Source: Reichenbachiella faecimaris (GTDB taxonomy: Bacteria > Bacteroidota > Bacteroidia > Cytophagales > Cyclobacteriaceae). Taken from it: DNA of 64,000 nt. Positions 1 to 64,000 of the stretch are shown here, piece by piece. Numbering within the stretch: the first letter of the stretch is position 1; each line of letters opens with the position of its first letter. Under the pieces are notes generated by a model. That model did no database searches and was not told the DNA's origin. It saw only the letters and a program-made list of their open reading frames with translations. The stretch is taken from assembly GCF_900176375.1 (NCBI RefSeq), contig NZ_FWYF01000001.1, positions 124,001-188,000 on the forward strand. The letters are read 5' to 3'. The position numbers and the translations under genes are program-made.

Positions 1-1
1 T

Positions 2-229
2 TTGGGCAATAAATACGATGTGGGTGTGGATGCCGTAGCCCTTCGTTTTTGCATGGATAGTATTGATCCCTTTATAGTGCTGAGTGGAGCTTCTGATGGA
101 TTCCAATTGGACCAAAACTTAATGGCTTTAACATTCGAACTTGCTCAAGAAGAGATAGGCATGCTACAGTCATTTGCCTTTGAGACAAGTTCGTATTGGG
201 AGGACAGAAAAAAGCTTCCCTGGAATTGA
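2..229 (+). CDS. Aldo/keto reductase, C-terminal end (partial)
   Basis: An open frame enters from the left edge of the window, so the start codon and most of the protein lie outside; 75 residues are visible. The fragment reads like the last helix region of the aldo/keto reductase fold: a valine/alanine-rich helix with 'ALRFCM', then 'IVLSGASDGFQLDQNL', matching the NADP-binding 'PIPGAS..EQL.EN' strand-loop-helix of the family, then an 'L..EE...L' helix and the ending 'YWEDRKKLPWN', which resembles the 'YW.ERS.L.WN' tail of this group. The family reduces aldehydes and ketones with NADPH in the cytoplasm; the substrate cannot be told from this piece. The family call rests on pattern memory, not an alignment. 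Confidence 0.65.
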   Translation: MGNKYDVGVDAVALRFCMDSIDPFIVLSGASDGFQLDQNLMALTFELAQEEIGMLQSFAFETSSYWEDRKKLPWN

Positions 230-421
230 AAAAAAGAAAGTCAAAGATTTTACTTTAAAACCCAAGGACATCTCCTTTGTCATTTGTTTTTTAGCAGGCT
301 ATAGTGTAGTGCTTGGGCTTGCATCATGGATGGATTGAGAAAGAAAAGTAAATTTTGATCGGGTTTACCCAGTGCTTCATGTGTAGAGCGCATTTTTATA
401 CCAAAATCAAAGTATAAAAAT

Positions 422-2107
422 ATGTTTAGGTCAATTCTCATTTTCGTTATTTCATTTTGCTTATATGCTCCACTTTTCTCGCAACCTAACTCTGGACAAA
501 TTGTTCAGTCCTCTTTTCAAAAAATCAACTCAGAAAGTCTAGACGAGGCGATTGCTGATCTTAATGCCATACTTGTAGACGATCCAGATCATGTGGGTGC
601 CTTAGGGATGCTAGGGCTGGCATACAGGAGAAAACAGGATTATAAAAAATCCGTGAAGTATTACAAAAAAGCAGCTGAAGCCCAACCAGAAAACTCACAA
701 GGACAATTCAACCTTGGCGTAGCTTATGCTTTGGCAGAGAATAAGGACCTGGCTTTTGAGACATTAATGAAAGTAAAGGAGAGTAATACATTCAATATTA
801 CCAACGTGGGTTTGAGCCCAGCTGCTCAGATTCTAAAACCTGATCCCAGATTCAAAAATCTATTTCCAACTCCTGAGGAGTACTCAAATCCGTTTGTGGA
901 AGCTGGTGCTGAAATTATTCATGATTGGAAGGGAGAAAATGTCAGAGATCAGTTTGGGTGGATTGGTAGAAACATTGGAGATGTGGACGGAGATGGTGTA
1001 ATGGATATTACTTCTTCTGCCCCAACTAATAATGATGGAGCAGTTGGAGCTGGAAAAATCTATGTTTATTCTGGAAAAACTGGCAGGCTTATATGGGCCT
1101 ATGCAGCCAAGGATGCCAATGGCCAACTGGGTATGAGCATTGAAGCTGCTGGCGATGTTGATGGTGACGGCACGCCTGATGTGGTTGCAGGTGCCCCTTA
1201 TGTAAATAAGACCTGGGTGTTTTCTGGTAAAAACGGGAAGGTACTCTATGAATGGAAAGGTGCTGATGAGAAAGGTGCATTTGGCAGAGGAGTGAGAGGA
1301 GCAGGAGATGTAAATAAAGATGGATATGATGATATTCTAATTGGTGAACCTTATCAGATCTGGGGTGGGCCATTAAATAGTACCAAAGTAGAGCATGCGG
1401 GAAAAGCCTATTTATATTCTGGAAAGGACGGTTCCATTTTGCAATCATGGAGCGGGGAAAGCATAGGTGACGGTTTTGGAACGGCGCTGGGAGGCAAAAC
1501 TACTGATGGTGCTTCCATGCTGATGGTAGGTGCACCTGGCGTGACCAATGGTGGGCAAGTGTATGTGTATCAGGGCATGGAAAAGAAACCATTTTTTAAG
1601 ATAGAACCAGATACAACAGGTCGTCGACTGGGTGGCATGTTTATGTCTGTAGTCGGGGATGTAGATAGAGATGGTGTACAAGATGTCTATGCTTCAGACT
1701 TTGCTAATGCAGCTTTAGGAAACTCTACTGGCAGGGCTTATATCCATTCAGGTGCAAATGGTGAGCAATTGATGATATTGACAGGAGAGGCAGCAGGTGA
1801 TGGTTTTGGTATTGGAGTAGCGGATGCAGGAGATACAGATGGTGATGGCTTTGATGATCTTGTGATAGGAGCCTGGCAGCATGCCTCTGCGGCACCTTCT
1901 GGAGGCAAAATCTATCTGTACTCTGGAAAGGATGGCAGCCTTTTGCGAACCTTGACTGGACAGGTGGCTGGCGAAACACTGGGCTTTGATGCTACTGGAA
2001 TTGGAGATGTGAATGGAGATGGAAAGGTAGACCTACTTCTTACTTCTGCGTGGAGTGCTATCAATGGCTCCCAGTCTGGCCGAATGATGGTAGTGGCTGG
2101 TAAGTAG
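422..2107 (+). CDS. Exported TPR and FG-GAP (integrin-type propeller) repeat protein
   Basis: 561 residues beginning with a signal peptide (residues 1-20, hydrophobic core ending at 'LFSQ'). Residues about 30-130 form TPR-like helices ('GALGMLGLAYRRKQDYKKSVKYYKKA'). From about residue 160 the protein is a run of FG-GAP blades, each with a calcium-loop motif of the DxDxDG type: 'DVDGDGVMD', 'DVDGDGTPD', 'DVNKDGYDD', 'DVDRDGVQD', 'DTDGDGFDD' and 'DVNGDGKVD', plus one degenerate blade near 'GKTTDGASM'. Seven blades would make one closed beta-propeller. Known relatives are calcium-stabilised extracellular or periplasmic binding proteins. No T9SS sorting domain is visible at the C-terminus. Ligand unknown. 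It appears to be a single-gene unit; the next gene starts about 70 bp downstream. Confidence 0.85.
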   Translation: MFRSILIFVISFCLYAPLFSQPNSGQIVQSSFQKINSESLDEAIADLNAILVDDPDHVGALGMLGLAYRRKQDYKKSVKYYKKAAEAQPENSQGQFNLGVAYALAENKDLAFETLMKVKESNTFNITNVGLSPAAQILKPDPRFKNLFPTPEEYSNPFVEAGAEIIHDWKGENVRDQFGWIGRNIGDVDGDGVMDITSSAPTNNDGAVGAGKIYVYSGKTGRLIWAYAAKDANGQLGMSIEAAGDVDGDGTPDVVAGAPYVNKTWVFSGKNGKVLYEWKGADEKGAFGRGVRGAGDVNKDGYDDILIGEPYQIWGGPLNSTKVEHAGKAYLYSGKDGSILQSWSGESIGDGFGTALGGKTTDGASMLMVGAPGVTNGGQVYVYQGMEKKPFFKIEPDTTGRRLGGMFMSVVGDVDRDGVQDVYASDFANAALGNSTGRAYIHSGANGEQLMILTGEAAGDGFGIGVADAGDTDGDGFDDLVIGAWQHASAAPSGGKIYLYSGKDGSLLRTLTGQVAGETLGFDATGIGDVNGDGKVDLLLTSAWSAINGSQSGRMMVVAGK

Positions 2108-2179
2108 ATTATTCAATGAAATAGCTGAGACCTATTGATTAACTTGCGACTTTTTGTAAGAGTTTAGTTACAGGTTTTC

Positions 2180-2848
2180 ATGTCTCAGCTTTCGCTTAAT
2201 TTGTACGAAATACCATTTGAGGAACTGTTTGGCAGGGTCAAAGAACATTTTCCAAGGTTTCAATATGATTTTGAGAAGCACATGATCAAAATTGAAAACA
2301 ATCAACGCGATAGGCTGGGATATATTCGGTTGCCCATGCATGTGGTCATAGATGATCAGCTTGAAATATTGAGTGATCAGGCAAGGGTACTCTACGTTAG
2401 CATAGAATCAGGTAATGGAGCCATTTGTTTGATGGACGGAAAGATCAACGCTTATCATACCACTTTCTCCGCCTATATGACCAGAAAGAAGCAAGGGGTC
2501 AGCCAGATTAAATATTTAAACAAGAAGGGCAAATCAAGAGCTGGATCTAGAGTGAGATTGGCCAAAACGTTAGAATTCTTTGAGGAAATAAATACTACTT
2601 TGACTCAAGTATTAAGTCAAAAAAAAGTAGATCGAATAGCAATCAACTGTAGTACTACTTTAGTTCCATACTTACATCAGTCTAAGGTCGCTTGTCCTTT
2701 CGGAAAGAAGGATGCACGACTGTACAAAATCCCATTGCACATTTCTCAATCCAATTTCACCCATTTGGATAAGACCATTAAAAAACTCTTGGCTCCCATA
2801 CTTTTTTATGATTCAAAGTATGATACAGCATTTGAATCATTTCTCTAG
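2180..2848 (+). CDS. VLRF1-type release factor-like / peptidyl-tRNA hydrolase-like protein
   Basis: 222 residues without signal peptide or membrane segment, so cytoplasmic. The core segment, residues 99-125, contains 'RKKQGVSQ' followed by 'KKGKSRAGSRVRL'. This is the layout of the VLRF1 domain of eukaryotic Vms1/ANKZF1 and its bacterial relatives: a GxxQ catalytic loop (here G106-V-S-Q109) followed by a basic stretch and an 'SAGSxxR' motif. In that family the GxxQ glutamine releases nascent chains from peptidyl-tRNA on stalled large subunits. Bacteroidetes members are known from comparative genomics but little studied. The flanks (TPR/FG-GAP protein and TonB receptor) do not suggest a pathway. 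The assignment rests on motif recognition only; the rest of the protein is not recognisable to me. Confidence 0.65.
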   Translation: MSQLSLNLYEIPFEELFGRVKEHFPRFQYDFEKHMIKIENNQRDRLGYIRLPMHVVIDDQLEILSDQARVLYVSIESGNGAICLMDGKINAYHTTFSAYMTRKKQGVSQIKYLNKKGKSRAGSRVRLAKTLEFFEEINTTLTQVLSQKKVDRIAINCSTTLVPYLHQSKVACPFGKKDARLYKIPLHISQSNFTHLDKTIKKLLAPILFYDSKYDTAFESFL

Positions 2849-3275
2849 ATAGGGATTTCGAATAGGACTATGGATCACTCCGTATTTCTGGTAGATTTGA
2901 CGATCCTAACGTATAGTTTTTAAACAGCTGCCTCATCCTAGGTCAGTAAGTTTTGCGAACTAAAAGTCATTTCGTCGGGAGGTACGGGATGACCCCGAGT
3001 TCATAAGTTTACTCAGATATCGGAATTATTCTCGCCACCACTTTACCAGCTGATTCATGACTATTCTCTAGCAGTTGAATAATGGATCAAGCATTAACTG
3101 CTTTTGTTAAAATTGATTACTCAAAATTTCTACCACTCAGACTTCTATTCTTGGATTGTCAGCAGCTGATAATTCACTCTGAATAAAAAAAAGCTATTTA
3201 TATGTTCTAATTTACAGTTCATTTATATTTTGCATTTTAGTAGATAATTCTTAACTAATTGAGTGACCAACCGTC
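2849..3275. other. Gene-free stretch with probable promoter of the TonB receptor operon
   Basis: No open frame here looks coding. The last 100 bases turn very A/T-rich. The sequence 'TTTATATTTTGCATTTTAG' (about 3222-3240) lies 35 bases before the receptor start and resembles the Bacteroidetes -7 element TAnnTTTG, although with one base less between TA and TTTG; I do not see a clear -33 TTG. I saw no strong terminator after the upstream gene. Confidence 0.35.
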
Positions 3276-5960
3276 ATGCCAAATAATATTATTTTTAGAT
3301 TCATATTTTTAGCAATTCTTATTGCAATCAATTCATTTGAATCTGTTGGTCAGGGTAACGTTTCTTACACCTTTGAGGAGGAGTCTCTAGAATCCGCATT
3401 AACAAAAATTGAAGAGGACAATCAGGTTCAGTTTTATTATGTGAATGATTGGATTGATGGCCTCAATGTCAATGGAACCTATACCGCGAGGACTTTAGAG
3501 GACTTAATAGATGAATTGCTTTTTCCTTTTGGACTAAGTACTATTAAATACAACCAAGATTCATACATCTTTTTGAAAGCATTGAAAGACGGCCAGGTGA
3601 TAGAAAGCCGGCTTGAAAATGGTGAAGTTTTAAAAAAAATGGTTGTAGGAGATGCTGAGCGGACTTCTGATATAGCTACAGTCAAAGGACACATCAAGGA
3701 TGCTGAAAGTGGCGAACCAGTAGTAGGTGCTACGCTGTATTCCAAGACGCTAAAAAAAGGTACCGCGTCAGATTATACAGGAAATTTTGAAATCTCACTC
3801 CCTGCTGGCGAACATATTATGACACTAAGTAGTGTGGGGTTTCACGAGGACAAACTTCATTTAGTACTATTTTCAGATGGACAGATAGAAGTCTCTTTGG
3901 TTCGCAATACCAATTCCCTGGATGAGGTTACCATTACTGGTCAGGCAGAAAAAGATGTAGTGAGTGAGGCTCTTATGAGTATGTCGGTCGTGGAGATGAA
4001 ACAAATTGAGTATGTACCATCACTATTGGGGGAAAGAGATGTAGTAAAAACCATTGCACTGCTGCCTGGTGTTGTCTCTGGAGAGGGAACCAATGGATAC
4101 TCTGTGAGAGGAAGTAATTTGGGGCAAAACCTTCTTTTTGTAGATGGCGCTCCAGTATATAATTCAGCTCATCTATTTGGCCTCTTTTCAATTTTCAATC
4201 CCGGAGTAATAGAAAACACTACAATTTATAAGGGTACGATGCCAGTGGAATATGGTGGGCGTGTGGCATCAGTAATGAATATCAACGTAAAAGATGGAAG
4301 AAATGAAAAGATTGTAGGTGAAGCTGGCATAGGGTTGATATCTAGCAGATTAAATCTGGAAGGCCCATTGTCAAAAAAAATGAATTTTGTACTGGGAGGA
4401 CGAGTGTCTTATATCAATAGATATCTGGACAGATTGAAAAATTCTAATATCAGAAAAAGTAGAGGGGGTTTTTATGATGTCAATGCAAAACTCACTTATA
4501 GCCCCTCGGACAATGATTTACTTAGTATCAATAGTTTGCTGAGCAATGATGATTTCACACTGCCTAATGGTGATGAGATCAATTACAACACTGGACTGGC
4601 TTCGTTAAAATGGAGTCATACTTTTTCTAAAAATTCTATCAACCATCTCACACTGGCCTATAGCACATACGAAAGTCACATAGGCTCACAAGATTCTCTG
4701 CTAAACAGATCATCTCAAAATCGAATCACAACAGGTTTGATAAAATCAGATTTTTCCTTTTACAGCATTGAAAATCATTCCATCAATGTAGGCCTTGAGG
4801 CGAATTTTACAAACGTTGATCCAGGAAAAGAACAGTTGACAAAGACGGATGGTGTTTCATCCGTACAAATAGAAAAAGAGCATGGTCTTGAAGTATCTGT
4901 TTTTGCAGGTGATGAATTCTTGATAAATGATAAACTTACGTTAAGCTATGGCTTGAGATTTTCTAATTTTTTCCTGATCGGATCTGGGACCTCTTACCAA
5001 TATGAATCTCAAGAGGCAAAAAGTTCATCAAGTGTAATAGATTCTACTACCTATTCAAGAGGCGAACTCATACAATCTTATGGTGGTTTAGAGCCAAGGC
5101 TCTTTGTTAAATATGCAATAAATAATGATTTGGCACTGAAGTTCAATGCAGGAAGATCTTACCAGTACATCCATCTGGTATCAAATGCAGCTTCAGTTTC
5201 TCCTCTGAGTATCTGGAAATTGAGTGATACCAACCTGAGACCTCAAAAAGCTGATCAAGCTTCAATTGGTATTTTCAGAACACTTCACAATAAGACTATT
5301 GAGCTGAGCAGTGAAGTTTTCGTTAGAAAAATCAATGACCTACCTGATTATAAAAATGGCGCTGTACTCATAAACAATCCACATCTGGATCGAGATCTGG
5401 TGTCAGGCACAGGCAGGGCGTATGGAGCAGAATTTCAGGTAATTAAAAAAACGGGTAAATTATCTGGACTGCTGGCCTATAGTTTCACCCGTTCCTTGAT
5501 CGAGATGAAAAGTAGTATTTCGGAAAACCAAATTAACGGAGGAGAGTATTACGCCTCTGATTATGATATCCCACATAACCTATCCGTTACAGGCGATTAT
5601 CAATTGACCCGAACGTGGAGTTTGTCTTTTAATTGGCTTTATAACTCTGGAAGACCAATTTCTTATCCAGAAGCTATTTACAATCAGAGTGGTACACCTG
5701 TTTTGTTTTATAACAAAAGGAATGAGTATAGAATGCCCGATTATCATCGCCTTGACCTATCACTAAATTGGAAGACCCCCAATTTGAAAATTCAGAAAAA
5801 CTGGGACTTCAGCTGGTCTTTTTCTGTGTACAACGCGTATGGCAGAAGCAATGCGTACTCCATATATTTTGTAAGAGAGGGAAATCTACCTTCAGCTAAA
5901 AAACTATCGATTTTAGCTAATCCTGTACCTTCAGTTACGTTAAACATTAAAATGCTGTGA
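3276..5960 (+). CDS. TonB-dependent outer-membrane receptor with STN and carboxypeptidase-like regulatory domains
   Basis: 894 residues. A signal peptide (1-25, ending near 'SVGQG') is followed by an STN (secretin/TonB N-terminal) domain at about 30-100 ('YTFEEESLESALTKIEEDNQVQ...'). A carboxypeptidase-regulatory-like beta-sandwich lies at about 130-210 ('VKGHIKDAESGEPVVGATL'). The plug domain is at about 230-340 ('SVRGSNLGQNLLFVDGAPVYN', 'PVEYGGRVASVMNI'), and the rest is a 22-strand barrel. STN domains often mean signalling to an anti-sigma factor, but no sigma/anti-sigma pair is in the window. The next gene is a DUF4249 lipoprotein overlapping the stop codon, the usual partner of this receptor subclass. 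The imported substrate is unknown. Confidence 0.9.
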   Translation: MPNNIIFRFIFLAILIAINSFESVGQGNVSYTFEEESLESALTKIEEDNQVQFYYVNDWIDGLNVNGTYTARTLEDLIDELLFPFGLSTIKYNQDSYIFLKALKDGQVIESRLENGEVLKKMVVGDAERTSDIATVKGHIKDAESGEPVVGATLYSKTLKKGTASDYTGNFEISLPAGEHIMTLSSVGFHEDKLHLVLFSDGQIEVSLVRNTNSLDEVTITGQAEKDVVSEALMSMSVVEMKQIEYVPSLLGERDVVKTIALLPGVVSGEGTNGYSVRGSNLGQNLLFVDGAPVYNSAHLFGLFSIFNPGVIENTTIYKGTMPVEYGGRVASVMNINVKDGRNEKIVGEAGIGLISSRLNLEGPLSKKMNFVLGGRVSYINRYLDRLKNSNIRKSRGGFYDVNAKLTYSPSDNDLLSINSLLSNDDFTLPNGDEINYNTGLASLKWSHTFSKNSINHLTLAYSTYESHIGSQDSLLNRSSQNRITTGLIKSDFSFYSIENHSINVGLEANFTNVDPGKEQLTKTDGVSSVQIEKEHGLEVSVFAGDEFLINDKLTLSYGLRFSNFFLIGSGTSYQYESQEAKSSSSVIDSTTYSRGELIQSYGGLEPRLFVKYAINNDLALKFNAGRSYQYIHLVSNAASVSPLSIWKLSDTNLRPQKADQASIGIFRTLHNKTIELSSEVFVRKINDLPDYKNGAVLINNPHLDRDLVSGTGRAYGAEFQVIKKTGKLSGLLAYSFTRSLIEMKSSISENQINGGEYYASDYDIPHNLSVTGDYQLTRTWSLSFNWLYNSGRPISYPEAIYNQSGTPVLFYNKRNEYRMPDYHRLDLSLNWKTPNLKIQKNWDFSWSFSVYNAYGRSNAYSIYFVREGNLPSAKKLSILANPVPSVTLNIKML

Positions 5961-6988
5961 TGATAAAGAGATTGGTGATGTTAGTACTAGTAGCTAGTAG
6001 TTGTGTCGAGTCTTACGAGCCTGGTATTGAATTGAATGCGTCTTATATTGTTGTGACTGGTGGTATTTCTGATATTTCTGCTACCTCAGTTAAAGTTGAA
6101 AGAACTGTTGCGATAAACACCAATGACTTGTCTACTGGTTCGGAAGTGAATGAAGCAATCACAGGTTTACAGATTACCTTATATGATGAGGACGGTCCGC
6201 AAGAAGTGCTTTTAGATCAGGGAGATGGTAATTATGCAGGGGTATCAGTAGGTGTAGTTGGCCGAGCTTATCATATTCAAATCTTGATGCCTAATGGTGA
6301 CCAAATTGTGTCAAGCCCTCAAACATTAAAACCTGGGCCTGAAGTAGCCGATTTGCTCTTGGAGCAATTTACTGAGCTAGAACAAGTGGGTAATAATGAA
6401 ATAGGTGTAGACGGTTTGAATCTCAATCTGTACATGAATCAAAGTGAAGTAATATCACATTATTATAAATGGACATTGCACGGTACCTACGAGTTTCAGG
6501 CTCCTGCTGTGCCAGGATTTTCATGTTATGTGAATGATGGTTACTTTGGTTTTTTTGGATTGGCTGAAAGCATCTCTTCTGACAAGGACTTGTTTTCGAA
6601 ACGCTTAATATTTTTAGAACCCAATGGTAGAAAATTTTCCATAGGGTACAGTATAGAAGTGAGCCAATATACCATGACTGATGATGCATACAACTATTGG
6701 AAAAAAATTGACGATCAGCAGAATAATGTGGGTTCAGTTTTCGATTCTCCACCAGCCAGGATAGAAGGTAATCTTAGCTATAGTGATAAGGAGGAAACAA
6801 TATTGGGCTTTTTTGAGGTCAATTCAATCAGAAAAAAACGTTTGTTTATTAACCCAACGGACTTCGCTGAGTCTCCCATATTGGCAACTGCAGCTTGTGC
6901 ACCAGAAAAGCTGAACCCTCCTGACTGGTGCAGTGATTGTACTGCACTACCATCAAGTACAAGTAAGAAACCTATATTTTGGCCATGA
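5960..6988 (+). CDS. DUF4249-type lipoprotein, partner of the TonB receptor
   Basis: The chosen ATG overlaps the receptor stop (TGATG), so the pair is translationally coupled; a GTG one codon upstream is the only earlier option. The N-terminus is a lipoprotein signal with lipobox 'VASSC' (Cys about residue 15), so the mature protein is probably anchored in the outer membrane. The body starts with a beta-sandwich ('SYIVVTGGISD...VKVERT...GLQITLYDEDG'), the usual start of DUF4249 proteins, and the family's paired-receptor context is present. Several cysteines near the end ('AACAPEKLNPPDWCSDC') resemble the conserved C-terminal cysteines of the family. Its role is inferred to be capture of a substrate at the cell surface for the receptor; no ligand is known. 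Confidence 0.8.
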   Translation: MIKRLVMLVLVASSCVESYEPGIELNASYIVVTGGISDISATSVKVERTVAINTNDLSTGSEVNEAITGLQITLYDEDGPQEVLLDQGDGNYAGVSVGVVGRAYHIQILMPNGDQIVSSPQTLKPGPEVADLLLEQFTELEQVGNNEIGVDGLNLNLYMNQSEVISHYYKWTLHGTYEFQAPAVPGFSCYVNDGYFGFFGLAESISSDKDLFSKRLIFLEPNGRKFSIGYSIEVSQYTMTDDAYNYWKKIDDQQNNVGSVFDSPPARIEGNLSYSDKEETILGFFEVNSIRKKRLFINPTDFAESPILATAACAPEKLNPPDWCSDCTALPSSTSKKPIFWP

Positions 6989-9444
6989 GGAAAGGAAATT
7001 CTGCTAAAAAAATGAGAACGAGTTCTAAGGTAATATGCGGCCTTTTTTTCTTGGTGTGTTCAGGTTTTATTTTCACAAGTAATACCAACACTGTGAAACG
7101 ATTAATCTTGAGCCTACAAGAATACCATCTCAAGTATTATCAGGAAAAAATTTATATTCAAACTGATACAGATGTTTATTTTGCAGGAGACGTGGTCTGG
7201 TTGAGTACCAGACTATTAGACGCTCAGGATCACACTTATTCGAAGTTGAGTAGGGTCGTGCATGTGAAACTCTTAGATGATCAAGGTAATGAACGCAGTC
7301 ATAAAAAAGTTCTAACCACTGATGGTGTGGGGCATGCTGATATATTACTAGAAGACACTTTATCTGGCGGAACATACAGCCTATTGGCTTATACAGAATG
7401 GATGAAGAATTTCTCTCAAGATATGTTCTTCAGCAAAGAAATTTTTGTTGTGAATGAATCAAGTGAAAAAATAGATGCTGTGAAATGGAATGATAGAGAA
7501 ATAGATGTGACCTTCTTCCCTGAGGGTGGTACGCTAATCGAATCAATGACCAACAAAGTAGGGTTTAAAGTAATTGATAGTCGTGGACTAGGGGTAGACG
7601 TACAAGGCTACGTGCTCAATGATCAGATGGATACTATCGCAAAGATCAATACCTACAAGTTGGGTATGGGAAGTTTTTTTCTTTGGCCTAAGAAAAAGGA
7701 AGCTTATGAGCTACATCTTGAATGGCAGGGTGAGGTAAGGAGATATAAATTACCTGAAGCTGAAAAAAATGGAGCAAATCTAAGAGTGAATCTCGATTCC
7801 ATGAATGATGTAAGTGTAGCTATAAACCTGACCAAGGAATTAGTTAAAAATCTACAAAAAATTATTCTTATTTCACATTGTAGGGGACAGGTGAGTTTTG
7901 CTGCAGAAGGTAAGGCCGTTTCCAAAAGCACCATTTTTATCCCCAGAGCCAAAATGCAAGCTGGCATTAACCATATTACAATTTTTGATCAAGATGGGTT
8001 GCCTATAGCTGAAAGACTACTGTTCATACCACCAGAAGTGGATTCGGATTTGGTTATTTCTCAGCAAAGTAATATCTATGGCAAAAGGACTGAGGTGGAA
8101 CTGAGCGTAAGTTCAGCCATGACAGAAGATGCGAATTTTACTATTTCTGTTCATGATCGCCCGCCAGTTGGGTCTGATAATATTGTTAACTATTTGCTTC
8201 TTGACTCGGATTTGAAGGGTCAGGTGGAAGAACCCAAATTCTATTTGAATGATACGGACAGTGCAAGAATTGCTGCTGACCACCTCATGCTCACTCAGGG
8301 ATGGGTGCGTTTTAATTGGAAGCAGATAGGAGACTCTACTGCTATGAACTTGTCATACTCAGCTGAAAATCAAGGAATTGTTTTTAGAGGGAAGCTGATT
8401 AATAGGAAAACTAATTTGCCCGTCACAGATACTTTATTTATGCTTTCACAACTTTATGGAAGAGCGAACTTTCTGTTTGACAGAGCTAAAGCAGACGGTG
8501 AGTTTACCTTCCATCTCCATGAATTCTACGATAAGAAAAAGCTGTTCGTAAACATGTTTGGCCAAGATTCCTTAAACCAATATCAACTATGGTCATCTGA
8601 ATCCTATGATCCTTTTGAGTTTACGCATATACCGTTTCAAGATAGAGTTAGCACGCCTTGGACAAGCTACTTAGAATCTAAAAAAACAGATGATCTTGTC
8701 ATAGACAATTATAGATTGTATGCGCCCAGTACTTCGTTAAATTGGCGTACCCCTCAGGCTTATGAATCTTTCAAAGTAGGGCAAAAATTGGCTTCACCTG
8801 AGTACGTCGTAAAGCCTGAAGAGTACGTCGAATTAAATGACCTTAAGGAGTTGTTATGGGAATTACTTCCTTCCACTTCAATGAGAAAAGTAGATGGAGA
8901 AAACAAAATTTTCGTGTATAAGTACCAGCAACTGCCAAACAAAATCAGAAGGGAAATTCCAGATTTTAATGATAAACCTGCTACACTTTTTCTAAATGGA
9001 ATACCCATTTTCAATGAAGAATTTGTTTTTAACAACCTTGAATATGACAATATTGAAAAAGTGGAAGTGTTTATTGGTCAATATGATTATTCCGATCACA
9101 GATTTTATGGGTTTGTTTCAATTACAACAAAGGATATTTTTAACGAAAAAAGCATTTTGAATGGAACCTCCAATGCTGTAGACTATTATGGTATTTCACT
9201 GACCAGAGAATATTATTCACCAAAGTATGAGATGAATAATACTTATACTAATCGTATCCCTGATTTAAGACACCTGCTTTATTGGCAGCCCAGTGTTTCT
9301 ATTAAAAAGAAAGATAGTTTATCAATGGTATTTTATACTTCAGATGTGCAAAAAGACTTTTTTGTAAATATTGAGGGAATTAGTCAGTCTGGCATACCTT
9401 TTCAAGTAACTAGCAAGTTGACAGTAGCATCAAATCAACCATAG
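6985..9444 (+). CDS. Large exported protein with MG2-like N-terminal domain
   Basis: About 819 residues. The ATG at 6985 overlaps the upstream stop (ATGA); a TTG two codons upstream is less likely. An N-terminal hydrophobic segment ('VICGLFFLVCSGFIF') should be a signal anchor or signal peptide. The next 110 residues ('EKIYIQTDTDVYFAGDVVWLSTRLLDAQ...GHADILLEDTLSGGTYSLLAYTEWM') match the macroglobulin MG2-like domain common in large Bacteroidetes surface proteins, where 'E.IY..TD...Y..GD..W' is typical. Near the C-terminus, 'LFLNGIPIFNEEFVFNNLEYDNIEKVEVFIGQYD' looks like a TonB-receptor plug-like fold remnant. It completes a three-gene operon with the receptor and lipoprotein. I infer an outer-surface accessory subunit; the biochemical role is not known. 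Confidence 0.7.
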   Translation: MRKGNSAKKMRTSSKVICGLFFLVCSGFIFTSNTNTVKRLILSLQEYHLKYYQEKIYIQTDTDVYFAGDVVWLSTRLLDAQDHTYSKLSRVVHVKLLDDQGNERSHKKVLTTDGVGHADILLEDTLSGGTYSLLAYTEWMKNFSQDMFFSKEIFVVNESSEKIDAVKWNDREIDVTFFPEGGTLIESMTNKVGFKVIDSRGLGVDVQGYVLNDQMDTIAKINTYKLGMGSFFLWPKKKEAYELHLEWQGEVRRYKLPEAEKNGANLRVNLDSMNDVSVAINLTKELVKNLQKIILISHCRGQVSFAAEGKAVSKSTIFIPRAKMQAGINHITIFDQDGLPIAERLLFIPPEVDSDLVISQQSNIYGKRTEVELSVSSAMTEDANFTISVHDRPPVGSDNIVNYLLLDSDLKGQVEEPKFYLNDTDSARIAADHLMLTQGWVRFNWKQIGDSTAMNLSYSAENQGIVFRGKLINRKTNLPVTDTLFMLSQLYGRANFLFDRAKADGEFTFHLHEFYDKKKLFVNMFGQDSLNQYQLWSSESYDPFEFTHIPFQDRVSTPWTSYLESKKTDDLVIDNYRLYAPSTSLNWRTPQAYESFKVGQKLASPEYVVKPEEYVELNDLKELLWELLPSTSMRKVDGENKIFVYKYQQLPNKIRREIPDFNDKPATLFLNGIPIFNEEFVFNNLEYDNIEKVEVFIGQYDYSDHRFYGFVSITTKDIFNEKSILNGTSNAVDYYGISLTREYYSPKYEMNNTYTNRIPDLRHLLYWQPSVSIKKKDSLSMVFYTSDVQKDFFVNIEGISQSGIPFQVTSKLTVASNQP

Positions 9445-9491
9445 GTAGGAAAGCAAAAGCTTTTCTAATTTATATCAGCACACGAAAGCAC

Positions 9492-10007
9492 ATGGACATA
9501 TCAGCATTAGTCAATCAATTGTCAGGAGTATTAGACGATCAAACATATAAGGCTTCTGACGTACTCGCAAAAATTGGATCAGAGGAAGTGGTTCTTGAAA
9601 TGATCAAATTGCTGGAACATCCTCAAGACGACTCCAAAGTGATGGCTGCCCGAACCTTAGGGGCAATTGAAAACAATCAAAGTGCGTTGGATGCTTTGCT
9701 TCAGGCTATCGACAACAATCCTGCTATAGCTGGAGAACTCTTGGTAGAATTGGAAGGGTTTGATTTGAGTGCGAAGTACGTTCCCATCTTTAAGTATTCT
9801 CTTTTTGGCAATTTCAAAGTAGCAACTGTGGCTCAGGATTTATTAGATCACAAGGAATTTGACATTACTCCCAGGGTAATCAAGAAGGCGACTAAAGCCT
9901 GGCATCATTATGAAAATAATGTAAAACACGACGAAGTCTTTGAATTAAAAAAGGTAGAAGTAGAAGAAATGCTAGCCGATTTGCAAGCATTTGTGGATAG
10001 CGAATAA
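9492..10007 (+). CDS. HEAT-repeat protein
   Basis: 171 residues, no signal peptide. Helical pairs such as 'ASDVLAKIGSEEVVLEMIKLLEHPQDDSKVMAARTLGAIENNQSALDALLQAIDN' have the spacing of HEAT/PBS-lyase-type repeats (residues about 20-80), followed by further helices ending in an acidic tail. Such small HEAT proteins act as protein-binding scaffolds; no partner is evident. The stop is three bases before selO, so the two are probably co-transcribed. Whether it assists SelO is unknown. Confidence 0.7.
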   Translation: MDISALVNQLSGVLDDQTYKASDVLAKIGSEEVVLEMIKLLEHPQDDSKVMAARTLGAIENNQSALDALLQAIDNNPAIAGELLVELEGFDLSAKYVPIFKYSLFGNFKVATVAQDLLDHKEFDITPRVIKKATKAWHHYENNVKHDEVFELKKVEVEEMLADLQAFVDSE

Positions 10008-10010
10008 CCT

Positions 10011-11429
10011 ATGCTGGAATTAGAAAATTCGTATCGTGCAGAATTGCCCTCAATATTTTATGACGATCAGGCACCAGAGCCTGTAGCAAATCCCAAATTG
10101 ATTTGTTTCAATGAGTCACTGGCTGAGTCCTTGAACCTGACCAAGGAATTTTCAAGTCCTGAATTTGCTAAAGGCATCTTATCAGGAAAACAAGTGCTTA
10201 AGCATACAAACCCTATAGCACAAGCCTATGCGGGACATCAATTCGGGCAATTTACCATGCTGGGGGATGGGAGAGCAGTATTATTGGGAGAGCAGGTGGT
10301 GGATGGCTATCGCTACGATATTCAGCTCAAAGGCTCTGGTGTAACCAAATTTTCCAGACGAGGGGATGGCAGGGCTACCTTGTCCTCCATGCTCCGTGAG
10401 TACTTGATGAGCGAGGCCATGCATCATTTAGGTATTAAAACTACAAGAAGTTTGGCTGTGGCTAAAACAGGTGATTCAGTATATAGAGAACACGTGAATG
10501 AAGGTGCAATCCTAACCAGAATAGCGAAAAGCCATATTCGTGTAGGAACTTTTGAATATGCAAGATTTTATACTGATCAACTGGAGACATTTACCAAATA
10601 CGTCATCCAACGACATGATCCTGAATTATTAGGAAATGACAATTATGCCATTGAGTTTCTGAAAAAAGTCATGAGCAGACAGATAGATCTGATTGTAGAC
10701 TGGATGCGTGTGGGCTTTATTCACGGTGTAATGAATACGGATAACATGTCAATTGCAGGAGAAACGATAGACTATGGCCCGTGTGCGTTTATGAATGCCT
10801 ATCACCCAAAAACGATCTTTAGCTCCATTGACCGCCAAGGTCGATATGCTTATGGCAACCAACCTTACATGGCACATTGGAACTTGTCTATATTGGCGAA
10901 TGCCATGCTGCCATTGATAGACCATAATGAGAAAGAAGCTATTGCTCAGGCAGAATCTATCCTCCACACTTTTCCTGAAGAATACACCAAGAGATTTACA
11001 TCCATGATGTGCCAGAAACTGGGTTTTGTATATCACGAAAAATCAGATCAACTACTAGTGGAAGAACTTCTATCAATACTTACTAAGCATTCGATCGACT
11101 ACACCAACTTCTTTGTCTCCATGAGGTATGAATCTATAGATGAAAAATTGCTTGCAGATGAGGCATTTATTGCCTGGCACAAGAGATGGCAAAAAGCTTT
11201 CAACCGATCTGAAAACAAGCAGGATGGTTTAGCTCTGATGGATCAAAGTAATCCTGTAATCATACCAAGAAATCATTTGGTAGAGGACGCACTATCAGAC
11301 GCAGTAGACGGAAAGATGTCCACCTTCATCAATCTGATGCAAAAACTGTCAGAACCATACACTCGCCAGGACATGCAACACGTGCCAGCTGGCTATGATC
11401 AGAGTTATCAAACTTTTTGTGGAACTTGA
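10011..11429 (+). CDS. selO: SelO/YdiU protein adenylyltransferase (pseudokinase AMPylase)
   Basis: 472 residues, the usual length for bacterial SelO (about 480). SelO transfers AMP from ATP to hydroxyl side chains of target proteins, linked to redox stress. Conserved segments visible are 'YAGHQFGQFTMLGDGRAVLLGE', 'DIQLKGSGVTKFSRRGDGRATL' and the catalytic stretch 'HGVMNTDNMSI' (D244 and N245) followed by 'DYGP' (D254), corresponding by spacing to the general-base Asp and metal-binding Asn/Asp described for the Pseudomonas enzyme. The C-terminus 'TFCGT' has cysteine at C470, the position taken by selenocysteine in animal SELENOO; the codon is TGT, so this is the Cys form. Probably co-transcribed with the HEAT protein. 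Confidence 0.95.
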   Translation: MLELENSYRAELPSIFYDDQAPEPVANPKLICFNESLAESLNLTKEFSSPEFAKGILSGKQVLKHTNPIAQAYAGHQFGQFTMLGDGRAVLLGEQVVDGYRYDIQLKGSGVTKFSRRGDGRATLSSMLREYLMSEAMHHLGIKTTRSLAVAKTGDSVYREHVNEGAILTRIAKSHIRVGTFEYARFYTDQLETFTKYVIQRHDPELLGNDNYAIEFLKKVMSRQIDLIVDWMRVGFIHGVMNTDNMSIAGETIDYGPCAFMNAYHPKTIFSSIDRQGRYAYGNQPYMAHWNLSILANAMLPLIDHNEKEAIAQAESILHTFPEEYTKRFTSMMCQKLGFVYHEKSDQLLVEELLSILTKHSIDYTNFFVSMRYESIDEKLLADEAFIAWHKRWQKAFNRSENKQDGLALMDQSNPVIIPRNHLVEDALSDAVDGKMSTFINLMQKLSEPYTRQDMQHVPAGYDQSYQTFCGT

Positions 11430-11736
11430 TTTCAAGGATTTTTTTCAGAATTGATTGAGGAAAGGCTTGATCCATGGCTTAAATCCTATACTGCCCATTA
11501 TTGATCTTCTTATTTTAAATATTCATCGAAATCTTTCTTTAAAATCATTTCTACCTAGTTACTTTGTAAAATGAAGAAGGTGTATGGATGTAACTATTGT
11601 AGCTAACATAGAAATGCGAAAAAATTCACCCTCTCCGCAAACCTCCTTCCTGTTCCTCCCCATAATTTCTAATGCATTAGCATTAGATCACTTTATAAAA
11701 GTGTTTAGGTTTATTTCTAAGTATCCTTTAAGCAAA
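11430..11736. other. Intergenic region with candidate promoter of the surface-protein operon
   Basis: No convincing gene. 'TTACTTTG' at 11559-11566 approximates the Bacteroidetes -7 element. Two short inverted repeats follow: CTAATG...CATTAG at about 11670-11687 and CACTTT...AAAGTG at about 11689-11703. The frame of the next gene stays open from 11584, but the natural signal peptide starts at 11737, so I read this part as leader. Confidence 0.35.
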
Positions 11737-14400
11737 ATGAATATGGCAAAAAAAATACTTTATACTGTAGCCTTATTATTGGCTGTATTTTATGCAAATG
11801 CTCAAAATTCTATTGGCGTGAATACAGATACGCCCAATCCGAATGCAGCCTTAGATATTAGACCGGTAAGTGGAGAAGTTCAAGGTGTACTGATTCCAAG
11901 ATTAACAACTGCTGAACGAATAGGTATGACATTGGTTGATGAGGATAATGGATTGATGGTTTTTGACAGCGATCTTGGCCAGCTTTACATTTGGTTCAGT
12001 GGAGAATGGTTGCCTATGGCGATTGAAGGTGCATCAGTAGTGAATACGGATGGCATTACAATCAATGGAGATGGAGGAGCTACCCCACTGGCTGTAAATG
12101 TAGGGACAGGTTCAGATCAAATTGTGCAATTAGATGCCGCAGGGCTACTACCGCCAGTAGATGGTTCACAATTGATCAACTTGCCTACGTCCGTGAATTC
12201 GGGAAATGGAGTTACCGTGTCAGGAACCAATTTGAATTTGGGTGGAGCACTTACGGAGACTGCCAACATAATAACAGCTGCTGGTTCAGACGTATTGATA
12301 GATGGTGCTGGTACATTGGACATAGATGCTCTGGCTGATTTTAGTGCACAATCGAATTTCTCAGATATTAATGTAACTGGAGGAACTATTACAGGCTCAA
12401 GCCTGACCCAAGCGGATAATACTTTCCTTTTAGAAGATGAAAGTACAGGAAATAATGTGGCATTTGAACTGAGTGGACTAACCACTAACCAATCTTATTT
12501 GATGCCAGACGCCAGTGGACAAATTGCCTTGATAAGTGACATTACCACTGGCCTGTGGGCAGAAAACGCAGGTGATATCAATTATTCGGTTGGAAATGTC
12601 GGGATTGGAACAGTGACGCCATTATCACCTTTGCAGGTAGAAGACGGGTTGAGTTTTTTTAGGTTTCAAAACTCTACTGAAGGTATTTTTGGGAATTTTA
12701 TAGGATCTGAATTGTACGTGGACAAGTCGAATACAACAGATAATCAGCTAAGACGAATTTCAGGTGCTCCTGGAAGTTTCATTTTCTTTGAAAATGGTGA
12801 GACTTCATTTATACATGTAAATTCAGGTGCAGCAGATGCCGCCGCAGATTTGAATGCCGACGTAGAATCTTCTCTGACGCTTTTATCAGATGGCTCAGCA
12901 GAATTTGAAGGGAATGTCACATTCAAGTCCAATGAAGCTATAGCACTACCTGTCGGCAATGATACAGACAGAAGTGCCATAGCTTCTCCTCAGGATGGTA
13001 TGATCAGATACAGTAATGAATCTGGATTCGAAGGATTTGAAGGCCTGGTGTTGGGTTCTTGGGAACCATTGGGAGGAAGTGGTTCTGCTTTGACCTTACC
13101 TTATTCTGATGGTTTAGGGTCTAGTGCAGTTCCCCTATTCGAATTGATCAATACAGATGTGGGAGGAGGTACTACCGCCAGTTTTGGAAACAGTTCTGAT
13201 TTAGACGCCACCCTGAAGGTATATACTGATTTAGGTATTGGAGGCACAGGTCTACTTGGTGGTATTACCTTGGCCAGTTTCGACGATGGAAGCGTTTTGC
13301 ATAATGTATCTAGAATTACGAGCAATGTGTTAGATGGAACCGCAGCCGGGTTTGCTGGTGATTTGGAGTTTGAGGTGAGCAACGGAGCGGTACTAAGTAA
13401 AGCCCTGAGCCTAAAACATGATGGCGACGCTGAGTTGTCTGGAGCTATCAAAATTGGAGATACAGGGAATACAATGGACACCTCAGATGAAGGTATGCTC
13501 AAATATGTTCTGGGTTCTGGTTATGAATATTGGAATGGTGGATCTTGGCAACTTTTAGGCGCTGGTACTCTAACGGGAGCAACTAATGGACTAAATGTGA
13601 ATGGATCAAATATTGAACTGGGTGGCAATCTCAATACCACTACAGAAATAGCAGCAAATGGTTTCGAGTTTACAGTAAGGAGAGGGTCTGCATCAAACGC
13701 ACCCACCATGCATCTGTATAATGATAATGGAGGCATTGGAACTGGGGGTTCATTGGTGCTAGAAGGTATGAACAGTGTCTCGAATCCAGCTACTTTGGGG
13801 AAAATTGAAACTCTAATGACCAGTACTACCTCAGGAGCTGAGTCTTCAGAATTAGTATTGAGTGTGGTAACCAGTGGTAGTTTGATTGAAGGGCTTAAGA
13901 TAGATGATGTAGGTGAAGTAAATGCCAACTATTACAAATACAATAACCCAATAACCAAATATTACGGTATTGCGCCTGGCGATTTCAATATGATTCAACA
14001 AGCTGCTGCTGATAATGTATTAGTGGCCAATAATGGCAATTCGGTTTACATATCTTCTGCATCTGCAGCAGCCGGAGCACAAATTTCTGCTCCAGTGCAT
14101 TTGCCAGATGGTGCAGAGATTCAGGCTGTAGAAATATTTGGCCGAAATACAACAGGCATTAATGCAACAGTACATTTTATGGCTAAGTCATACTCTACTG
14201 CTGTGACATTCGACGATACTGTGATTGTTCCAGATGGAACCTCTGGTATTACGGGTTTTCAAATAGCAGCATCTGTAGGTAAAATAATTGACAACTTTTC
14301 TAATAACTATTTTATCTATATTGATATACCCACTAGTAGTGGATCGACTGCGGATTTTACTGGTGCTAGAATTACATATACCGTCACAAGCGTAGATTAA
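11737..14400 (+). CDS. Exported tail-fibre-like surface protein
   Basis: 887 residues if started at 11737, chosen because 'MNMAKKILYTVALLLAVFYANAQ' is a clean signal peptide; the open frame extends 51 codons upstream but that part is not signal-like. The opening 'SIGVNTDTPNPNAALDIRP' and the internal 'NVGIGTVTPLSPLQVED' are hallmark motifs of Bacteroidetes proteins related to phage tail fibres and trimeric adhesins. Two modules of the kind 'DGMIRYSNESGFEGFEG...GSWEPLGG' and 'EGMLKYVLGSGYEYWNGGSWQLLGAG' are also typical. No peptidase_S74 chaperone or T9SS sorting domain is seen at the C-terminus, which is instead a beta-rich domain. It is four bases from the next gene. Inferred role: subunit of a surface fibre or adhesin. 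Confidence 0.75.
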   Translation: MNMAKKILYTVALLLAVFYANAQNSIGVNTDTPNPNAALDIRPVSGEVQGVLIPRLTTAERIGMTLVDEDNGLMVFDSDLGQLYIWFSGEWLPMAIEGASVVNTDGITINGDGGATPLAVNVGTGSDQIVQLDAAGLLPPVDGSQLINLPTSVNSGNGVTVSGTNLNLGGALTETANIITAAGSDVLIDGAGTLDIDALADFSAQSNFSDINVTGGTITGSSLTQADNTFLLEDESTGNNVAFELSGLTTNQSYLMPDASGQIALISDITTGLWAENAGDINYSVGNVGIGTVTPLSPLQVEDGLSFFRFQNSTEGIFGNFIGSELYVDKSNTTDNQLRRISGAPGSFIFFENGETSFIHVNSGAADAAADLNADVESSLTLLSDGSAEFEGNVTFKSNEAIALPVGNDTDRSAIASPQDGMIRYSNESGFEGFEGLVLGSWEPLGGSGSALTLPYSDGLGSSAVPLFELINTDVGGGTTASFGNSSDLDATLKVYTDLGIGGTGLLGGITLASFDDGSVLHNVSRITSNVLDGTAAGFAGDLEFEVSNGAVLSKALSLKHDGDAELSGAIKIGDTGNTMDTSDEGMLKYVLGSGYEYWNGGSWQLLGAGTLTGATNGLNVNGSNIELGGNLNTTTEIAANGFEFTVRRGSASNAPTMHLYNDNGGIGTGGSLVLEGMNSVSNPATLGKIETLMTSTTSGAESSELVLSVVTSGSLIEGLKIDDVGEVNANYYKYNNPITKYYGIAPGDFNMIQQAAADNVLVANNGNSVYISSASAAAGAQISAPVHLPDGAEIQAVEIFGRNTTGINATVHFMAKSYSTAVTFDDTVIVPDGTSGITGFQIAASVGKIIDNFSNNYFIYIDIPTSSGSTADFTGARITYTVTSVD

Positions 14401-14404
14401 GGGC

Positions 14405-16345
14405 ATGAGATATATTGCAATTTTCATATTTACCCTGATCGCTCAAGTGGCGGTTTCTCAATCCACCAATTTTGGATCTTCTACAAGTGTGGATGTAGGG
14501 AGCAACGCTGCTTTTTATATAAACAGTGAGGCCTCAATTGAGGGCAAACTGGCTAATAGTGGATTACTAGCTGTAAAAGGGAATACTAACTTTTTGCCGT
14601 CATCATTTTTTACAAATAATGCAGAAGCCTCATTGACGATTGAAGGAAATGCTTTGTTGGATGGTATAACAGAAAATAATGGATTTATAGATATTTTGGG
14701 AGAAACCATTGTATCTACATCTGCACTTCTCAATAATAATTCGGGCGCTGTTTGGTCTTCTGAAGGTGATACTGGATTAGAAGGAACCCTTGTCAATGAC
14801 GGAGAGTTTTTCATAAAAGCAGATTCCGAAACCACAATTGACGGTCAAATGGAGAACCATAATGAATTGACTTTTGAAAGTGATGTTAGCCTGACAGGAA
14901 GCTTAAATAACATAGGCGTATTGAATGTTTTGGGAAATTTATCAGTGACTGGAACAGGCACCTATGCAAACCCTGATGGTGCGTCTTCTACGGTAATAGG
15001 TAATTTAGATCAAATTGGCCCATTTGAGAATGGTGGAATCATTGAGGTAGCTGGTGATGCCGTTTTTTACAGTACTGTTACGAATAACAATGAAGCCGTT
15101 TTTAATGGAACTTCTTCCTTTGGAAGTGATATGATTAACACTCAAAAAATGTTTCTTGGGGGCACTACAGATTTTACTGGTGATCTGTCTAATAGCGGAG
15201 AAATAATTTCATTTGCAGACGCACAACTAAACTTTGAACATAACAGAGATTTGGGCGACCTGACTTTTGATGATGTTGGTCGGGGTGTATCAATTGCTGA
15301 GGTAATTTTGGTGAGCAGTGCAGATTCGATATTTATAGATCATTTGAGCATAAATATTTCTGGAAAAGTAACCTTGCCATCTAATTTTGTATTGATTAGG
15401 TCTGAATTGGCGATAGCTCAGGGGGTATTAAATACTACTAATCAGGAAAACTTTCTGGTCGCAGGAAACATAAATGTGAATGCGGCCAATTCATCTGCCC
15501 CCGCTTATGTAGAAGGCAAGATGCTGGCAGTTACCTCTGATGGTGAAACTACTTTCCCAATGGGAATTAATGGGTTTCCAAATTATTTGACATTAAACAG
15601 TAATCAGTCTGGAATAACTGTAAAGGTGGAATGCAAAATGCCAGATCCTGATAGTTTATTTACAGATGATGAAACTATGGGTTTGGCAGCGGATGTGGAA
15701 TGGACTATTCAAAGTTTGTCTGATAGCGCAGAGATGAGCGTGTCCGTAGAATATTCTGGTGTTGATTTTACAAATTCCCCCAATTTTATTAATGCAAGAG
15801 CGTATGATGCCACACTTCAAAAATATGATAAGAGCGATTCACTTTTTCATGCATTAAGAACCACAGAGTCGAATAATGCTAATACAGGCACTTCAATTCC
15901 CACAGAAGGCACAATCAAAACTTCAAATCAAATATGGATCACGGCGAAGCCGAGCAGGTTTGCCTTAGGCCTGTCTCCTGTGCTTACTGAACCAGAAGTC
16001 TACGTGCCCAACATTTTTACACCAGGAGCCACTTTGAGTGATAATCAAATATTTAGACCCTTCATAGGAGGAGCCATTGTCAATGCCATCACGTTCACTG
16101 TCTTTGATTCATTCAATAGAGAGGTATTCTCTTCTAGTCAATCGGGAGAGGATATAGAATTAGAGAATTTGGGTTGGGATGGAACGTTGAAAAGTGGACT
16201 GGAAGCACCTGAGGGAGTGTATTACTACAGCATCAGTATAGAATACTTGATCAGTGAAGAGGTAAGTGATGAATTTTTCAATTCTGGTGAAAGAGATCAA
16301 ACGCAGTCTTTTAGTAAGTTGGGTTCAGTGATGTTACTTAAATAA
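14405..16345 (+). CDS. T9SS-secreted surface protein with CHU_C (type B) C-terminal domain
   Basis: 646 residues with signal peptide 1-18 ('IAIFIFTLIAQVAVSQS'). The middle (about 20-330) is a string of short beta-strand repeats of the kind 'L.N.G......G......I.G...N', suggestive of a beta-helix or stacked sheet. The last 110 residues, 'VYVPNIFTPGATLSDNQIFRPF...ITFTVFDSFNREVF...LGWDGTL...APEGVYYYSISIEY', are a gliding-motility-associated C-terminal domain (CHU_C, type B sorting signal), the substrate tag of type IX secretion that typically needs a PorP/SprF partner. That partner is the next gene, two bases away. Probably exported to and retained at the cell surface together with the tail-fibre-like protein. 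Confidence 0.85.
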   Translation: MRYIAIFIFTLIAQVAVSQSTNFGSSTSVDVGSNAAFYINSEASIEGKLANSGLLAVKGNTNFLPSSFFTNNAEASLTIEGNALLDGITENNGFIDILGETIVSTSALLNNNSGAVWSSEGDTGLEGTLVNDGEFFIKADSETTIDGQMENHNELTFESDVSLTGSLNNIGVLNVLGNLSVTGTGTYANPDGASSTVIGNLDQIGPFENGGIIEVAGDAVFYSTVTNNNEAVFNGTSSFGSDMINTQKMFLGGTTDFTGDLSNSGEIISFADAQLNFEHNRDLGDLTFDDVGRGVSIAEVILVSSADSIFIDHLSINISGKVTLPSNFVLIRSELAIAQGVLNTTNQENFLVAGNINVNAANSSAPAYVEGKMLAVTSDGETTFPMGINGFPNYLTLNSNQSGITVKVECKMPDPDSLFTDDETMGLAADVEWTIQSLSDSAEMSVSVEYSGVDFTNSPNFINARAYDATLQKYDKSDSLFHALRTTESNNANTGTSIPTEGTIKTSNQIWITAKPSRFALGLSPVLTEPEVYVPNIFTPGATLSDNQIFRPFIGGAIVNAITFTVFDSFNREVFSSSQSGEDIELENLGWDGTLKSGLEAPEGVYYYSISIEYLISEEVSDEFFNSGERDQTQSFSKLGSVMLLK

Positions 16346-16347
16346 AA

Positions 16348-17391
16348 ATGAGAAAAGCGCTTTTATTTATTTTTCTTCTAAGTGCGCTATCTGCCACAGG
16401 GCAGGAGGGACAGTTCTCGCAATATTTTGCGAGTGGTGCCTTGATGAACCCTGCTTTTCCCGGGACGATTACCACAATAAACTTCAATACCAACTACAAA
16501 CGAGCAGGCAGTCCAGATCAAGAAAATCATGTCGAGCTGATGCAGGGCTCATTTTCTTACCCCTTGAGAAGAGTAACCACCAAAGAAGAATACTTTGGCA
16601 GTGTAGGTGTCACCTTTTTTAGAGAAAACAGAGGATATCAAGGGGTGTACAGAAACCAGAAAATCTTGGGTAATTTCTCTTATGTAGTAAACCTTTCAGA
16701 ACTCAGGAACCAATTGTTGGTTTTTGGAATTCAAGGGGGCTATGCCCAGCTAAACCTTTCAGATGATGGATATAGGTGGGGATCTCAATTTAATAAGTAC
16801 TTAGACGGCGGATATGATGGTGACTTAGCAGGAGAAAGCGTGACATTTGATCCTGTCTGGTATCCAGTAATCAATTTTGGGGCCTTGTATACCACCTATG
16901 ATAATGATGATTATAAAATCAGAGACTATGCATTTTCTGTGGGTATTAGTGGCGACAATTTGAATCGCCCTAAAATAGGTACAGTAGAAGGGTTTGATGC
17001 AAAAAAGGCCATGCTTTATAAGGCTTTTGCTGTTTTTCAATTTCCAATAGGTGCCAGATTTTATGGACACCCTTCTGCCTACGTTCTAAATTCTAACGGT
17101 AGTACACAATTCAATTTGGGGATGTATATTTCAACCTTTGTGAGTTCATCCCGCTCGAATTTAGGAGTGGAATTACAAACGGGCGCATGGTATCGTGTAG
17201 ATGACTCCTTTATTGGTTTAATTGGACTAAAGATTGATCAGTTGAAAGTAGGATTTAGTGTAGATATGAACGCGACTAACCAAGGCTTGAATGAGCAGGT
17301 GGGAGGTAACGTGTCTGCTTATGAAATAACCCTGGGCTATAGTTTTGAACTTCACAAATCCTACAGAAGGTTGTCTAACCCCATGTTCTAA
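16348..17391 (+). CDS. PorP/SprF family type IX secretion outer-membrane protein
   Basis: 347 residues with signal peptide ('LLFIFLLSALSATGQ'). The sequence has the PorP/SprF signature: 'GQFSQYFASGALMNPAFPGT' near the N-terminus, 'NTNYKRAGSPD', repeated amphipathic strands, and a late 'GLKIDQLKVGFSVDMNATNQGLNEQVGGNVSAYEITLGYSFE' ending the barrel. In the family, SprF is required for secretion of the CHU_C-tagged adhesin SprB, and PorP is a T9SS component. Because it directly follows a CHU_C-tagged protein and abuts the PorE-like gene with no gap, I read it as a dedicated secretion partner, not the core PorP. Confidence 0.9.
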   Translation: MRKALLFIFLLSALSATGQEGQFSQYFASGALMNPAFPGTITTINFNTNYKRAGSPDQENHVELMQGSFSYPLRRVTTKEEYFGSVGVTFFRENRGYQGVYRNQKILGNFSYVVNLSELRNQLLVFGIQGGYAQLNLSDDGYRWGSQFNKYLDGGYDGDLAGESVTFDPVWYPVINFGALYTTYDNDDYKIRDYAFSVGISGDNLNRPKIGTVEGFDAKKAMLYKAFAVFQFPIGARFYGHPSAYVLNSNGSTQFNLGMYISTFVSSSRSNLGVELQTGAWYRVDDSFIGLIGLKIDQLKVGFSVDMNATNQGLNEQVGGNVSAYEITLGYSFELHKSYRRLSNPMF

Positions 17392-19554
17392 ATGAAAAAA
17401 GCTCTACTCTTTATATTGTTCATCATAAGTGTGATTGGTCTCAGAGCTCAATCCATCCCTAAGATTTTGCAACTAGGTGATGAGCAATTTGAGAATAATA
17501 GGTACTTGGAGGCCATACCTTACTACGACAAAGTGTATGCGATAAGCAAAGCCAATTATTATGCTGGTTATCAGTTGGCTTTATGCTATGAACAAACCTT
17601 ACAGTTTCAAGAGGCCTTGGAAACATTTAGGGTGTTGAGCGAGAAATCAGGACATGCTTATCAAACAAAGTCCATCTATAAGTATGCAACGCTCAATAAA
17701 CGCGACAGTAATTTTGATCTGGCAGACTCCATCTATTTGGAGCTGGCCAAAATGCCAGATATTTCACCTGCCTTGCTAGATCTTGCCAACCGTCAGCGTG
17801 AAGGGTGCCTGTTGGCCAAAAGAGAGCAAGGGCAAAACAGAAATTTTAAGGTAGACCCTATCAAAAAGCTCAATAGCCATTTCCATGACTATGGAGCTAC
17901 AGAAAACCCAGCCAATGGAAACGTTGTTTTTGCCACATCTAGAAACTTGTCTGGTGAACAATACCAGGGCAGTCAGTACAGTGGTCTATTACCTGATATG
18001 ATGATGTACGAGTTGAAGGAGAATGGCAACTATCATAATATAAGTAGTAAACAGCGATTCGACAGGTTAAACACCAAATGGTCAGAGGGTTCTGGTGTTT
18101 TCAAGGCTTCAGGTGATAAGTTCTATTACACTTCTTGTGAAAATGATGAAGGAAATACGGGTTGCAAGATTAAGTTTAGTCAGCTCATCAATGACAAATG
18201 GTCTGACCCAGTGGTTCTCAATGACTTTATAAACGAAGCAAATTCTGAAAACAAACACCCATCCTTATCTGTTACTGGAGACACTTTATTCTTCTCTTCA
18301 GATCGACCAGGGGGTCAGGGAGGAAGTGATATTTGGATGAGCTTGAGAGGTGATGATGGAGAGTCTTGGTTGCCTGCTATTAATATGGGCAAGGTGATCA
18401 ATACACCAGAAAATGAGATCACACCTTATTATTCCTCTCCACACCAGAGCCTGGTATTTAGTAGCAATGGACACGTAGGCTATGGTGGTTATGATCTTTA
18501 TGGAGCCAAGGGCAATTCATTTTTTACGCCTGATTTATTCAACATGGGTTTTCCATTTAATTCTACCTGGGATGACACTTATTTCTATATTGGAGATAGC
18601 ACAGGTTACCTGTCGTCCAACAAGGAAAACAAGGAAGTGCTGGATTTATACACATTTTCAGTTCCAGATGAGAAGCTTTTTCTGGCGCTATTGTTTGCAG
18701 GGGAATTGATGGTAGATGGACAAATCATGTCCAAATATCGAGATGTAGGAGCCGTGGATTTGGTGACTTTCAGAGCGGAAGACTATGAAGGTTATGCACT
18801 GTTTCAGCCTGTAGTGGCCAAGAAAAAAGATTTGAGGAAATTGTTTAACTCCAGTGCAGTAGAACACGGCACCATAGCATCCAATTTGGAATCTGCAAGT
18901 AAAGTGAGATCAGCCAAAACGAAAACACGCAGAGCAGCTATTGCTGAAACCAAACCGACAGAGCCAGAGCCATTAAAGATTTATGAATCTGCAGATGATG
19001 TGGAACGTTTGTATTTTGATTATGGTGATTTTCGTCTACGCAAGGCATCTGAAAAAGCTCTGAATAATATGTATCAAAATATTAAAGCTCAGCCTTACAC
19101 ACGTGTCAACTTACTTTCGTATTCAGATTACTTAGGGTCTGATGAGGGCAATGTGGATTTGAGCAAAAAACGGGGGAACGCAGCCAAGGACTATCTGGTT
19201 TCTCTTGGCATGCCTTCGGAAAAAATAGAAGTGCTGGCCAGAGGGGAGTTGCGTTCTGAACAAGAAAGAGACCATTGGTTTAGACGAGTTATGGATAGAA
19301 GGGTAGAGCTTCATGTAGATAGCCCTGAGCCTATTGAGTTGGCTGTGGCAAAGCAAGTGATCTTGCGAAAACCATTGTCCTTAGATATGATTGCTGAAAA
19401 GCTAAACCTTGATGTTTTGGAAGTGTATCAGTGGAATGGATCTAATCAGGAAGTCTTGGTGCCAGGTACGTCTGTCCGATTGTATATTCCAAAGAATCAG
19501 AAACTCGATTCAAAATATTTTATTACTGAAGAGAATATCTGGGATGTTTTTTGA
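17392..19554 (+). CDS. PorE-like OmpA-family protein with TPR, PD40 propeller and C-terminal LysM
   Basis: 720 residues with signal peptide (1-20). TPR-like helices fill about 20-150. A PD40/WD40-type propeller follows at about 170-420 ('SLSVTGDTLFFSSDRPGGQGGSDIWMS', 'LVFSSNGHVGYGGYDLYGA'). The OmpA C-terminal peptidoglycan-binding domain is at about 535-640 ('VERLYFDYGDFRLRKASEKALNNM...DRRVELHV'). The final 65 residues ('SLDMIAEKLNLDVLEVYQWNG...VPGTSVRLYIP') read as a LysM domain. PorE of the type IX system has TPR, propeller, a regulatory sandwich and OmpA_C; here the LysM would give a second peptidoglycan contact. It closes the operon and ends one base before the convergent CHAT gene stop. 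Confidence 0.85.
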   Translation: MKKALLFILFIISVIGLRAQSIPKILQLGDEQFENNRYLEAIPYYDKVYAISKANYYAGYQLALCYEQTLQFQEALETFRVLSEKSGHAYQTKSIYKYATLNKRDSNFDLADSIYLELAKMPDISPALLDLANRQREGCLLAKREQGQNRNFKVDPIKKLNSHFHDYGATENPANGNVVFATSRNLSGEQYQGSQYSGLLPDMMMYELKENGNYHNISSKQRFDRLNTKWSEGSGVFKASGDKFYYTSCENDEGNTGCKIKFSQLINDKWSDPVVLNDFINEANSENKHPSLSVTGDTLFFSSDRPGGQGGSDIWMSLRGDDGESWLPAINMGKVINTPENEITPYYSSPHQSLVFSSNGHVGYGGYDLYGAKGNSFFTPDLFNMGFPFNSTWDDTYFYIGDSTGYLSSNKENKEVLDLYTFSVPDEKLFLALLFAGELMVDGQIMSKYRDVGAVDLVTFRAEDYEGYALFQPVVAKKKDLRKLFNSSAVEHGTIASNLESASKVRSAKTKTRRAAIAETKPTEPEPLKIYESADDVERLYFDYGDFRLRKASEKALNNMYQNIKAQPYTRVNLLSYSDYLGSDEGNVDLSKKRGNAAKDYLVSLGMPSEKIEVLARGELRSEQERDHWFRRVMDRRVELHVDSPEPIELAVAKQVILRKPLSLDMIAEKLNLDVLEVYQWNGSNQEVLVPGTSVRLYIPKNQKLDSKYFITEENIWDVF

Positions 19555-22482
19555 TCAGCCTTTGGTTACCAATATATAGGCACCCCAATTGTATGGATTT
19601 TCATCTTCTTGTCGATAGAGTGCTCTGGCTTTGAAAAAGGCCTGTTGAGGATTTTCTAAATCTCGTAATTGCTCATACAAAAGGTTCATAAAACGCCGTG
19701 CGGCTTGATCATTTATTTTCACCAAACTGATCAAGACATTGTCTGCACCTGCTACCAAAAATGCCCTTTGAAGCCCAAATACACCCTCGCCATTTTTGAC
19801 TGTTCCTAGACCAGTTTCGCACGCGGCTAGTACCACCAGACTGGTTTGATCAAGCTGAAGATTCATGGCTTCATAGGCGGTCAGTATACCGTCATTAGAA
19901 CTTCCTTCCTTCTTACTTAAGAAGATGCCTGAACTATGCAAAGGATCTACGTTCTCTGGATCATCTTTGAAGAAACCATGCGTGGCAATATGGATTACTC
20001 CAGGATTCTGAAATGCCTTGATTTGGTCTTCAGTAGCTTCTGCAAAATAATAGGATTCAGTATGCCACTTTCTCACGTCCAATATTTTTGTAATGTCTTT
20101 GGCTTCTTCCTCAGCACCCGCTAATTGTTTGAGTTGCATGTACTCAGTTTGTACGTTGGAGAAGTCGGGGTTTCCCACAATTCTGGCTTCCCTGATGAGT
20201 GGTTTGTTTTCTTTATAAATCAAATCCTTGCCACTGGTAATGTTGGATATATTGATTTTGTCTGCTACATATTTTTGATTGTCATTGTCGTAGAGGATGG
20301 CAGGATTGAGTTTGTGATAAATCCCATCAGGAGAGAGGTAGACTCTTTTGACATCAGACAAATGTGTCTGAATTGGTTCCCAAAATATCTTATAGGTAAG
20401 TTTATCTTTTATCCCAAACTTGATAGCATTGTTGTAGAGTTTCAGGCCTTTTTCAAAATCAATAGCTCTATCCCATGTGACTGCCTCGATCACGCTGTCT
20501 TTTTTTATAATAAATGCCACGTAGTGGGCTTGGTCTTCAAAACCCTGATCTAGTTTCTGATCCACTACTTTAGCATGATAATTTCTGTATTGAATGATGT
20601 CAATCATAGCGGTACTGTCAGGAATGACCTCACTAATTTCCTCCCAGGTGTGATAGGCACTTCGTTCTTCTTCCAGAAACACATGGAAAGTCTGAGCCAG
20701 TTCTTTTTCTAGATTCGCACAATAGACCTCCATTTCTTCTATATCCAATCCTTGTTTTTCGCGTTCTTCCTTTGTGAGCAAATAGGCCTGTGCCAACAAG
20801 TATTTTTCCTCTCTCCAGGTATTGTAGGTTTTAATAATCGCCTCATCACCACTAGCCAATATGATTCTACGCATTTTTTCGGAAGCATAAAATAGCATGC
20901 CTTTGGTGTTGATGAAATGATTTACGGCATGGATGGCATAAGGGGTATGTACAAAGCTGGGTTGAAAGGCCAAGGCACAATATCGTTCAATATTGCTTCT
21001 TGTTTCGTTAAAATATAGCTTGCGTTGGTTGTCTGTAAGTACTGGAAAAATATCATGCATGTGATGGATTTCAGCATCTAATGCATGGTCGAAAGCATCC
21101 ATGGCCGCTAGGGTGTCTTTTGCTATAAGATGATAGATTGCCAGATCATTCACTGTTTTGATATACAATGGATGATAGCCGCCTAAGGTCTTCAATCTAA
21201 TTTGTTTGGCTTGATTGAGTAGTTTTTTAGCCAAGCCCATACTGCCAAACTGCATATACAAAAGCCCCACGTTGCTCAAAGAAGTTGCGTACGTGGGATG
21301 ATTGGTGCCATATATGGCACGATCCATATCCAATACTTTGGAGTAGGTGTCTAAAGCCCTGTTTAGTTCGCCCCTCAATTTATAAATACCTGCCAAGTTG
21401 CTCAGGGTGGTGGCATAATCTGGGTTGATGCTACCGTATATTTCTTGAAAGTCTTCAGCACTTTCATTGAAATATTTTTCTGCTTCGTCCAATTTACCCT
21501 CACGCATATAGATCGTAGCCAGATTATTGAGCAATTTGGGTTTTACAGATCGTATATCTTTATTTTCATCCAAGCCCATGGCTATATACTTTTCGGCGGA
21601 TTCTAAATCATTAAGCTGATAATAAAGTATGCTTAGATTGTTATAGGTTTCAAGTTTAAGAATGGGTCTGCTGCTGAAGAGGCTGTCTTTGAGCGCTAGG
21701 TTTTCAAGAAGGTAAGTTTCCGAGTCAGAAAAATCCCCCAGTTCAATCATCAAAGCAGACAGCCGATCGATAGCTCTCAATAAAAGGAGTTCTTGATTTC
21801 CTTCCGCCGCTTGGATTGCCTTGATCAGGGTGGCTTCACTTTGAGCCATATCCCCAAAATTACGGTAAGTCGTACCCAGCTCAATTTGTAGTGCGATCTG
21901 AGTGGAGTCAGAGGGATTGTTGATCAGGTCTATTGCATTTTCTAATGCATCAACACTTTCGGAAAAGTCCCCTTTTTCTCTATTGTAAACGCCCTTGTTG
22001 TACAGGAACCCTACTTTTTTCTTTTGGTCATTTGCAAAGTGCCTTGTGATGATGTGTTCAGCTTTATCGAGAGATTCTTGAGCGGCTCTAAAATTTGCAG
22101 ACTCTCTATAAAAAGTGGATAAATTATAATACAGGCCCAACAAGTCAGGGTGAGTTTCTGGCTTGGTTTTTAGTTCTTCGTGGAGACCACGAAGCAGAGC
22201 ATCTAATCCCTTTTTCTTTTCACTAATTTCCCAAAGGGATAGCCCAATATTGTTGTATAGCGCAGCCAATCCCAGTTCAGTGACGCATCTTCCAGAATCC
22301 AAATCTTCGAGTAGAGCAGTAGCATAAAATCTGGCTTTTTCTGGTTCTGAATATTTAAAGTGGTAGACACTGTCCATTTTTTGCAAGCAGGTTTGCGCTA
22401 GTGTCTTGGGCGTGGACACAAGCAGTACTAGCAAAACAAGGAAGGTGAAATGGTGCATATTTATTCTGCGTGAGTAGCTCAT
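19555..22482 (-). CDS. Exported TPR protein with C-terminal CHAT (caspase-like) peptidase domain
   Basis: 975 residues. The N-terminus is a signal peptide ('FLVLLVLLVSTPKTLAQ'); a second ATG at 22458 would also give one. Residues about 60-480 are TPRs of the kinesin-light-chain type ('PKLLNNLATIYMREGKLDEAEKYF', 'TLSNLAGIYKLRGELNRALDTYSKVL'). The C-terminal third is a CHAT domain with the caspase/gingipain dyad: H835 in 'IATHGFF' and C888 in 'LAACETGLG', followed by 'GEGVFGLQRAFLVAGADNVLISL'. CHAT proteins are cysteine peptidases often activated through their TPRs. The target is unknown, but the gene abuts and faces the PorE-like surface operon. The export signal makes a periplasmic or surface role likelier than a cytoplasmic immune role. 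Confidence 0.9.
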   Translation of the reverse strand: MSYSRRINMHHFTFLVLLVLLVSTPKTLAQTCLQKMDSVYHFKYSEPEKARFYATALLEDLDSGRCVTELGLAALYNNIGLSLWEISEKKKGLDALLRGLHEELKTKPETHPDLLGLYYNLSTFYRESANFRAAQESLDKAEHIITRHFANDQKKKVGFLYNKGVYNREKGDFSESVDALENAIDLINNPSDSTQIALQIELGTTYRNFGDMAQSEATLIKAIQAAEGNQELLLLRAIDRLSALMIELGDFSDSETYLLENLALKDSLFSSRPILKLETYNNLSILYYQLNDLESAEKYIAMGLDENKDIRSVKPKLLNNLATIYMREGKLDEAEKYFNESAEDFQEIYGSINPDYATTLSNLAGIYKLRGELNRALDTYSKVLDMDRAIYGTNHPTYATSLSNVGLLYMQFGSMGLAKKLLNQAKQIRLKTLGGYHPLYIKTVNDLAIYHLIAKDTLAAMDAFDHALDAEIHHMHDIFPVLTDNQRKLYFNETRSNIERYCALAFQPSFVHTPYAIHAVNHFINTKGMLFYASEKMRRIILASGDEAIIKTYNTWREEKYLLAQAYLLTKEEREKQGLDIEEMEVYCANLEKELAQTFHVFLEEERSAYHTWEEISEVIPDSTAMIDIIQYRNYHAKVVDQKLDQGFEDQAHYVAFIIKKDSVIEAVTWDRAIDFEKGLKLYNNAIKFGIKDKLTYKIFWEPIQTHLSDVKRVYLSPDGIYHKLNPAILYDNDNQKYVADKINISNITSGKDLIYKENKPLIREARIVGNPDFSNVQTEYMQLKQLAGAEEEAKDITKILDVRKWHTESYYFAEATEDQIKAFQNPGVIHIATHGFFKDDPENVDPLHSSGIFLSKKEGSSNDGILTAYEAMNLQLDQTSLVVLAACETGLGTVKNGEGVFGLQRAFLVAGADNVLISLVKINDQAARRFMNLLYEQLRDLENPQQAFFKARALYRQEDENPYNWGAYILVTKG

Positions 22483-22908
22483 TTAGATCTAATTGATATG
22501 GACAGCTTGTATCTATTGGCTGATGGCTAAAGATAATTAATTGCCATTCTGATACTAGACTTCCCGAGTAATATTTCTGTTGACGATTGGCTGTGTAATG
22601 TCCCCATGCGCCTAGATTGACCTTGGATGGAATATGTTTAATAACCCAAGCAGAAGAATTATAATCACAAATAGCCGCCTAGTGTTGGTTCATACAAGCC
22701 ATATCAAACTTTTTACAGAACTTGATTTTGGCTTTTCTTTTTTTGATTTTGTATAGGCACACTTTTGAATATTGACCTTAAAATAATAAGCGTCCAGCAA
22801 TAATTGCTTATTTTACAGTAGCAGCAGTATTACTACTTATCATTTGTTTTGCCACTTAATCGCAGAATGAAGTTTTCAATGAGTGTCTAATAATTGAATT
22901 GAGACAAG
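22483..22908. other. Divergent intergenic region
   Basis: This stretch separates the minus-strand CHAT gene from the plus-strand sensor and should hold both promoters. Nothing in it looks coding. There are A/T-rich tracts near 22735-22760 and a 'CATTTGTTTTGCC' stretch near 22840-22852, but I cannot point to a convincing -33/-7 pair for either gene. Confidence 0.4.
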
Positions 22909-25900
22909 ATGAAAGTTGCTTTTGTGAAAAATCATTTTTACTGGATGTACTTTCGTTACCGATTGGTAAAAATTAAAATTATTTTTTTAGTGGGACTGAC
23001 CTATATGTCCTCACTTGGAAACGCGCTTGAGCATGCACCAAAGTTCGATTTTCCTTCCGCTACAAAATCAACCGTTTTTTCCGAATCAAAATTTGATGGA
23101 GCAAATATCAGATTCAAACATTTGTCATTAAAAGATGGATTGTCTCAAAGTACCATTAATACGATTGTTCAAGATGAACAAGGATTTATGTGGTTCGGAA
23201 CTGAGAGCGGAATGAATAAGTATGATGGCTATAATTTTAAGGTTTACTTCGAAAGTTTAAGCGATACTTCTGCCATTAGCAATAATATCGTAAATGTGAT
23301 TTTCAAAGCTAAAAATGGTTCGTTTTGGATAGGGACGGACAAAGGATTGAACAGGTTTGATCCAAAGACAGAGACATTTCAAAGGTTTTTCCACGATTCA
23401 TCGAATCCAAATAGCTTAAGCAACAATCGAATATTTTCAGTTATTGAAACCATGAATGGTTCAATCTGGATAGGTACGGAAAATGGGTTGAATAAGTACG
23501 ACAATCAAAAGGATCAGTTTATCAGATATAAAAATGACCCAACAGATCCCAATAGTGTCAGTCATAATACGATCACATCCATTCTAGAAGATAGCAAAAA
23601 CCAAATCTGGGTGGGCACATTGGGCGGTGGACTCAACAGACTTAATGAAGATCAGAAGACATTTACTCGATACAAGCAAGATGCAAAGATTGCTGGAAGT
23701 TTGAGCGATAACAATGTGTTGTGTTTGCTCGAAGATAAAAGTGGTATACTATGGATCGGGACGGAATTTGGTGGTTTAAATGAATTTGATGATGAAAATA
23801 ATATTTTCATCAAATACCGTCATGATCCTAATAATCCATTGAGTATTGGGGATAACCATATCAGTATTTTGCATGAAGACAAAAATGGAGCGCTTTGGAT
23901 TGGCACTTATTCAGCTGGAGTTAATGTATTGAATAGCACATCTAAAATATTCTATCGCCACGAAAAACACGAAGAAGATGTAAATAGTATCAGCAGCAAT
24001 CGCGTGACTTCCATATTCGAAGACCAAACTGGCTCTATATGGGTGGGGACTTGGATAGGAGGTGTAAATATTTATAATCGAAATTCTCAAAAATTTATCC
24101 ATTATAAGCATGAGCCCAACAATATCAATAGCATTAGTCACAATGATATTCGGCCCATTTTCGAAGATAGCAAAGGTTTTTTGTGGGTTGGCACTGATGG
24201 AGGAGGCCTAAATAGAATTGATAGAAGTAATAATGAAATCAAAGTCTACAGAAACAATAATTCAGATAACAATAGCCTAAGTAACAATCATGTATATGAT
24301 ATCAAAGAGGATAAAAATGGTATTTTCTGGATAGCTACTGATGGAGGTGGGCTAAATGAGTATAATTCTGAAACTAACACTTTCAAACATCACAATCATG
24401 ATCCTTTGAACGCTAATAGTTTGAGCAATGATCATGTCCGAATAGTTAATATTGATCAATCAGGAAAATTATGGCTAGGAACAAATGGAGGTGGGCTTGA
24501 TACTTACGATCCCGAAACAAAAAAATTTACAAATTATAGGCACAACCCACTCGATAGCAATAGTATAGCAGGTAATAGAATATACGCCATGTATATTGAT
24601 GCTTCTGAAAATGTTTGGTTAGGAACTTATGGAGGAGGCCTTTCGAAATTAAATCAAGAAACAGGGCTATTTGCCAACTACAAAAATTCGATAAGTGAGA
24701 ACTCGACTATTAGCAATGACTTTGTACTATCTGTTTATAAAGATGGCAAAGGATACATTTGGGTTGGAACCTCCGTTGGTCTTTGCAAAATGGATCAAGA
24801 AACTGGATCCTTCGTGACTTTCACTAAAAAGGATGGGCTCCCTGATGATGTGGTTTATTCGATTATATCAGATGGCAATGGTGACATCTGGATCAGCACA
24901 AATGGTGGACTTACTAGATTTGATCCTGAGAAGATGGATTTTAAAAGCTTTGATGTGAAAGATGGGTTGCAGAGTAATGAATTTAATACAGGAGCCTCAT
25001 TTTTATCTGAAACAGGAGAAATGTTTTTTGGTGGAATCAATGGATTTAACTCGTTCTATCCTAAGCAAATAGCCAATAATCCAGATGTGCCAAATATTGT
25101 AATTACCAATTTTACTTTGTTCAACAAAGAAGTTCCAATTGGAGTTATGGAAGATGGCAGAACCATTCTATCTCAATCAATCACCAAAACCAAATCATTA
25201 GAATTATTCCATACTGATAGGGTGTTTGCGTTCGAATATGCAGCTCTTCACTACGCTACCCCAGAAAAAAATGAGTACGCATATATGATTGAGGGTCTGG
25301 AGGATGAATGGAATTATGTAGGGAGCAGACGATACGTTTCTTACACAAGTTTACCCCCAGGCAAATATGTATTCAGAGTGAAAGGATCCAATAACGATGG
25401 GTTATGGAACAACGAAGGAACAAGCATTCAATTAACAATTTTACCCGCTTGGTGGGCAACAATATGGGCGAGAATTATATTGATCGCAGCAGTAATTGGC
25501 ATGGCTACTTATTTGTATAAGTTGAGAATGAGAAAATTGAAGTCGCAAAAAAAGGTACTTGAGAATGTAGTTGCTGAAAGAACGAAGGAACTAGAGGAAA
25601 AAAATGAACGAATAGTTCAGCAAGCTGAAGAATTGCTTGTTTACAACGACAACCTCAACCAACTCAATGAAAATTTGGAACAAACCGTAGCCGAACGAAC
25701 CAAACAATTGATTGAAAAAAATAGAAAACTTGAAGAATACGCATTTATGAATGCTCACAATCTTCGATTACCTATCACCAATATTCAGGGCATTATACAG
25801 CTTTTTGATGTTGAGAGATCTTACGAAGAGACCAAAGAAATGCTTGATTTGGTCAAAGGACAATCAGATCAAATTGACAAAGTCCTAATAGATATTCAAT

Positions 25901-25923
25901 CCAAACTGGAAAAGGATAACTGA
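22909..25923 (+). CDS. Two-component-type propeller sensor ending in a DHp domain without kinase ATPase domain
   Basis: 1004 residues. An N-terminal hydrophobic segment serves as export signal. Then come 14 propeller repeats, each with a 'W.GT..GL' signature (for example 'FMWFGTESGMNKYD', 'SIWIGTENGLNKYD', 'KLWLGTNGGGLDTY'), that is, two seven-bladed regulator propellers. A Y_Y_Y sandwich is at about 765-840 ('YMIEGLEDEWNYVG...LPPGKYVFRVKGSNNDG'). One transmembrane helix lies at about 848-868, followed by a coiled coil ('VVAERTKELEEKNERIVQQAEELL'). The last 65 residues, 'LEEYAFMNAHNLRLPITNIQGI', carry an H-box histidine (H950), but the protein stops after the two-helix DHp. No N, G1 or G2 boxes follow in any frame downstream. 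It would sense an extracellular signal and pass it through a partner kinase or phosphorelay; none is adjacent. Confidence 0.88.
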   Translation: MKVAFVKNHFYWMYFRYRLVKIKIIFLVGLTYMSSLGNALEHAPKFDFPSATKSTVFSESKFDGANIRFKHLSLKDGLSQSTINTIVQDEQGFMWFGTESGMNKYDGYNFKVYFESLSDTSAISNNIVNVIFKAKNGSFWIGTDKGLNRFDPKTETFQRFFHDSSNPNSLSNNRIFSVIETMNGSIWIGTENGLNKYDNQKDQFIRYKNDPTDPNSVSHNTITSILEDSKNQIWVGTLGGGLNRLNEDQKTFTRYKQDAKIAGSLSDNNVLCLLEDKSGILWIGTEFGGLNEFDDENNIFIKYRHDPNNPLSIGDNHISILHEDKNGALWIGTYSAGVNVLNSTSKIFYRHEKHEEDVNSISSNRVTSIFEDQTGSIWVGTWIGGVNIYNRNSQKFIHYKHEPNNINSISHNDIRPIFEDSKGFLWVGTDGGGLNRIDRSNNEIKVYRNNNSDNNSLSNNHVYDIKEDKNGIFWIATDGGGLNEYNSETNTFKHHNHDPLNANSLSNDHVRIVNIDQSGKLWLGTNGGGLDTYDPETKKFTNYRHNPLDSNSIAGNRIYAMYIDASENVWLGTYGGGLSKLNQETGLFANYKNSISENSTISNDFVLSVYKDGKGYIWVGTSVGLCKMDQETGSFVTFTKKDGLPDDVVYSIISDGNGDIWISTNGGLTRFDPEKMDFKSFDVKDGLQSNEFNTGASFLSETGEMFFGGINGFNSFYPKQIANNPDVPNIVITNFTLFNKEVPIGVMEDGRTILSQSITKTKSLELFHTDRVFAFEYAALHYATPEKNEYAYMIEGLEDEWNYVGSRRYVSYTSLPPGKYVFRVKGSNNDGLWNNEGTSIQLTILPAWWATIWARIILIAAVIGMATYLYKLRMRKLKSQKKVLENVVAERTKELEEKNERIVQQAEELLVYNDNLNQLNENLEQTVAERTKQLIEKNRKLEEYAFMNAHNLRLPITNIQGIIQLFDVERSYEETKEMLDLVKGQSDQIDKVLIDIQSKLEKDN

Positions 25924-26210
25924 TCCTTTTAATAAAGAAACCTTTCCTCTTAGGATAAGCTCTTAAAACATCAAAATCTTTCTATTAATAATGGAACAAA
26001 TCGTTAATTCAAATCGACAAAATTAGATTTGCAATGTTTTTTCTGACCATAAAAAATGTATGGAAGTAAAATTATTCATCCAAGAAAAATCCATGTTGAT
26101 CGACTTTATCGAATCAAAAACACTCATGTTCACCTCTTGTCTACCTACTTTTTTAGCAAACAGCACAACCATTTCCGTATTTCGCCACAACCAAATATCT
26201 AAATGTGGAA

Positions 26211-29200
26211 ATGAAAAATGCTTTAATACTATTAGCAATTGCGCTTCTCGCCCAAACATCTTACGGGCAAAAATTTTATTGGGCTGAATCGGCCAAATCA
26301 CATGCTCATACCAGTGATATCAGAGCTATTGAAGTCATGGAGGATGGAGGAATTGTTGCCTTCGGCACATTCAATTCCGCCCTTCATATAGGAGACTTCG
26401 AATTAGAAGAGTCTGAGAGTGGTACGAGTTTCTTTCTGGCCAAGTACGACCTTAATGGAAATGTAGAGTGGGCCAACAAGATTGAATGTGATGACTATTT
26501 GACAATTACTCATAATCAAGTAGGATTGGCGGTTGATGATGATGACAACGTCTACATATCATCTGTGTATCATGGCAAGCTTATTTTTGATGAAGAAACT
26601 TTGACCAACTCAGAAGCCACAAGTGACTTCTTTGTGGCCAAATATGCTAAAGATGGAACCTATCAATATGCGTGGGGCCAAGGAGCTGACCACGCAGTTG
26701 CAGTAGATCTGGCGGTAGATGAATTAAACCAAGTGTATGTAGCTGGACATTATGCTGGCGATTTAGGTTTTAATGATCCATCTGAGACAACATTGACAAG
26801 TTCGGGTTCTCATGATGCATTCATAGCCAAATACGATGACGAAGGTCAGACGGTATGGGCTAGAAGTTTTGGAGATGCTGATAATTATGATTTGAGCTAT
26901 GGAGTAGAGGTCAGCGGTAGTTCGGTGTATTGGGGAGTGAACTATAGAGAGGGCACCACTTCCAAATCATACTTTATATCCGTGATTAAGTTAGACTCGG
27001 ATAACGAATTGCTGTGGACCCATGAAGCAGGATCAACTGATTCAGGAGTTGCATTTTTTAATCAAGCCTATGATTTAAAAGCTTATGGAAGTGATTTGTA
27101 CGTTGCGGGTTATTTCAGAGGAGGTATTCAACTGGACGGGCAGGATGAACCATTGACGCAAACAGAGTATCAGGCTCTGGCATTCAAGATTACTGACAAT
27201 GAGGGGTCTGCAATATATAAATGGGCAACAGAAGTTGGGAACTCAAACTACGACTATGGATATGCCATAGCCAAAAATGGTAATTCTGTCTATCTAAGTA
27301 GGTTTATGAATTTTCAAAGCTATATAGAGGAGTTATCCGATGCTACAGGAGTTAGTATTGAATCTAATTTATCCACTTCTAAGGGGCCTAATGATAGAGA
27401 ATACATCTATGACATAGAAGCATACTCAAGTAACCGAATCGTCTTTGGAGGATGGTTCTATCAGAATATATATTATGGAGAATTAGGGAACTGGACTTCA
27501 AACGACCAAAATCTATTTTTATGCAAATCCAATCTCTCGGTAGAACCAGATTGGTTGGCATCAACCTATGGTTATTCTATGACCTATGCCAAATCAGTTT
27601 TGGACGATGAGGGTAATACGTATGTAGGTGGTAGCTTCTCTGGTATCATGAAAGATGGTGAGGGGATGATCAGATCTAAAGGGGGTACCGACATTTTAGT
27701 AGAAAAATATAACGCCTTAGGTGGTCTGGTTTATAGAAAAGTATTTGGTTCAGAATTGGATGATTATTTAGGAGATCTGACCACTTACGATAATGAATTG
27801 TATGTGACTGGGGTGTTCGATGTCTATGACGGGTCAGTTTCCATGTATATTGAGGAAGAGGAATTATCAGGTGATGAGGACAAGGAAATTTTCCTGGCCA
27901 AATATTCAGAATCTGGAGATTTAGATTTTGCTATGCTGGCCGCTAGTACGGAAGGAGATTTATTCGTTCAGAGCGTGGGAATAGATCAGAGTGGAAACAT
28001 TTACTTGTATGGCGACGCTAGAGGGGGAAGCCCAAAGCATTTCGGAAATGACGTGGCTATGAGTTACGACGAACAAGGCTTTTTTCTAGCGAAATACAAT
28101 AATTCTGGAGAAGCCCAATGGGTACAATCTGTGAATGATACGGATGAATACAAAATGAGCGTGAGTGCTCAGCACGGTATCTATATTTCTGGAAAATACA
28201 CGACAGATGACCTTGATTTTGAAGGTACAAATCTGATTGCAGAAGGCTTCGAAGATATTTTCTTTGCGAATTATGATTATGATGGAAATTTTCAATGGGT
28301 AGTTGGCGGGGGAGGCCCATCTGCTGATGTCATCAATGGTATCGCCAGTGACCCCACTGATGGCAGTGTGTATTTGACAGGCTATTTCACGAATAATCTT
28401 ACACTTTCAGGCCAATCAGTTACAGGTACCAACAAGGAGCTTTTTGTAGTAAAGTATGACCATGAAGGTACTTACCAATGGATGAAGTCTGGTGGTGGTG
28501 CCCAACCTGGAGATCAAGGTAAGGCCATTGCACTGGATACAGCAGGAAACGTGATCGTGGTGGGTCAATATGAAGGTGATGACGCCACGTTTGATGACTA
28601 TCAGCCAGGCGGATCTGGAGAATATGAGATTGAAGCCTTGCTGCTTCTTTATAGTGCAACTGATGGAGAATTGATGGAAGGGTACCATTGGGGATACCCT
28701 ACCAACTATTTGGAAGGAGATGATAAAGATGTTTTTAAAAGTATATACGTTGACACCAATAATGATTTGAGTATCACAGGACAGTTCGTAGGAGAGGTCA
28801 GTCTCGATACCATAGCAGTTCCTATATATGATAATTATTCTCAATTTGTGACAAAAATGTCCTTGTCAGATTGTGCTTATGTTGGAAAGGTAGACTTTGA
28901 GTATGATGGCACTTTGCATGCTGAAGAGACCATCAACTTCTCAGACTTGACTGATCTGGGAGCACATACAATTGATGCCTGGTATTGGAACTTTGGAGAT
29001 GATGAAACAAGTACAGATCAAAACCCAACACACAGTTTTGGATCAGACAATGAATATGATATATCTCTGATTATTACTTACAATGAGTCTTGTCAACTAT
29101 CAGTAAATCAATCAATTATAATTGAAGAAAAAATAAATACTATACCTGAGACAACCAACCCCATCTTAGATATGGAATTAGATGAAAGGTTTGCCTCAAC

Positions 29201-30227
29201 TGTGGTTGATATTAGTGAGGTATTCAGTGATGAAGATGGGGATTCCTTTACTTATGAATTTTCTTCCTCCAACACTTCAGTGGTTACATTAAGTCTATCC
29301 GAAACTGATCTCACCATTACGGAGATGGGGGTAGGTCAGGCTACCATCACACTTAAAGCCAATGATGGCAATGAGGGAGAAGCTACGGATACTTTTGTGG
29401 TAGAAGTATTGGAAGTGAATAGAATACCATCCGTGATGAATCCACTTTCAGATTTGGAATTAGATGAAAGGTTTGCTTCAACTGTGGTTGATATCAGTGA
29501 GGTATTCAGTGATGAAGATGGGGATTCCTTTACTTATGAATTTTCTTCTTCCAACACTTCAGTGGTTACATTAAGTCTATCAGGAACTGATCTCACCATT
29601 ACTGAGGTGGGAGTAGGTCAGGCTACCATTACCCTTACAGCTAATGATGGCAATGAGGGAGAAGCCACGGATACTTTTGTGGTAGAAGTGCTGGATGTAA
29701 ACAGAGTGCCATCTGTCATGAATCCACTTTCAGATATGGTGCTGGCACATAGTTTTGTTACATCTACAGTGGATATCAGTCTGGTTTTTGACGATGCAGA
29801 TGACGACGATTTGGATATAACACCTTCTTCAAGTGACGAATCTGTCGTGACTGTTGCCATTGAAAATAATCAATTGGTGATTACTGAAGTCTCGGCTGGA
29901 GATGCAGTGGTCACGCTAACTGCGAGTGACAACAATGGTGGGCAAGTAGCTGACGATTTTTTGGTGACAGTTGAGCCATACGTTTTGGGAGGAATAGGTG
30001 AGGGCTATACACTGAGGATATATCCAAATCCAACCAGCCATATCATCAACATTGAATTTGGAAATGAGATGACAGAGTCTTTGCAGCTTTTTGACTTGTC
30101 CGGACAGTTGATTGCTACTTATCGAGATACCACGTCAATAGATTTGGGGAATATGAATAGTGGGACGTATGTATTGCAAGTTGTCATAGGGAGTCAGCAG
30201 TATTTTAGAAGAATTATTAAAAATTAA
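26211..30227 (+). CDS. Large T9SS cargo protein with SBBP-type, PKD and cadherin-like repeats
   Basis: 1338 residues. The ATG at 26211 gives a clean signal peptide ('KNALILLAIALLAQTSYGQ'); a GTG two codons earlier is possible. The first 900 residues are repeats with 'FLAKYDLNGNVEWA', 'FVAKYAKDGTYQYAWG', 'FIAKYDDEGQTVWARSFG' and similar, that is, SBBP-like beta-propeller blades. A PKD domain follows at about 910-975 ('WYWNFGDDETSTDQNPTHSFGSDNEYDISLII'). Three Ig/cadherin-like domains follow; the first two are near-identical copies of 94 residues. The C-terminus 'YTLRIYPNPTSHIINIEFG...LQLFDLSGQLIATY...NSGTYVLQVVIGSQQYFRRIIKN' is a type A T9SS sorting domain. It is therefore exported across the outer membrane; function unknown (adhesion or polymer binding inferred). 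Confidence 0.85.
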   Translation: MKNALILLAIALLAQTSYGQKFYWAESAKSHAHTSDIRAIEVMEDGGIVAFGTFNSALHIGDFELEESESGTSFFLAKYDLNGNVEWANKIECDDYLTITHNQVGLAVDDDDNVYISSVYHGKLIFDEETLTNSEATSDFFVAKYAKDGTYQYAWGQGADHAVAVDLAVDELNQVYVAGHYAGDLGFNDPSETTLTSSGSHDAFIAKYDDEGQTVWARSFGDADNYDLSYGVEVSGSSVYWGVNYREGTTSKSYFISVIKLDSDNELLWTHEAGSTDSGVAFFNQAYDLKAYGSDLYVAGYFRGGIQLDGQDEPLTQTEYQALAFKITDNEGSAIYKWATEVGNSNYDYGYAIAKNGNSVYLSRFMNFQSYIEELSDATGVSIESNLSTSKGPNDREYIYDIEAYSSNRIVFGGWFYQNIYYGELGNWTSNDQNLFLCKSNLSVEPDWLASTYGYSMTYAKSVLDDEGNTYVGGSFSGIMKDGEGMIRSKGGTDILVEKYNALGGLVYRKVFGSELDDYLGDLTTYDNELYVTGVFDVYDGSVSMYIEEEELSGDEDKEIFLAKYSESGDLDFAMLAASTEGDLFVQSVGIDQSGNIYLYGDARGGSPKHFGNDVAMSYDEQGFFLAKYNNSGEAQWVQSVNDTDEYKMSVSAQHGIYISGKYTTDDLDFEGTNLIAEGFEDIFFANYDYDGNFQWVVGGGGPSADVINGIASDPTDGSVYLTGYFTNNLTLSGQSVTGTNKELFVVKYDHEGTYQWMKSGGGAQPGDQGKAIALDTAGNVIVVGQYEGDDATFDDYQPGGSGEYEIEALLLLYSATDGELMEGYHWGYPTNYLEGDDKDVFKSIYVDTNNDLSITGQFVGEVSLDTIAVPIYDNYSQFVTKMSLSDCAYVGKVDFEYDGTLHAEETINFSDLTDLGAHTIDAWYWNFGDDETSTDQNPTHSFGSDNEYDISLIITYNESCQLSVNQSIIIEEKINTIPETTNPILDMELDERFASTVVDISEVFSDEDGDSFTYEFSSSNTSVVTLSLSETDLTITEMGVGQATITLKANDGNEGEATDTFVVEVLEVNRIPSVMNPLSDLELDERFASTVVDISEVFSDEDGDSFTYEFSSSNTSVVTLSLSGTDLTITEVGVGQATITLTANDGNEGEATDTFVVEVLDVNRVPSVMNPLSDMVLAHSFVTSTVDISLVFDDADDDDLDITPSSSDESVVTVAIENNQLVITEVSAGDAVVTLTASDNNGGQVADDFLVTVEPYVLGGIGEGYTLRIYPNPTSHIINIEFGNEMTESLQLFDLSGQLIATYRDTTSIDLGNMNSGTYVLQVVIGSQQYFRRIIKN
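29181..29744 (+). repeat. Tandem 282 bp duplication encoding a 94-residue Ig/cadherin-like domain
   Basis: The block starting GATGAAAGGTTTGC at 29181 recurs at 29463, exactly 282 bases later, with only scattered, mostly silent or conservative changes over the unit. It encodes the consecutive 'LDERFASTVVDISEVFSDEDGD...' domains. The third domain that follows is clearly diverged. The near-identity indicates a recent in-frame duplication or gene conversion. Confidence 0.85.
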
Positions 30228-30251
30228 CTCACGACAACACAGCAGTTTTAT

Positions 30252-30284
30252 AAAGCCACCTTTACTATGAAGGTGGCTTTTTTG
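30252..30284 (+). terminator. Rho-independent terminator after the T9SS cargo gene
   Basis: An 11 bp perfect stem (AAAGCCACCTT, 30252-30262, with AAGGTGGCTTT, 30270-30280) closes a 7-base loop and runs into a T tract. It lies 25 bases after the stop. On the other strand the same hairpin is followed by A/T sequence, so it may also serve the convergent gene that ends at 30311. Confidence 0.9.
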
Positions 30285-30310
30285 CTTGAAAAATCTTGAT
30301 TGTTCTGCAT

Positions 30311-33300
30311 TTAGTAAATAACAAATCGCTCAACAGCTTCATTTACGAAAAGAAAATACATGCCTGGCGGCAATTGATTGACATGCATTTCGAAAGTGTC
30401 TGAAGTTGAAGTGATTGATTTGTTTAGGAATTTCCTACCAGACAAGTTCACTATCCTTACATCTACCTCTGATAAATCTTGGTATGAAAATTTTAACCTT
30501 TGGTTTTTGATTGGATTTCCCAAAAGGTGGAGTGCATTTCCAAAGGAATTCAGGCTCACAGTTATTATTGAACTATACTCGAATATGCCATCATAATCTA
30601 CCTGCTTCAGCATGTAGTAGTTGATCGGTACATTAGGATAGCTATGTCTGTAGGAGTAAGATTGTTTCTTATTGCTTGTTCCTACACCAGTGACTTGACC
30701 AATTTTGTGAAAGTCAATTCCATTTTCACTATGCTCTATTTCAAATCGATCATTGTTAAGCTCTGATGCTGTAGTCCAACCCAAAACGATGTCATTCTTG
30801 TCATATTTTCCTGAAAAGGAAACCAACTCTACAGGTAGCAAGGACGAAGTCACTGAAGCTACAGTGAAATAGGTATCTGCCAGATCATCTATTGTTACCG
30901 AGGCCAATATATAATCAGCACCATAGCTTATGGATTCATATCCTACCCATTCACCTGCTGAATTGTCGTATTTGGCTACCACCAAGTTATCACTGCTAGC
31001 AATTGCATCATCTGTTGGGTCAAAATAGAGCCCGATGTCTACAGTGCCAGTTGCTCCTAAAGTGATATCGTAATAGCCTGAAGTTGTAATAGCCTGAGGA
31101 TTATATGAACCGTCAATATCGAAAGTTGTGCTAATGGCAGATGGATCAGAGCGTATGTATGCTGTGGTCACAGTCATGCTGGCATCAGGATCCACAATTA
31201 CGGGTCGGTAATAATCAGTACCTGCGTCATGGTCACCTATTGGGATGAATTTGGAACTGGCAAAAGCTTCAAATGTCACAGGTCCTTGAATGTGAGATGA
31301 TGAGGAAAACCCTGAAAAACTAGCAGATGAAGAAACAGTCATAACCCCAGGTGCAGTAGGCTGGGCATTGAAGATTCCATCCTCAAATGTTAGGAGACTG
31401 GTGATTGTGATGTCACTGTCCAGAGTCAAGCCCGCCGAATTATCAACTACTATTTTAGCCACTGAGGTAGTTCCGCCATTTAATGTGCCAAATCCTGTAG
31501 TTTGTGCTACTGAGCCATTAAAATGGAATATCGTGCCATTGTTGATCACCAAAGCATCTGCATCTGCAAATTGATTGGCACCAAACCCCAAAGAATTAGA
31601 GACTTTGATAGTTGAGCCACTTTGAAAGGTATAGTCACCAAAATCACAATCGTAGTCGCCAAGAATCAAAGTTCCCCCTGATTGCATTTCAAAATTAATT
31701 TTGTCGTTTCCACTAGATGTCACATCACCCAAAAGCTCAATAACCGAAGGAGCTGATGAGGAAATAGTCAGGTCTAGTTCAGCTCCTTGACTATATATAT
31801 TGCCACTAAAAAACAAAGTGTCTCCAGGCATAGAAGTTAAATTATCATATCGGAGATCTGAACCTGATTCTGAAATCAATCCATTTCTGATCACATAATC
31901 ATTGGTGATCAATTCTATTCTTTCAGTGTCTGTATAGTACAGAATACCATTTACTGTCATAGTAAACCCTCCTGTAGATAGACTTTTATATCGTATAGCA
32001 GTTATTTCCAAAATAGGATATTGATTCGAATTTGCATTTGGAAAGAATGTTTCATTTCCTGTTAAGACTATGGATGCATTTGTCGTATATCTCAAAAGGC
32101 TGTAGGTTTCCCAATATCCGTTAGTACTCACGCCAAAGTTGATTACATAGTCTGCATTGCTAGATGTAATTATTCCTCCTCCAGCTGTAGAGTTGCCAGA
32201 TTCGACCAAAAACGTACCAGTAATGGTTACAGCTGCCTCTACGTCCAATGTCCCTCCGTCGGCAATATTGAGATCATATTCACTCGTTCCGTCATCGTTT
32301 ATTGTAAAAGCATTGTTTACATCCAATATCCCTCCGGATTCTATAAATAGCTGATCAGCATTATAGCCCGTAGTTTCAATAGCCACTGTATTATAGATAT
32401 AAATAGGGCCTACATTGGCAGATGTGGCATTGGGATTCTCATTGGTTCCTGCTGTGACCCATCCACTTCCATCTACAAAATATTCCCATACAGTTCCTGA
32501 GCTGTTGCCCCAGTCTCCATCAGCAGCAGTCCGCCAGGAAGTAGCCGCAGTTACTGCGAAGTTAGTTCCAGTGTATCCAGCTCCTGATGTGAACAAGAGC
32601 GTATAGTTGCCTGAAGTGTCAAAAAAAAGGTCTGAAAATGTATAAACACCTGCAGTGAAGTTTGCTGTAGCAGCTCCAGAAGTAAAAGTAAGGCTACCAG
32701 ACTCCAGAACCTCAGTGGCTTCTGTAATAGTAAAAGAGCTAGTCACATCTTCGTCCAAATGTCCAGCAGCATCTACTGTTCTCAAACTAAATCCAAAATA
32801 CACATCTGAAGTAGTACCAGTACCGACTACAGTAGGTTCGTCTTGAAGCTCCAATACAGATGCAGTCACATCCAATATATTGTTGGAACTGCTAGTTTCT
32901 ATTTGATTGGCCGTTTGAAAAGTACTAGATACACCTTCTATTTCGAATGTGGAGGCTTGAACCAGAAATTGAAGTAATTCATTATCAATGCCTTGTGTAC
33001 CTGAGTAGGTGTCAACAAAATCAATGGTCAATGAATAGGTTTTAGTACTTCCATCTCCTACATATCCCATGTCAGTGGCTGTAGCATAATTTAACCCTGA
33101 AAAGGTGAGTGTACTTGCATCAATAGTAGCCGTACTACTTCCACCACCTGTCTCATCTGTAAGTGTCACAGTCTCAAATAGATCAGTCCAATCATTGATA
33201 GCATTGCTAGTACCATCTGCAATAACCAATTGAGAGAATGTAGTGGCATAGCCGTCTGAGGCACCATCGTCTACAATGTCAAACTGAAATATTTCTACCG

Positions 33301-34168
33301 AACTTGAAGTGGGATCCACAGCAGTGGATGACCCTGATTCATCAATAACTAAAGTGGTAGTGGCATCCGTACCACCAAAACCTACTGGCTTAATGAAGAT
33401 ATTATCCAATGCCAATGCTTGATCATTACCATATTGAGGAGGGGAATTGGGATCAAAAGTAAACTTGACATAAAGGTATTCATTCACATCGAGCGAAACC
33501 CCATTGATTTCGAAAGTCTCATCTTCAAATTTTTTCCATCCATTGGAATATTCATTGTTGTTGTTCAAAGTAGTTAACTCAGTCCAGCTTGCACTGGATA
33601 AATCATTGGTAATGTTAGTAGATGAAACGTAATAATAAATGCCAATAGTACCATAAGCAATAGAAGATGAAGCAATCTCATAATAATAGTAGGCATCCAG
33701 TTCAAGCTCTAGATCAGTAATTTCCAGAGTACCTGTATTTTGAATTTTTGTGATCAATGCATCTACGTTAGTACCAAAGTTGGCAGTGACTGCCATACCA
33801 ATAGATGGTGCTGAAGCATTGAGCCCATCTAAATCAAAATCGTAAGAGTGAATAATATCTTCAGAATCGTAGTCATCCCATTCATCTCCTTCTTCATTAG
33901 CAGTAAATTTTTCTCCATTGGCATAAGCATCTCCAAATCCACCACCACCATCCATGTCAAAATTATTGTCATTGTCTAAGTCGACTGCCCAATTGTCAGA
34001 ATCAAGCTGAGTAGATGATGGACTGGCAGCTAATGGGCCAGTGTCAGCATCAAAATTATCAAAAGTGATAGTTATGCCAGTCTCAGTCATGGCATACTGA
34101 GCTTGGACGACTGACGAAATAGATAAGATGAAAAATGAGAGAACAAAGCAATAATTTGAGATCTTCAT
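30311..34168 (-). CDS. Large T9SS cargo protein, type A sorting domain
   Basis: 1285 residues with signal peptide ('YCFVLSFFILSISSVVQAQ'). The N-terminal 250 residues are a carbohydrate-binding or lectin-like sandwich ('GITITFDNFDADTGPLAASPSST...NWAVDLDNDNNFDMDGGGGFGDAYANG'). The middle is Ser/Thr/Gly-rich with short strand repeats resembling a beta-helix. Residues about 1130-1210 ('LLPVELVSFSGKYDKNDIVLGWTTASELNNDRFEIEHSENG') form the 'pre-sorting' domain frequent in Bacteroidetes exoproteins, and the final 75 ('LKFSYQDLSEVDVRIVNLSGRKFLNKSI...LPPGMYFLFVNE') a type A sorting domain. No catalytic motif is visible. Inferred as an extracellular or surface protein of unknown target. Confidence 0.82.
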   Translation of the reverse strand: MKISNYCFVLSFFILSISSVVQAQYAMTETGITITFDNFDADTGPLAASPSSTQLDSDNWAVDLDNDNNFDMDGGGGFGDAYANGEKFTANEEGDEWDDYDSEDIIHSYDFDLDGLNASAPSIGMAVTANFGTNVDALITKIQNTGTLEITDLELELDAYYYYEIASSSIAYGTIGIYYYVSSTNITNDLSSASWTELTTLNNNNEYSNGWKKFEDETFEINGVSLDVNEYLYVKFTFDPNSPPQYGNDQALALDNIFIKPVGFGGTDATTTLVIDESGSSTAVDPTSSSVEIFQFDIVDDGASDGYATTFSQLVIADGTSNAINDWTDLFETVTLTDETGGGSSTATIDASTLTFSGLNYATATDMGYVGDGSTKTYSLTIDFVDTYSGTQGIDNELLQFLVQASTFEIEGVSSTFQTANQIETSSSNNILDVTASVLELQDEPTVVGTGTTSDVYFGFSLRTVDAAGHLDEDVTSSFTITEATEVLESGSLTFTSGAATANFTAGVYTFSDLFFDTSGNYTLLFTSGAGYTGTNFAVTAATSWRTAADGDWGNSSGTVWEYFVDGSGWVTAGTNENPNATSANVGPIYIYNTVAIETTGYNADQLFIESGGILDVNNAFTINDDGTSEYDLNIADGGTLDVEAAVTITGTFLVESGNSTAGGGIITSSNADYVINFGVSTNGYWETYSLLRYTTNASIVLTGNETFFPNANSNQYPILEITAIRYKSLSTGGFTMTVNGILYYTDTERIELITNDYVIRNGLISESGSDLRYDNLTSMPGDTLFFSGNIYSQGAELDLTISSSAPSVIELLGDVTSSGNDKINFEMQSGGTLILGDYDCDFGDYTFQSGSTIKVSNSLGFGANQFADADALVINNGTIFHFNGSVAQTTGFGTLNGGTTSVAKIVVDNSAGLTLDSDITITSLLTFEDGIFNAQPTAPGVMTVSSSASFSGFSSSSHIQGPVTFEAFASSKFIPIGDHDAGTDYYRPVIVDPDASMTVTTAYIRSDPSAISTTFDIDGSYNPQAITTSGYYDITLGATGTVDIGLYFDPTDDAIASSDNLVVAKYDNSAGEWVGYESISYGADYILASVTIDDLADTYFTVASVTSSLLPVELVSFSGKYDKNDIVLGWTTASELNNDRFEIEHSENGIDFHKIGQVTGVGTSNKKQSYSYRHSYPNVPINYYMLKQVDYDGIFEYSSIITVSLNSFGNALHLLGNPIKNQRLKFSYQDLSEVDVRIVNLSGRKFLNKSITSTSDTFEMHVNQLPPGMYFLFVNEAVERFVIY

Positions 34169-34422
34169 ATATAAGTTGCTGACTAGATGTATTTGGTCGC
34201 TAAACTGTAGCTTTAAACTTTATAATAAATTGATTAGGGGGTATCAAATGGTTAGCGTTGTTCTTTGGTCTAAGACGGCTAAGTAGTATTTTTCCCTACT
34301 TTAATTTTTAGTTTGTCTCAGAATTTACTTTTGGCATTCATAGAGAAGAAGGGTATAAGCTCATTTTGTGATTGAAAGGATAGCTGGTAAATTGCACCAA
34401 AGAAAAAATAATTGCTGTGTAA

Positions 34423-34683
34423 ATGTTTGATGGATCAGACTACCCCAAATCCCTAGATGAACAACAATTTGATAACTGGCTTGAAATGGGTCGCGAAAGC
34501 AAAATCCCATATTGTTATTTACTCATTGTTTGGGATGCTTTAGAAGAGCAGTACTTGCCAGTTTTCGTAGAGGATAAAGAGAGTATTGAGTCATTCGAAA
34601 TTTATCCCTATTCTACTATCCAGGAGGCATTAATTGCAGTTTATGACCTGTATTCTGAATCTAAAATAAGTCTTGCAAATTAG
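34423..34683 (+). CDS. Small conserved-looking hypothetical protein
   Basis: 86 residues, acidic, without signal peptide or membrane segment. The sequence ('YPKSLDEQQFDNWLEMGRESKIPYCYLLIVWDALEEQYLPVFVEDKESIESFEIYPYS...EALIAVYDLYSES') looks like a compact alpha/beta domain and reads as genuine coding sequence, with a regular hydrophobic pattern. I do not recognise a family. It lies just upstream of the HAD phosphatase in the same orientation and may share a transcript. Confidence 0.65.
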   Translation: MFDGSDYPKSLDEQQFDNWLEMGRESKIPYCYLLIVWDALEEQYLPVFVEDKESIESFEIYPYSTIQEALIAVYDLYSESKISLAN

Positions 34684-34710
34684 CGGCATTTGAGTGTTGC
34701 AATAACTTCA

Positions 34711-35469
34711 ATGAATCAAATAAAAGGGCTTCTGATAGATATAGATGGCGTATTAGTTGAAGATGGACACGCCATCAAAGGTGCTGTTGATCATTTGAAC
34801 AATCTAAAGCACACATACAAAGTCAGGTTACTCACCAATACCACAACCAAGACCGTAGGAGAAATTCATCAAATGCTGAACCAATTGGGATTTGATATCC
34901 ACGTGCAGGAGATTGTTACTGCTCCAGTAGCAGCTCAATTGTTCTTAAACACCAAGGGCTATAGCAGCATTTACCCAGTGGTAAATGCTAATATTCTATC
35001 TGAGTTCAAAGCTTTCAGGATAGACAAAAACAAACCAGAGGCTGTTGTCATAGGTGATATAGGCAAGGATTGGAATTACGATTTGCTCAATGATATTTTC
35101 AAATGCCTGATGATAGGTGCCGAATTGGTTGCCTTGCACAAAGGTAAATTCTGGAAAAGTGAGGGCGCTCTTCAGCTAGACATTGGCCTATTCGTAAACG
35201 GTCTAGAATTCGCTACTGGAAAAAAAGCCACAGTCATTGGCAAACCCAACCATTCGTTTTTTGAAGCCGCTCTCCAAGGCATGGAATTAGGAAAAAAAGA
35301 AGTGATTATGATAGGAGATGATATTGATAGTGATGTTGATGGGGCTCAGCGCTTTGGAATCCCAGGGTATCTGGTGCAAACAGGGAAGTACGATGAGGGC
35401 TTTGTTTCTCAGTCTGATGTTGAACCAGATCAGGTGATTGAGGGTTTTAAAGACTTGATTCTGTATTAA
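34711..35469 (+). CDS. HAD superfamily IIA hydrolase (phosphatase)
   Basis: 252 residues from the ATG at 34711; a TTG seven codons upstream opens the frame but lacks support. Motif I is 'LLIDIDGVLVEDG' (nucleophile D10, acid/base D12). Motif II-like 'LLTNTTTKT' follows. Motif III is Lys in 'VIGKPNHSFFEAAL', and motif IV is 'MIGDDIDSDVDGAQRFGIPGYLVQTGKY'. This layout with a C2 cap fits HAD-IIA phosphatases of the LHPP/HDHD2/NagD type acting on small phosphorylated metabolites or phospho-residues in the cytoplasm. The substrate cannot be inferred. A decayed copy of its last 47 codons is found 999 bp downstream. Confidence 0.85.
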   Translation: MNQIKGLLIDIDGVLVEDGHAIKGAVDHLNNLKHTYKVRLLTNTTTKTVGEIHQMLNQLGFDIHVQEIVTAPVAAQLFLNTKGYSSIYPVVNANILSEFKAFRIDKNKPEAVVIGDIGKDWNYDLLNDIFKCLMIGAELVALHKGKFWKSEGALQLDIGLFVNGLEFATGKKATVIGKPNHSFFEAALQGMELGKKEVIMIGDDIDSDVDGAQRFGIPGYLVQTGKYDEGFVSQSDVEPDQVIEGFKDLILY

Positions 35470-35566
35470 TTATTCCTAGTCGGTTTTGTTATAGCATTTG
35501 ACGGATTAGGACAAGCCTTTTAGTCAATCATGTACGTGTTTTGATCAAAATTTAGATTGATCAAGA

Positions 35567-36190
35567 ATGAAAAATATCCCAATGTTATTTTTGAGCCTGC
35601 TTTTTGGTAGCTGTGGAGCTGATGATAATGAATCAAATACACAAGATATCGCCACATTTACATACCAAGAGGCTAAAGAAGAGTATGAAATACTAAAAGA
35701 TAGATTAGATGTTGCGCTTACTAGAATTGATGAACTACCTACAAGTGGAGTAGCGATATACACAGGTATGCATAGCGGTGAGTTTTTTGCAAGAGACAAT
35801 ACATCAGAATCTAAGATTGATTACTTCGCAAATGTAGAGCTAACAGTAGATTTTGACTCTCAGACGTTAACTGCCCAAATTACCAATTTTACAACCAACC
35901 TCGAAAACTTTGAAAATCCTGAAGGAGAGATTTTAGTTGGCACTGGAGTATTTCGATTTGATACTGGTGGTGATGAAATCGGCTTTTCTATGCCTGTAAG
36001 AGTTGGTAATTTAACTCAAGGTAATAAAATTGCCGTCTTTGATGCTAGTGCTGAGAACAAAGGCAGATTCTTTGGAAACGGAGGACAAAGTATGTGGCTT
36101 AGGGTTTCATCAACCTTCAATTGGATCCAGGGTTCAGATGCGGGAACCACCTCTGCTACAGTAGGTCACATGTACGCAGTTATGGAATGA
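35567..36190 (+). CDS. Small lipoprotein of unknown function
   Basis: 207 residues with lipoprotein signal ('MLFLSLLFGSC', Cys 16) followed by an acidic Asn/Asp-rich linker. The mature part has a helical stretch ('YQEAKEEYEILKDRLDVALTRIDEL') and then an all-beta domain ('VAIYTGMHSGEFFARD...DYFANVELTVDFDSQTLTAQITNFTTN...GRFFGNGGQSMWLRV'), resembling the transferrin-binding-protein-like small barrel found in many surface lipoproteins. That last comparison is only by look. It lies between the intact HAD gene and a partial copy of that gene's 3' end, suggesting it arrived with the duplication. Confidence 0.7.
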   Translation: MKNIPMLFLSLLFGSCGADDNESNTQDIATFTYQEAKEEYEILKDRLDVALTRIDELPTSGVAIYTGMHSGEFFARDNTSESKIDYFANVELTVDFDSQTLTAQITNFTTNLENFENPEGEILVGTGVFRFDTGGDEIGFSMPVRVGNLTQGNKIAVFDASAENKGRFFGNGGQSMWLRVSSTFNWIQGSDAGTTSATVGHMYAVME

Positions 36191-36324
36191 CAATATTGTA
36201 ATGAACAATCTTATTCATTTGATCAAAACAATTCTTTTGTTTCCTGATATTGATTTGCGTTATGAGCCGTGGAGAAGAGGGAGATCACTATGTTAGACCG
36301 AACTTTCGGCGCCACAGCCAGAAT

Positions 36325-36468
36325 GATAGTGATATTGACGGGGCACAGCGCTTTGGAATATCAGCGTATCTGGTGCAAACAGGGAAGTATGATGGGGACT
36401 TTGTTTGACAATCTGATATTGAGCCAGATCAGGTGATTGAGGGTTTTAAAGACTTGTTTCTGCATTAA
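36325..36468 (+). pseudogene. Decayed duplicate of the 3' end of the HAD hydrolase gene
   Basis: This stretch aligns without gaps to 35326-35469, the last 144 bases of the HAD gene including its TAA stop, at a constant offset of 999 bases. The copy reads 'DSDIDGAQRFGISAYLVQTG...' and then a TGA replaces the TCT serine codon (in 'GACTTTGTTTGA'). It has several further substitutions and no start codon. Similarity stops abruptly upstream of 36325. It is non-functional. Confidence 0.9.
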
Positions 36469-36642
36469 TTGTTCTGAATTCATCATCCTTGCCGAGTGTC
36501 TTTCATAGACCTATGCCACATCCCTAACAGGGAAAGAATTGATTTTAATTTATGTCTGACGTTTTTTATCAAAATAAAAGTTTAGTGAAAATTGGGAATA
36601 AGATTCGATTTTGTACTTTTAAGAAACCAACAATTAAACTTA

Positions 36643-37278
36643 ATGGAAGAAAATTCGAACGGCACCAATAAAGCAACAGGTATCATCATAGTCATTTTAG
36701 TAGTCATAGTGATCCTAGGGGGTGCATGGTATTGGTTTAGCTACAAGCCTGAGCAAGAAGCCAAAGAGAAAGCGCGACAGGAGCAACTTGCCAAAGCAGC
36801 TGCTAAGAAAAAGAGGGAAGAGGCAGCTGCACTGAAAAAGACTAAATATGATCAATTGATCACAAATGCCGATAAGGAATTTGAACAAGAGTATTGGGAG
36901 ACGGCTAAGTCCTCTTATGCTGAAGCCTCCTCACTTTTTCCTAAAGAGCAGTACCCTAAAGATCAATTGGTATTGGTCAATCAAAAACTGGACGAAATAG
37001 CTGTTCAAACAAATTCGGCTGGGACTGTAGAAACCCTTTCGTCTGCTACTGGACGTTTTTATGTGGTCGTATCTAGTAGCATAGATGGTGATTTGGCTAT
37101 GGACTATGGCAACAAAATGGCTGAAGAAGGCAATAGCGTGAAAATTATCGAGCCTTATGGGAGTATCAAGTTCTATCGGGTATCGTTGGGTGATTACGAC
37201 AATTGGGATAATGCCATAGCCGCTTCCACTTCATTCAGTTCGATTGATGGAGATGCAGTTTGGGTATTAGAGTATTAG
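36643..37278 (+). CDS. Membrane-anchored SPOR-domain protein
   Basis: 211 residues from the ATG at 36643, chosen because the 17 preceding codons do not resemble the family. There is a short cytoplasmic tail, one transmembrane helix ('GIIIVILVVIVILGGAWYWF'), then a highly charged Lys/Glu/Ala coiled coil ('EQEAKEKARQEQLAKAAAKKKREEAAALKK'). A TPR-like pair of helices ('ADKEFEQEYWETAKSSYAEASSLFPKEQYP') and a C-terminal SPOR-like domain ('GRFYVVVSSSIDGDLAMDYGNKMAEEGNSVKIIEPYGSIKFYRVSLGDYDNWDNA') complete it. SPOR domains bind denuded peptidoglycan glycans, typically at division sites. The neighbour on the opposite strand is a lytic transglycosylase, an enzyme of cell-wall remodelling. Confidence 0.8.
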   Translation: MEENSNGTNKATGIIIVILVVIVILGGAWYWFSYKPEQEAKEKARQEQLAKAAAKKKREEAAALKKTKYDQLITNADKEFEQEYWETAKSSYAEASSLFPKEQYPKDQLVLVNQKLDEIAVQTNSAGTVETLSSATGRFYVVVSSSIDGDLAMDYGNKMAEEGNSVKIIEPYGSIKFYRVSLGDYDNWDNAIAASTSFSSIDGDAVWVLEY

Positions 37279-37281
37279 TTT

Positions 37282-38286
37282 CTATTGGGTTGATTTACGT
37301 GCAGCTTTGATGGCTTCACCCAGCTGAAAGACGGCCAGAGCGTACAGTGGGCTGTGATTATATCTAGTGATCACATAGAAATTATGAAAAGCAAACCAAT
37401 AGGCTAGACTTCCATTTTCCATGTCCATGACCTGAAGAGAAACTGATTCAGCTGAATCTACTGATTTTAATGGTTCATAGCCTTTTTGAGCATAGTAAGA
37501 TAGGGCATGAGTGGGCTTCACCTTTTGTTTGGGTAGATTTTGAGCATGGGCACTCTTGCTGGCCGGGATGGCCACAAGACCTCCCTGCTGCCAACGATGA
37601 ACTTTTAGATAATTCGCGACACTCGCGATGGCATCATCAGTCTGGTTCATCAGGTCAGCACCAGAATTTCCGTTATAACTTTTGGCATACGCCAAATAGC
37701 TGCTTGGCATGAATTGTCCATAGCCCATGGCGCCAGCATAGGAACCCTTGATAACCAGAGGATCTAGGCCTTCTTTTTCACACAACTCTAGGAATTTTGA
37801 TAATTCAGCTTTGAAAAAAGAAGCACGTCTGGGATAACCAAAAGCCAATGTGTACAAAGCATCCAGCACGCGATAGTTTCCCATTCGCTGACCAAAATAA
37901 GTCTCTACTCCAAGAATCCCAATGATTGCTTCTTCAGCTACACCAGTTTCTTTACTCACAGCGTCTAGTATGGCCGCATTGGTCGCCCAAAAATCCACAC
38001 CAACTGCTATGCGTTCGGGCGTCATGAAGATTTTTCGATAGCGCTCCCAAGTCATACTCCCTTCAGCCGGACGGTTCATCTTTTCAATGATACCCTGTTG
38101 AAATTCCGCCTGATTGATAATAGTTTCAAGATCAGTCAGGGCTCTTTTTTGTTGATAGGCCGTCTGACGGATAAAGTCATCCACATCAGATGGGTTGATT
38201 TGGGCAGAGCCAATATGTGTAATTGATATCAGCAGAATAATGGCAAGGAGCCATCTTGGGTTTTCCGAGAAATAATTAGAATTCAT
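37282..38286 (-). CDS. MltB-type lytic murein transglycosylase
   Basis: 334 residues with signal peptide ('WLLAIILLISITHIGSAQ'). The SLT_2/MltB fold is clear: 'RYRKIFMTPERIAVGVDFWATNAAILDAVSKETGVAEEAIIGILGVETYFGQRMGNYRVLDALYTLAFGYPRRASFF' contains the catalytic Glu in 'GVETYFG', followed by 'GSYAGAMGYGQFMPSSYLAYA'. These enzymes cleave the MurNAc-GlcNAc bond of peptidoglycan in the periplasm with 1,6-anhydro product formation. There is no lipobox, so it is soluble or loosely attached. Convergent with the SPOR gene, three bases between stops. Confidence 0.92.
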   Translation of the reverse strand: MNSNYFSENPRWLLAIILLISITHIGSAQINPSDVDDFIRQTAYQQKRALTDLETIINQAEFQQGIIEKMNRPAEGSMTWERYRKIFMTPERIAVGVDFWATNAAILDAVSKETGVAEEAIIGILGVETYFGQRMGNYRVLDALYTLAFGYPRRASFFKAELSKFLELCEKEGLDPLVIKGSYAGAMGYGQFMPSSYLAYAKSYNGNSGADLMNQTDDAIASVANYLKVHRWQQGGLVAIPASKSAHAQNLPKQKVKPTHALSYYAQKGYEPLKSVDSAESVSLQVMDMENGSLAYWFAFHNFYVITRYNHSPLYALAVFQLGEAIKAARKSTQ

Positions 38287-38726
38287 GCACGTAAATTAGA
38301 TATGCCCCAAAGCTACTGGTATAAATTTAGAGATGTTTAGTTTGTGTGATCGAATGGCAAGGGGTTAATGATATCTGGTTTTACAATAAAATAGTAATCA
38401 TCTAATATTGAGTATGCTAAAATTGATGCATTTGTAGGCATATTTCCATTTGTCTTTGAATTGGTTTAAATTTCATTAGCACTTTGAGAATTACATAAAA
38501 GTTATTTTATGTCCATGCTGGGGTGCACTACATATTCTACCAAAGGTCATTGCTCTATCAGAGCGTTTGGGTTTTTATTCCGAGATGATTTCTTCAATTT
38601 CTTGCTTTTTGACAGACTCAGATGGGTTTGGGCTATGGCATGTTTTCCCAGTTTTCTAAAGCCTGCTTTTATATCATATTGGACTTCAAAACTTAACTAT
38701 TTGTATTAACTCCTAAATCAACCAAA
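38287..38726. other. Gene-free intergenic stretch
   Basis: It separates the transglycosylase from a divergent exported protein. On the minus strand 'TAGCTTTG' (38308-38315) matches the Bacteroidetes -7 consensus TAnnTTTG and sits about 20 bases before the transglycosylase start, though no -33 TTG is evident. A 66-codon open frame at 38509-38709 has an unconvincing composition and is not called. Nothing else seen. Confidence 0.4.
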
Positions 38727-40658
38727 ATGAAAACTTCGCGCTTTACTATTCTATGGATTATATTAATGATCTGCTACAAACCAATTATTGCCCAAAAGGT
38801 AGGGTTTGATGGCTTGACCAAAGGCACAATTGACACAGAAGTGCTAACTGCTATTATTCAAAGTAAGCAAGAGGAACTTAAAGAAAAGGTGTTTAGAGAT
38901 GTGGTTATCAACTACTTCAATAGAACCAATTCAAAGTTCAACAACTTCGCCACCTACTACTACATATACAATGTGATGGAAACCATCATTGCGGAGAAAA
39001 ACAAAACCATCATCACCAGAAATATCTTACAGCATACCTCTGAATTTGCCTTAACTTATGCAATCACAGCCTACTGTCTGGAATACGGAAATGCGAATCA
39101 TTTGAGCCAGACAGAGAGGGAAAATCTATTCGAAGCGTTGGGTGTCATTTTTCCTTATGGTGAATTGACCAAGGCCAAAGCGAAGGCTCTATATGATGTA
39201 AATCAGGCCATGACGGCAGCACCTAGTGACGATTATTCGTTGAAAATGTCAGACCTGAAAGAGAATTTGGGCGAACTAAGAGCAGTAGGAAGAGGGGCGA
39301 TCGACTATAGCAATCCAAGAAATAATCAACGTATCAATTTGTTATTGGATGTAGTTTTTGATCTGCTGATTAATAACGAAGAAATTAAATCACGGAAAAT
39401 TTTTAAAGACAAATTTGAGAAAGATCCAGAGGTTTCGATTTGGTATCAAGCCGATAGCAGATATCAATTATATGCCAATTCTAAAGTAGATAGTATCAGC
39501 AAGGCAGCTAAGGTTATCAGAGGTTTAATGAAAAAGAATGTAGACGGGTTTATCAAAAATTATGATTTTGTAGAACAGGTGGTGAAGCAAGTGCCTGTTT
39601 TTCTGGAGACTACCCATGACGCAAAAACCATGGTCATGGATTATTTCGGAAAGGTCAAAGCTGGAAATATAACCCTGACAGCCGCTTTGGACGCTCTGGT
39701 TAAAACCGAACTCTTCAAAAATCTTGGTCTGACTGAAGCAGAATTGAAAGCACAACTAGACAAACTGTATCAGACGATGACAGGTATGCCTCAGTACGAT
39801 AAGGTTGCCGAGCTATTTAGCAAGGACAATGTAGAACGTTTCGTCACCCTCTATAAGTTTTATAATGATCTCAAGGCTGAGGATATTGGGTTAACTGAGC
39901 TCACCCAAGAACAGTATTTGGCTATGCGCACAATCATTAGGGATGTGATAGAGAAACTATCTTTAAAGTTTGAAAATAGTGTGGTGGCCAAAGTTTCAGA
40001 TTTCGTTTTGGAGTATACCCTGATCCAGGAAGAAACTACTGATCATGACAAGAAAACAACTACTATTTATGTGGATATTGAGAGTTTGGTATCAGCACTC
40101 GACCAGCATTACAACAGCTCATCCAGAAAGAGCAGCATGTCATCGAAATATTGGATCATCAATCCCAGACCATTTTTGACGATAGGAACTAACTATGGTT
40201 ATTTTATAGATGATACCAATGTATTGAGAACAGATGCAGATGGCAATGTCAATGATATAACCAATTATTATTATGCCAGTGAAAAAGTAGGTTTGAAGGT
40301 AAAATTGTTTGATACAAAATATACTCGGTCATTTAAACCTGGAGAAACTTTTACTTACAAAGGAACGAGGCGGGTATGGAAAAGACCCAGAAAACAGACA
40401 GTAGTTAGCGACATGTATTACATGGTTTATGCCTCAGGATTGTTGTACAACCTTGTCAATCTCAAATCAGAAGAGAGTTTTGATCAGGCGATTGTGGGCA
40501 CAGGTCTTGGGATGACTTTCTTTAATGGTTTGGCTATAAGTGCGTCTATGGCAGTGCCATTCACCCAGGGCTCTATAGAAAGCAAGAATTGGTTTTTTAA
40601 TCTGGGATTTGATATACCCATCATAGAATACCTAGGCCAGCTAAATAAAAAGGAGTAA
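38727..40658 (+). CDS. Exported helical protein with barrel-like C-terminus, unknown function
   Basis: 643 residues with a signal peptide ('FTILWIILMICYKPIIAQ'). Residues about 30-430 are long amphipathic helices with charged segments. The end ('NPRPFLTIGTNYGYFIDDTNVL', 'SDMYYMVYASGLLYNLVNL', 'AIVGTGLGMTFFNGLAISASMAVPF', 'SKNWFFNLGFDIPIIEYLGQL') has the alternating strands of an outer-membrane beta-barrel. I do not recognise a family. It starts what looks like a transcription unit with the YdjC-type deacetylase (16 bases on) and the two-TM protein. Confidence 0.65.
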   Translation: MKTSRFTILWIILMICYKPIIAQKVGFDGLTKGTIDTEVLTAIIQSKQEELKEKVFRDVVINYFNRTNSKFNNFATYYYIYNVMETIIAEKNKTIITRNILQHTSEFALTYAITAYCLEYGNANHLSQTERENLFEALGVIFPYGELTKAKAKALYDVNQAMTAAPSDDYSLKMSDLKENLGELRAVGRGAIDYSNPRNNQRINLLLDVVFDLLINNEEIKSRKIFKDKFEKDPEVSIWYQADSRYQLYANSKVDSISKAAKVIRGLMKKNVDGFIKNYDFVEQVVKQVPVFLETTHDAKTMVMDYFGKVKAGNITLTAALDALVKTELFKNLGLTEAELKAQLDKLYQTMTGMPQYDKVAELFSKDNVERFVTLYKFYNDLKAEDIGLTELTQEQYLAMRTIIRDVIEKLSLKFENSVVAKVSDFVLEYTLIQEETTDHDKKTTTIYVDIESLVSALDQHYNSSSRKSSMSSKYWIINPRPFLTIGTNYGYFIDDTNVLRTDADGNVNDITNYYYASEKVGLKVKLFDTKYTRSFKPGETFTYKGTRRVWKRPRKQTVVSDMYYMVYASGLLYNLVNLKSEESFDQAIVGTGLGMTFFNGLAISASMAVPFTQGSIESKNWFFNLGFDIPIIEYLGQLNKKE

Positions 40659-40674
40659 CAAAAATATTTGAAGA

Positions 40675-41649
40675 ATGGCTAAACTAATTTTTACAGCAGA
40701 CGATTTTGGCGTTGTGCCAGCCATTGACAAAGGGATCGTCTATGCAGCTGCACATGGATTGATCAATTCGGTAGCTACATTTACCAATAGAGATGGGTTT
40801 GAAAATTCAGTGGAAAAATTACTAGCTGCCAATGCCAATATTGATGTTGGGGTACATCTCACGATATGCTCGGGTTACGCCCTTACAGATGCTACCTATT
40901 TTACAGATAAACATTCAAAATTCAAGCACTACGGAAACATCAAACGACCCAAGCAGGCACACAGATCAGACGAACTGAGCCAGTTGGAGACAGAAATCAC
41001 TGCTCAAATAGACCGACTGGTCGCTATTCTCCCTGATCAAAGAGTCAAGCATTTAAGTGTGCATTTCAATTCGTTGTATTTTGTCAAAGATTACTTTGAT
41101 GTACTTGTCAAAGTAGCCAATAGCTATCATCCCGTAATCCCCATCAGATCCGTACATGCCAAACCTGGTATCAAACATGATTTTTTTGTAGGGCAAATGG
41201 CCTTTCAGATTGCATTTAAAAACCTTTTCAGGCAAAAGGATGTCGATCACATTGATGAATTTGCAGAAGAAATTGGCGTATACACAAATCAAATGGCCTC
41301 CCCGCCAAAAATGCCCGATCTTTTTCACTCTGCCCATTATGGCCCACTGGGCTTAGTTAAGCTTACCGAACACAGGATAAAAAAATTGGCCAAAAAGAAA
41401 AGAATGAAGCTGTACAAAACCTGGGAGAAACTACAGCCCAATGAGGTATGTGAATATGTCTTTCATCTAATAGACGATAACTACAGTTTACTGGATGGGT
41501 ATCAGGGATCAGTTGATTACCTGGATTATGATGGTATAAATACCAAGTACTTTGATAGCCGCATGGCAGAATTAAAGAGTTTAAAATTATTAAAAGAAGA
41601 AGGTGATTTTGGTTTATTCAATCAGTTCACCAGTTGGACCAAACTATAA
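40675..41649 (+). CDS. YdjC/ChbG-type carbohydrate deacetylase
   Basis: 324 residues. The N-terminus 'KLIFTADDFGVVPAIDKGIVYAAAHGLINSVATFTN' carries the YdjC metal-site aspartates (D9, D10), 'VGVHLTI' supplies His 61, and 'VKHLSVHFNSLYF' resembles the third metal/His segment. Characterised members (ChbG) remove an acetyl group from chitobiose or other N-acetylated oligosaccharides in a metal-dependent way. No signal peptide, so cytoplasmic. The tail ('VCEYVFHLIDDNYSLLDGYQGSVDYLDYDGINTKYFDSRMAELKSLKLLKE') also fits the family, where a child-domain Glu/His pair closes the site. Substrate unknown; neighbours are uncharacterised. Confidence 0.8.
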   Translation: MAKLIFTADDFGVVPAIDKGIVYAAAHGLINSVATFTNRDGFENSVEKLLAANANIDVGVHLTICSGYALTDATYFTDKHSKFKHYGNIKRPKQAHRSDELSQLETEITAQIDRLVAILPDQRVKHLSVHFNSLYFVKDYFDVLVKVANSYHPVIPIRSVHAKPGIKHDFFVGQMAFQIAFKNLFRQKDVDHIDEFAEEIGVYTNQMASPPKMPDLFHSAHYGPLGLVKLTEHRIKKLAKKKRMKLYKTWEKLQPNEVCEYVFHLIDDNYSLLDGYQGSVDYLDYDGINTKYFDSRMAELKSLKLLKEEGDFGLFNQFTSWTKL

Positions 41650-41653
41650 GATC

Positions 41654-42694
41654 ATGGCCAGAGAATATGCATTTACGCCAAAGAAAGATTCTGAATATCA
41701 CAAAGAGCTCATAGAACAGGCAGAAACGTTTGCTGAGCGTGTAGAAATAATGAACCCTGCTTCGAACTGGGTGCAGCTTACATTGGCGATTAAAGACAAA
41801 GAATTAATTCGTTCATTTTGTCATGAGAATATAATGAATATCCTCTGGTACAAATACAAAATAGTTGATGAAGAGACATACAGAGAGAGGTATAATCTAA
41901 TCACCTTGATATTGATCGTAGCGATTCCTTTTGCCATTTGGGGTACTACTGAATTTGTCAATTATAGGGATTGGGAAACTGGGCAACAAATTACTTCTAT
42001 CGTCACTGTTGTGTTGACCTTTATTTTTGCCATTCACAAATGGTTGACAGCTTGGATAGAAAAGAGAAACTTCATCAGTAGTTTTAACCAAGCTAAAATA
42101 GACCTGTCCAATGTCCTTTTTAGAATAGAAAATGAGCACAGAGGGTTTGCCTTGGATGGCAGTGGTCAGGCACTCACGGCTACCTTCAGAACGGCACTGA
42201 GTCAGGGGATTCAGGAGTCTAAAAAGATCCTTCAAGAGGAGACCAAAAACTATTTTGAAAAGCTGGCCAATCCAGGATTCGATTTGTCAGGAGCTATTAT
42301 TTCTTCGGCAACTTCAGCCAAGCAAGTCTTTTCTCAGTTGAAAGCAGAGCGTTTTCAAGTAGAAGAATGGAAAAAGGAGAGTCAGGAAAAAGAGAAAAAA
42401 GAAACGGCTAAAAAAGAAGAAAAGGAGGCCCTGATTTTCAATGTCCGTAAGGCAATTTTGACTGAAAGAGCCAAGTATCAGGCCATTCAAGACCAGGTGA
42501 TTGACTTGTCGGCTGATGAGGCTGATTTACTTGAAGCTCAAATGAGTGCGGCTCTGGGTCCAACAGATCGACAGAAGCTAGCAAAGAAGCTAGCAAACAT
42601 TCAAACTCAGCTCAATAGTTATCATACGACTTCCGATAGTATAATGATCGAGCTGGCTGTAAAAGAAGCAGAGTTGGAATTATTGTTGAACTAA
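41654..42694 (+). CDS. Two-transmembrane protein with long coiled coil, unknown function
   Basis: 346 residues from the ATG at 41654, five bases after the deacetylase stop; the frame is open 51 bases earlier but would overlap that gene. The cytoplasmic N-domain (about 1-78) is followed by two helices (about 81-102, 'LITLILIVAIPFAIWGTTEF', and 112-134, 'QITSIVTVVLTFIFAIHKWL') separated by a nine-residue turn. A conserved-looking 'FNQAKIDLSNVLFRIENEHRG' comes next, then a highly charged coiled coil (about 250-345). The topology recalls SLATT-type two-TM effectors, but I do not see their sequence signature, so no function is assigned. Confidence 0.65.
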   Translation: MAREYAFTPKKDSEYHKELIEQAETFAERVEIMNPASNWVQLTLAIKDKELIRSFCHENIMNILWYKYKIVDEETYRERYNLITLILIVAIPFAIWGTTEFVNYRDWETGQQITSIVTVVLTFIFAIHKWLTAWIEKRNFISSFNQAKIDLSNVLFRIENEHRGFALDGSGQALTATFRTALSQGIQESKKILQEETKNYFEKLANPGFDLSGAIISSATSAKQVFSQLKAERFQVEEWKKESQEKEKKETAKKEEKEALIFNVRKAILTERAKYQAIQDQVIDLSADEADLLEAQMSAALGPTDRQKLAKKLANIQTQLNSYHTTSDSIMIELAVKEAELELLLN

Positions 42695-42835
42695 TCTAAT
42701 CTAATGGTAATCTTCCATGTGTAATTGGATGCAACAATATTGGTTATAGGTTAATAGTTTAGGGTTTGGCTTGTTTTTATCTTTAGAAGCAGTCACGAGC
42801 ACTTTTTGTGGAATAATTAAATAAAAAAGAATCTC

Positions 42836-43438
42836 ATGGAATTTATTCAATTTATAGGCATTTTCAGGAGTCTATATGGATTGGCCGAATCCTGGGAATC
42901 CCGAAGTAAGAAATGGTATGAAGAAACCGTAGAACCTATACGAGTATCATTCGAGGTAGTGCATGAGGATTATATTAGGTCTTTGCATAAATATCTGAAG
43001 ATTCTCCAACAGAGTAAAGAGCCTATTGATATAAATCACAACGTTTGGGATGTGATTTTGGATGACAGTCTCGTTTCGGATAATTTGAGAACACGACTTT
43101 ACGAAATTTACGAGTTGGAATCTCTCAATGCGCTCGGAGAGGTTGTGAATGGAATAAAACAGTATCTCGATTTCACCATGTCAGATGATGATGATAAAAA
43201 TGATTTGATTTTTGCCCGAGAACAAAAAAAGGCAAAGCAAGATTTCTTGAAATTGGGAATGCCGCAAACGATTCGACCATCATACATTGCAAGACTTAAA
43301 ATGGAATTTGAAATGAGTAAAGATCATGAGGAATTTCAGGAACGGGCTGTTCATATTACCCGAGTGTGGATTTCATCTTTACAAGAACTCTATCGTGGAG
43401 TGAATGACTCTTTCCTTTCTTTAAAACGAAGAAAATGA
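42836..43438 (+). CDS. Hypothetical helical protein
   Basis: 200 residues, largely helical, acidic in the middle ('FTMSDDDDKNDLIFAREQKK') and basic at the end ('LSLKRRK'). No signal peptide; the N-terminal 'FIQFIGIFRSLYGLAESW' is amphipathic, perhaps membrane-associating. I do not recognise a family. It is the last gene before the repeat-bounded AIPR segment. Its stop is 73 bases before the first copy of the 13 bp repeat. Confidence 0.6.
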   Translation: MEFIQFIGIFRSLYGLAESWESRSKKWYEETVEPIRVSFEVVHEDYIRSLHKYLKILQQSKEPIDINHNVWDVILDDSLVSDNLRTRLYEIYELESLNALGEVVNGIKQYLDFTMSDDDDKNDLIFAREQKKAKQDFLKLGMPQTIRPSYIARLKMEFEMSKDHEEFQERAVHITRVWISSLQELYRGVNDSFLSLKRRK

Positions 43439-43815
43439 CCTTATCAGCAGCCAGCTCTGCAAGCCTTCATTCACTAAATCCTGCCACAGGCAACCTTCTA
43501 AACGTTCATGAATGTTATATAATGGCCTGCGTTATGTTAATATAGCTTGGGTTGAGGGGTGGCATTAATAGTTTAGGGGAGGCCTTTAACATCAATTAAA
43601 AACGATCACTTCAATTTCTAGCACTCGCGAGCACTCTTTTGACATTTTTGGCAGGTGGGAGGGAAGAGTGAATGGCAAATGTGTGCGAATCAAGAAAGTT
43701 TATATTATCCAAAAATAATTGTATCTTTACAACCAGTATAAATCAGTCTTGATCTTAAGAGATGCAATCTGGATAGATTGACATCAATAGCGAGGCAAGG
43801 CATAAAATAACATTT
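43439..43815. other. Gene-free stretch with repeat copy at left edge of the AIPR segment
   Basis: Nothing coding is seen. It contains AATGTTATATAAT (43511-43523) and, eight bases on, TTATGTTAA (43532-43540); both recur together at 46864-46890. The sequence then includes 'CACTCGCGAGCAC' (43624-43636), a short partly palindromic segment. 'GTATCTTTAC' near 43721 approximates a -7 promoter element for the AIPR gene. Confidence 0.5.
43511..43540 (+). repeat. Left copy of the 13+9 bp direct repeat
   Basis: AATGTTATATAAT, an 8-base spacer, then TTATGTTAA. The same two words in the same order, with a 5-base spacer, are found at 46864-46890, so the pair brackets 3.35 kb holding three genes and the hairpin-rich region. 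The embedded TGTTATATAAT also occurs in inverted orientation at 46615-46625 and 46737-46747. Confidence 0.6.
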
Positions 43816-45012
43816 ATGACAAAAAACAAACATGGGAAGGATCCTATTGTCCTTCCGTTCCTTACGTTGAGGAACATTTCGACTATTCAAGACCAAGAAA
43901 ACAATAGGAAAATTTACACTGGTCAAATTTCAGCTTTTTCAATTCTAGATCTTCCTTCTGATGAAAACGTCAGGGAATTCCTCCCTGAAGCGAGTCCCAA
44001 AAGGAGAAGCTATACTCAAGTTCATAGGGAAATATTAGAAACCCTAGAGAATAATGATGCTGATTTCAATGTGCTTAACTCAGGTATTACTGTAGTCGCC
44101 AAATCCCTGTCAATAGACGATAACAAAAAAGAGATGAAACTTGTGGGTTCATCGATTATTAATGGTTCACAAACTCAGGGTGTCATTAGAGATCATTACA
44201 ATAATCTTTCAGAAGATGCTCGTAATGAATTCAAAGGTATCGTCAAGTTTGAAATTATTGTAACAGGAGATCCTAATCTAATTGCTGAAACATCAATATC
44301 TAGAAACTATCAAAATGCGGTTAGACTATTAAGCATTGAAGGAAGAAGAGGGCAATTTGATGAATTACAAAATGCCTTAGACCCAGGAGGTCAAAGAGGA
44401 TTAAAACTTCAAAAAAGTGAAAGTGATCTATCTGAAGATATTATTCGAACAGAAAAGCTTCTTCAAATTCTAGTGACATTAATTCCCAAAGAGCTCTGGG
44501 AAAGAACCAAACCAAAGACTCATTATAATAAAGCGTATGCATATTCAATGAAGTCTAAATGTCTTAAAGAATTTGCTGATGCTTACGAAGCAGCAAAAAA
44601 TCCTGAAGATTCGAAACATGCTGAACTCAAAGAACTTTATCAGTTTTACTTGGACCTAGTTTTTGATGGATACAATTTGTATCAAAAATGGAAGCACCAT
44701 CAAGGATTCATTGGGAGAAATATTCGGAATGGCCTGAAATGGGAGGGAAGGTCAATAAAAGAAGTATCTGATGGATTTGTGTTTCCTATATTGGCTGCAT
44801 ACTCAAATTTCATTACGAAAGTAAATGACAGATGGACTCTGATGATTCCTTCTCACCTTGATGAAAATGATTTAATTGGGTTCATACATCAAGTTTATTC
44901 TGACTTATCGAGGGCAAACCCTCAGCATATGGGTAAGACAGAAAGTTCCTACGTTTTTATGGAAAGTATTACAAGAATGTACAGAAGAGCTATTCAAGCT
45001 GAAGGCTCGTAA
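43816..45012 (+). CDS. AIPR-family protein (abortive-infection phage-resistance type)
   Basis: 398 residues, cytoplasmic. The centre shows the AIPR pattern: 'NVLNSGITVVAKSL' (N88-T92), then 'LVGSSIINGSQTQGVIRDHY' (N116-G-S-Q-T120), 'VKFEIIVTGDPNLIAETSISRNYQNAV', and a helical C-terminal half. AIPR proteins were named from a lactococcal abortive-infection system, and the domain is also found with mobile elements and restriction systems; a biochemical activity is not firmly established. It is followed after 21 bases by the DUF6934-like gene and is bracketed by repeats next to a recombinase cluster. A phage-defence role is inferred from family and context. Confidence 0.75.
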   Translation: MTKNKHGKDPIVLPFLTLRNISTIQDQENNRKIYTGQISAFSILDLPSDENVREFLPEASPKRRSYTQVHREILETLENNDADFNVLNSGITVVAKSLSIDDNKKEMKLVGSSIINGSQTQGVIRDHYNNLSEDARNEFKGIVKFEIIVTGDPNLIAETSISRNYQNAVRLLSIEGRRGQFDELQNALDPGGQRGLKLQKSESDLSEDIIRTEKLLQILVTLIPKELWERTKPKTHYNKAYAYSMKSKCLKEFADAYEAAKNPEDSKHAELKELYQFYLDLVFDGYNLYQKWKHHQGFIGRNIRNGLKWEGRSIKEVSDGFVFPILAAYSNFITKVNDRWTLMIPSHLDENDLIGFIHQVYSDLSRANPQHMGKTESSYVFMESITRMYRRAIQAEGS

Positions 45013-45033
45013 ATACTTTTAATTGCATAAGGC

Positions 45034-45612
45034 GTGGCATTAAATATTAAAATAAATCTAGGTGATTGTTATGAGCTTGAAGATGTTTCAAACGACTTAT
45101 CTTCTTCGAAATTTGTAACAACTCTAAGTGACGATTCAGAGGTCGAAATAGGGGTATTAATTGGCAATACCTCTCACACTCTGTTGACTGAGGTATATAA
45201 CCTTGCTTTTGGTCCTGTTGATAAGAATAATGCAATTAATGATACGGCAAAACTGACTCATAAAGATCATTCAAAGACGTTTTCAACTATTGTATTAGCC
45301 TCATTGACTTTTTTATCTGCTAACCCCGATAAATATCTCGGTATTGATGGATCAAATAATGCTAGGGCTTATCTGTACTTCAGAATAATTCAAAATAACT
45401 ATGATCAATTATCTCAATATTTTGAAATATCTGGAGTGAATTACTACGTAAGAATCCTAAGAAAGACTAAAGATACGGACAGTAGCCATCCAGTTGATAG
45501 TAATGATATGGAAGCAATTCCTAGACCTATTCAAAAAGGAGAAAAAATTAGTAGCGATAAAATGTACAATTACTTTATTTTCAAACTTAAAGAAGGAGTT
45601 CAATTACCATAG
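45034..45612 (+). CDS. DUF6934-like hypothetical protein
   Basis: 192 residues. The start must be the GTG at 45034: an in-frame TAA lies one codon upstream (45028-45030), and the next in-frame ATG is far inside the domain. The segment 'EVYNLAFGPVDKNN...KDHSKTFSTIVLASLTFLSANPDKYLGIDGSNNARAYLYFRIIQNNYDQLSQYFEISG' has the layout I associate with DUF6934 ('NLAFGD', then 'KVLATVA.....F...YP...V...GS...RTRLY'). No activity is known for the family. It often occurs with a very small ORF directly downstream, as here, which would fit a toxin-antitoxin-like or regulatory pair. That is inference only. Confidence 0.65.
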   Translation: MALNIKINLGDCYELEDVSNDLSSSKFVTTLSDDSEVEIGVLIGNTSHTLLTEVYNLAFGPVDKNNAINDTAKLTHKDHSKTFSTIVLASLTFLSANPDKYLGIDGSNNARAYLYFRIIQNNYDQLSQYFEISGVNYYVRILRKTKDTDSSHPVDSNDMEAIPRPIQKGEKISSDKMYNYFIFKLKEGVQLP

Positions 45613-45711
45613 AATTGGATATAGAGATTTAGGAATTGTAGTATTAGATACAACAGCTAGTGTAATATTTCGTATATTTACACTATAATAGTTATTGAAA
45701 CTGTTGTAGTA

Positions 45712-45882
45712 ATGGAAAAGTTATTAGAAAAAATAGCAGAAATAAGAGTTAAAGCTGCAAGTAGTAGTAAAAGTAACTCCAAAAAGAATCATCTAAGATC
45801 AGATGATTCCAATGCACTGGATAAAGCAATTAAAACGAAAGATGATGCTGATTTATTTATGAAGAGATTAAGAGCTTTATAA
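45712..45882 (+). CDS. Small basic protein, 56 residues, downstream of the DUF6934-like gene
   Basis: An ATG at 45712 opens a 56-codon frame: 'MEKLLEKIAEIRVKAASSSK', a Ser/Lys/Asn-rich linker, then 'SNALDKAIKTKDDADLFMKRLRAL'. The two short helices with a low-complexity basic linker resemble small partner proteins or antitoxins. It ends 31 bases before a clear terminator, which supports it as the last gene of the unit. No family recognised. Confidence 0.55.
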   Translation: MEKLLEKIAEIRVKAASSSKSNSKKNHLRSDDSNALDKAIKTKDDADLFMKRLRAL

Positions 45883-45913
45883 TTATTTCTTTAACAAAAA
45901 ATATTTTTATAAT

Positions 45914-45943
45914 AAACTGCTTCATATCTGGAGCAGTTTTTTT
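45914..45943 (+). terminator. Rho-independent terminator closing the AIPR unit
   Basis: An 8 bp perfect stem (AAACTGCT, 45914-45921, with AGCAGTTT, 45932-45939) closes a 10-base loop and is followed by a T tract. It lies just after the 56-residue ORF. Confidence 0.88.
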
Positions 45944-46281
45944 ATGCTATGAATTCTTATCCAGAGGTTAGGTGTTGTGTGTTGGGAGCGAACAGGTCCA
46001 CCAAATACGATATCAGGCAAGCAGTATAGCCATCTATTTTAGATTTATAGAACCTGATAAAGCAATACTGACTTAACATTATGTTAAGTATAATCTGTTT
46101 CGTCCAGGCGGGTCAGCAAGGCAAAATACCGAGGGTGCGGTGGGTCGTGTGTTGGGAGTGATTATTTTGTCTAGGGTTTTTGAATACTTTTGGGCCAATG
46201 CCAAAAGTATTTGCCTGCCCGGCATGAGGGCATACAGCGAACACAGATGAATGAAAACTGAACTGTGAGCTTTACAAATTC

Positions 46282-46337
46282 CGTCATAACTATACGATGA
46301 GATTCCTGATCTCCGTTGCACTTCGTCAGGAATGACG
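46282..46337. repeat. Intergenic palindromic repeat
   Basis: ATTCCTGA (46302-46309) pairs with TCAGGAAT (46326-46333), and an outer CGTCAT (46282-46287) pairs with ATGACG (46332-46337). The core sequence (TCCTGATCTCCGTTGCACTT) is of the kind scattered between genes in many bacterial genomes as short palindromic repeats. Translation of the reverse strand gives an artefactual open frame. Confidence 0.55.
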
Positions 46338-46736
46338 CAAAGGCTTGTGCTGTGAGCCAAACAGAGCGTTGGCCAGCAAGTGTATCGCAGGCAAAATCCT
46401 AATGCCTGAGAATAGCATATTTGAAAACGAACTGAACAATTACCCGAATAACGAAATTTTGATCGACAAGCTTTGCCTGAGATTCTCTTGCTCAGGGCTG
46501 GTCAGTGAGCCTTAGCTCACAAGCGGGTGGGAAAACTATTAATAGTCGTTTGGTCAGGGAACGGCCGAGCGATGGAATGTGCGCTGGCCGAGCGGCTATT
46601 TAATATAACGTCTAATTATATAACAACATCATAAGGAGCACTGAACCAGTGTACGTCCAGGAGCGTCAGCACGCAGAGATAATTTACCCGAGCGCCGTGG
46701 CGAGGGCAAGCGAAGAATGAGCGCAGACATAATATC

Positions 46737-46876
46737 ATTATATAACAATGATGGGTACTGGCATGAGCCGTGATTTGCTTTAACATAAAATCATTGCCGT
46801 TGATCGGACTCACATCCGATAACTGATTTTATGCTAAATGCTGCGCATACGCAAATCACTAGTAATGTTATATAAT
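46737..46876. repeat. 140 bp attC-like imperfect palindrome
   Basis: The ends are exact inverted copies, ATTATATAACA (46737-46747) and TGTTATATAAT (46866-46876). Inside, GTGATTTGC (46770-46778) pairs with GCAAATCAC (46851-46859). A 15-base arm (46779-46793) pairs with 46824-46838 with one mismatch, and ATCGG (46803-46807) pairs with CCGAT (46815-46819) across an 8-base loop. A 12-base bulge (46839-46850) lies only in the right arm. Nested imperfect arms with extrahelical bases and AAC/GTT at the ends are the architecture of integron attC sites (57-141 bp), although the end heptamers do not fit RYYYAAC/GTTRRRY exactly. Confidence 0.6.
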
Positions 46877-46890
46877 TTATATTATGTTAA
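46864..46890 (+). repeat. Right copy of the 13+9 bp direct repeat
   Basis: AATGTTATATAAT (46864-46876), a 5-base spacer and TTATGTTAA (46882-46890). The left copy lies at 43511-43540. This copy also forms the right end of the attC-like palindrome. Confidence 0.6.
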
Positions 46891-46960
46891 ATAAGGTCTA
46901 TACTTCAATTTGTTCATATTGTCTTGATATTGACTTTCAAAATATTATTAATCTATTATT

Positions 46961-46984
46961 GCTCATAAGTAAAGACTTATGAGC
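46961..46984. promoter_or_regulatory. Perfect inverted repeat across the start codon of the first recombinase
   Basis: GCTCATAAGT (46961-46970), spacer AAAG, ACTTATGAGC (46975-46984): ten paired bases with no mismatch. The recombinase ATG (46979-46981) is inside the right arm. It could be an operator for autoregulation, an mRNA hairpin hiding the start codon, or a recombinase core site with paired arms. Confidence 0.65.
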
Positions 46985-48130
46985 TACGTAAAAACAATTT
47001 CATTTCAAGAAAATTATAAACTACCTGTACTCTTTATCAACAGTACATCTAAACCTAGTTATTACTATTTCGAATATCTTCTCTTTAAACTAAGATATGC
47101 TCACCCTTTATCAACCTTAAGAGACAAAGCATATGCAGTCTCAAAATTTTATAACTATGCCCATCAAAATTTCAATCAAAACATTGATGCTTTAATTAAA
47201 AAAAACAGCTCTGACGAACTCGAAAAAATATTAAATGCTTATAAAATATATATTCTCAATACTCAATCAAAACAAGAATATTCAAATAAGTACAGATACG
47301 TTTTATTAAAAGCTCTTCGGGATTTCATAGAATATTATGTACAATCCAGATCACTTACGATTAACCTTCTACCCTACAATTCTATATTCTCTAAACTAAG
47401 GATTGAAACTTCAACAAAATTTAAAAAATCAAATCTGACAATTACGAAAGAATATCTTGAAATTGTCCTGCAAGTTGTATCTCCGGAAAGCGAATTAAAT
47501 CCATATCACCCAGATTTGGGTCTGAGATGGAGAAACTACATTATAATAAGAATTTTATATGAGACCGGAATACGTCTTGGAGAGCTAATGAGTTTAGATT
47601 TAAACTCATATTTTTCCTCCAATAAAAACTATTATTTGAGTATCGGATTAAGTGATAAAATTAACGACACCCGATTTTCGACTGGACTAATAAAAAATCC
47701 CCAAAGCGTTAGAAATGTAGCAATATCAGACGAACTGCATTCAATCATTCATCATTATGTAACTGTCATACGAAGAAAGGTTATTAATTTAAAAGAACAT
47801 AAGCAGCAGTTTTTAATAGTGTCAAATAGAGCGCGTTCAATATCAAAACATACGATATATCAAGTGCTGAACAAAGCTCAAGACAAAGCCAACATATTAA
47901 ATAATTCATCATATGATTTAAAACCACATGCATTTAGATATGCATTTGCAAATAGTTTTCTAAAATATCTTATTGAAATTGAACAATGTTCCCTCGAATT
48001 AGCAAAAGATAAACTCCGTTCTTCTATGGGCTGGGACAGCAAATCAACCATGCCAGACAAATATGCTGCAAATTACATTGCCCAGCTTGCTGATCAAGAT
48101 AACATCAAACGATTAAATTCAATTTATTAA
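46979..48130 (+). CDS. Tyrosine recombinase 1 of the trio (GinA/TnpA-like)
   Basis: 383 residues with a SAM-like N-domain (about 25-125) and a C-terminal catalytic domain. The catalytic residues are all visible: R199 in 'ETGIRLGELMSL', K239 in 'GLIKNPQS' as the likely beta-hairpin lysine, H317-A-F-R320 in 'LKPHAFRYAFANSFL', W352 in 'SMGWDSKS' and the nucleophile Y362 in 'MPDKYAANYI'. It should cut and rejoin DNA at specific sites. It is first of four tightly spaced genes (3 bp to the next), in the order and size range of Tn554 tnpABC and GInt ginABCD modules. It is A/T-rich compared with the left part of the window, suggesting transfer. Confidence 0.88.
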   Translation: MSYVKTISFQENYKLPVLFINSTSKPSYYYFEYLLFKLRYAHPLSTLRDKAYAVSKFYNYAHQNFNQNIDALIKKNSSDELEKILNAYKIYILNTQSKQEYSNKYRYVLLKALRDFIEYYVQSRSLTINLLPYNSIFSKLRIETSTKFKKSNLTITKEYLEIVLQVVSPESELNPYHPDLGLRWRNYIIIRILYETGIRLGELMSLDLNSYFSSNKNYYLSIGLSDKINDTRFSTGLIKNPQSVRNVAISDELHSIIHHYVTVIRRKVINLKEHKQQFLIVSNRARSISKHTIYQVLNKAQDKANILNNSSYDLKPHAFRYAFANSFLKYLIEIEQCSLELAKDKLRSSMGWDSKSTMPDKYAANYIAQLADQDNIKRLNSIY

Positions 48131-48133
48131 AGC

Positions 48134-49576
48134 ATGAACTACAAGTTTAATCGAATCGATACTATCAAGATTCAAAAAATAGGACAAGTTGGCAATGAAT
48201 ATTTTGAAATAGACTTAGCCAAAGACGTATGGCTCATTCGTCACTCAGGAATTCTCTACACAGTAGCGTGGAAAAAATTTTCAAAAGGACCAGAATTGGA
48301 GACTTATAAAGGTTTTATTGCTTCAAGATTAGAGACAAAGTCGCCATCAGTTATAACTAAAGACATGCGATTACTAAAATTTTTTAATAGTTGTCAAATG
48401 TCTTTTCTTGATATTCAGATAATTCCTGATCAACTAAAAGTAAGAATCAAAAATCTTTCATTAGACTATTACTCCTTTAAATCATATGTTCAATGGCTCA
48501 ATGAAAATACTTCTGTAAAAATTGAATCTAAATTAAACTTTGATATTATAGAATTACGCCCAAAATCAAGAAAGCCTTATCACAATTTGGAGTCGAAACA
48601 CTACGAGCTTTCCAAAAGAACGCAACATGATTTGATTAAACATTTTGAGAATAAACTAAACTACATTACCCGGTTCAATACGAAAAAAGTTCAAACTGGT
48701 CTTATGCTTATGATCTCCTATGAACTCGGATTACGTCCGATTCAAATACATGCGCTTAACATTGCTGACCTAACCATTCATACTCATAAAACTGAAAGGT
48801 TATGCTCTCTAAATATATTAAGTGTAAAAAAAAGATCAGAAAAGGAATACAAAAAAACAAAAAGAGCTATATCCATTAAATTGGGGAATAAGATAGCAGA
48901 GTATATATCTGCGAACAAGCTTGATCATTTAGACCCAATGTTCTTCTCTCCTCGTAATTTAGTGAGGTATTCATCTACCAAAATCTGCAAACTCATATCT
49001 GCAGAATTTCAAGAAATTGGTATCAATACTAAGGATTATTTCGGAAATACAATATTGAGACATAATTTGGCTCAATCACTTGCAAATCAAGGCAGCCCTT
49101 CCGAAATAATAGCATCAATATTGGGTCATAACTCTACTACAGCATCAAATGCTTATGTAAAAGCTGTACCAACAATTTCAAAAATCAAAACACAAGCTCT
49201 TGGGAAAAGCAAAAGGTTTACAGAAATAATTGATATGCTGATGACTGGAGAGCCAAAAAAAGAAGATGAAGTGAAAAAGGACCGCTGGGTTCATGGAGTA
49301 GTCGGCAATGGCTATATAGGTGGAATAGGTGGATGTGGATTACCTTCCAATAATCAATGTCCCAAAAATCCAATTTACTCCTGTTATACCTGTCAAAAAT
49401 TTCATCCCTTCAAAGATGGTCCTCATCAGGAAGTGCTAGATAAATTACAAGCAGAGGTACAGCTATTTATTGAACAAGCCACATCATCTGGAGATATACA
49501 ATTCAATCGCTCTATTGACCAACTTGAGTTAACAATAGAATCTGTTGTTCGAACTATTGAAAGGTTCAATAAATGA
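48134..49576 (+). CDS. Tyrosine recombinase 2 of the trio, with C-terminal Cys cluster
   Basis: 480 residues. The phage-integrase fold covers about 165-350: R201 in 'YELGLRPIQIHAL', the box II segment 'NTILRHNLAQSLANQG' with R309-H310 retained but Thr306 where the first His of HxxR normally stands, then G331-H332 in 'ILGHNSTTASNAYV' and nucleophile Y341. After the catalytic domain come four cysteines (C401, C409, C417, C420; 'CGLPSNNQCP...SCYTC') that could bind zinc, as in TnpB-like recombinases of Tn554-type elements. It overlaps the next gene by ATGA. The His-to-Thr change may alter or reduce catalysis. Confidence 0.85.
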   Translation: MNYKFNRIDTIKIQKIGQVGNEYFEIDLAKDVWLIRHSGILYTVAWKKFSKGPELETYKGFIASRLETKSPSVITKDMRLLKFFNSCQMSFLDIQIIPDQLKVRIKNLSLDYYSFKSYVQWLNENTSVKIESKLNFDIIELRPKSRKPYHNLESKHYELSKRTQHDLIKHFENKLNYITRFNTKKVQTGLMLMISYELGLRPIQIHALNIADLTIHTHKTERLCSLNILSVKKRSEKEYKKTKRAISIKLGNKIAEYISANKLDHLDPMFFSPRNLVRYSSTKICKLISAEFQEIGINTKDYFGNTILRHNLAQSLANQGSPSEIIASILGHNSTTASNAYVKAVPTISKIKTQALGKSKRFTEIIDMLMTGEPKKEDEVKKDRWVHGVVGNGYIGGIGGCGLPSNNQCPKNPIYSCYTCQKFHPFKDGPHQEVLDKLQAEVQLFIEQATSSGDIQFNRSIDQLELTIESVVRTIERFNK

Positions 49577-51663
49577 GAGAGCTATCAAAATTTATTGATG
49601 AACAAAAAAAGTATTTCAAGGAATCTGTACCTACAATTGTTTGGGATGATGATCGATGGGATGTTTCCCATTGGATACCAAATCGTGGGGTGGATCGCTA
49701 TATCATTTTTCAACCTATTAAATCTAAATTAATTAAGAGTAGAAATATATGTAAAATCATTCCTCTTGAATTTTCTGAATTTATGAAGGCATTAGCAGTT
49801 TATATGCATAGATCAAGAAAAACAGGATTTATGTCAGTCCGTAACTATGTCAATGAATTACGACGAATGTATTCTTTGGTCTTATTTATTAGGGGTGAAT
49901 CTGCCCCTTCCCTACTTTCTAATTGGCATTTTGAACAACTTCTTAGAACTCGAAAAGAAGAGAATTATAAAAATATTTATAATTCAGCTGCAAATATTAA
50001 ACTCATAGCCGATCTAATTGACAGGTTGAATATTTGTGAAACAAAAATAAATTTTCAACATGGATTAAAAAGTAAACACCACCATAACTCATTAAAATCG
50101 AACATTGTCAGCAATGACAATGAAAGAGATATTGATAAACTGCCCAGTTTAGAATTCTTTCAAGCATATGCCTATTGTACCAATAATCCTATTAATGAAA
50201 ATGAAGAAATACTTTTACGTACCATCGATTTATTAATAGCTCTTGGACAGAGAGGAAATGAGGTAACAGTTATACCATATGATTGCATTATAGAAAAATA
50301 TAATTACACTGATTCAGGCGAAATAATAAATGATGGTCATGGTAAACCTATTATGACGTATGGTTTAAAATACTTTAGCGAAAAAAACTTTGAACCTAAA
50401 ATACATTATTTATCAGATATTGATTGGCCTTTTGCAAAAAGAGCAATTGACAGACTCAAGATTTTAACTAAAGAAGCTCGGAATGTGGCATTGTTTCAGG
50501 AAGGAAATCCAGATAGAATTTGGGAGATCAAGCCAGATTCAATAATTAGCGACACCGAAATATCGAAATATTTACAGTTTAAGACTTTTTTAAACTTACA
50601 TACTTACTTGAGACGAAAAGGAGTTTATAAAGTTAGCTCTGATGCCGATCATGATCGTAATGAGAAATTCAGTTCCAATAGATTCTATAATTATAGATAC
50701 TATTATCGTGCTGGTGACATTGAAAATGTATTGAAAAATGATTTACCAGATCATTTTGATTTCCGTTCCAAATTTGATTCAAAAGTTGAAACTGTACTAA
50801 AAACATCGGAAATCCTTAGTATTAGATTTAATGGAGCATTTCAGTTCAAAATAAGGGGATCACATTTGAAAAAAATATTTCCCCATAGAACAACATTACC
50901 TGAAATAAATGGTGCTCTAGGCTCAAAGAGTGTTTATCAAACAATTTTTGAAAGACGTAACCTCACAGAAAAGGATGGGACTAGACTAGGAGCAACTTCT
51001 CACTCCTTTCGGCACTGGCGAAATACCATATATCAACTAACTGGTATGTCAGACGTTCAACAAGCTTTGGCATTGGGACGAAATGACATTTCCCAAAACA
51101 AATATTATCAACATGAAACATTAAAAGAAAAAACGGAAAATCACAGAAATTTTTTACGTTTTAATAACAATCAGGAAAAAATCACTTATCTTCAAAAAGG
51201 GATAAAAAATGGAACCATAAAAGGTTCAATAACCAATCTTTATGAAAAGATTAGAAAAGAGCAATCCGCAAGAGATGCTGATGAATTTCTAACCATACAT
51301 GCCAATTCACTGCACATTACTCCATTTGGAGGTTGTACACATGATTTTAGTCAAAACCCTTGTTTGAAACATCTTCAGTGCTGGAATGGTTGTTCGCATC
51401 TTCATAGAACTGGTACTGAGAATGAAACAAGAAGACTGACAGAATTGCTAGGTAGTCTAGAAAAACTCAAAGAAAAACAAGCCAAAGAATTACAAGAAGG
51501 ATCGGTCTGGACATCAGATTTGAATTCTAAGATTAGTAACTTAAGGAAAGTGTTGGATAATGATACAATTGATAATAGTAAAAAGCCATATCAAGTATTT
51601 CCAGATAGCCAATACATGCAAAATATAGGAAAAGATAAGACAAGTTCAACAACAGATGACTAA
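49573..51663 (+). CDS. Tyrosine recombinase 3 of the trio (large), with C-terminal Cys cluster
   Basis: 696 residues, the largest of the three. A long N-terminal region (1-190) precedes the catalytic domain, in which R227 ('ALGQRGNEVTVIP') and R480 are about 250 residues apart because of an insertion. Box II is intact: H477-S-F-R480-H481 ('TSHSFRHWRNT'). Box III has R503 where His or Trp is usual ('LALGRNDISQNKYYQH'), and the nucleophile is Y511 or Y512. A cysteine cluster follows (C588, C597, C603, C607; 'GGCTHDFSQNPCLKHLQCWNGCSH'). Overlap of eight bases with the next gene shows coupled translation. The match is to the large partner recombinase of GInt/Tn554-like modules. Confidence 0.85.
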   Translation: MRELSKFIDEQKKYFKESVPTIVWDDDRWDVSHWIPNRGVDRYIIFQPIKSKLIKSRNICKIIPLEFSEFMKALAVYMHRSRKTGFMSVRNYVNELRRMYSLVLFIRGESAPSLLSNWHFEQLLRTRKEENYKNIYNSAANIKLIADLIDRLNICETKINFQHGLKSKHHHNSLKSNIVSNDNERDIDKLPSLEFFQAYAYCTNNPINENEEILLRTIDLLIALGQRGNEVTVIPYDCIIEKYNYTDSGEIINDGHGKPIMTYGLKYFSEKNFEPKIHYLSDIDWPFAKRAIDRLKILTKEARNVALFQEGNPDRIWEIKPDSIISDTEISKYLQFKTFLNLHTYLRRKGVYKVSSDADHDRNEKFSSNRFYNYRYYYRAGDIENVLKNDLPDHFDFRSKFDSKVETVLKTSEILSIRFNGAFQFKIRGSHLKKIFPHRTTLPEINGALGSKSVYQTIFERRNLTEKDGTRLGATSHSFRHWRNTIYQLTGMSDVQQALALGRNDISQNKYYQHETLKEKTENHRNFLRFNNNQEKITYLQKGIKNGTIKGSITNLYEKIRKEQSARDADEFLTIHANSLHITPFGGCTHDFSQNPCLKHLQCWNGCSHLHRTGTENETRRLTELLGSLEKLKEKQAKELQEGSVWTSDLNSKISNLRKVLDNDTIDNSKKPYQVFPDSQYMQNIGKDKTSSTTDD

Positions 51664-52054
51664 GGTTAGTAAATTAAGGGGACAAAAGTTAACTGACGAA
51701 ATAGAGCGAATATGCCAGGAGTATATAAGTAAGGACCCTCGGGTAGCAAGGATTACTAGATCCCTAATTCAAAGAAAACTTGGTCAATCCAGCCGATCTA
51801 CGTTAGTAGGAGAAAGAGGTAAACTTATAGATCATTATGCAGATCAGCAACGCAGAAATTTTAACATCACCAAAACAGGAATTAGGAAAAAAACAGATGA
51901 TGAAAAGTTAGTTAAACTCAGAATTGAAAATGAACAATTAAAAAGAGAAAGAGACCAAGCTGTTGCTGACTATGCATCAATAATGAATGGTTTAAAAATG
52001 AAAGGCATTAATTTGGAAGATGTCCTCTACCCTATTTTTAATCCACACGAATAA
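51656..52054 (+). CDS. Small coiled-coil accessory protein of the recombinase module (DUF6262/TnpC-like)
   Basis: 132 residues. The N-terminal half is helical with an HTH-like segment ('DPRVARITRSLIQRKLGQSSRSTLVGERGKLIDHY'), followed by a basic linker and a C-terminal coiled coil ('DDEKLVKLRIENEQLKRERDQAVADYASIMNGLK'). This is the profile of TnpC of Tn554 and of the fourth gene (ginD) in GInt modules, thought to be a DNA-binding helper that sets orientation or efficiency of recombination. It overlaps the third recombinase by eight bases, so all four proteins are made together. Confidence 0.8.
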   Translation: MTKVSKLRGQKLTDEIERICQEYISKDPRVARITRSLIQRKLGQSSRSTLVGERGKLIDHYADQQRRNFNITKTGIRKKTDDEKLVKLRIENEQLKRERDQAVADYASIMNGLKMKGINLEDVLYPIFNPHE

Positions 52055-52092
52055 TTTTATTCACTATCATTAGATAGAACAAAAATGTTTAG

Positions 52093-52296
52093 CTAGCCGA
52101 ATATACCATACTCAATTCTACCCAATGCATTATATACCTCCAATCTACCCATACCACTATCTAGCAGTTCAACTGGCTTTTTGTTTGCAAGATTTCTACA
52201 AGGCAACGTTAGCCATTCGATAAAATATTCTCTGTCTTCGAACACATCCTCACCAAACTGGTATATGAGTTCAAAGGTAATCTCTTTCGTTTTCAT
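52093..52296 (-). CDS. Orphan MbcA/ParS/Xre-type toxin-binding domain protein
   Basis: 67 residues. From about residue 17, 'DVFEDREYFIEWLTLPCRNLANKKPVELLDSGMGRLEVYNALGRIEYGIFG' follows the C-terminal toxin-binding domain of MbcA/ParS/Xre antitoxins closely ('vFgd...a..WL.tPn..L.g..P.elLdt..G...v...L.rieyGv'). The DNA-binding HTH that normally precedes it is absent. Known members neutralise RES-domain NAD-degrading toxins or related ADP-ribosyltransferases; no RES gene is in view. It follows the metallophosphoesterase by 37 bases on the same strand. Confidence 0.75.
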   Translation of the reverse strand: MKTKEITFELIYQFGEDVFEDREYFIEWLTLPCRNLANKKPVELLDSGMGRLEVYNALGRIEYGIFG

Positions 52297-52333
52297 ATGT
52301 CAAGGCAATAATTTATTAGCACTCACTCCGATA

Positions 52334-53098
52334 TTACAATTCAACACATTTTTTATACTCAAAATCCGTGTGCTCCATTTGAAAACTGTAGCCGAATTGG
52401 TTAGATATAAACTTCACCCCAAGTATATCTACATCTTTATTCCAATGATTATGGCCATAGATCCAGTAGTCGATATCCCAGTCTCGGATTCGGTTTTCTA
52501 GATCCGCTACGAAGTACCGGTTGATAATAGGTCCTAAATAATTGTCATTACTTTTTGGATAGCCATTCGCTTGCTGACATGGAACAAAATGGGAAACCAC
52601 AACTCTAGGGCGTTTCTTATCGAGACTCAGTACTTTGTTGAGCCAGGTAACTGCTTTCCCATGAAGGTTATCATGCTGAGTGTATTTAAATGGACCATCT
52701 GCGTATTTGCACTGTCTGAAATCAGCAATGTGTGATTTGATTAAAGAGGTGTTGACTCTTGACCAAAGTGTGGTGAATATTAAATCTACTCCTTCAATGG
52801 TAACCACCTGATGATTCAAATATCGAACATTCGTGTAGATGGTGAGTTCTAGGTTAAATGAAGCTGCAACATTTCCTTTTTTATAAAACTCGTGATTTCC
52901 TGGAATAATATATACTTCCTGCCAATGGTCGGATAAGTATTGAAAAAACTCGGGTCGAGTGACTTGACCACCTGAAATGATATCTATGTCACCTGCCAGA
53001 ATCAGATACGGAGCTACAGGCTTTATCTTATTCCGCATAAGAAAGTGATAGTTTTCGTCAAATTCGACATGGAGATCAGATGCGTATTGAAATCTCAT
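52334..53098 (-). CDS. Calcineurin-like metallophosphoesterase
   Basis: 254 residues from the ATG at 53098, chosen because 'MRFQYASDLHVEF' is the usual family start and it lies one base after the upstream stop; the frame stays open 105 bases further but inside the upstream gene. All metal-binding blocks are present: 'SDLHVEF' (DxH), 'LAGDIDI' (GD), 'IIPGNHEFY' (GNHE), 'VVSHFVP' (SH) and 'YGHNHWN' (GHxH). It should hydrolyse phosphate esters or cyclic nucleotides in the cytoplasm with two metal ions. It is the third gene in an operon of RHH-like, small hypothetical and phosphoesterase genes. Substrate unknown; nucleic acid or a signalling nucleotide are possibilities. Confidence 0.88.
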   Translation of the reverse strand: MRFQYASDLHVEFDENYHFLMRNKIKPVAPYLILAGDIDIISGGQVTRPEFFQYLSDHWQEVYIIPGNHEFYKKGNVAASFNLELTIYTNVRYLNHQVVTIEGVDLIFTTLWSRVNTSLIKSHIADFRQCKYADGPFKYTQHDNLHGKAVTWLNKVLSLDKKRPRVVVSHFVPCQQANGYPKSNDNYLGPIINRYFVADLENRIRDWDIDYWIYGHNHWNKDVDILGVKFISNQFGYSFQMEHTDFEYKKCVEL

Positions 53099-53099
53099 A

Positions 53100-53366
53100 T
53101 TAGGGCGTTTCTTCTTTCTTTTTATTTGGCTTTTCGCATTTGTCATTATTTGACTTATCTGAGTTCTTTTTTCTATCAGAGAATTGAACATAAAAAGGTT
53201 CAAAGTACCTTAATCTTCCATCTTCAAGTTCTACGAGTACATGAGTCTCACTGTGGTAATTTGCCAGCTTGTAAACGAAACGATGAAAGAATCCCTTTAT
53301 GCTTTTTCCTTTGTCGTTTACAAGAACTGGTCTTAGCTCATTTTTGCCAGTCATAACTAAATTCAA
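53100..53366 (-). CDS. Small hypothetical protein of the phosphoesterase operon
   Basis: 88 residues. A small beta-rich domain ('KNELRPVLVNDKGKSIKGFFHRFVYKLANYHSETHVLVELEDGRLRYFEPFYVQFSD') is followed by a charged Lys/Asn tail. Its ATG overlaps the stop of the upstream RHH-like gene (ATGA), and its stop is one base before the phosphoesterase start, so the three are translationally coupled. I do not recognise a family; the barrel-like pattern may bind RNA, DNA or a partner. Confidence 0.65.
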   Translation of the reverse strand: MNLVMTGKNELRPVLVNDKGKSIKGFFHRFVYKLANYHSETHVLVELEDGRLRYFEPFYVQFSDRKKNSDKSNNDKCEKPNKKKEETP

Positions 53367-53578
53367 TCTCGAAATTGGTTCATAATATCTCTATTGATAT
53401 CGGATTGATATTGTCTTTTCCAGTGAGCTAAAATATTATATGTTAAATCAGCTAAGGCTATATTATAGTGATTGGCAGTTCTTTTGAGAAATAAATGTAA
53501 GTCTTCATCCAAATTTACCGTCCTATACTTACTACTCTTTGGCTCAGTTCTCGCCTTAACAAACTGTTCTAATTCCAT
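53363..53578 (-). CDS. Small ribbon-helix-helix-like protein
   Basis: 71 residues from the ATG at 53578; an upstream ATG at 53611 is possible. 'SKYRTVNLDEDLHLFLKRTANHYNIALADLTYNILAHWKRQY' has a strand followed by two helices, the pattern of Arc/MetJ/ParG-type DNA-binding proteins. It is the first gene of the minus-strand phosphoesterase operon and lies across from the Xre regulator, with the 24 bp palindrome between them. It may be a second regulator of the locus. The call is by pattern only. Confidence 0.6.
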   Translation of the reverse strand: MELEQFVKARTEPKSSKYRTVNLDEDLHLFLKRTANHYNIALADLTYNILAHWKRQYQSDINRDIMNQFRD

Positions 53579-53630
53579 AATCAAATTATTCTGCTTAAAA
53601 ATGGCGGTCAAGATATAAAAACTAAATTAC

Positions 53631-53654
53631 ATCCACAGACTATAGTCTGTGGAT
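53631..53654. promoter_or_regulatory. Perfect 24 bp palindrome, C-box-like operator
   Basis: ATCCACAGACTA (53631-53642) is followed immediately by its exact reverse complement (53643-53654), with no mismatch. The core GACTATAGTC is close to the GACT..AGTC half-site pairs bound by restriction-modification controller (C) proteins. It sits between the divergent RHH-like gene (start 53578) and the Xre gene (start 53690), 35 bases before the latter. A likely binding site for the Xre dimer; a promoter-like 'CTACTTTG' follows at 53672-53679. Confidence 0.75.
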
Positions 53655-53689
53655 AGCAGTCTTCGCATAATCTACTTTGGTCTCCATAA

Positions 53690-53920
53690 ATGGAGGACAA
53701 ACAGATCATAGCGGCGTATAGTAAGACTTTAAAAAAGCTGCGTATTGAGAAATCAATATCGCAAGAGAAGCTTGCATTTAAAGCTGGCCTACATCCTACT
53801 TATATCTCTCTTTTAGAAACAGGCAAAAGACAACCTTCCCTGTCTGTGATTTTTAGAATAGCCAAAGAATTAGGCTATCTACCAAATGAATTTGTAAAGA
53901 AAATTGAGGAAGCTGCTTGA
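53690..53920 (+). CDS. Small Xre-family HTH regulator, C-protein-like
   Basis: 76 residues, a single HTH_3 domain: 'AYSKTLKKLRIEKSISQEKLAFKAGLHPTYISLLETGKRQPSLSVIFRIAKELGY'. The recognition helix is near 'HPTYISLLETGKR'. Size and sequence type match controller proteins of restriction-modification systems and similar stand-alone Xre repressors that act as dimers. A 14-base inverted repeat (CTCCAT-AA-ATGGAG, 53682-53695) spans its start codon, and the 24 bp palindrome is just upstream, so autoregulation is likely. No methylase or endonuclease gene is in the window. Confidence 0.85.
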   Translation: MEDKQIIAAYSKTLKKLRIEKSISQEKLAFKAGLHPTYISLLETGKRQPSLSVIFRIAKELGYLPNEFVKKIEEAA

Positions 53921-53976
53921 CTAGATTTAACTAATTTTCAATTAGCTCCATTCAATCAAAAAACGTCTATTCCATT

Positions 53977-56472
53977 TCATCTAAGCCTAAGACTGTTTCC
54001 AATAACTGAAACCGAACTCAAACTCATTGCCAAAGCGGCAAGCATTGGACTAAGTAGAAGGCCAAAAAATGGAAATAAAATTCCTGCAGCTACCGGCACT
54101 CCCAGCGTATTGTAGACAAAAGCAAAAAACAGATTTTGCTTAATGTTACGCATGACATCTGTACTAAGCTTACGTGCCCGGACGATCCCATCAAGTTCCC
54201 CTTTTACTAGTGTAAGACTTGCGCTTTCAATGGCTACATCTGTACCTGTTCCCATGGCAATGCCAACATTGGCTTGGGCTAAGGCTGGAGCATCATTGAT
54301 ACCATCTCCTGCCATGGCTACTATTTTTCCCTCTCTCTGAAGTTCCTTTACCTTTTCATATTTATGTTCTGGTAGAAGATCAGCCTCGTAGCCATCTAGA
54401 CCCAATTTGTTAGCTACTGCTTGCGCAGTATTCTTGTTATCTCCGGTTAACATTATTACCTCTAAACCTTGGTCCTGAAGTGTTTTTATGGCTAAACCAG
54501 ATGCTTCTTTGATGGAATCGGCTACACTAATAAACCCAACGATAGATTTTGAAATAACAACAAACATTACGGTTTCACCTTCTAGCTGTCGTTTCTCTAC
54601 TTCTTCATTAAATTTGGTTTCTAACCGCAGGTTGAATTCTTCTAACAATTTACTGTTACCTATAGCCACATTCAATTCAGCAACCTTTCCCGTTACTCCT
54701 TTGCCGGTAATCGAGTTAAAATCATCAACACGCTGAATTTTAAATCCTTTTTTTTCTGCGCCCAAAACAATTGCATGAGCTAGCGGGTGTTCGCTGTTAT
54801 GTTCCAAAGAAGCAGCCAATGTAAGAATCTCTTGCGTGGTATACTTATCGTTTAAAGACTCAACATGCTGCAGTGTTGGTTTGCCTTGAGTAATAGTCCC
54901 AGTTTTATCAATGACCAACGTTGTTACTTTATGCATTTCCTCTATGGCGCTAGCATTCTTTACTAAGATTCCTTGTTTGGCACCTTTACCGGTTCCTACC
55001 ATAATGGACATTGGAGTTGCTAATCCTAATGCACATGGACATGCTATGATCAAAACAGTTACTGCACTGGTAAAAGCATAGACCAGTGCTGGGTCAGGAC
55101 CCCAAACAGCCCAAACAATAAATGAAAGAATGGCAATGCCAACTACAACTGGAACGAAGTAACCCGAGACTTTATCTGCCAAATTTTGGATTGGTGCTTT
55201 AGTTCGGCTGGCCTTGTTAACCATATCGATGATTTGCGCTAGCAATGTGTCACTTCCTACCTTAAGTGCCTTCATTTGAAATACACTGGTACCATTGATC
55301 GTGCCACCAATGACATTAGCTCCTTCAGACTTCTCAACCGGAATGGGCTCTCCTGTAATCATAGATTCATCAATACTGCTCTTTCCTTCAGTAATTTCTC
55401 CATCAACGGGTATCTTCTCTCCAGGCTTAATTTTAATAATGTCATGCAATTTAACATGCTCCATAGGAATGATCATTTCGACACCATCTCTGATTACAGT
55501 TGCTTCAGGCGGTACCAGGTTGAGTAATTCCTTGATAGCTGAGTTCGTTTGACTCCTTGCTTTCGCTTCTAGTAATTGTCCCAAGAGAATCAGCGTTAGA
55601 ATAACGACTGCTGCCTCAAAATATAAGTGCACAACTCCTCCTTCAGTTTTGAACTGATCAGGGAAAATTTCAGGGAATATCAAAGCAAAAATGCTAAAAA
55701 GGTACGCTGCTCCAGCTCCAAGGGTGATTAATGTCCACATATTTGGAGAACGATTGACAATAGACTTGTACCCTCTAATAAAGAAATTCCGACAAGAGTA
55801 AAAAATGACAGGAGTACTCAAGGCAAATTGTACCCAACCCCATGTTTCTTCGTTCCTGATTCCTGAAAGTGTTACACCAATCATATCACTCATGGCAATG
55901 AAAAATACCGGAAGCGTAAAAGCAACTGAAGTCCAGAATTTGGCAAGCATGTTCTTATATGCTTTCTGCTCCTCTGCACCGTCTTCACTTGACACCTCTT
56001 TGGGTTCTAAGTCCATTCCACATTTGGGACAAGAACCAGGATGGTCCTGTTCAATCTCGGGATGCATTGGACAAGTATAGATGGTCCCGGAACTTGACGA
56101 TGCTTCTTCTTTCACTAAATCCATACCGCACTTAGGGCAATCGCCAGGCTTATCGTACTTTTTATCCCCTTCACAAAGCATTGGACAATAGTATTTTCCA
56201 GTGCTATCCATATCCTTTTGTTTGATTTCAGGCATGGGGTGATGGGTCTGGGTATGTGTTCCTTGAGGATGAATATCGTATCGGCCACCGTCATCTTTAA
56301 GTGCTTGTTTCAAAAGCTCAATTGGTATATGTTTATCCATTTTGACCATCGCCTCTCCCTTGCCTAAATCAATCGAGACTTCTGTGATTCCTGGAACTTG
56401 GCCCAAAATTTTTTCAACATGGCCTCTGCATCCTTCACAGGTCATTCCAGTAATTTGATAGGTATGTTTCAT
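53977..56472 (-). CDS. copA: Copper-exporting P1B-type ATPase
   Basis: 831 residues. An N-terminal HMA domain binds Cu(I) through C12/C15 ('MTCEGCRGH'), followed by two heavy-metal-binding modules (about 95-120, 'YYCPMLCEG...[10 protein letters not shown]', and 132-156, 'YTCPMHPEI...[10 protein letters not shown]'). The ATPase core has TGEP (373-376), the transmembrane CPC motif (C478, C480; '[12 protein letters not shown]'), the phosphorylated D522 in 'DKTGT', His-Pro at 562-563 ('SEHPLAHA') and '[11 protein letters not shown]' near the end. It moves Cu(I) or Ag(I) from cytoplasm to periplasm using ATP. Last gene of the copper operon, so its product feeds the CusABC pump. Two extra HMBD modules make it longer than typical CopA. 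Confidence 0.95.
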
Positions 56473-56530
56473 ATTTGTACTTTGAATATTTGAATTTATA
56501 TTTTCCTACTTCATAGCCTAAAAATTAATT

Positions 56531-56791
56531 CTAGTGTTTATGGTTTTCATGATCTGAATTACTAGTTCTATCAGATTCTTTTAGTGCCATCCCACATTTC
56601 GAGCATTTGTCTCCCTGTTTACCTACTATTTCCGGATGCATTGGACAGGCATAGACCTTGCTCTCTGATGATTCTTCCATCATGTTTTCATGATTAGCTT
56701 CATTCCTTTTTTGGCTACATCCTGTCAGATATAAGCTACTAGCCCATAGAATAAGTATCGAAGCTGTTAATGTTAAAATTGACTTTTTCAT
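56531..56791 (-). CDS. Metal-binding lipoprotein with HMBD module
   Basis: 86 residues: a lipoprotein signal ('LTASILILWASSLYLTGC', Cys about 25), a short polar linker, one heavy-metal-binding module ('VYACPMHPEIVGKQGDKCSKCGMAL', four Cys plus Met/His) and a His/Asn-rich tail ending 'HENHKH'. It probably binds periplasmic copper or silver and hands it to the efflux pump. It lies 10 bases after the 43-residue peptide gene and 58 bases before copA, on the same strand. Confidence 0.82.
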   Translation of the reverse strand: MKKSILTLTASILILWASSLYLTGCSQKRNEANHENMMEESSESKVYACPMHPEIVGKQGDKCSKCGMALKESDRTSNSDHENHKH

Positions 56792-56801
56792 TTTATGAAT
56801 T

Positions 56802-56933
56802 TTAATAGTTAAACATTTGAATTGTGGCTATAGTAATCACCAGGAGGATCACAATCCCCCAGATGATTCGAGTAGCCCATATTTTTAGTTTGGATTGAGG
56901 TTTTACATCCCCTTTCTTACAACACTCTTTCAT
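56802..56933 (-). CDS. 43-residue Cys-Cys membrane peptide of the copper operon
   Basis: The ATG at 56933 overlaps the stop of the CusB-like gene (ATGA). The product is 'MKECCKKGDVKPQSK', a single transmembrane helix ('IWGIVILLVITIATIQMF') and two residues. The open frame reaches further upstream, but that part lies inside the CusB-like gene in another frame. The adjacent cysteines at positions 4 and 5 before the helix would suit metal binding or sensing on the cytoplasmic side. No name known to me; coupling and position indicate a real gene. Confidence 0.7.
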   Translation of the reverse strand: MKECCKKGDVKPQSKLKIWATRIIWGIVILLVITIATIQMFNY

Positions 56934-58714
56934 TTTATAGTTTCTGTTATTTCTCCACAAGTGGGCATGTCCGCTCCGAAATAGGGGTTTTGGATTTCGT
57001 CTGAAAGACTGAGCCAATCTGCTCCTTTATTATTATCTACCATTGGACAGTGCTGGACATAAATATCCTTCTCTAATGGAACAAAGGATTTTGCTAGGCC
57101 GATCATGGAGTTGGACAATAGCTGAAAAGCTTTTCTCATTTCCCCTAAGTTCTGAAAATGCGCTGCATGTTGCATTGCCTCTTTTGCCTCACTACTGTAG
57201 TCCATCCATATCTGATGCGACTGGCCAGTAAAAACTGACATATTTATCTTGCCTAAGCCGTCCTGAAACAAGGTTGTTGCCTTTTTCGCACCTTCCAAAT
57301 CGTCATTGACCAATGCGTCTTTGATTTTTAAATAATCCATCAACAAGGGCTTCAAAGCTTCCTTGGCTTTGGTGTTAACATTTACCTTTTTATTTTGTTC
57401 TTGAATCGAAGGCTTTGAAGCTATCGTTGTTGATCCTCCATGATTGTGGCCTGTCATCACAGGCCCTCCTTCAGGACTCATCATACTCGGTTTTCCTGCT
57501 AATTGTGCTGCAGCATCGATGCTGAAGGTGCCATTGACAGCAATTTCTTCTCCCTGCTCTAAGCCTTCTTCAATGATGTAGCTGGTTCCTAAAGTCGACC
57601 CTAATTTCACCTCTCTCATCAAAAAGCTTATGCCGTTGCCCGTTGTTTCCTTGACATAGACCACTGATCTTTTGCCCGTCCACATTACTGCCGTTTTAGG
57701 AATGATCACAGCATCAGAGCTACCAGAAGATAGTTGCGCTTCCAAAGTACCGGAGACAAACATCTCAGGTTTTAGTCTTAAGCCTTTATTGTTAACCTCC
57801 AGCCTTGCTTTGGCTACCCTTGTTCTAGGATTAATTACAGGATCTATGTAGGTTATTTGACCTTCAAATTCCTCTCCTGGTAATGAGGCGATTGTAAAGG
57901 TCACCAGATCCCCTTTTTTTGCCCAAGCCATATCGCTTTCGTAGATATCAAATAGCACCCAAACCTTGGAAAGGTTGGCTATTTCATAAATGGACTGTCC
58001 CTTGTTGATGTAATCCCCAAGGTTCACTTTCTTTTGTGTTACATATCCAGAAATGTCCGCATTGATGGGAAACTCATCTATCGGTTTTCCACTGCTAATG
58101 ATGTCGTCAATCTGTCTATCGGTCAGCTTCCAATTTTTAAGTTTTCCTCTGGCGGCCTGATACAACGCTGGTTGACTATCCTTGATCTTTACTGCTTCAA
58201 AGAGTTCTTCCTGAGCTGTGACCAAATCGGGGGAATAGATATAGGCAATGGGTCGGCCTTTGCGCACATATTCACCAGTGAAATTAACATTAAGTTTTTC
58301 AATTCTTCCCTGAATATGAGAAGACTGAGAGTAGACTAGCCTTTCATCTTCCTGTACCTTACCATTTAACCTAAGGGATTTGATGGGTCTCATTTTCCCT
58401 ACTACTTCAGTAGATATATTGGCCAATTGCATGGCCGTTGGAGACATGCTTACGGCCATAGCATTTACTTCCCCCTGATCTTGATCGACAGGAACTAAAT
58501 CCATTCCACAAATCGGGCAAGAACCTGGTTCATCGCTCCTTATTTGTGGGTGCATTGAACATGTCCAGGTAGTTTCACTAGCTATCCCTGTAGCATGATT
58601 GTGTTCTTCCTTTGTGCCATTCTCTGAACCTCCAAAGAATAGCCAACCTAGCAATAAACCTCCTACTAAAGTGGCGAGTGCTACGGTAATTAGTGTTTTT
58701 ATTGAGATGTTCAT
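56930..58714 (-). CDS. cusB: CusB-type periplasmic adaptor with HMBD and DUF3347 domains
   Basis: 594 residues. An N-terminal membrane anchor (8-28) precedes a heavy-metal-binding module (C52, C66, C69; 'WTCSMHPQI...SCPICGMDLVP'). The adaptor core follows with lipoyl/barrel-sandwich, hairpin and beta-barrel domains ('RIEKLNVNFTGEYVRKGRPIAYIYSPDL', 'ADISGYVTQKKVNLGDYINKGQSIYEIANLSKVWVLFDIYESDMAWAKKGD'). The C-terminal 150 residues are a DUF3347 domain ('LLMDYLKIKDALVNDDLEGAKKA...FVPLEKDIYVQHCPMVDNNKGADWLS'), often linked to copper. It joins CusA and CusC across the periplasm and delivers Cu(I)/Ag(I). One base after cusC. Confidence 0.92.
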   Translation of the reverse strand: MNISIKTLITVALATLVGGLLLGWLFFGGSENGTKEEHNHATGIASETTWTCSMHPQIRSDEPGSCPICGMDLVPVDQDQGEVNAMAVSMSPTAMQLANISTEVVGKMRPIKSLRLNGKVQEDERLVYSQSSHIQGRIEKLNVNFTGEYVRKGRPIAYIYSPDLVTAQEELFEAVKIKDSQPALYQAARGKLKNWKLTDRQIDDIISSGKPIDEFPINADISGYVTQKKVNLGDYINKGQSIYEIANLSKVWVLFDIYESDMAWAKKGDLVTFTIASLPGEEFEGQITYIDPVINPRTRVAKARLEVNNKGLRLKPEMFVSGTLEAQLSSGSSDAVIIPKTAVMWTGKRSVVYVKETTGNGISFLMREVKLGSTLGTSYIIEEGLEQGEEIAVNGTFSIDAAAQLAGKPSMMSPEGGPVMTGHNHGGSTTIASKPSIQEQNKKVNVNTKAKEALKPLLMDYLKIKDALVNDDLEGAKKATTLFQDGLGKINMSVFTGQSHQIWMDYSSEAKEAMQHAAHFQNLGEMRKAFQLLSNSMIGLAKSFVPLEKDIYVQHCPMVDNNKGADWLSLSDEIQNPYFGADMPTCGEITETIK

Positions 58715-58715
58715 C

Positions 58716-59951
58716 TTAGTAATCTTTAGCTGTGATGTAATCGATTTTTGCCAATACTGTATGGTATTTTGTAAGTGCAGTGGCTTTCATTTTTTGATAT
58801 TTCAATAGTTGCTGCTGCATTCTGAGTACTTCTTCAAACGCTATACCTGAATTGCCATAGGCCGTATATAGTAGATTTAGTGCCTGTTGAGTTTCAGCTA
58901 TTTGTTGATCGTACAATCCAATCATTTGTCGTTGTTTGCTAAGTTCAAATGCCATTGTTTCATAGTTGGAGATTAACTTATTGGTGTATTCTCCTTTCTG
59001 GAACTGATAGCTTTCCTGCATTAACTGAGCTTCCTTTACTGAAGCTTTGTACTTACTTCTGAAAATGGGAATACTCATTGAAACCATAGGCATTAAAATG
59101 TCCTTGCCATTATCTGGTAGTTCTACATCCGATCTATTTCCTACTATGGCATAATCTAGTCCCACACCGAACTTTGGCAGTCCTTGCTTAATGGCAACTT
59201 GCTCCATTTCCCTACTTGCTTTCAATTTCAAGTCTATTTCCTTTAGTATTGGATTGTCAGCAAGCAGGCTGTCCCTTCGGTAATCGTTGCGCTGAGTTTC
59301 GATCACAAGTGAGTCCTGAACAATCACGTTTTCCGTTTCATTTCTGTTGAGTAATACATTGAATGCAGCCACTAACGGCTTCTTCTTCTCTTTCAGAATT
59401 TGAAGATTAGTAGTTGCATTTTTCAACATGATGTCTACTCGCAGTACGTCAACCATTGCACCGTTGCCATTCTCAAACTGCTTTGTTGAAATAGTTTTAT
59501 AGGACTCCAGTATCTCTATGTTTTCCTGTTCGAGTGCAGTCCATTGCTCCAACTCATACAATGGATAATAGGAAGCCGCCACCTGATAGTAGAGTTGGTT
59601 ACGCGCATCTAAAAATGCCTGATACTTTGCCTCTGCCAATAGTGCTGTTGCATCTCCTTTGGCCTTGAGCGTACCAAACCAGGGAAACATCTGAGTCAAT
59701 GAAAACTTTGCTCTTTGCGGACCAACTCTTGTTTCAACAGCAGATAGAAAATATCCAATTGAAAATGTCGGGTCTGGCAGTGCCTTGGCCTGCGGGATCT
59801 TCTGCAAGGCCGCTTCGAACGTTTTGTATTCGGCTTGAAGTCCAGGATTATGCTCTGCAGCTTGATGGAAATAATCCACTAACGATTGAGCCTGAAGGTC
59901 ATAAAAGCTACAAGCAGATAGTATTAATGATATAATAATGTTCTTTCTCAT
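58716..59951 (-). CDS. cusC: TolC-family outer-membrane channel of the Cus efflux pump
   Basis: 411 residues with a signal peptide ('NIIISLILSACSFYDLQAQS'). Two long helix-hairpin repeats with strand segments fit the outer-membrane efflux protein fold ('YFHQAAEHNPGLQAEYKTFEAALQKIPQAKALPDPTFSIGYF', 'KFGVGLDYAIVGNRSDVELPDNGKDILMPMVSMSIPIFRSKYKASVKEAQLM'). It forms the outer-membrane exit duct. Its ATG overlaps the cusA stop by four bases, and cusB follows after one base, so the three pump parts are coupled. It is somewhat shorter than E. coli CusC, as is usual in Bacteroidetes. Confidence 0.9.
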   Translation of the reverse strand: MRKNIIISLILSACSFYDLQAQSLVDYFHQAAEHNPGLQAEYKTFEAALQKIPQAKALPDPTFSIGYFLSAVETRVGPQRAKFSLTQMFPWFGTLKAKGDATALLAEAKYQAFLDARNQLYYQVAASYYPLYELEQWTALEQENIEILESYKTISTKQFENGNGAMVDVLRVDIMLKNATTNLQILKEKKKPLVAAFNVLLNRNETENVIVQDSLVIETQRNDYRRDSLLADNPILKEIDLKLKASREMEQVAIKQGLPKFGVGLDYAIVGNRSDVELPDNGKDILMPMVSMSIPIFRSKYKASVKEAQLMQESYQFQKGEYTNKLISNYETMAFELSKQRQMIGLYDQQIAETQQALNLLYTAYGNSGIAFEEVLRMQQQLLKYQKMKATALTKYHTVLAKIDYITAKDY

Positions 59952-62900
59952 GATTGTAGTTTTTTAAGTTTTCGTTCTTCTCTGAGGCTGTATAGTACAG
60001 GCACGATGAAAATGCTGACCAACGAAACAGCCATGCCACCAAAAGACGGTATGGCCATTGGTATCATGATGTCTGATCCTCGACCTGTTGACGTCAGGAT
60101 AGGAAGTAAGGCAATCATAGTGGTCGCAGCTGTCATCAATGCCGGTCTGATTCTTCTTACTCCGGCTTCAACTACTGATGTTCTGATACCATCTTCTGTA
60201 TCAGGCTTATTGCGTGTGAAGCTCTGATCGAGATAGGTCGATATCAAAACTCCATTATCGGTGGCTATACCGAAAAGAGCTATGAAACCTACCCAAACAG
60301 CTACACTCAAGTTGATGGTATGCATCTGAAATAAGTCTCTGAGATTAGTTCCGAACACGGCGAAATCGGCAAACCATCCCTGACCGTACAACCAAATCAT
60401 GATAAACCCGCCACAAAAAGCTAGGGCTATTCCGGAAAAGACCATGAGTGAGGTGGAAACCGAACCAAACTGGAAGTAGAGGATCAGAAAGACAATTCCC
60501 AGAACCAGAGGTACAATGATGGATAGTCTTTTCTCTGCTCTTACTTGATTCTCATAGCTGCCGGAAAACTTGTAGCTAATACCGGCTGGTACCTTCAGAT
60601 CCCCTGAATCAATCCTTTCCTGGATTGCTCTTTGTGCATCAGTTACCACACTTACTTCTGAATAACCGTCATTTCGATCAAACAGAACATAGCCCACTAA
60701 AAAGGTCTCTTCACTTTTGATGGCCTGTGGTCCCCTGACATATTCAAAATCTACTAGCTGACCCATCGGAATTTGCGCTCCAGTAGGAGTTGCAATAAGA
60801 ATTTTACTCAATGAGGCTGGATCATCTCTTAACTCTCTTGGATAGCGCACCCGTACTGGGAAGCGTTCTCTACCTTCCACGGTAGACGTTACCTTCATTC
60901 CACCGATGGCCGTTTCAATGGTCTGTTGCACATCTTCTACATTCAGACCATATCTTGAAATTTCCTCTCGATCAATATTCAGATGCAAGTACGGCTTACC
61001 TACTATTCTGTCAGCAAATGCTGCTTCTGCTTTTACCGAAGAGACTTCCTTCAATATTCCTTCTAACTGCATTCCAAAAGCTTCGATGGTAAGCAGGTCG
61101 GGCCCATATACTTTGATTCCCATGGGTGCACGCATCCCGGTTTGAAGCATGACCAATCGGGTTTCGATGGGCTGCAGTTTAGGAGCAGATGTTACTCCTG
61201 GGATTTTCGTCACCTTGATAATTTCTTCCCAGATATCATCAGGTGATTTGATATGTGGGCGCCAATTTCGGAAGTACGTCCCATTGCTATCTTCGGTCAA
61301 ATCATCAAAGACGATTCCTTGAGTTAGTGCTTCTTTATGGGCGACAGCTTCACCAGACTTTAAAATAAACTTACCTTCCTTGTCTACTTCAAATCGAACT
61401 CTGTGTCCTTTCCTATTAAGTAGGTACTCAGGTTTATAGTTGATAGTATTTTCATACATACTAATAGGTGCTGGATCTAGTGCAGATTCTACTCGACCCA
61501 ATTTGCCCACAGCCAACTCAACCTCGGGGATATTGGAAAGTAACATGTCCAATTGCCCCAAAACTTTGCGGTTGTATTCAATGCCGGAATGAGGCATTGA
61601 AGTAGGCATCAAAAGAAAACTTCCTTCGTCCAAAGAAGGCATGAATTCCTTACCAACACCAGGAAAAGTACTCGTCAAACCTGACCAACCCTTTGAACTT
61701 CTCAGATCCCAATTAACAGCATCAGCTGCTTTTGCAACCAGACCGAAAACTTTGTCAAAACCTAACCAAGCCGTAGCTCCAAACAGTACAATGAATGAAG
61801 GGATTAATAGGAATTTGAGTTTGTTGTCCAGACACCATCCAAGCAGAGGTTTGTAATACCTTTCAAGTAGGGTAAAGCTGCCCAAGATCAAACCGACGAG
61901 TAGCGTCACAAAGATGAAGTTGATCATCAAGGATTGCTGCGCACCCAATGGAAGCCAGTACTTGGCCAGCAACCAAGTGACGGTAAATACCGAGATGATC
62001 AATGTGAGATTACGGGTAAACCAGTTTTGTTTTGGGCTGTATTCCTGAATGAAATAAGATGCTCCAAATCCTATGAGCACCATGCCCATCCACATGCTTT
62101 GAAAGATCGATACGATTAGGCCGATTAGAATCAGTCCAATATTGAGCCACATGGCTGTACTTTTTCTTTTGATCTTTAGTCCAAAAAACCAGTGAGCCAG
62201 TGTTGGCAAAATGAAGAGTGCTACAATAAGTGCAGCCAACAAGGCAAAAGTCTTGGTGAAAGCCAAAGGCTGAAACAGTTTACCTTCGGCAGCTTGCATC
62301 GTAAAGACTGGAACAAAACTGACAATGGTAGTAGAAACAGCGGTGAGTATTGCAGATGATACCTCGGACGCTCCATTGTAAATTGTATCAATAAGTTTTT
62401 GGCCCGGTGGTGATTCATCAATGTGCTTGATGATGTTTTCAGAGAGAATAATCCCTAAATCGACCATGGTACCAATCGCAATGGCAATGCCTGACAATGC
62501 GACTATATTCGCATCAACACCAAAGTACCGCATGGAGATGAATACCATAAGGACGGCAATGGGAAGGATACTGGAAATAAGTAAAGAGGCTCTCAAATTG
62601 AAAACCATCACAATGACTACCAAAATGGAAATCAAGATTTCCAGAGATAAGGCTTCTTCCAGTGTGCCCAATGTTTCGTAAATGAGCTGCGAGCGATCGT
62701 AGAAAGGCACAATGGTCAATTGACTTTCTATTCCGTTACTCAATATTTTCTTGGGCAGCCCCGGTGCTATTTCTTTTATCTTGTCTTTTACATTGTTGAT
62801 CACCTGCAAAGGGTTGGAGCCATACCTAGCTACAACTACTCCACCTACGACTTCAGCTCCATCTTTGTCCAAAAGACCTCTTCGGGTAGCTGGGCCGAGA

Positions 62901-63748
62901 CTGACTACTCCAATATCTTGAATACGGATTGGAACATTATCCTGAACAGTGACCACAGCCTTTTCAATGTCTTCTACCTTTTTCACATACCCCAAACCTC
63001 TCACTAGATATTCAGCCTGATTGATCTCTATGGTTTTGGCTCCTACATCTCTATTAGATTTTTTAACCGCCATCATTACTTTATGCAATGGGATGTTGTA
63101 TGCTTTCAGTGCATGAGGGTTAACATCTATCTGATATTCTTTTACAAAACCTCCAATTGAAGCCACTTCGGAAACCCCTTCCGTAGCGTTAAGCCCATAC
63201 TTCACATAGAAATCTTGAACGGTACGAATCTCATGCAGATCCCAACCTCCGGTAGGATTTCCATTTTTATCCCGCCCCTCTATGGTATACCAATAGACTT
63301 GACCCAGAGCAGTAGCATCAGGACCAAGTGCCGGCTGTACAGCATCCGGCAATAACCCGGAAGGCAAGGAGTTTAGTTTTTCCAGAATACGTGAACGTGA
63401 CCAATAGAATTCTATCTCTTCACTGAAGATGATATAGATACTAGAGAACCCGAAAATGGAAGAACTCCGAATAGACTTTACTCCCGGTATTCCTAAAAGA
63501 TATGTAGTTAAAGGATATGAAATCTGATCTTCTATGTCCTGAGGAGAACGCCCTGGCCATGGAGTGAAAACAATTTGTTGGTTTTCACCTATATCAGGTA
63601 TGGCATCAACTGGGACAGGATCAGAAGGCAAAGCTCCAACCTGCCAGCCAAATGGAGCGGTTACTATGCCCCAGGCAATAAAGCCAATGAGAATAAGTAA
63701 AGTGACGAGCTTGTTCTCTAAAAAGTATTTTATTATTCGATTCAGCAT
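59948..63748 (-). CDS. cusA: CusA/CzcA-type heavy-metal RND efflux pump
   Basis: 1266 residues, about 200 longer than E. coli CusA. The N-terminus 'LNRIIKYFLENKLVTLLILIGFIAWG' is TM1. HME-RND features include 'PVDAIPDIGENQQIVFTPWPGRSPQDIEDQISYPLT', the TM4 proton-relay Asp D430 in 'GIAIAIGTMVDLGIILSENI', and the late 'RIRPALMTAATTMIALLPIL...GSDIMIPMAIPSFGGM'. Residues about 525-630 form an inserted hydrophobic block of three to four helices after TM6 ('MWLNIGLILIGLIVSIF', 'LTLIISVFTVTWLLAKYWL', 'MINFIFVTLLVGLILGSF'). It exports Cu(I)/Ag(I) or another divalent metal using the proton gradient. Copper is favoured by the copA and HMBD neighbours. Confidence 0.93.
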   Translation of the reverse strand: MLNRIIKYFLENKLVTLLILIGFIAWGIVTAPFGWQVGALPSDPVPVDAIPDIGENQQIVFTPWPGRSPQDIEDQISYPLTTYLLGIPGVKSIRSSSIFGFSSIYIIFSEEIEFYWSRSRILEKLNSLPSGLLPDAVQPALGPDATALGQVYWYTIEGRDKNGNPTGGWDLHEIRTVQDFYVKYGLNATEGVSEVASIGGFVKEYQIDVNPHALKAYNIPLHKVMMAVKKSNRDVGAKTIEINQAEYLVRGLGYVKKVEDIEKAVVTVQDNVPIRIQDIGVVSLGPATRRGLLDKDGAEVVGGVVVARYGSNPLQVINNVKDKIKEIAPGLPKKILSNGIESQLTIVPFYDRSQLIYETLGTLEEALSLEILISILVVIVMVFNLRASLLISSILPIAVLMVFISMRYFGVDANIVALSGIAIAIGTMVDLGIILSENIIKHIDESPPGQKLIDTIYNGASEVSSAILTAVSTTIVSFVPVFTMQAAEGKLFQPLAFTKTFALLAALIVALFILPTLAHWFFGLKIKRKSTAMWLNIGLILIGLIVSIFQSMWMGMVLIGFGASYFIQEYSPKQNWFTRNLTLIISVFTVTWLLAKYWLPLGAQQSLMINFIFVTLLVGLILGSFTLLERYYKPLLGWCLDNKLKFLLIPSFIVLFGATAWLGFDKVFGLVAKAADAVNWDLRSSKGWSGLTSTFPGVGKEFMPSLDEGSFLLMPTSMPHSGIEYNRKVLGQLDMLLSNIPEVELAVGKLGRVESALDPAPISMYENTINYKPEYLLNRKGHRVRFEVDKEGKFILKSGEAVAHKEALTQGIVFDDLTEDSNGTYFRNWRPHIKSPDDIWEEIIKVTKIPGVTSAPKLQPIETRLVMLQTGMRAPMGIKVYGPDLLTIEAFGMQLEGILKEVSSVKAEAAFADRIVGKPYLHLNIDREEISRYGLNVEDVQQTIETAIGGMKVTSTVEGRERFPVRVRYPRELRDDPASLSKILIATPTGAQIPMGQLVDFEYVRGPQAIKSEETFLVGYVLFDRNDGYSEVSVVTDAQRAIQERIDSGDLKVPAGISYKFSGSYENQVRAEKRLSIIVPLVLGIVFLILYFQFGSVSTSLMVFSGIALAFCGGFIMIWLYGQGWFADFAVFGTNLRDLFQMHTINLSVAVWVGFIALFGIATDNGVLISTYLDQSFTRNKPDTEDGIRTSVVEAGVRRIRPALMTAATTMIALLPILTSTGRGSDIMIPMAIPSFGGMAVSLVSIFIVPVLYSLREERKLKKLQS

Positions 63749-63850
63749 AATATGAATGATTAGAATTGAACATAAAGAATTTGTTCAAAAAGGCGAATAG
63801 CCTTTTGACCCGACAGAAATGCCAGGTTTAAGAAATCATATTATGCGGTC
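63749..63850. other. Short gap before cusA
   Basis: It contains the terminator-like hairpin listed separately and an A/T-rich stretch before the cusA ATG. A promoter for cusA may be here, or transcription may continue from the partial upstream gene past the hairpin. I see no clear -33/-7 pair. Confidence 0.3.
63786..63806 (-). terminator. Terminator-like hairpin between the partial small gene and cusA
   Basis: AAAAGGC and GCCTTTT form a 7 bp stem with a 5-base loop. On the minus strand it is followed by T residues, the orientation expected for a terminator or attenuator downstream of the partial gene ending at 63851. Confidence 0.55.
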
Positions 63851-64000
63851 TTATATGCGGAATACCTGATGCAGAACAGAAATGTCCTGATCGATCAGAG
63901 GGGGTGAATAGTTTGCGTATTGAACCTCTTCATTGATTGAGGAGATAGGTAAGTGAAGAAATGTGATTATAAATGCAGCTACAAACTCAACATTAACACT
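63851..64000 (-). CDS. C-terminal end of a small protein upstream of cusA (partial)
   Basis: A minus-strand frame enters from the right edge and runs 49 codons to a TAA at 63851-63853. It reads 'VNVEFVAAFIITFLHLPIS' and ends 'YSPPLIDQDISVLHQVFRI'. This resembles the ends of short hypothetical exported proteins often found just before cusA in Bacteroidetes metal-resistance operons. Too little is visible for a family call. The frame being open to the window edge and the adjacent hairpin support a real gene. Confidence 0.45.
   Translation of the reverse strand, partial: SVNVEFVAAFIITFLHLPISSINEEVQYANYSPPLIDQDISVLHQVFRI

Follow-up and report, generated by a model that had tools for sequence, protein, structure and literature searches.

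A probable GInt integration module at the chromosomal dif site of Reichenbachiella faecimaris

Introduction

Three adjacent tyrosine recombinase genes raise the question of which DNA their products mobilize, where that DNA was inserted and how the proteins share the reaction. We addressed it in a 64,000-nucleotide stretch of the R. faecimaris genome (contig NZ_FWYF01000001.1, positions 124,001–188,000; hereafter, the window) and, where the element runs past it, in the coordinates of the contig (C7).

Results

The operon has the content and order of ginABCD

Four genes at positions 46979–52054 of the window follow the order of the GInt operon ginABCD and encode three unlike tyrosine recombinases plus one small coiled-coil protein, with reading frames and lengths as initially annotated:

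46979–48130, + strand: ginA, 383 aa, tyrosine recombinase with canonical R-K-H-R-W-Y
48134–49576, + strand: ginB, 480 aa, tyrosine recombinase without the HxxR His (T306), C-terminal four-Cys cluster
49573–51663, + strand: ginC, 696 aa, predicted tyrosine-recombinase fold, R-K-H-R-R-Y (box III Arg503), C-terminal Cys cluster
51656–52054, + strand: ginD, 132 aa, small coiled-coil protein

The short gap between ginA and ginB (3 bp) and the overlaps of ginB with ginC (4 bp) and of ginC with ginD (8 bp) make the translational coupling proposed in the initial annotation plausible. In a survey of the best 80 of 170 gin loci found, full-length A-B-C-D genes occurred in this order at 62 of 87 loci (window counted); the remaining 25 were truncated, broken or without a detected member. 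The conserved order is more than chance.

Gene content, order and family relationship agree with the assignment to the GInts. Like the elements described by Bardaji et al. (2017, PMC5385486), the island has an ordered four-gene operon at its left end (three tyrosine recombinases plus the small GinD), cargo after ginD, a size (35.9 kb) within the published 2.5–70 kb and an AT-rich right end (the final 300 bp are 72% AT, against an island mean of 62.6%). The resemblance to Tn554 holds as far as the published analogy reaches (a footprint of 6 bp and GinD as a small TnpC-like protein) and nothing beyond it; compared by description only, Tn554 has two recombinases (TnpA and TnpB, besides TnpC) rather than three. 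RIT elements likewise carry three consecutive tyrosine recombinase genes, but their proteins are listed as 315–410 aa with no fourth protein (Idola et al., 2023, PMC10214605, Table 1), unlike the 383, 480 and 696 aa plus GinD of the window. The label 'DUF6262-like' fits GinD weakly. The window protein had no Pfam match, and although five of 30 GinD family members matched DUF6262 at E ≤ 0.1 (best 0.003), these scores were no better than those of generic coiled-coil models.

An intact dif site adjoins ginA

The ginA gene starts 86 bp past a sequence that fits the published pattern of dif, a replication-terminus site. The pattern (≤2 mismatches) has a single match in each of the eight genus genomes, R. 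faecimaris included, and the window dif is identical to that of G006 over all 28 bases and to those of G002 and G003 over at least 27. Furthermore, across C7:1–380000, the span analyzed, cumulative GC skew peaks in the bin ending at 170000 and skew changes sign at dif (C7:170865). The features at this end are:

46865–46892, + strand: dif, intact and left of the island (XerC arm 46865–46875, centre 46876–46881, XerD arm 46882–46892)
46886–46891, + strand: putative attL 6-bp crossover site GTTAAA, placed by the arm spacing conserved in other elements and by the empty site of G002
46892–46917, + strand: left terminal arm, 20 bp followed by GTTCAT
C7:206740–206763 (window frame 82740–82763, outside the window): right terminal arm, inverted partner of the left

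Neither the proximity of dif nor the reach of the island to about 82.77 kb in the window frame, past the window end, had been noticed in the initial annotation.

The island spans 35.9 kb

Island extent was set by synteny and by the ends themselves, following the comparison with relatives that had been suggested earlier. In G002 and G005, the DNA about 0.1 kb past dif is collinear with C7:206.8 kb onward, and inverted arms surround a 6-bp site at the island ends; together these place the island at C7:170892–206763, the two 6-bp sites being 35,872 bp apart. A 13-bp direct repeat at C7:201723 was an early attR candidate and was dropped when synteny and the inverted-arm search put the end at C7:206764. 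The spacing between the 6-mer and CTGCCC is 17 bp both in G002 and at the window attR. Homology to the right flank was found in five of the seven other genus genomes (G004 and G006 had no match) and homology to the left flank, within 1.5 kb, in one of the seven. The cargo within the window is as follows:

52055–64000: cargo region (genes by Pfam); the island continues to window-frame 82763
52334–53203, − strand: metallophosphoesterase
53977–56472, − strand: P-type metal ATPase
56930–58714, − strand: CusB-like protein
58716–59951, − strand: outer membrane efflux protein
59948–63748, − strand: RND pump

In dif, the 6-bp site is GTTAAA, in the outer XerD arm, and therefore a complete dif stays at the left end. 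The right end has CTAGCA in place of GTTAAA and lacks a complete dif, having neither the XerC arm nor the dif centre. The host XerCD recombinases work at the edges of the dif centre, so both ends would keep that centre; in this island, the 6 bp in common belong to the outer XerD arm. This distinction bears on whether the island is an IMEX, integrated by host XerCD through a dif-like attP while the gin genes serve another purpose. Its dif target speaks for such a route, and CTXphi, GGI and LME-1 are described, in the accounts covered here, as using dif and host Xer and as retaining a dif site after insertion. However, those elements bring a second dif-like site with them, and instead of dif-like sites at both ends we found one dif only, next to an element that encodes its own recombinases. 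Gin operons of different phyla have the same ends, and relatives of these operons adjoin ssb instead. We thus regard integration by host XerCD as very improbable and favor integration by the Gin proteins.

The end structure recurs in a clade of dif-associated elements

The same end geometry is present in eight further elements from Bacteroidota, Pseudomonas and Deefgea, each end carrying GTTAAA or a close variant. Each of these eight regions contains the right arm (ATG[AG]AC-18-GT[TA]AA[AG]) exactly once, whereas the motif at 34 other spacings averages 0.00–0.06 occurrences. Within an interval reaching from 400 bp upstream to 250 bp downstream of the ginA start, the dif pattern (≤2 mismatches) was present at 23 of the 28 loci in the window's subfamily, at three of four testable loci of a sister clade (the fourth, L078, has dif and a left arm 2.7 kb upstream) and at L087, whose GinC is too short for the tree. 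By contrast, it was found at none of the 48 other testable loci, where the best candidate had five mismatches. The five exceptions in the subfamily are L013 (dif lies on a different contig of its genome), L022 (truncated at the left end), L024 (at a contig start) and the remnants L030 and L031.

In the GinC tree, a branch with SH-aLRT support of 99 separates the window's subfamily from the rest; the branch that also takes in the Moraxellaceae-type sister has 100. The dif-associated elements group together, and the rest of the tree includes ssb-inserted GInts; the ssb-adjacent loci L004, L071 and L076 fall outside the dif-associated clade. Two empty-site checks lent no support: in Chryseobacterium, dif was beside the right-flank gene in none of 19 relatives (nearest, 9.7 kb apart), and the right flank of Pseudomonas sp. 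NKUCC02_KPG matched its own genome only among 59. Viral contigs yielded no relative with GinC alone and two with the GinC alignment.

GinB and GinC depart from the canonical active site throughout the family

GinA has a canonical catalytic set (R199 K239 H317 R320 W352 Y362). The corresponding positions are R201 K232 T306 R309 H332 Y341 in GinB, with T306 at the HxxR His, and R227 K271 H477 R480 R503 Y512 in GinC, with R503 at box III. These assignments, backed by a GinB–XerD alignment and a GinB–GinC profile alignment, bear out the initial view that only the first recombinase is standard.

Canonical residues at the substituted positions in homologues would have pointed to local decay. None was seen among relatives whose residue sets each hold one duplicate sequence: GinA is canonical in 73 of 74 homologues, GinB lacks the HxxR His in all 74 and keeps the Tyr in 73, and GinC has R-K-H-R-R-Y in 82 of 82 (box III His or Trp, 0/82), the H and R of HxxR being preset in this count as part of the search motif. 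At nine loci found without the motif filter (five new, four repeating earlier loci), GinC has R-K-H-R-R-Y in 9/9 and GinB has the HxxR His in 0/9. For L002, where an IS30 splits ginC, the larger piece alone was aligned. Identity to the window protein falls to 16% for GinB (38 aligned) and 20% for GinC (40 aligned). In the C-terminal Cys clusters noted earlier, C401 C409 C417 C420 of GinB are invariant (n = 38), as are C588 C597 C603 of GinC (n = 40), whose fourth Cys differs in position by one residue among lineages.

A first-look search, which may miss distant relatives, found no relative in 145 related genomes or 394 others of the phylum, as might be expected if the genes were a decayed remnant whose odd residues reflect neutral loss. 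However, the recurrence of the pattern across 74 GinB and 82 GinC proteins, at the low identities given above, leads us to reject local decay of the catalytic residues; together with intact frames, overlapping genes and paired ends, it makes a decayed remnant extremely unlikely.

Pfam Phage_integrase recognized GinA (48.5 bits) and GinB (41.7 bits; cut-off 27.1), and the Pfam search left GinC unrecognized. The AlphaFold model of GinB (pLDDT 83.6) matches XerH (Z 17.7, rmsd 3.9, 285 aligned) and Cre (Z 16.7, rmsd 4.0, 281 aligned). The GinC model (mean pLDDT 77.2) matches the Tn1549 integrase (VIA; Z 13.5, rmsd 3.9, 276 aligned) and, by Foldseek, an integron integrase (E 5.8e-5). Profile comparison gave no reliable GinA–GinC match, and the GinC profile retrieved no recombinase from PDB sequences up to E 1; the predicted tyrosine-recombinase fold of GinC therefore rests on the AlphaFold model and its structural matches.

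Could GinC, or GinB, be a purely structural protein with this fold? An Arg at box III is unusual, and eight of 74 GinB proteins have Asn at the first Arg. Passages in Idola et al. (2023) and Bardaji et al. (2017) describe GinC as structural and as lacking the first Arg or the catalytic motif. The sequences compared here disagree: every GinC of both sets retains R, K, H, R and Y (the H and R of HxxR being preset by the search in the larger set), and the GinB Tyr is nearly invariant. A structural role is a serious contender that we consider somewhat doubtful. In the portions of the GInt and SE literature covered, we found no mention of the missing HxxR His of GinB.

Discussion

We propose, with a probability of about 0.85, that ginABCD is the integration module of a 35,872-bp GInt at the chromosomal dif, acting through a heteromeric Gin recombinase. 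Sequence comparisons locate the element next to dif, with inverted arms around GTTAAA, a whole dif on the ginA side and no complete dif at the far end. Our verdict is that it is a GInt with a new target class. The published targets are ssb or an ABC transporter, and the words dif and terminus are absent from the main text of Bardaji et al. (2017); furthermore, the direct imperfect repeats of 10–17 nt reported there contrast with a 6-bp site and hardly any longer repeat in our element. SE (strand-biased circularizing) elements (Idola et al., 2023) resemble it in having four genes, a 6-bp footprint, inverted terminal repeats and the same polarity (attL keeps the 6 bp of the target, here GTTAAA, and attR a foreign 6 bp, here CTAGCA). 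Compared by description only, SEs differ in gene order (intA, tfp, intB, srap), and Idola et al. report that neither blastn nor blastp showed similarity between SE and GInt genes.

In the proposed mechanism, GinA, GinB, GinC and GinD would form a heteromer that recognizes the XerD half of dif and exchanges strands across GTTAAA. Exchange at that position would spare dif, so that chromosome dimer resolution keeps working, and would not create another dif through which host XerCD could excise the island. The family-wide residue pattern also suggests a division of labor, in which the individual roles are less certain. GinA may perform canonical cleavage and joining and GinB may operate with an active site without the HxxR His, whereas GinC, with the usual catalytic positions except box III, may be active or engage a phosphate rather than serve as a dead scaffold. 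Such unequal sites could bias the exchange toward one strand, as has been reported for SE elements.

A broader reading, which we advance tentatively and at slightly less than even odds, is that a Bacteroidota–Pseudomonadota clade of GInts specialized on dif. Its obligate heteromer, with three unlike nucleophile-bearing sites, would rebuild dif through strand-biased exchange over the outer XerD arm. With dif rebuilt each time, elements could land and stack at the terminus without harm, and conservation of the site would let the element cross phyla.

The published view of GinC calls for correction, as the protein is not devoid of catalytic residues, and the way in which three recombinases divide a reaction made for four protomers can now be tested directly. 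Bacteria use dif to separate joined sister chromosomes, and the island appears to be inserted at its edge with the site intact. The site is highly constrained, and known dif-using elements, in the accounts covered, borrow host Xer. If our reading is true, islands that bring their own recombinases, insert next to dif and restore the site would represent a second, independent way of living there.

An intact dif adjoins the gin operon

The four genes at window 46979–52054 (+), three tyrosine recombinase genes (ginA, ginB and ginC) and ginD, which codes for a small coiled-coil protein, were recovered exactly at the positions reported in the initial annotation. Their proposed identity as a GInt module also holds, as they match the ginABCD operon of GInts in the portions of the published description consulted (PMC5385486). 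The genes are tightly packed, with a gap of 3 bp between ginA and ginB and overlaps of 4 bp (ginB-ginC) and 8 bp (ginC-ginD). Relatives from Bacteroidota, Pseudomonas and Deefgea have a common sequence 5′ of ginA, which by its similarity to the E. coli site (GGTGCGCATAATGTATATTATGTTAAAT) is dif.

Position of dif in the window
46865–46892: dif, 86 bp before ginA

A 20-bp core dif pattern (≤2 mismatches) occurs once per genome in all eight genomes of the genus, including this one. Each of twelve genomes of relatives has one site with 0 mismatches, which adjoins ginA in 11 of them and lies on another contig in the genome of locus L013; the AT-rich genomes among the twelve also have 2-mismatch sites, at about the control level. 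GC skew over contig positions (C7) 1–380000 changes from predominantly positive to predominantly negative at 170 kb, and the cumulative skew reaches its maximum in the bin whose right edge is 170 kb. Left of dif and outside the island are genes coding for an AIPR/AbiU-like protein, which may act in defence, and for a DUF6934 protein (window 43816–45612), followed by ~0.9 kb with imperfect palindromes and no long ORFs (45960–46870), parts of which are 69–70% alike in genome G007 of the genus. A GC-rich unit (GGCAAGCGA...) left of dif resembles one left of dif in a Chitinophagaceae MAG (L008).

The open full-text literature searched (supplements and subscription papers aside) includes four papers that mention ginABCD, and none in which the whole words GInts and dif occur together. 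Among the titles listed for dif combined with islands or integrative elements, most concern Xer, dif and IMEX, and none GInts at dif. GInts at dif are apparently unreported, although a negative literature search is not proof of absence. Related papers, drawn on in part, include PMC9765430, PMC5357621, PMC3414803, PMC8138268, PMC2731167 and PMC3025954.

Distribution of the operon and of its association with dif

The genome scan for GinC used the motif H[QSI][FP]RH[WYN][RLI]NT, which occurred in 198 stretches; 170 were confirmed and the best 80 of the 170 were used. Full-length genes in the order ginA-ginB-ginC-ginD were present in 62 of 87 tabulated loci, counting the window; the remaining 25 were cut by contig ends, broken, rearranged or had no detected ginD. 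Counting each sample's central genome, ginC was carried by 10 of 298 Pseudomonas genomes, of which two have only a remnant, and in a class-level sample by 4 of 369. Five carriers from Bacteroidota came out of the contig scan, and no ginC match was detected in 145 related genomes or in 394 other sampled genomes of the phylum, in searches whose first pass may overlook distant ones. Plasmid proteins resembling GinC (155 records) were all below 60% identity, the best (42.7% over 91%) being on P. aeruginosa plasmids, and those among the matches listed were mostly annotated as hypothetical proteins. One P. aeruginosa plasmid (L002, 1663–8202) carries a gin operon whose ginC is interrupted by IS30; the larger GinC piece is nearly identical to the GinC of the P. 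wayambapalatensis chromosome, which suggests recent plasmid-chromosome exchange. In the Pseudomonas remnants L030, L031 (= L215) and L214, a partial ginA runs directly into the C-terminal portion of ginC, ginD comes next, and ginB was not detected.

In a span reaching from 400 bp upstream to 250 bp downstream of the ginA start, dif was located in 23 of the 28 loci of the window's subfamily (0 mismatches in 17, 1 in five and 2 in one). In a sister group, L066, L068 and L086 have dif at 0–1 mismatch, and L078 has dif and the left arm 2.7 kb upstream; L003 was left out of the count. L087, whose GinC was too short for the tree, has dif at 0 mismatches. None of the 48 other loci had dif near ginA (best, 5 mismatches), and six of the tabulated loci had no usable ginA. 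The L002 plasmid site retains the XerD half with a different centre. A GinC tree of 81 rows, made with a quick method that carries a long-branch warning, separated the subfamily (26 rows, of which three lack dif at ginA) from the remainder by a branch with SH-aLRT 99; the branch setting off subfamily plus sister group (5 rows) had a value of 100. In the rest of the tree, ssb lies directly 5′ of ginA in L004, L071 and L076, identified by eye from the translation in the last two.

Ends of the island and the crossover site

None of the other seven genomes in the genus gave a ginC match. DNA collinear with the stretch starting at C7:206.8 kb follows dif for ~11 kb in G002 and, with one jump, for ~17 kb in G005; G001, G003 and G007 matched the right flank over its first genes, and G004 and G006 gave no right-flank match. 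About 35.9 kb therefore separates dif from its former neighbour in R. faecimaris. Comparable tests elsewhere count against this picture of insertion at dif: in Chryseobacterium, none of 19 relatives had dif beside the right-flank gene (the nearest relative has the two 9.7 kb from each other), and the Pseudomonas right-flank query matched no other genome among 59.

The left end reads GTTAAA, 20 bp, GTTCAT and the right end ATGAAC, 18 bp, 6-mer. With a GTTAAA-like 6-mer, the right motif is present as a single copy in all of eight further regions, each 40–80 kb long, and is absent from their opposite strand, against means of 0.00–0.06 copies at 34 other spacings.

Approximate lengths of the other elements
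14.5 kb: Chitinophagaceae MAG
17.8 kb: Chryseobacterium
18.5 kb: P. wayambapalatensis
25.4, 26.3 and 27.5 kb: three Pseudomonas
30.7 kb: Maribacter; GTAAAA at both ends, right end from the right motif alone
35.3 kb: Deefgea; GTTAAG left, GTAAAG right

The island has a whole dif at its left end and no second dif at its right end, where the 6-mer is CTAGCA (C7:206764–206769). From CTAGCA to CTGCCC is 17 bp, as is GTTAAA to CTGCCC in the G002 empty site. Given this equal spacing and the arm layout, strand exchange most likely occurs across GTTAAA, the outer half of the XerD arm, a 6-bp site defined by comparison. The polarity described for SEs (PMC10214605) predicts a foreign right 6-mer, which CTAGCA fits; CTAGCA may also reflect later drift. 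The right end of the P. wayambapalatensis element is followed immediately by a further left arm, which looks as though a younger element had inserted at dif next to an existing one; the region has no other detected gin operon.

The cargo (window 53977–63748 and C7:189816–195434) includes a P-type ATPase for heavy metals, together with two sets of RND efflux genes with CusB- and OEP-like partners, and likely confers copper or silver resistance. A serine resolvase with an HTH (C7:205909–206508, window frame 81909–82508, −) lies ~0.25 kb inside the right end.

Unequal active sites in the three recombinases

Pfam recognised the phage integrase domain in GinA and GinB, not in GinC; the predicted folds of GinB (pLDDT 83.6) and GinC (pLDDT 77.2) are tyrosine recombinase-like. 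We aligned 74 GinA, 74 GinB and 82 GinC sequences (best ORF per kind per locus, at least 370, 440 and 600 aa, respectively; one duplicate per set). GinA has R, K, H and R in 74/74 and the box III Trp and Tyr in 73/74 each, the exception (L057) ending early. GinB has K, the second R and the box III His in all 74, Tyr in 73 and the first R in 66 (Asn in the other eight). The unusual residues flagged initially in GinB and GinC proved general, with no canonical homologue: the HxxR His position of GinB is never His (0/74; T 23, M 16, R 15, K 10, I 5, S 3, Y 1, V 1), and GinC has R, K, H, R, the box III Arg and Tyr in 82/82. An active site that lacks the HxxR His would resemble that of type IB topoisomerases.

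For GinC, conservation of the HxxR H and R follows from the search design because both lie inside the scan motif; the other four positions lie outside it. Nine loci found by BLAST or HMMER without the motif (GinC ≥575 aa; L210–L213 repeat earlier loci, and L208, L209 and L216–L218 are new) all had R-K-H-R-R-Y in GinC and no HxxR His in GinB; at box III, GinA had Trp in eight of them and His in L217. The box III Arg is likewise present in two GinC remnants, one of which repeats L031. Beyond the multiple alignment, these columns are supported by hmmsearch, which aligned the His of XerD with the HxxR His position of GinB, and by hhalign, which paired GinC H477/R503/Y512 with GinB T306/H332/Y341. 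GinC is stated to lack the first Arg (PMC5385486) or the RHRY motif together with the catalytic Tyr (PMC10214605), which does not fit the sequences aligned here, a set with the ssb-adjacent L004, L071 and L076 and not knowingly including GinC from P. stutzeri DSM 4166, whose GInt is the reference.

All four gin genes are described as essential in Pseudomonas GInts (PMC5385486, in part). By analogy, the Gin proteins would carry out insertion of the island, with the XerD half of dif as the probable target and a strand bias that may arise from their unequal active sites.
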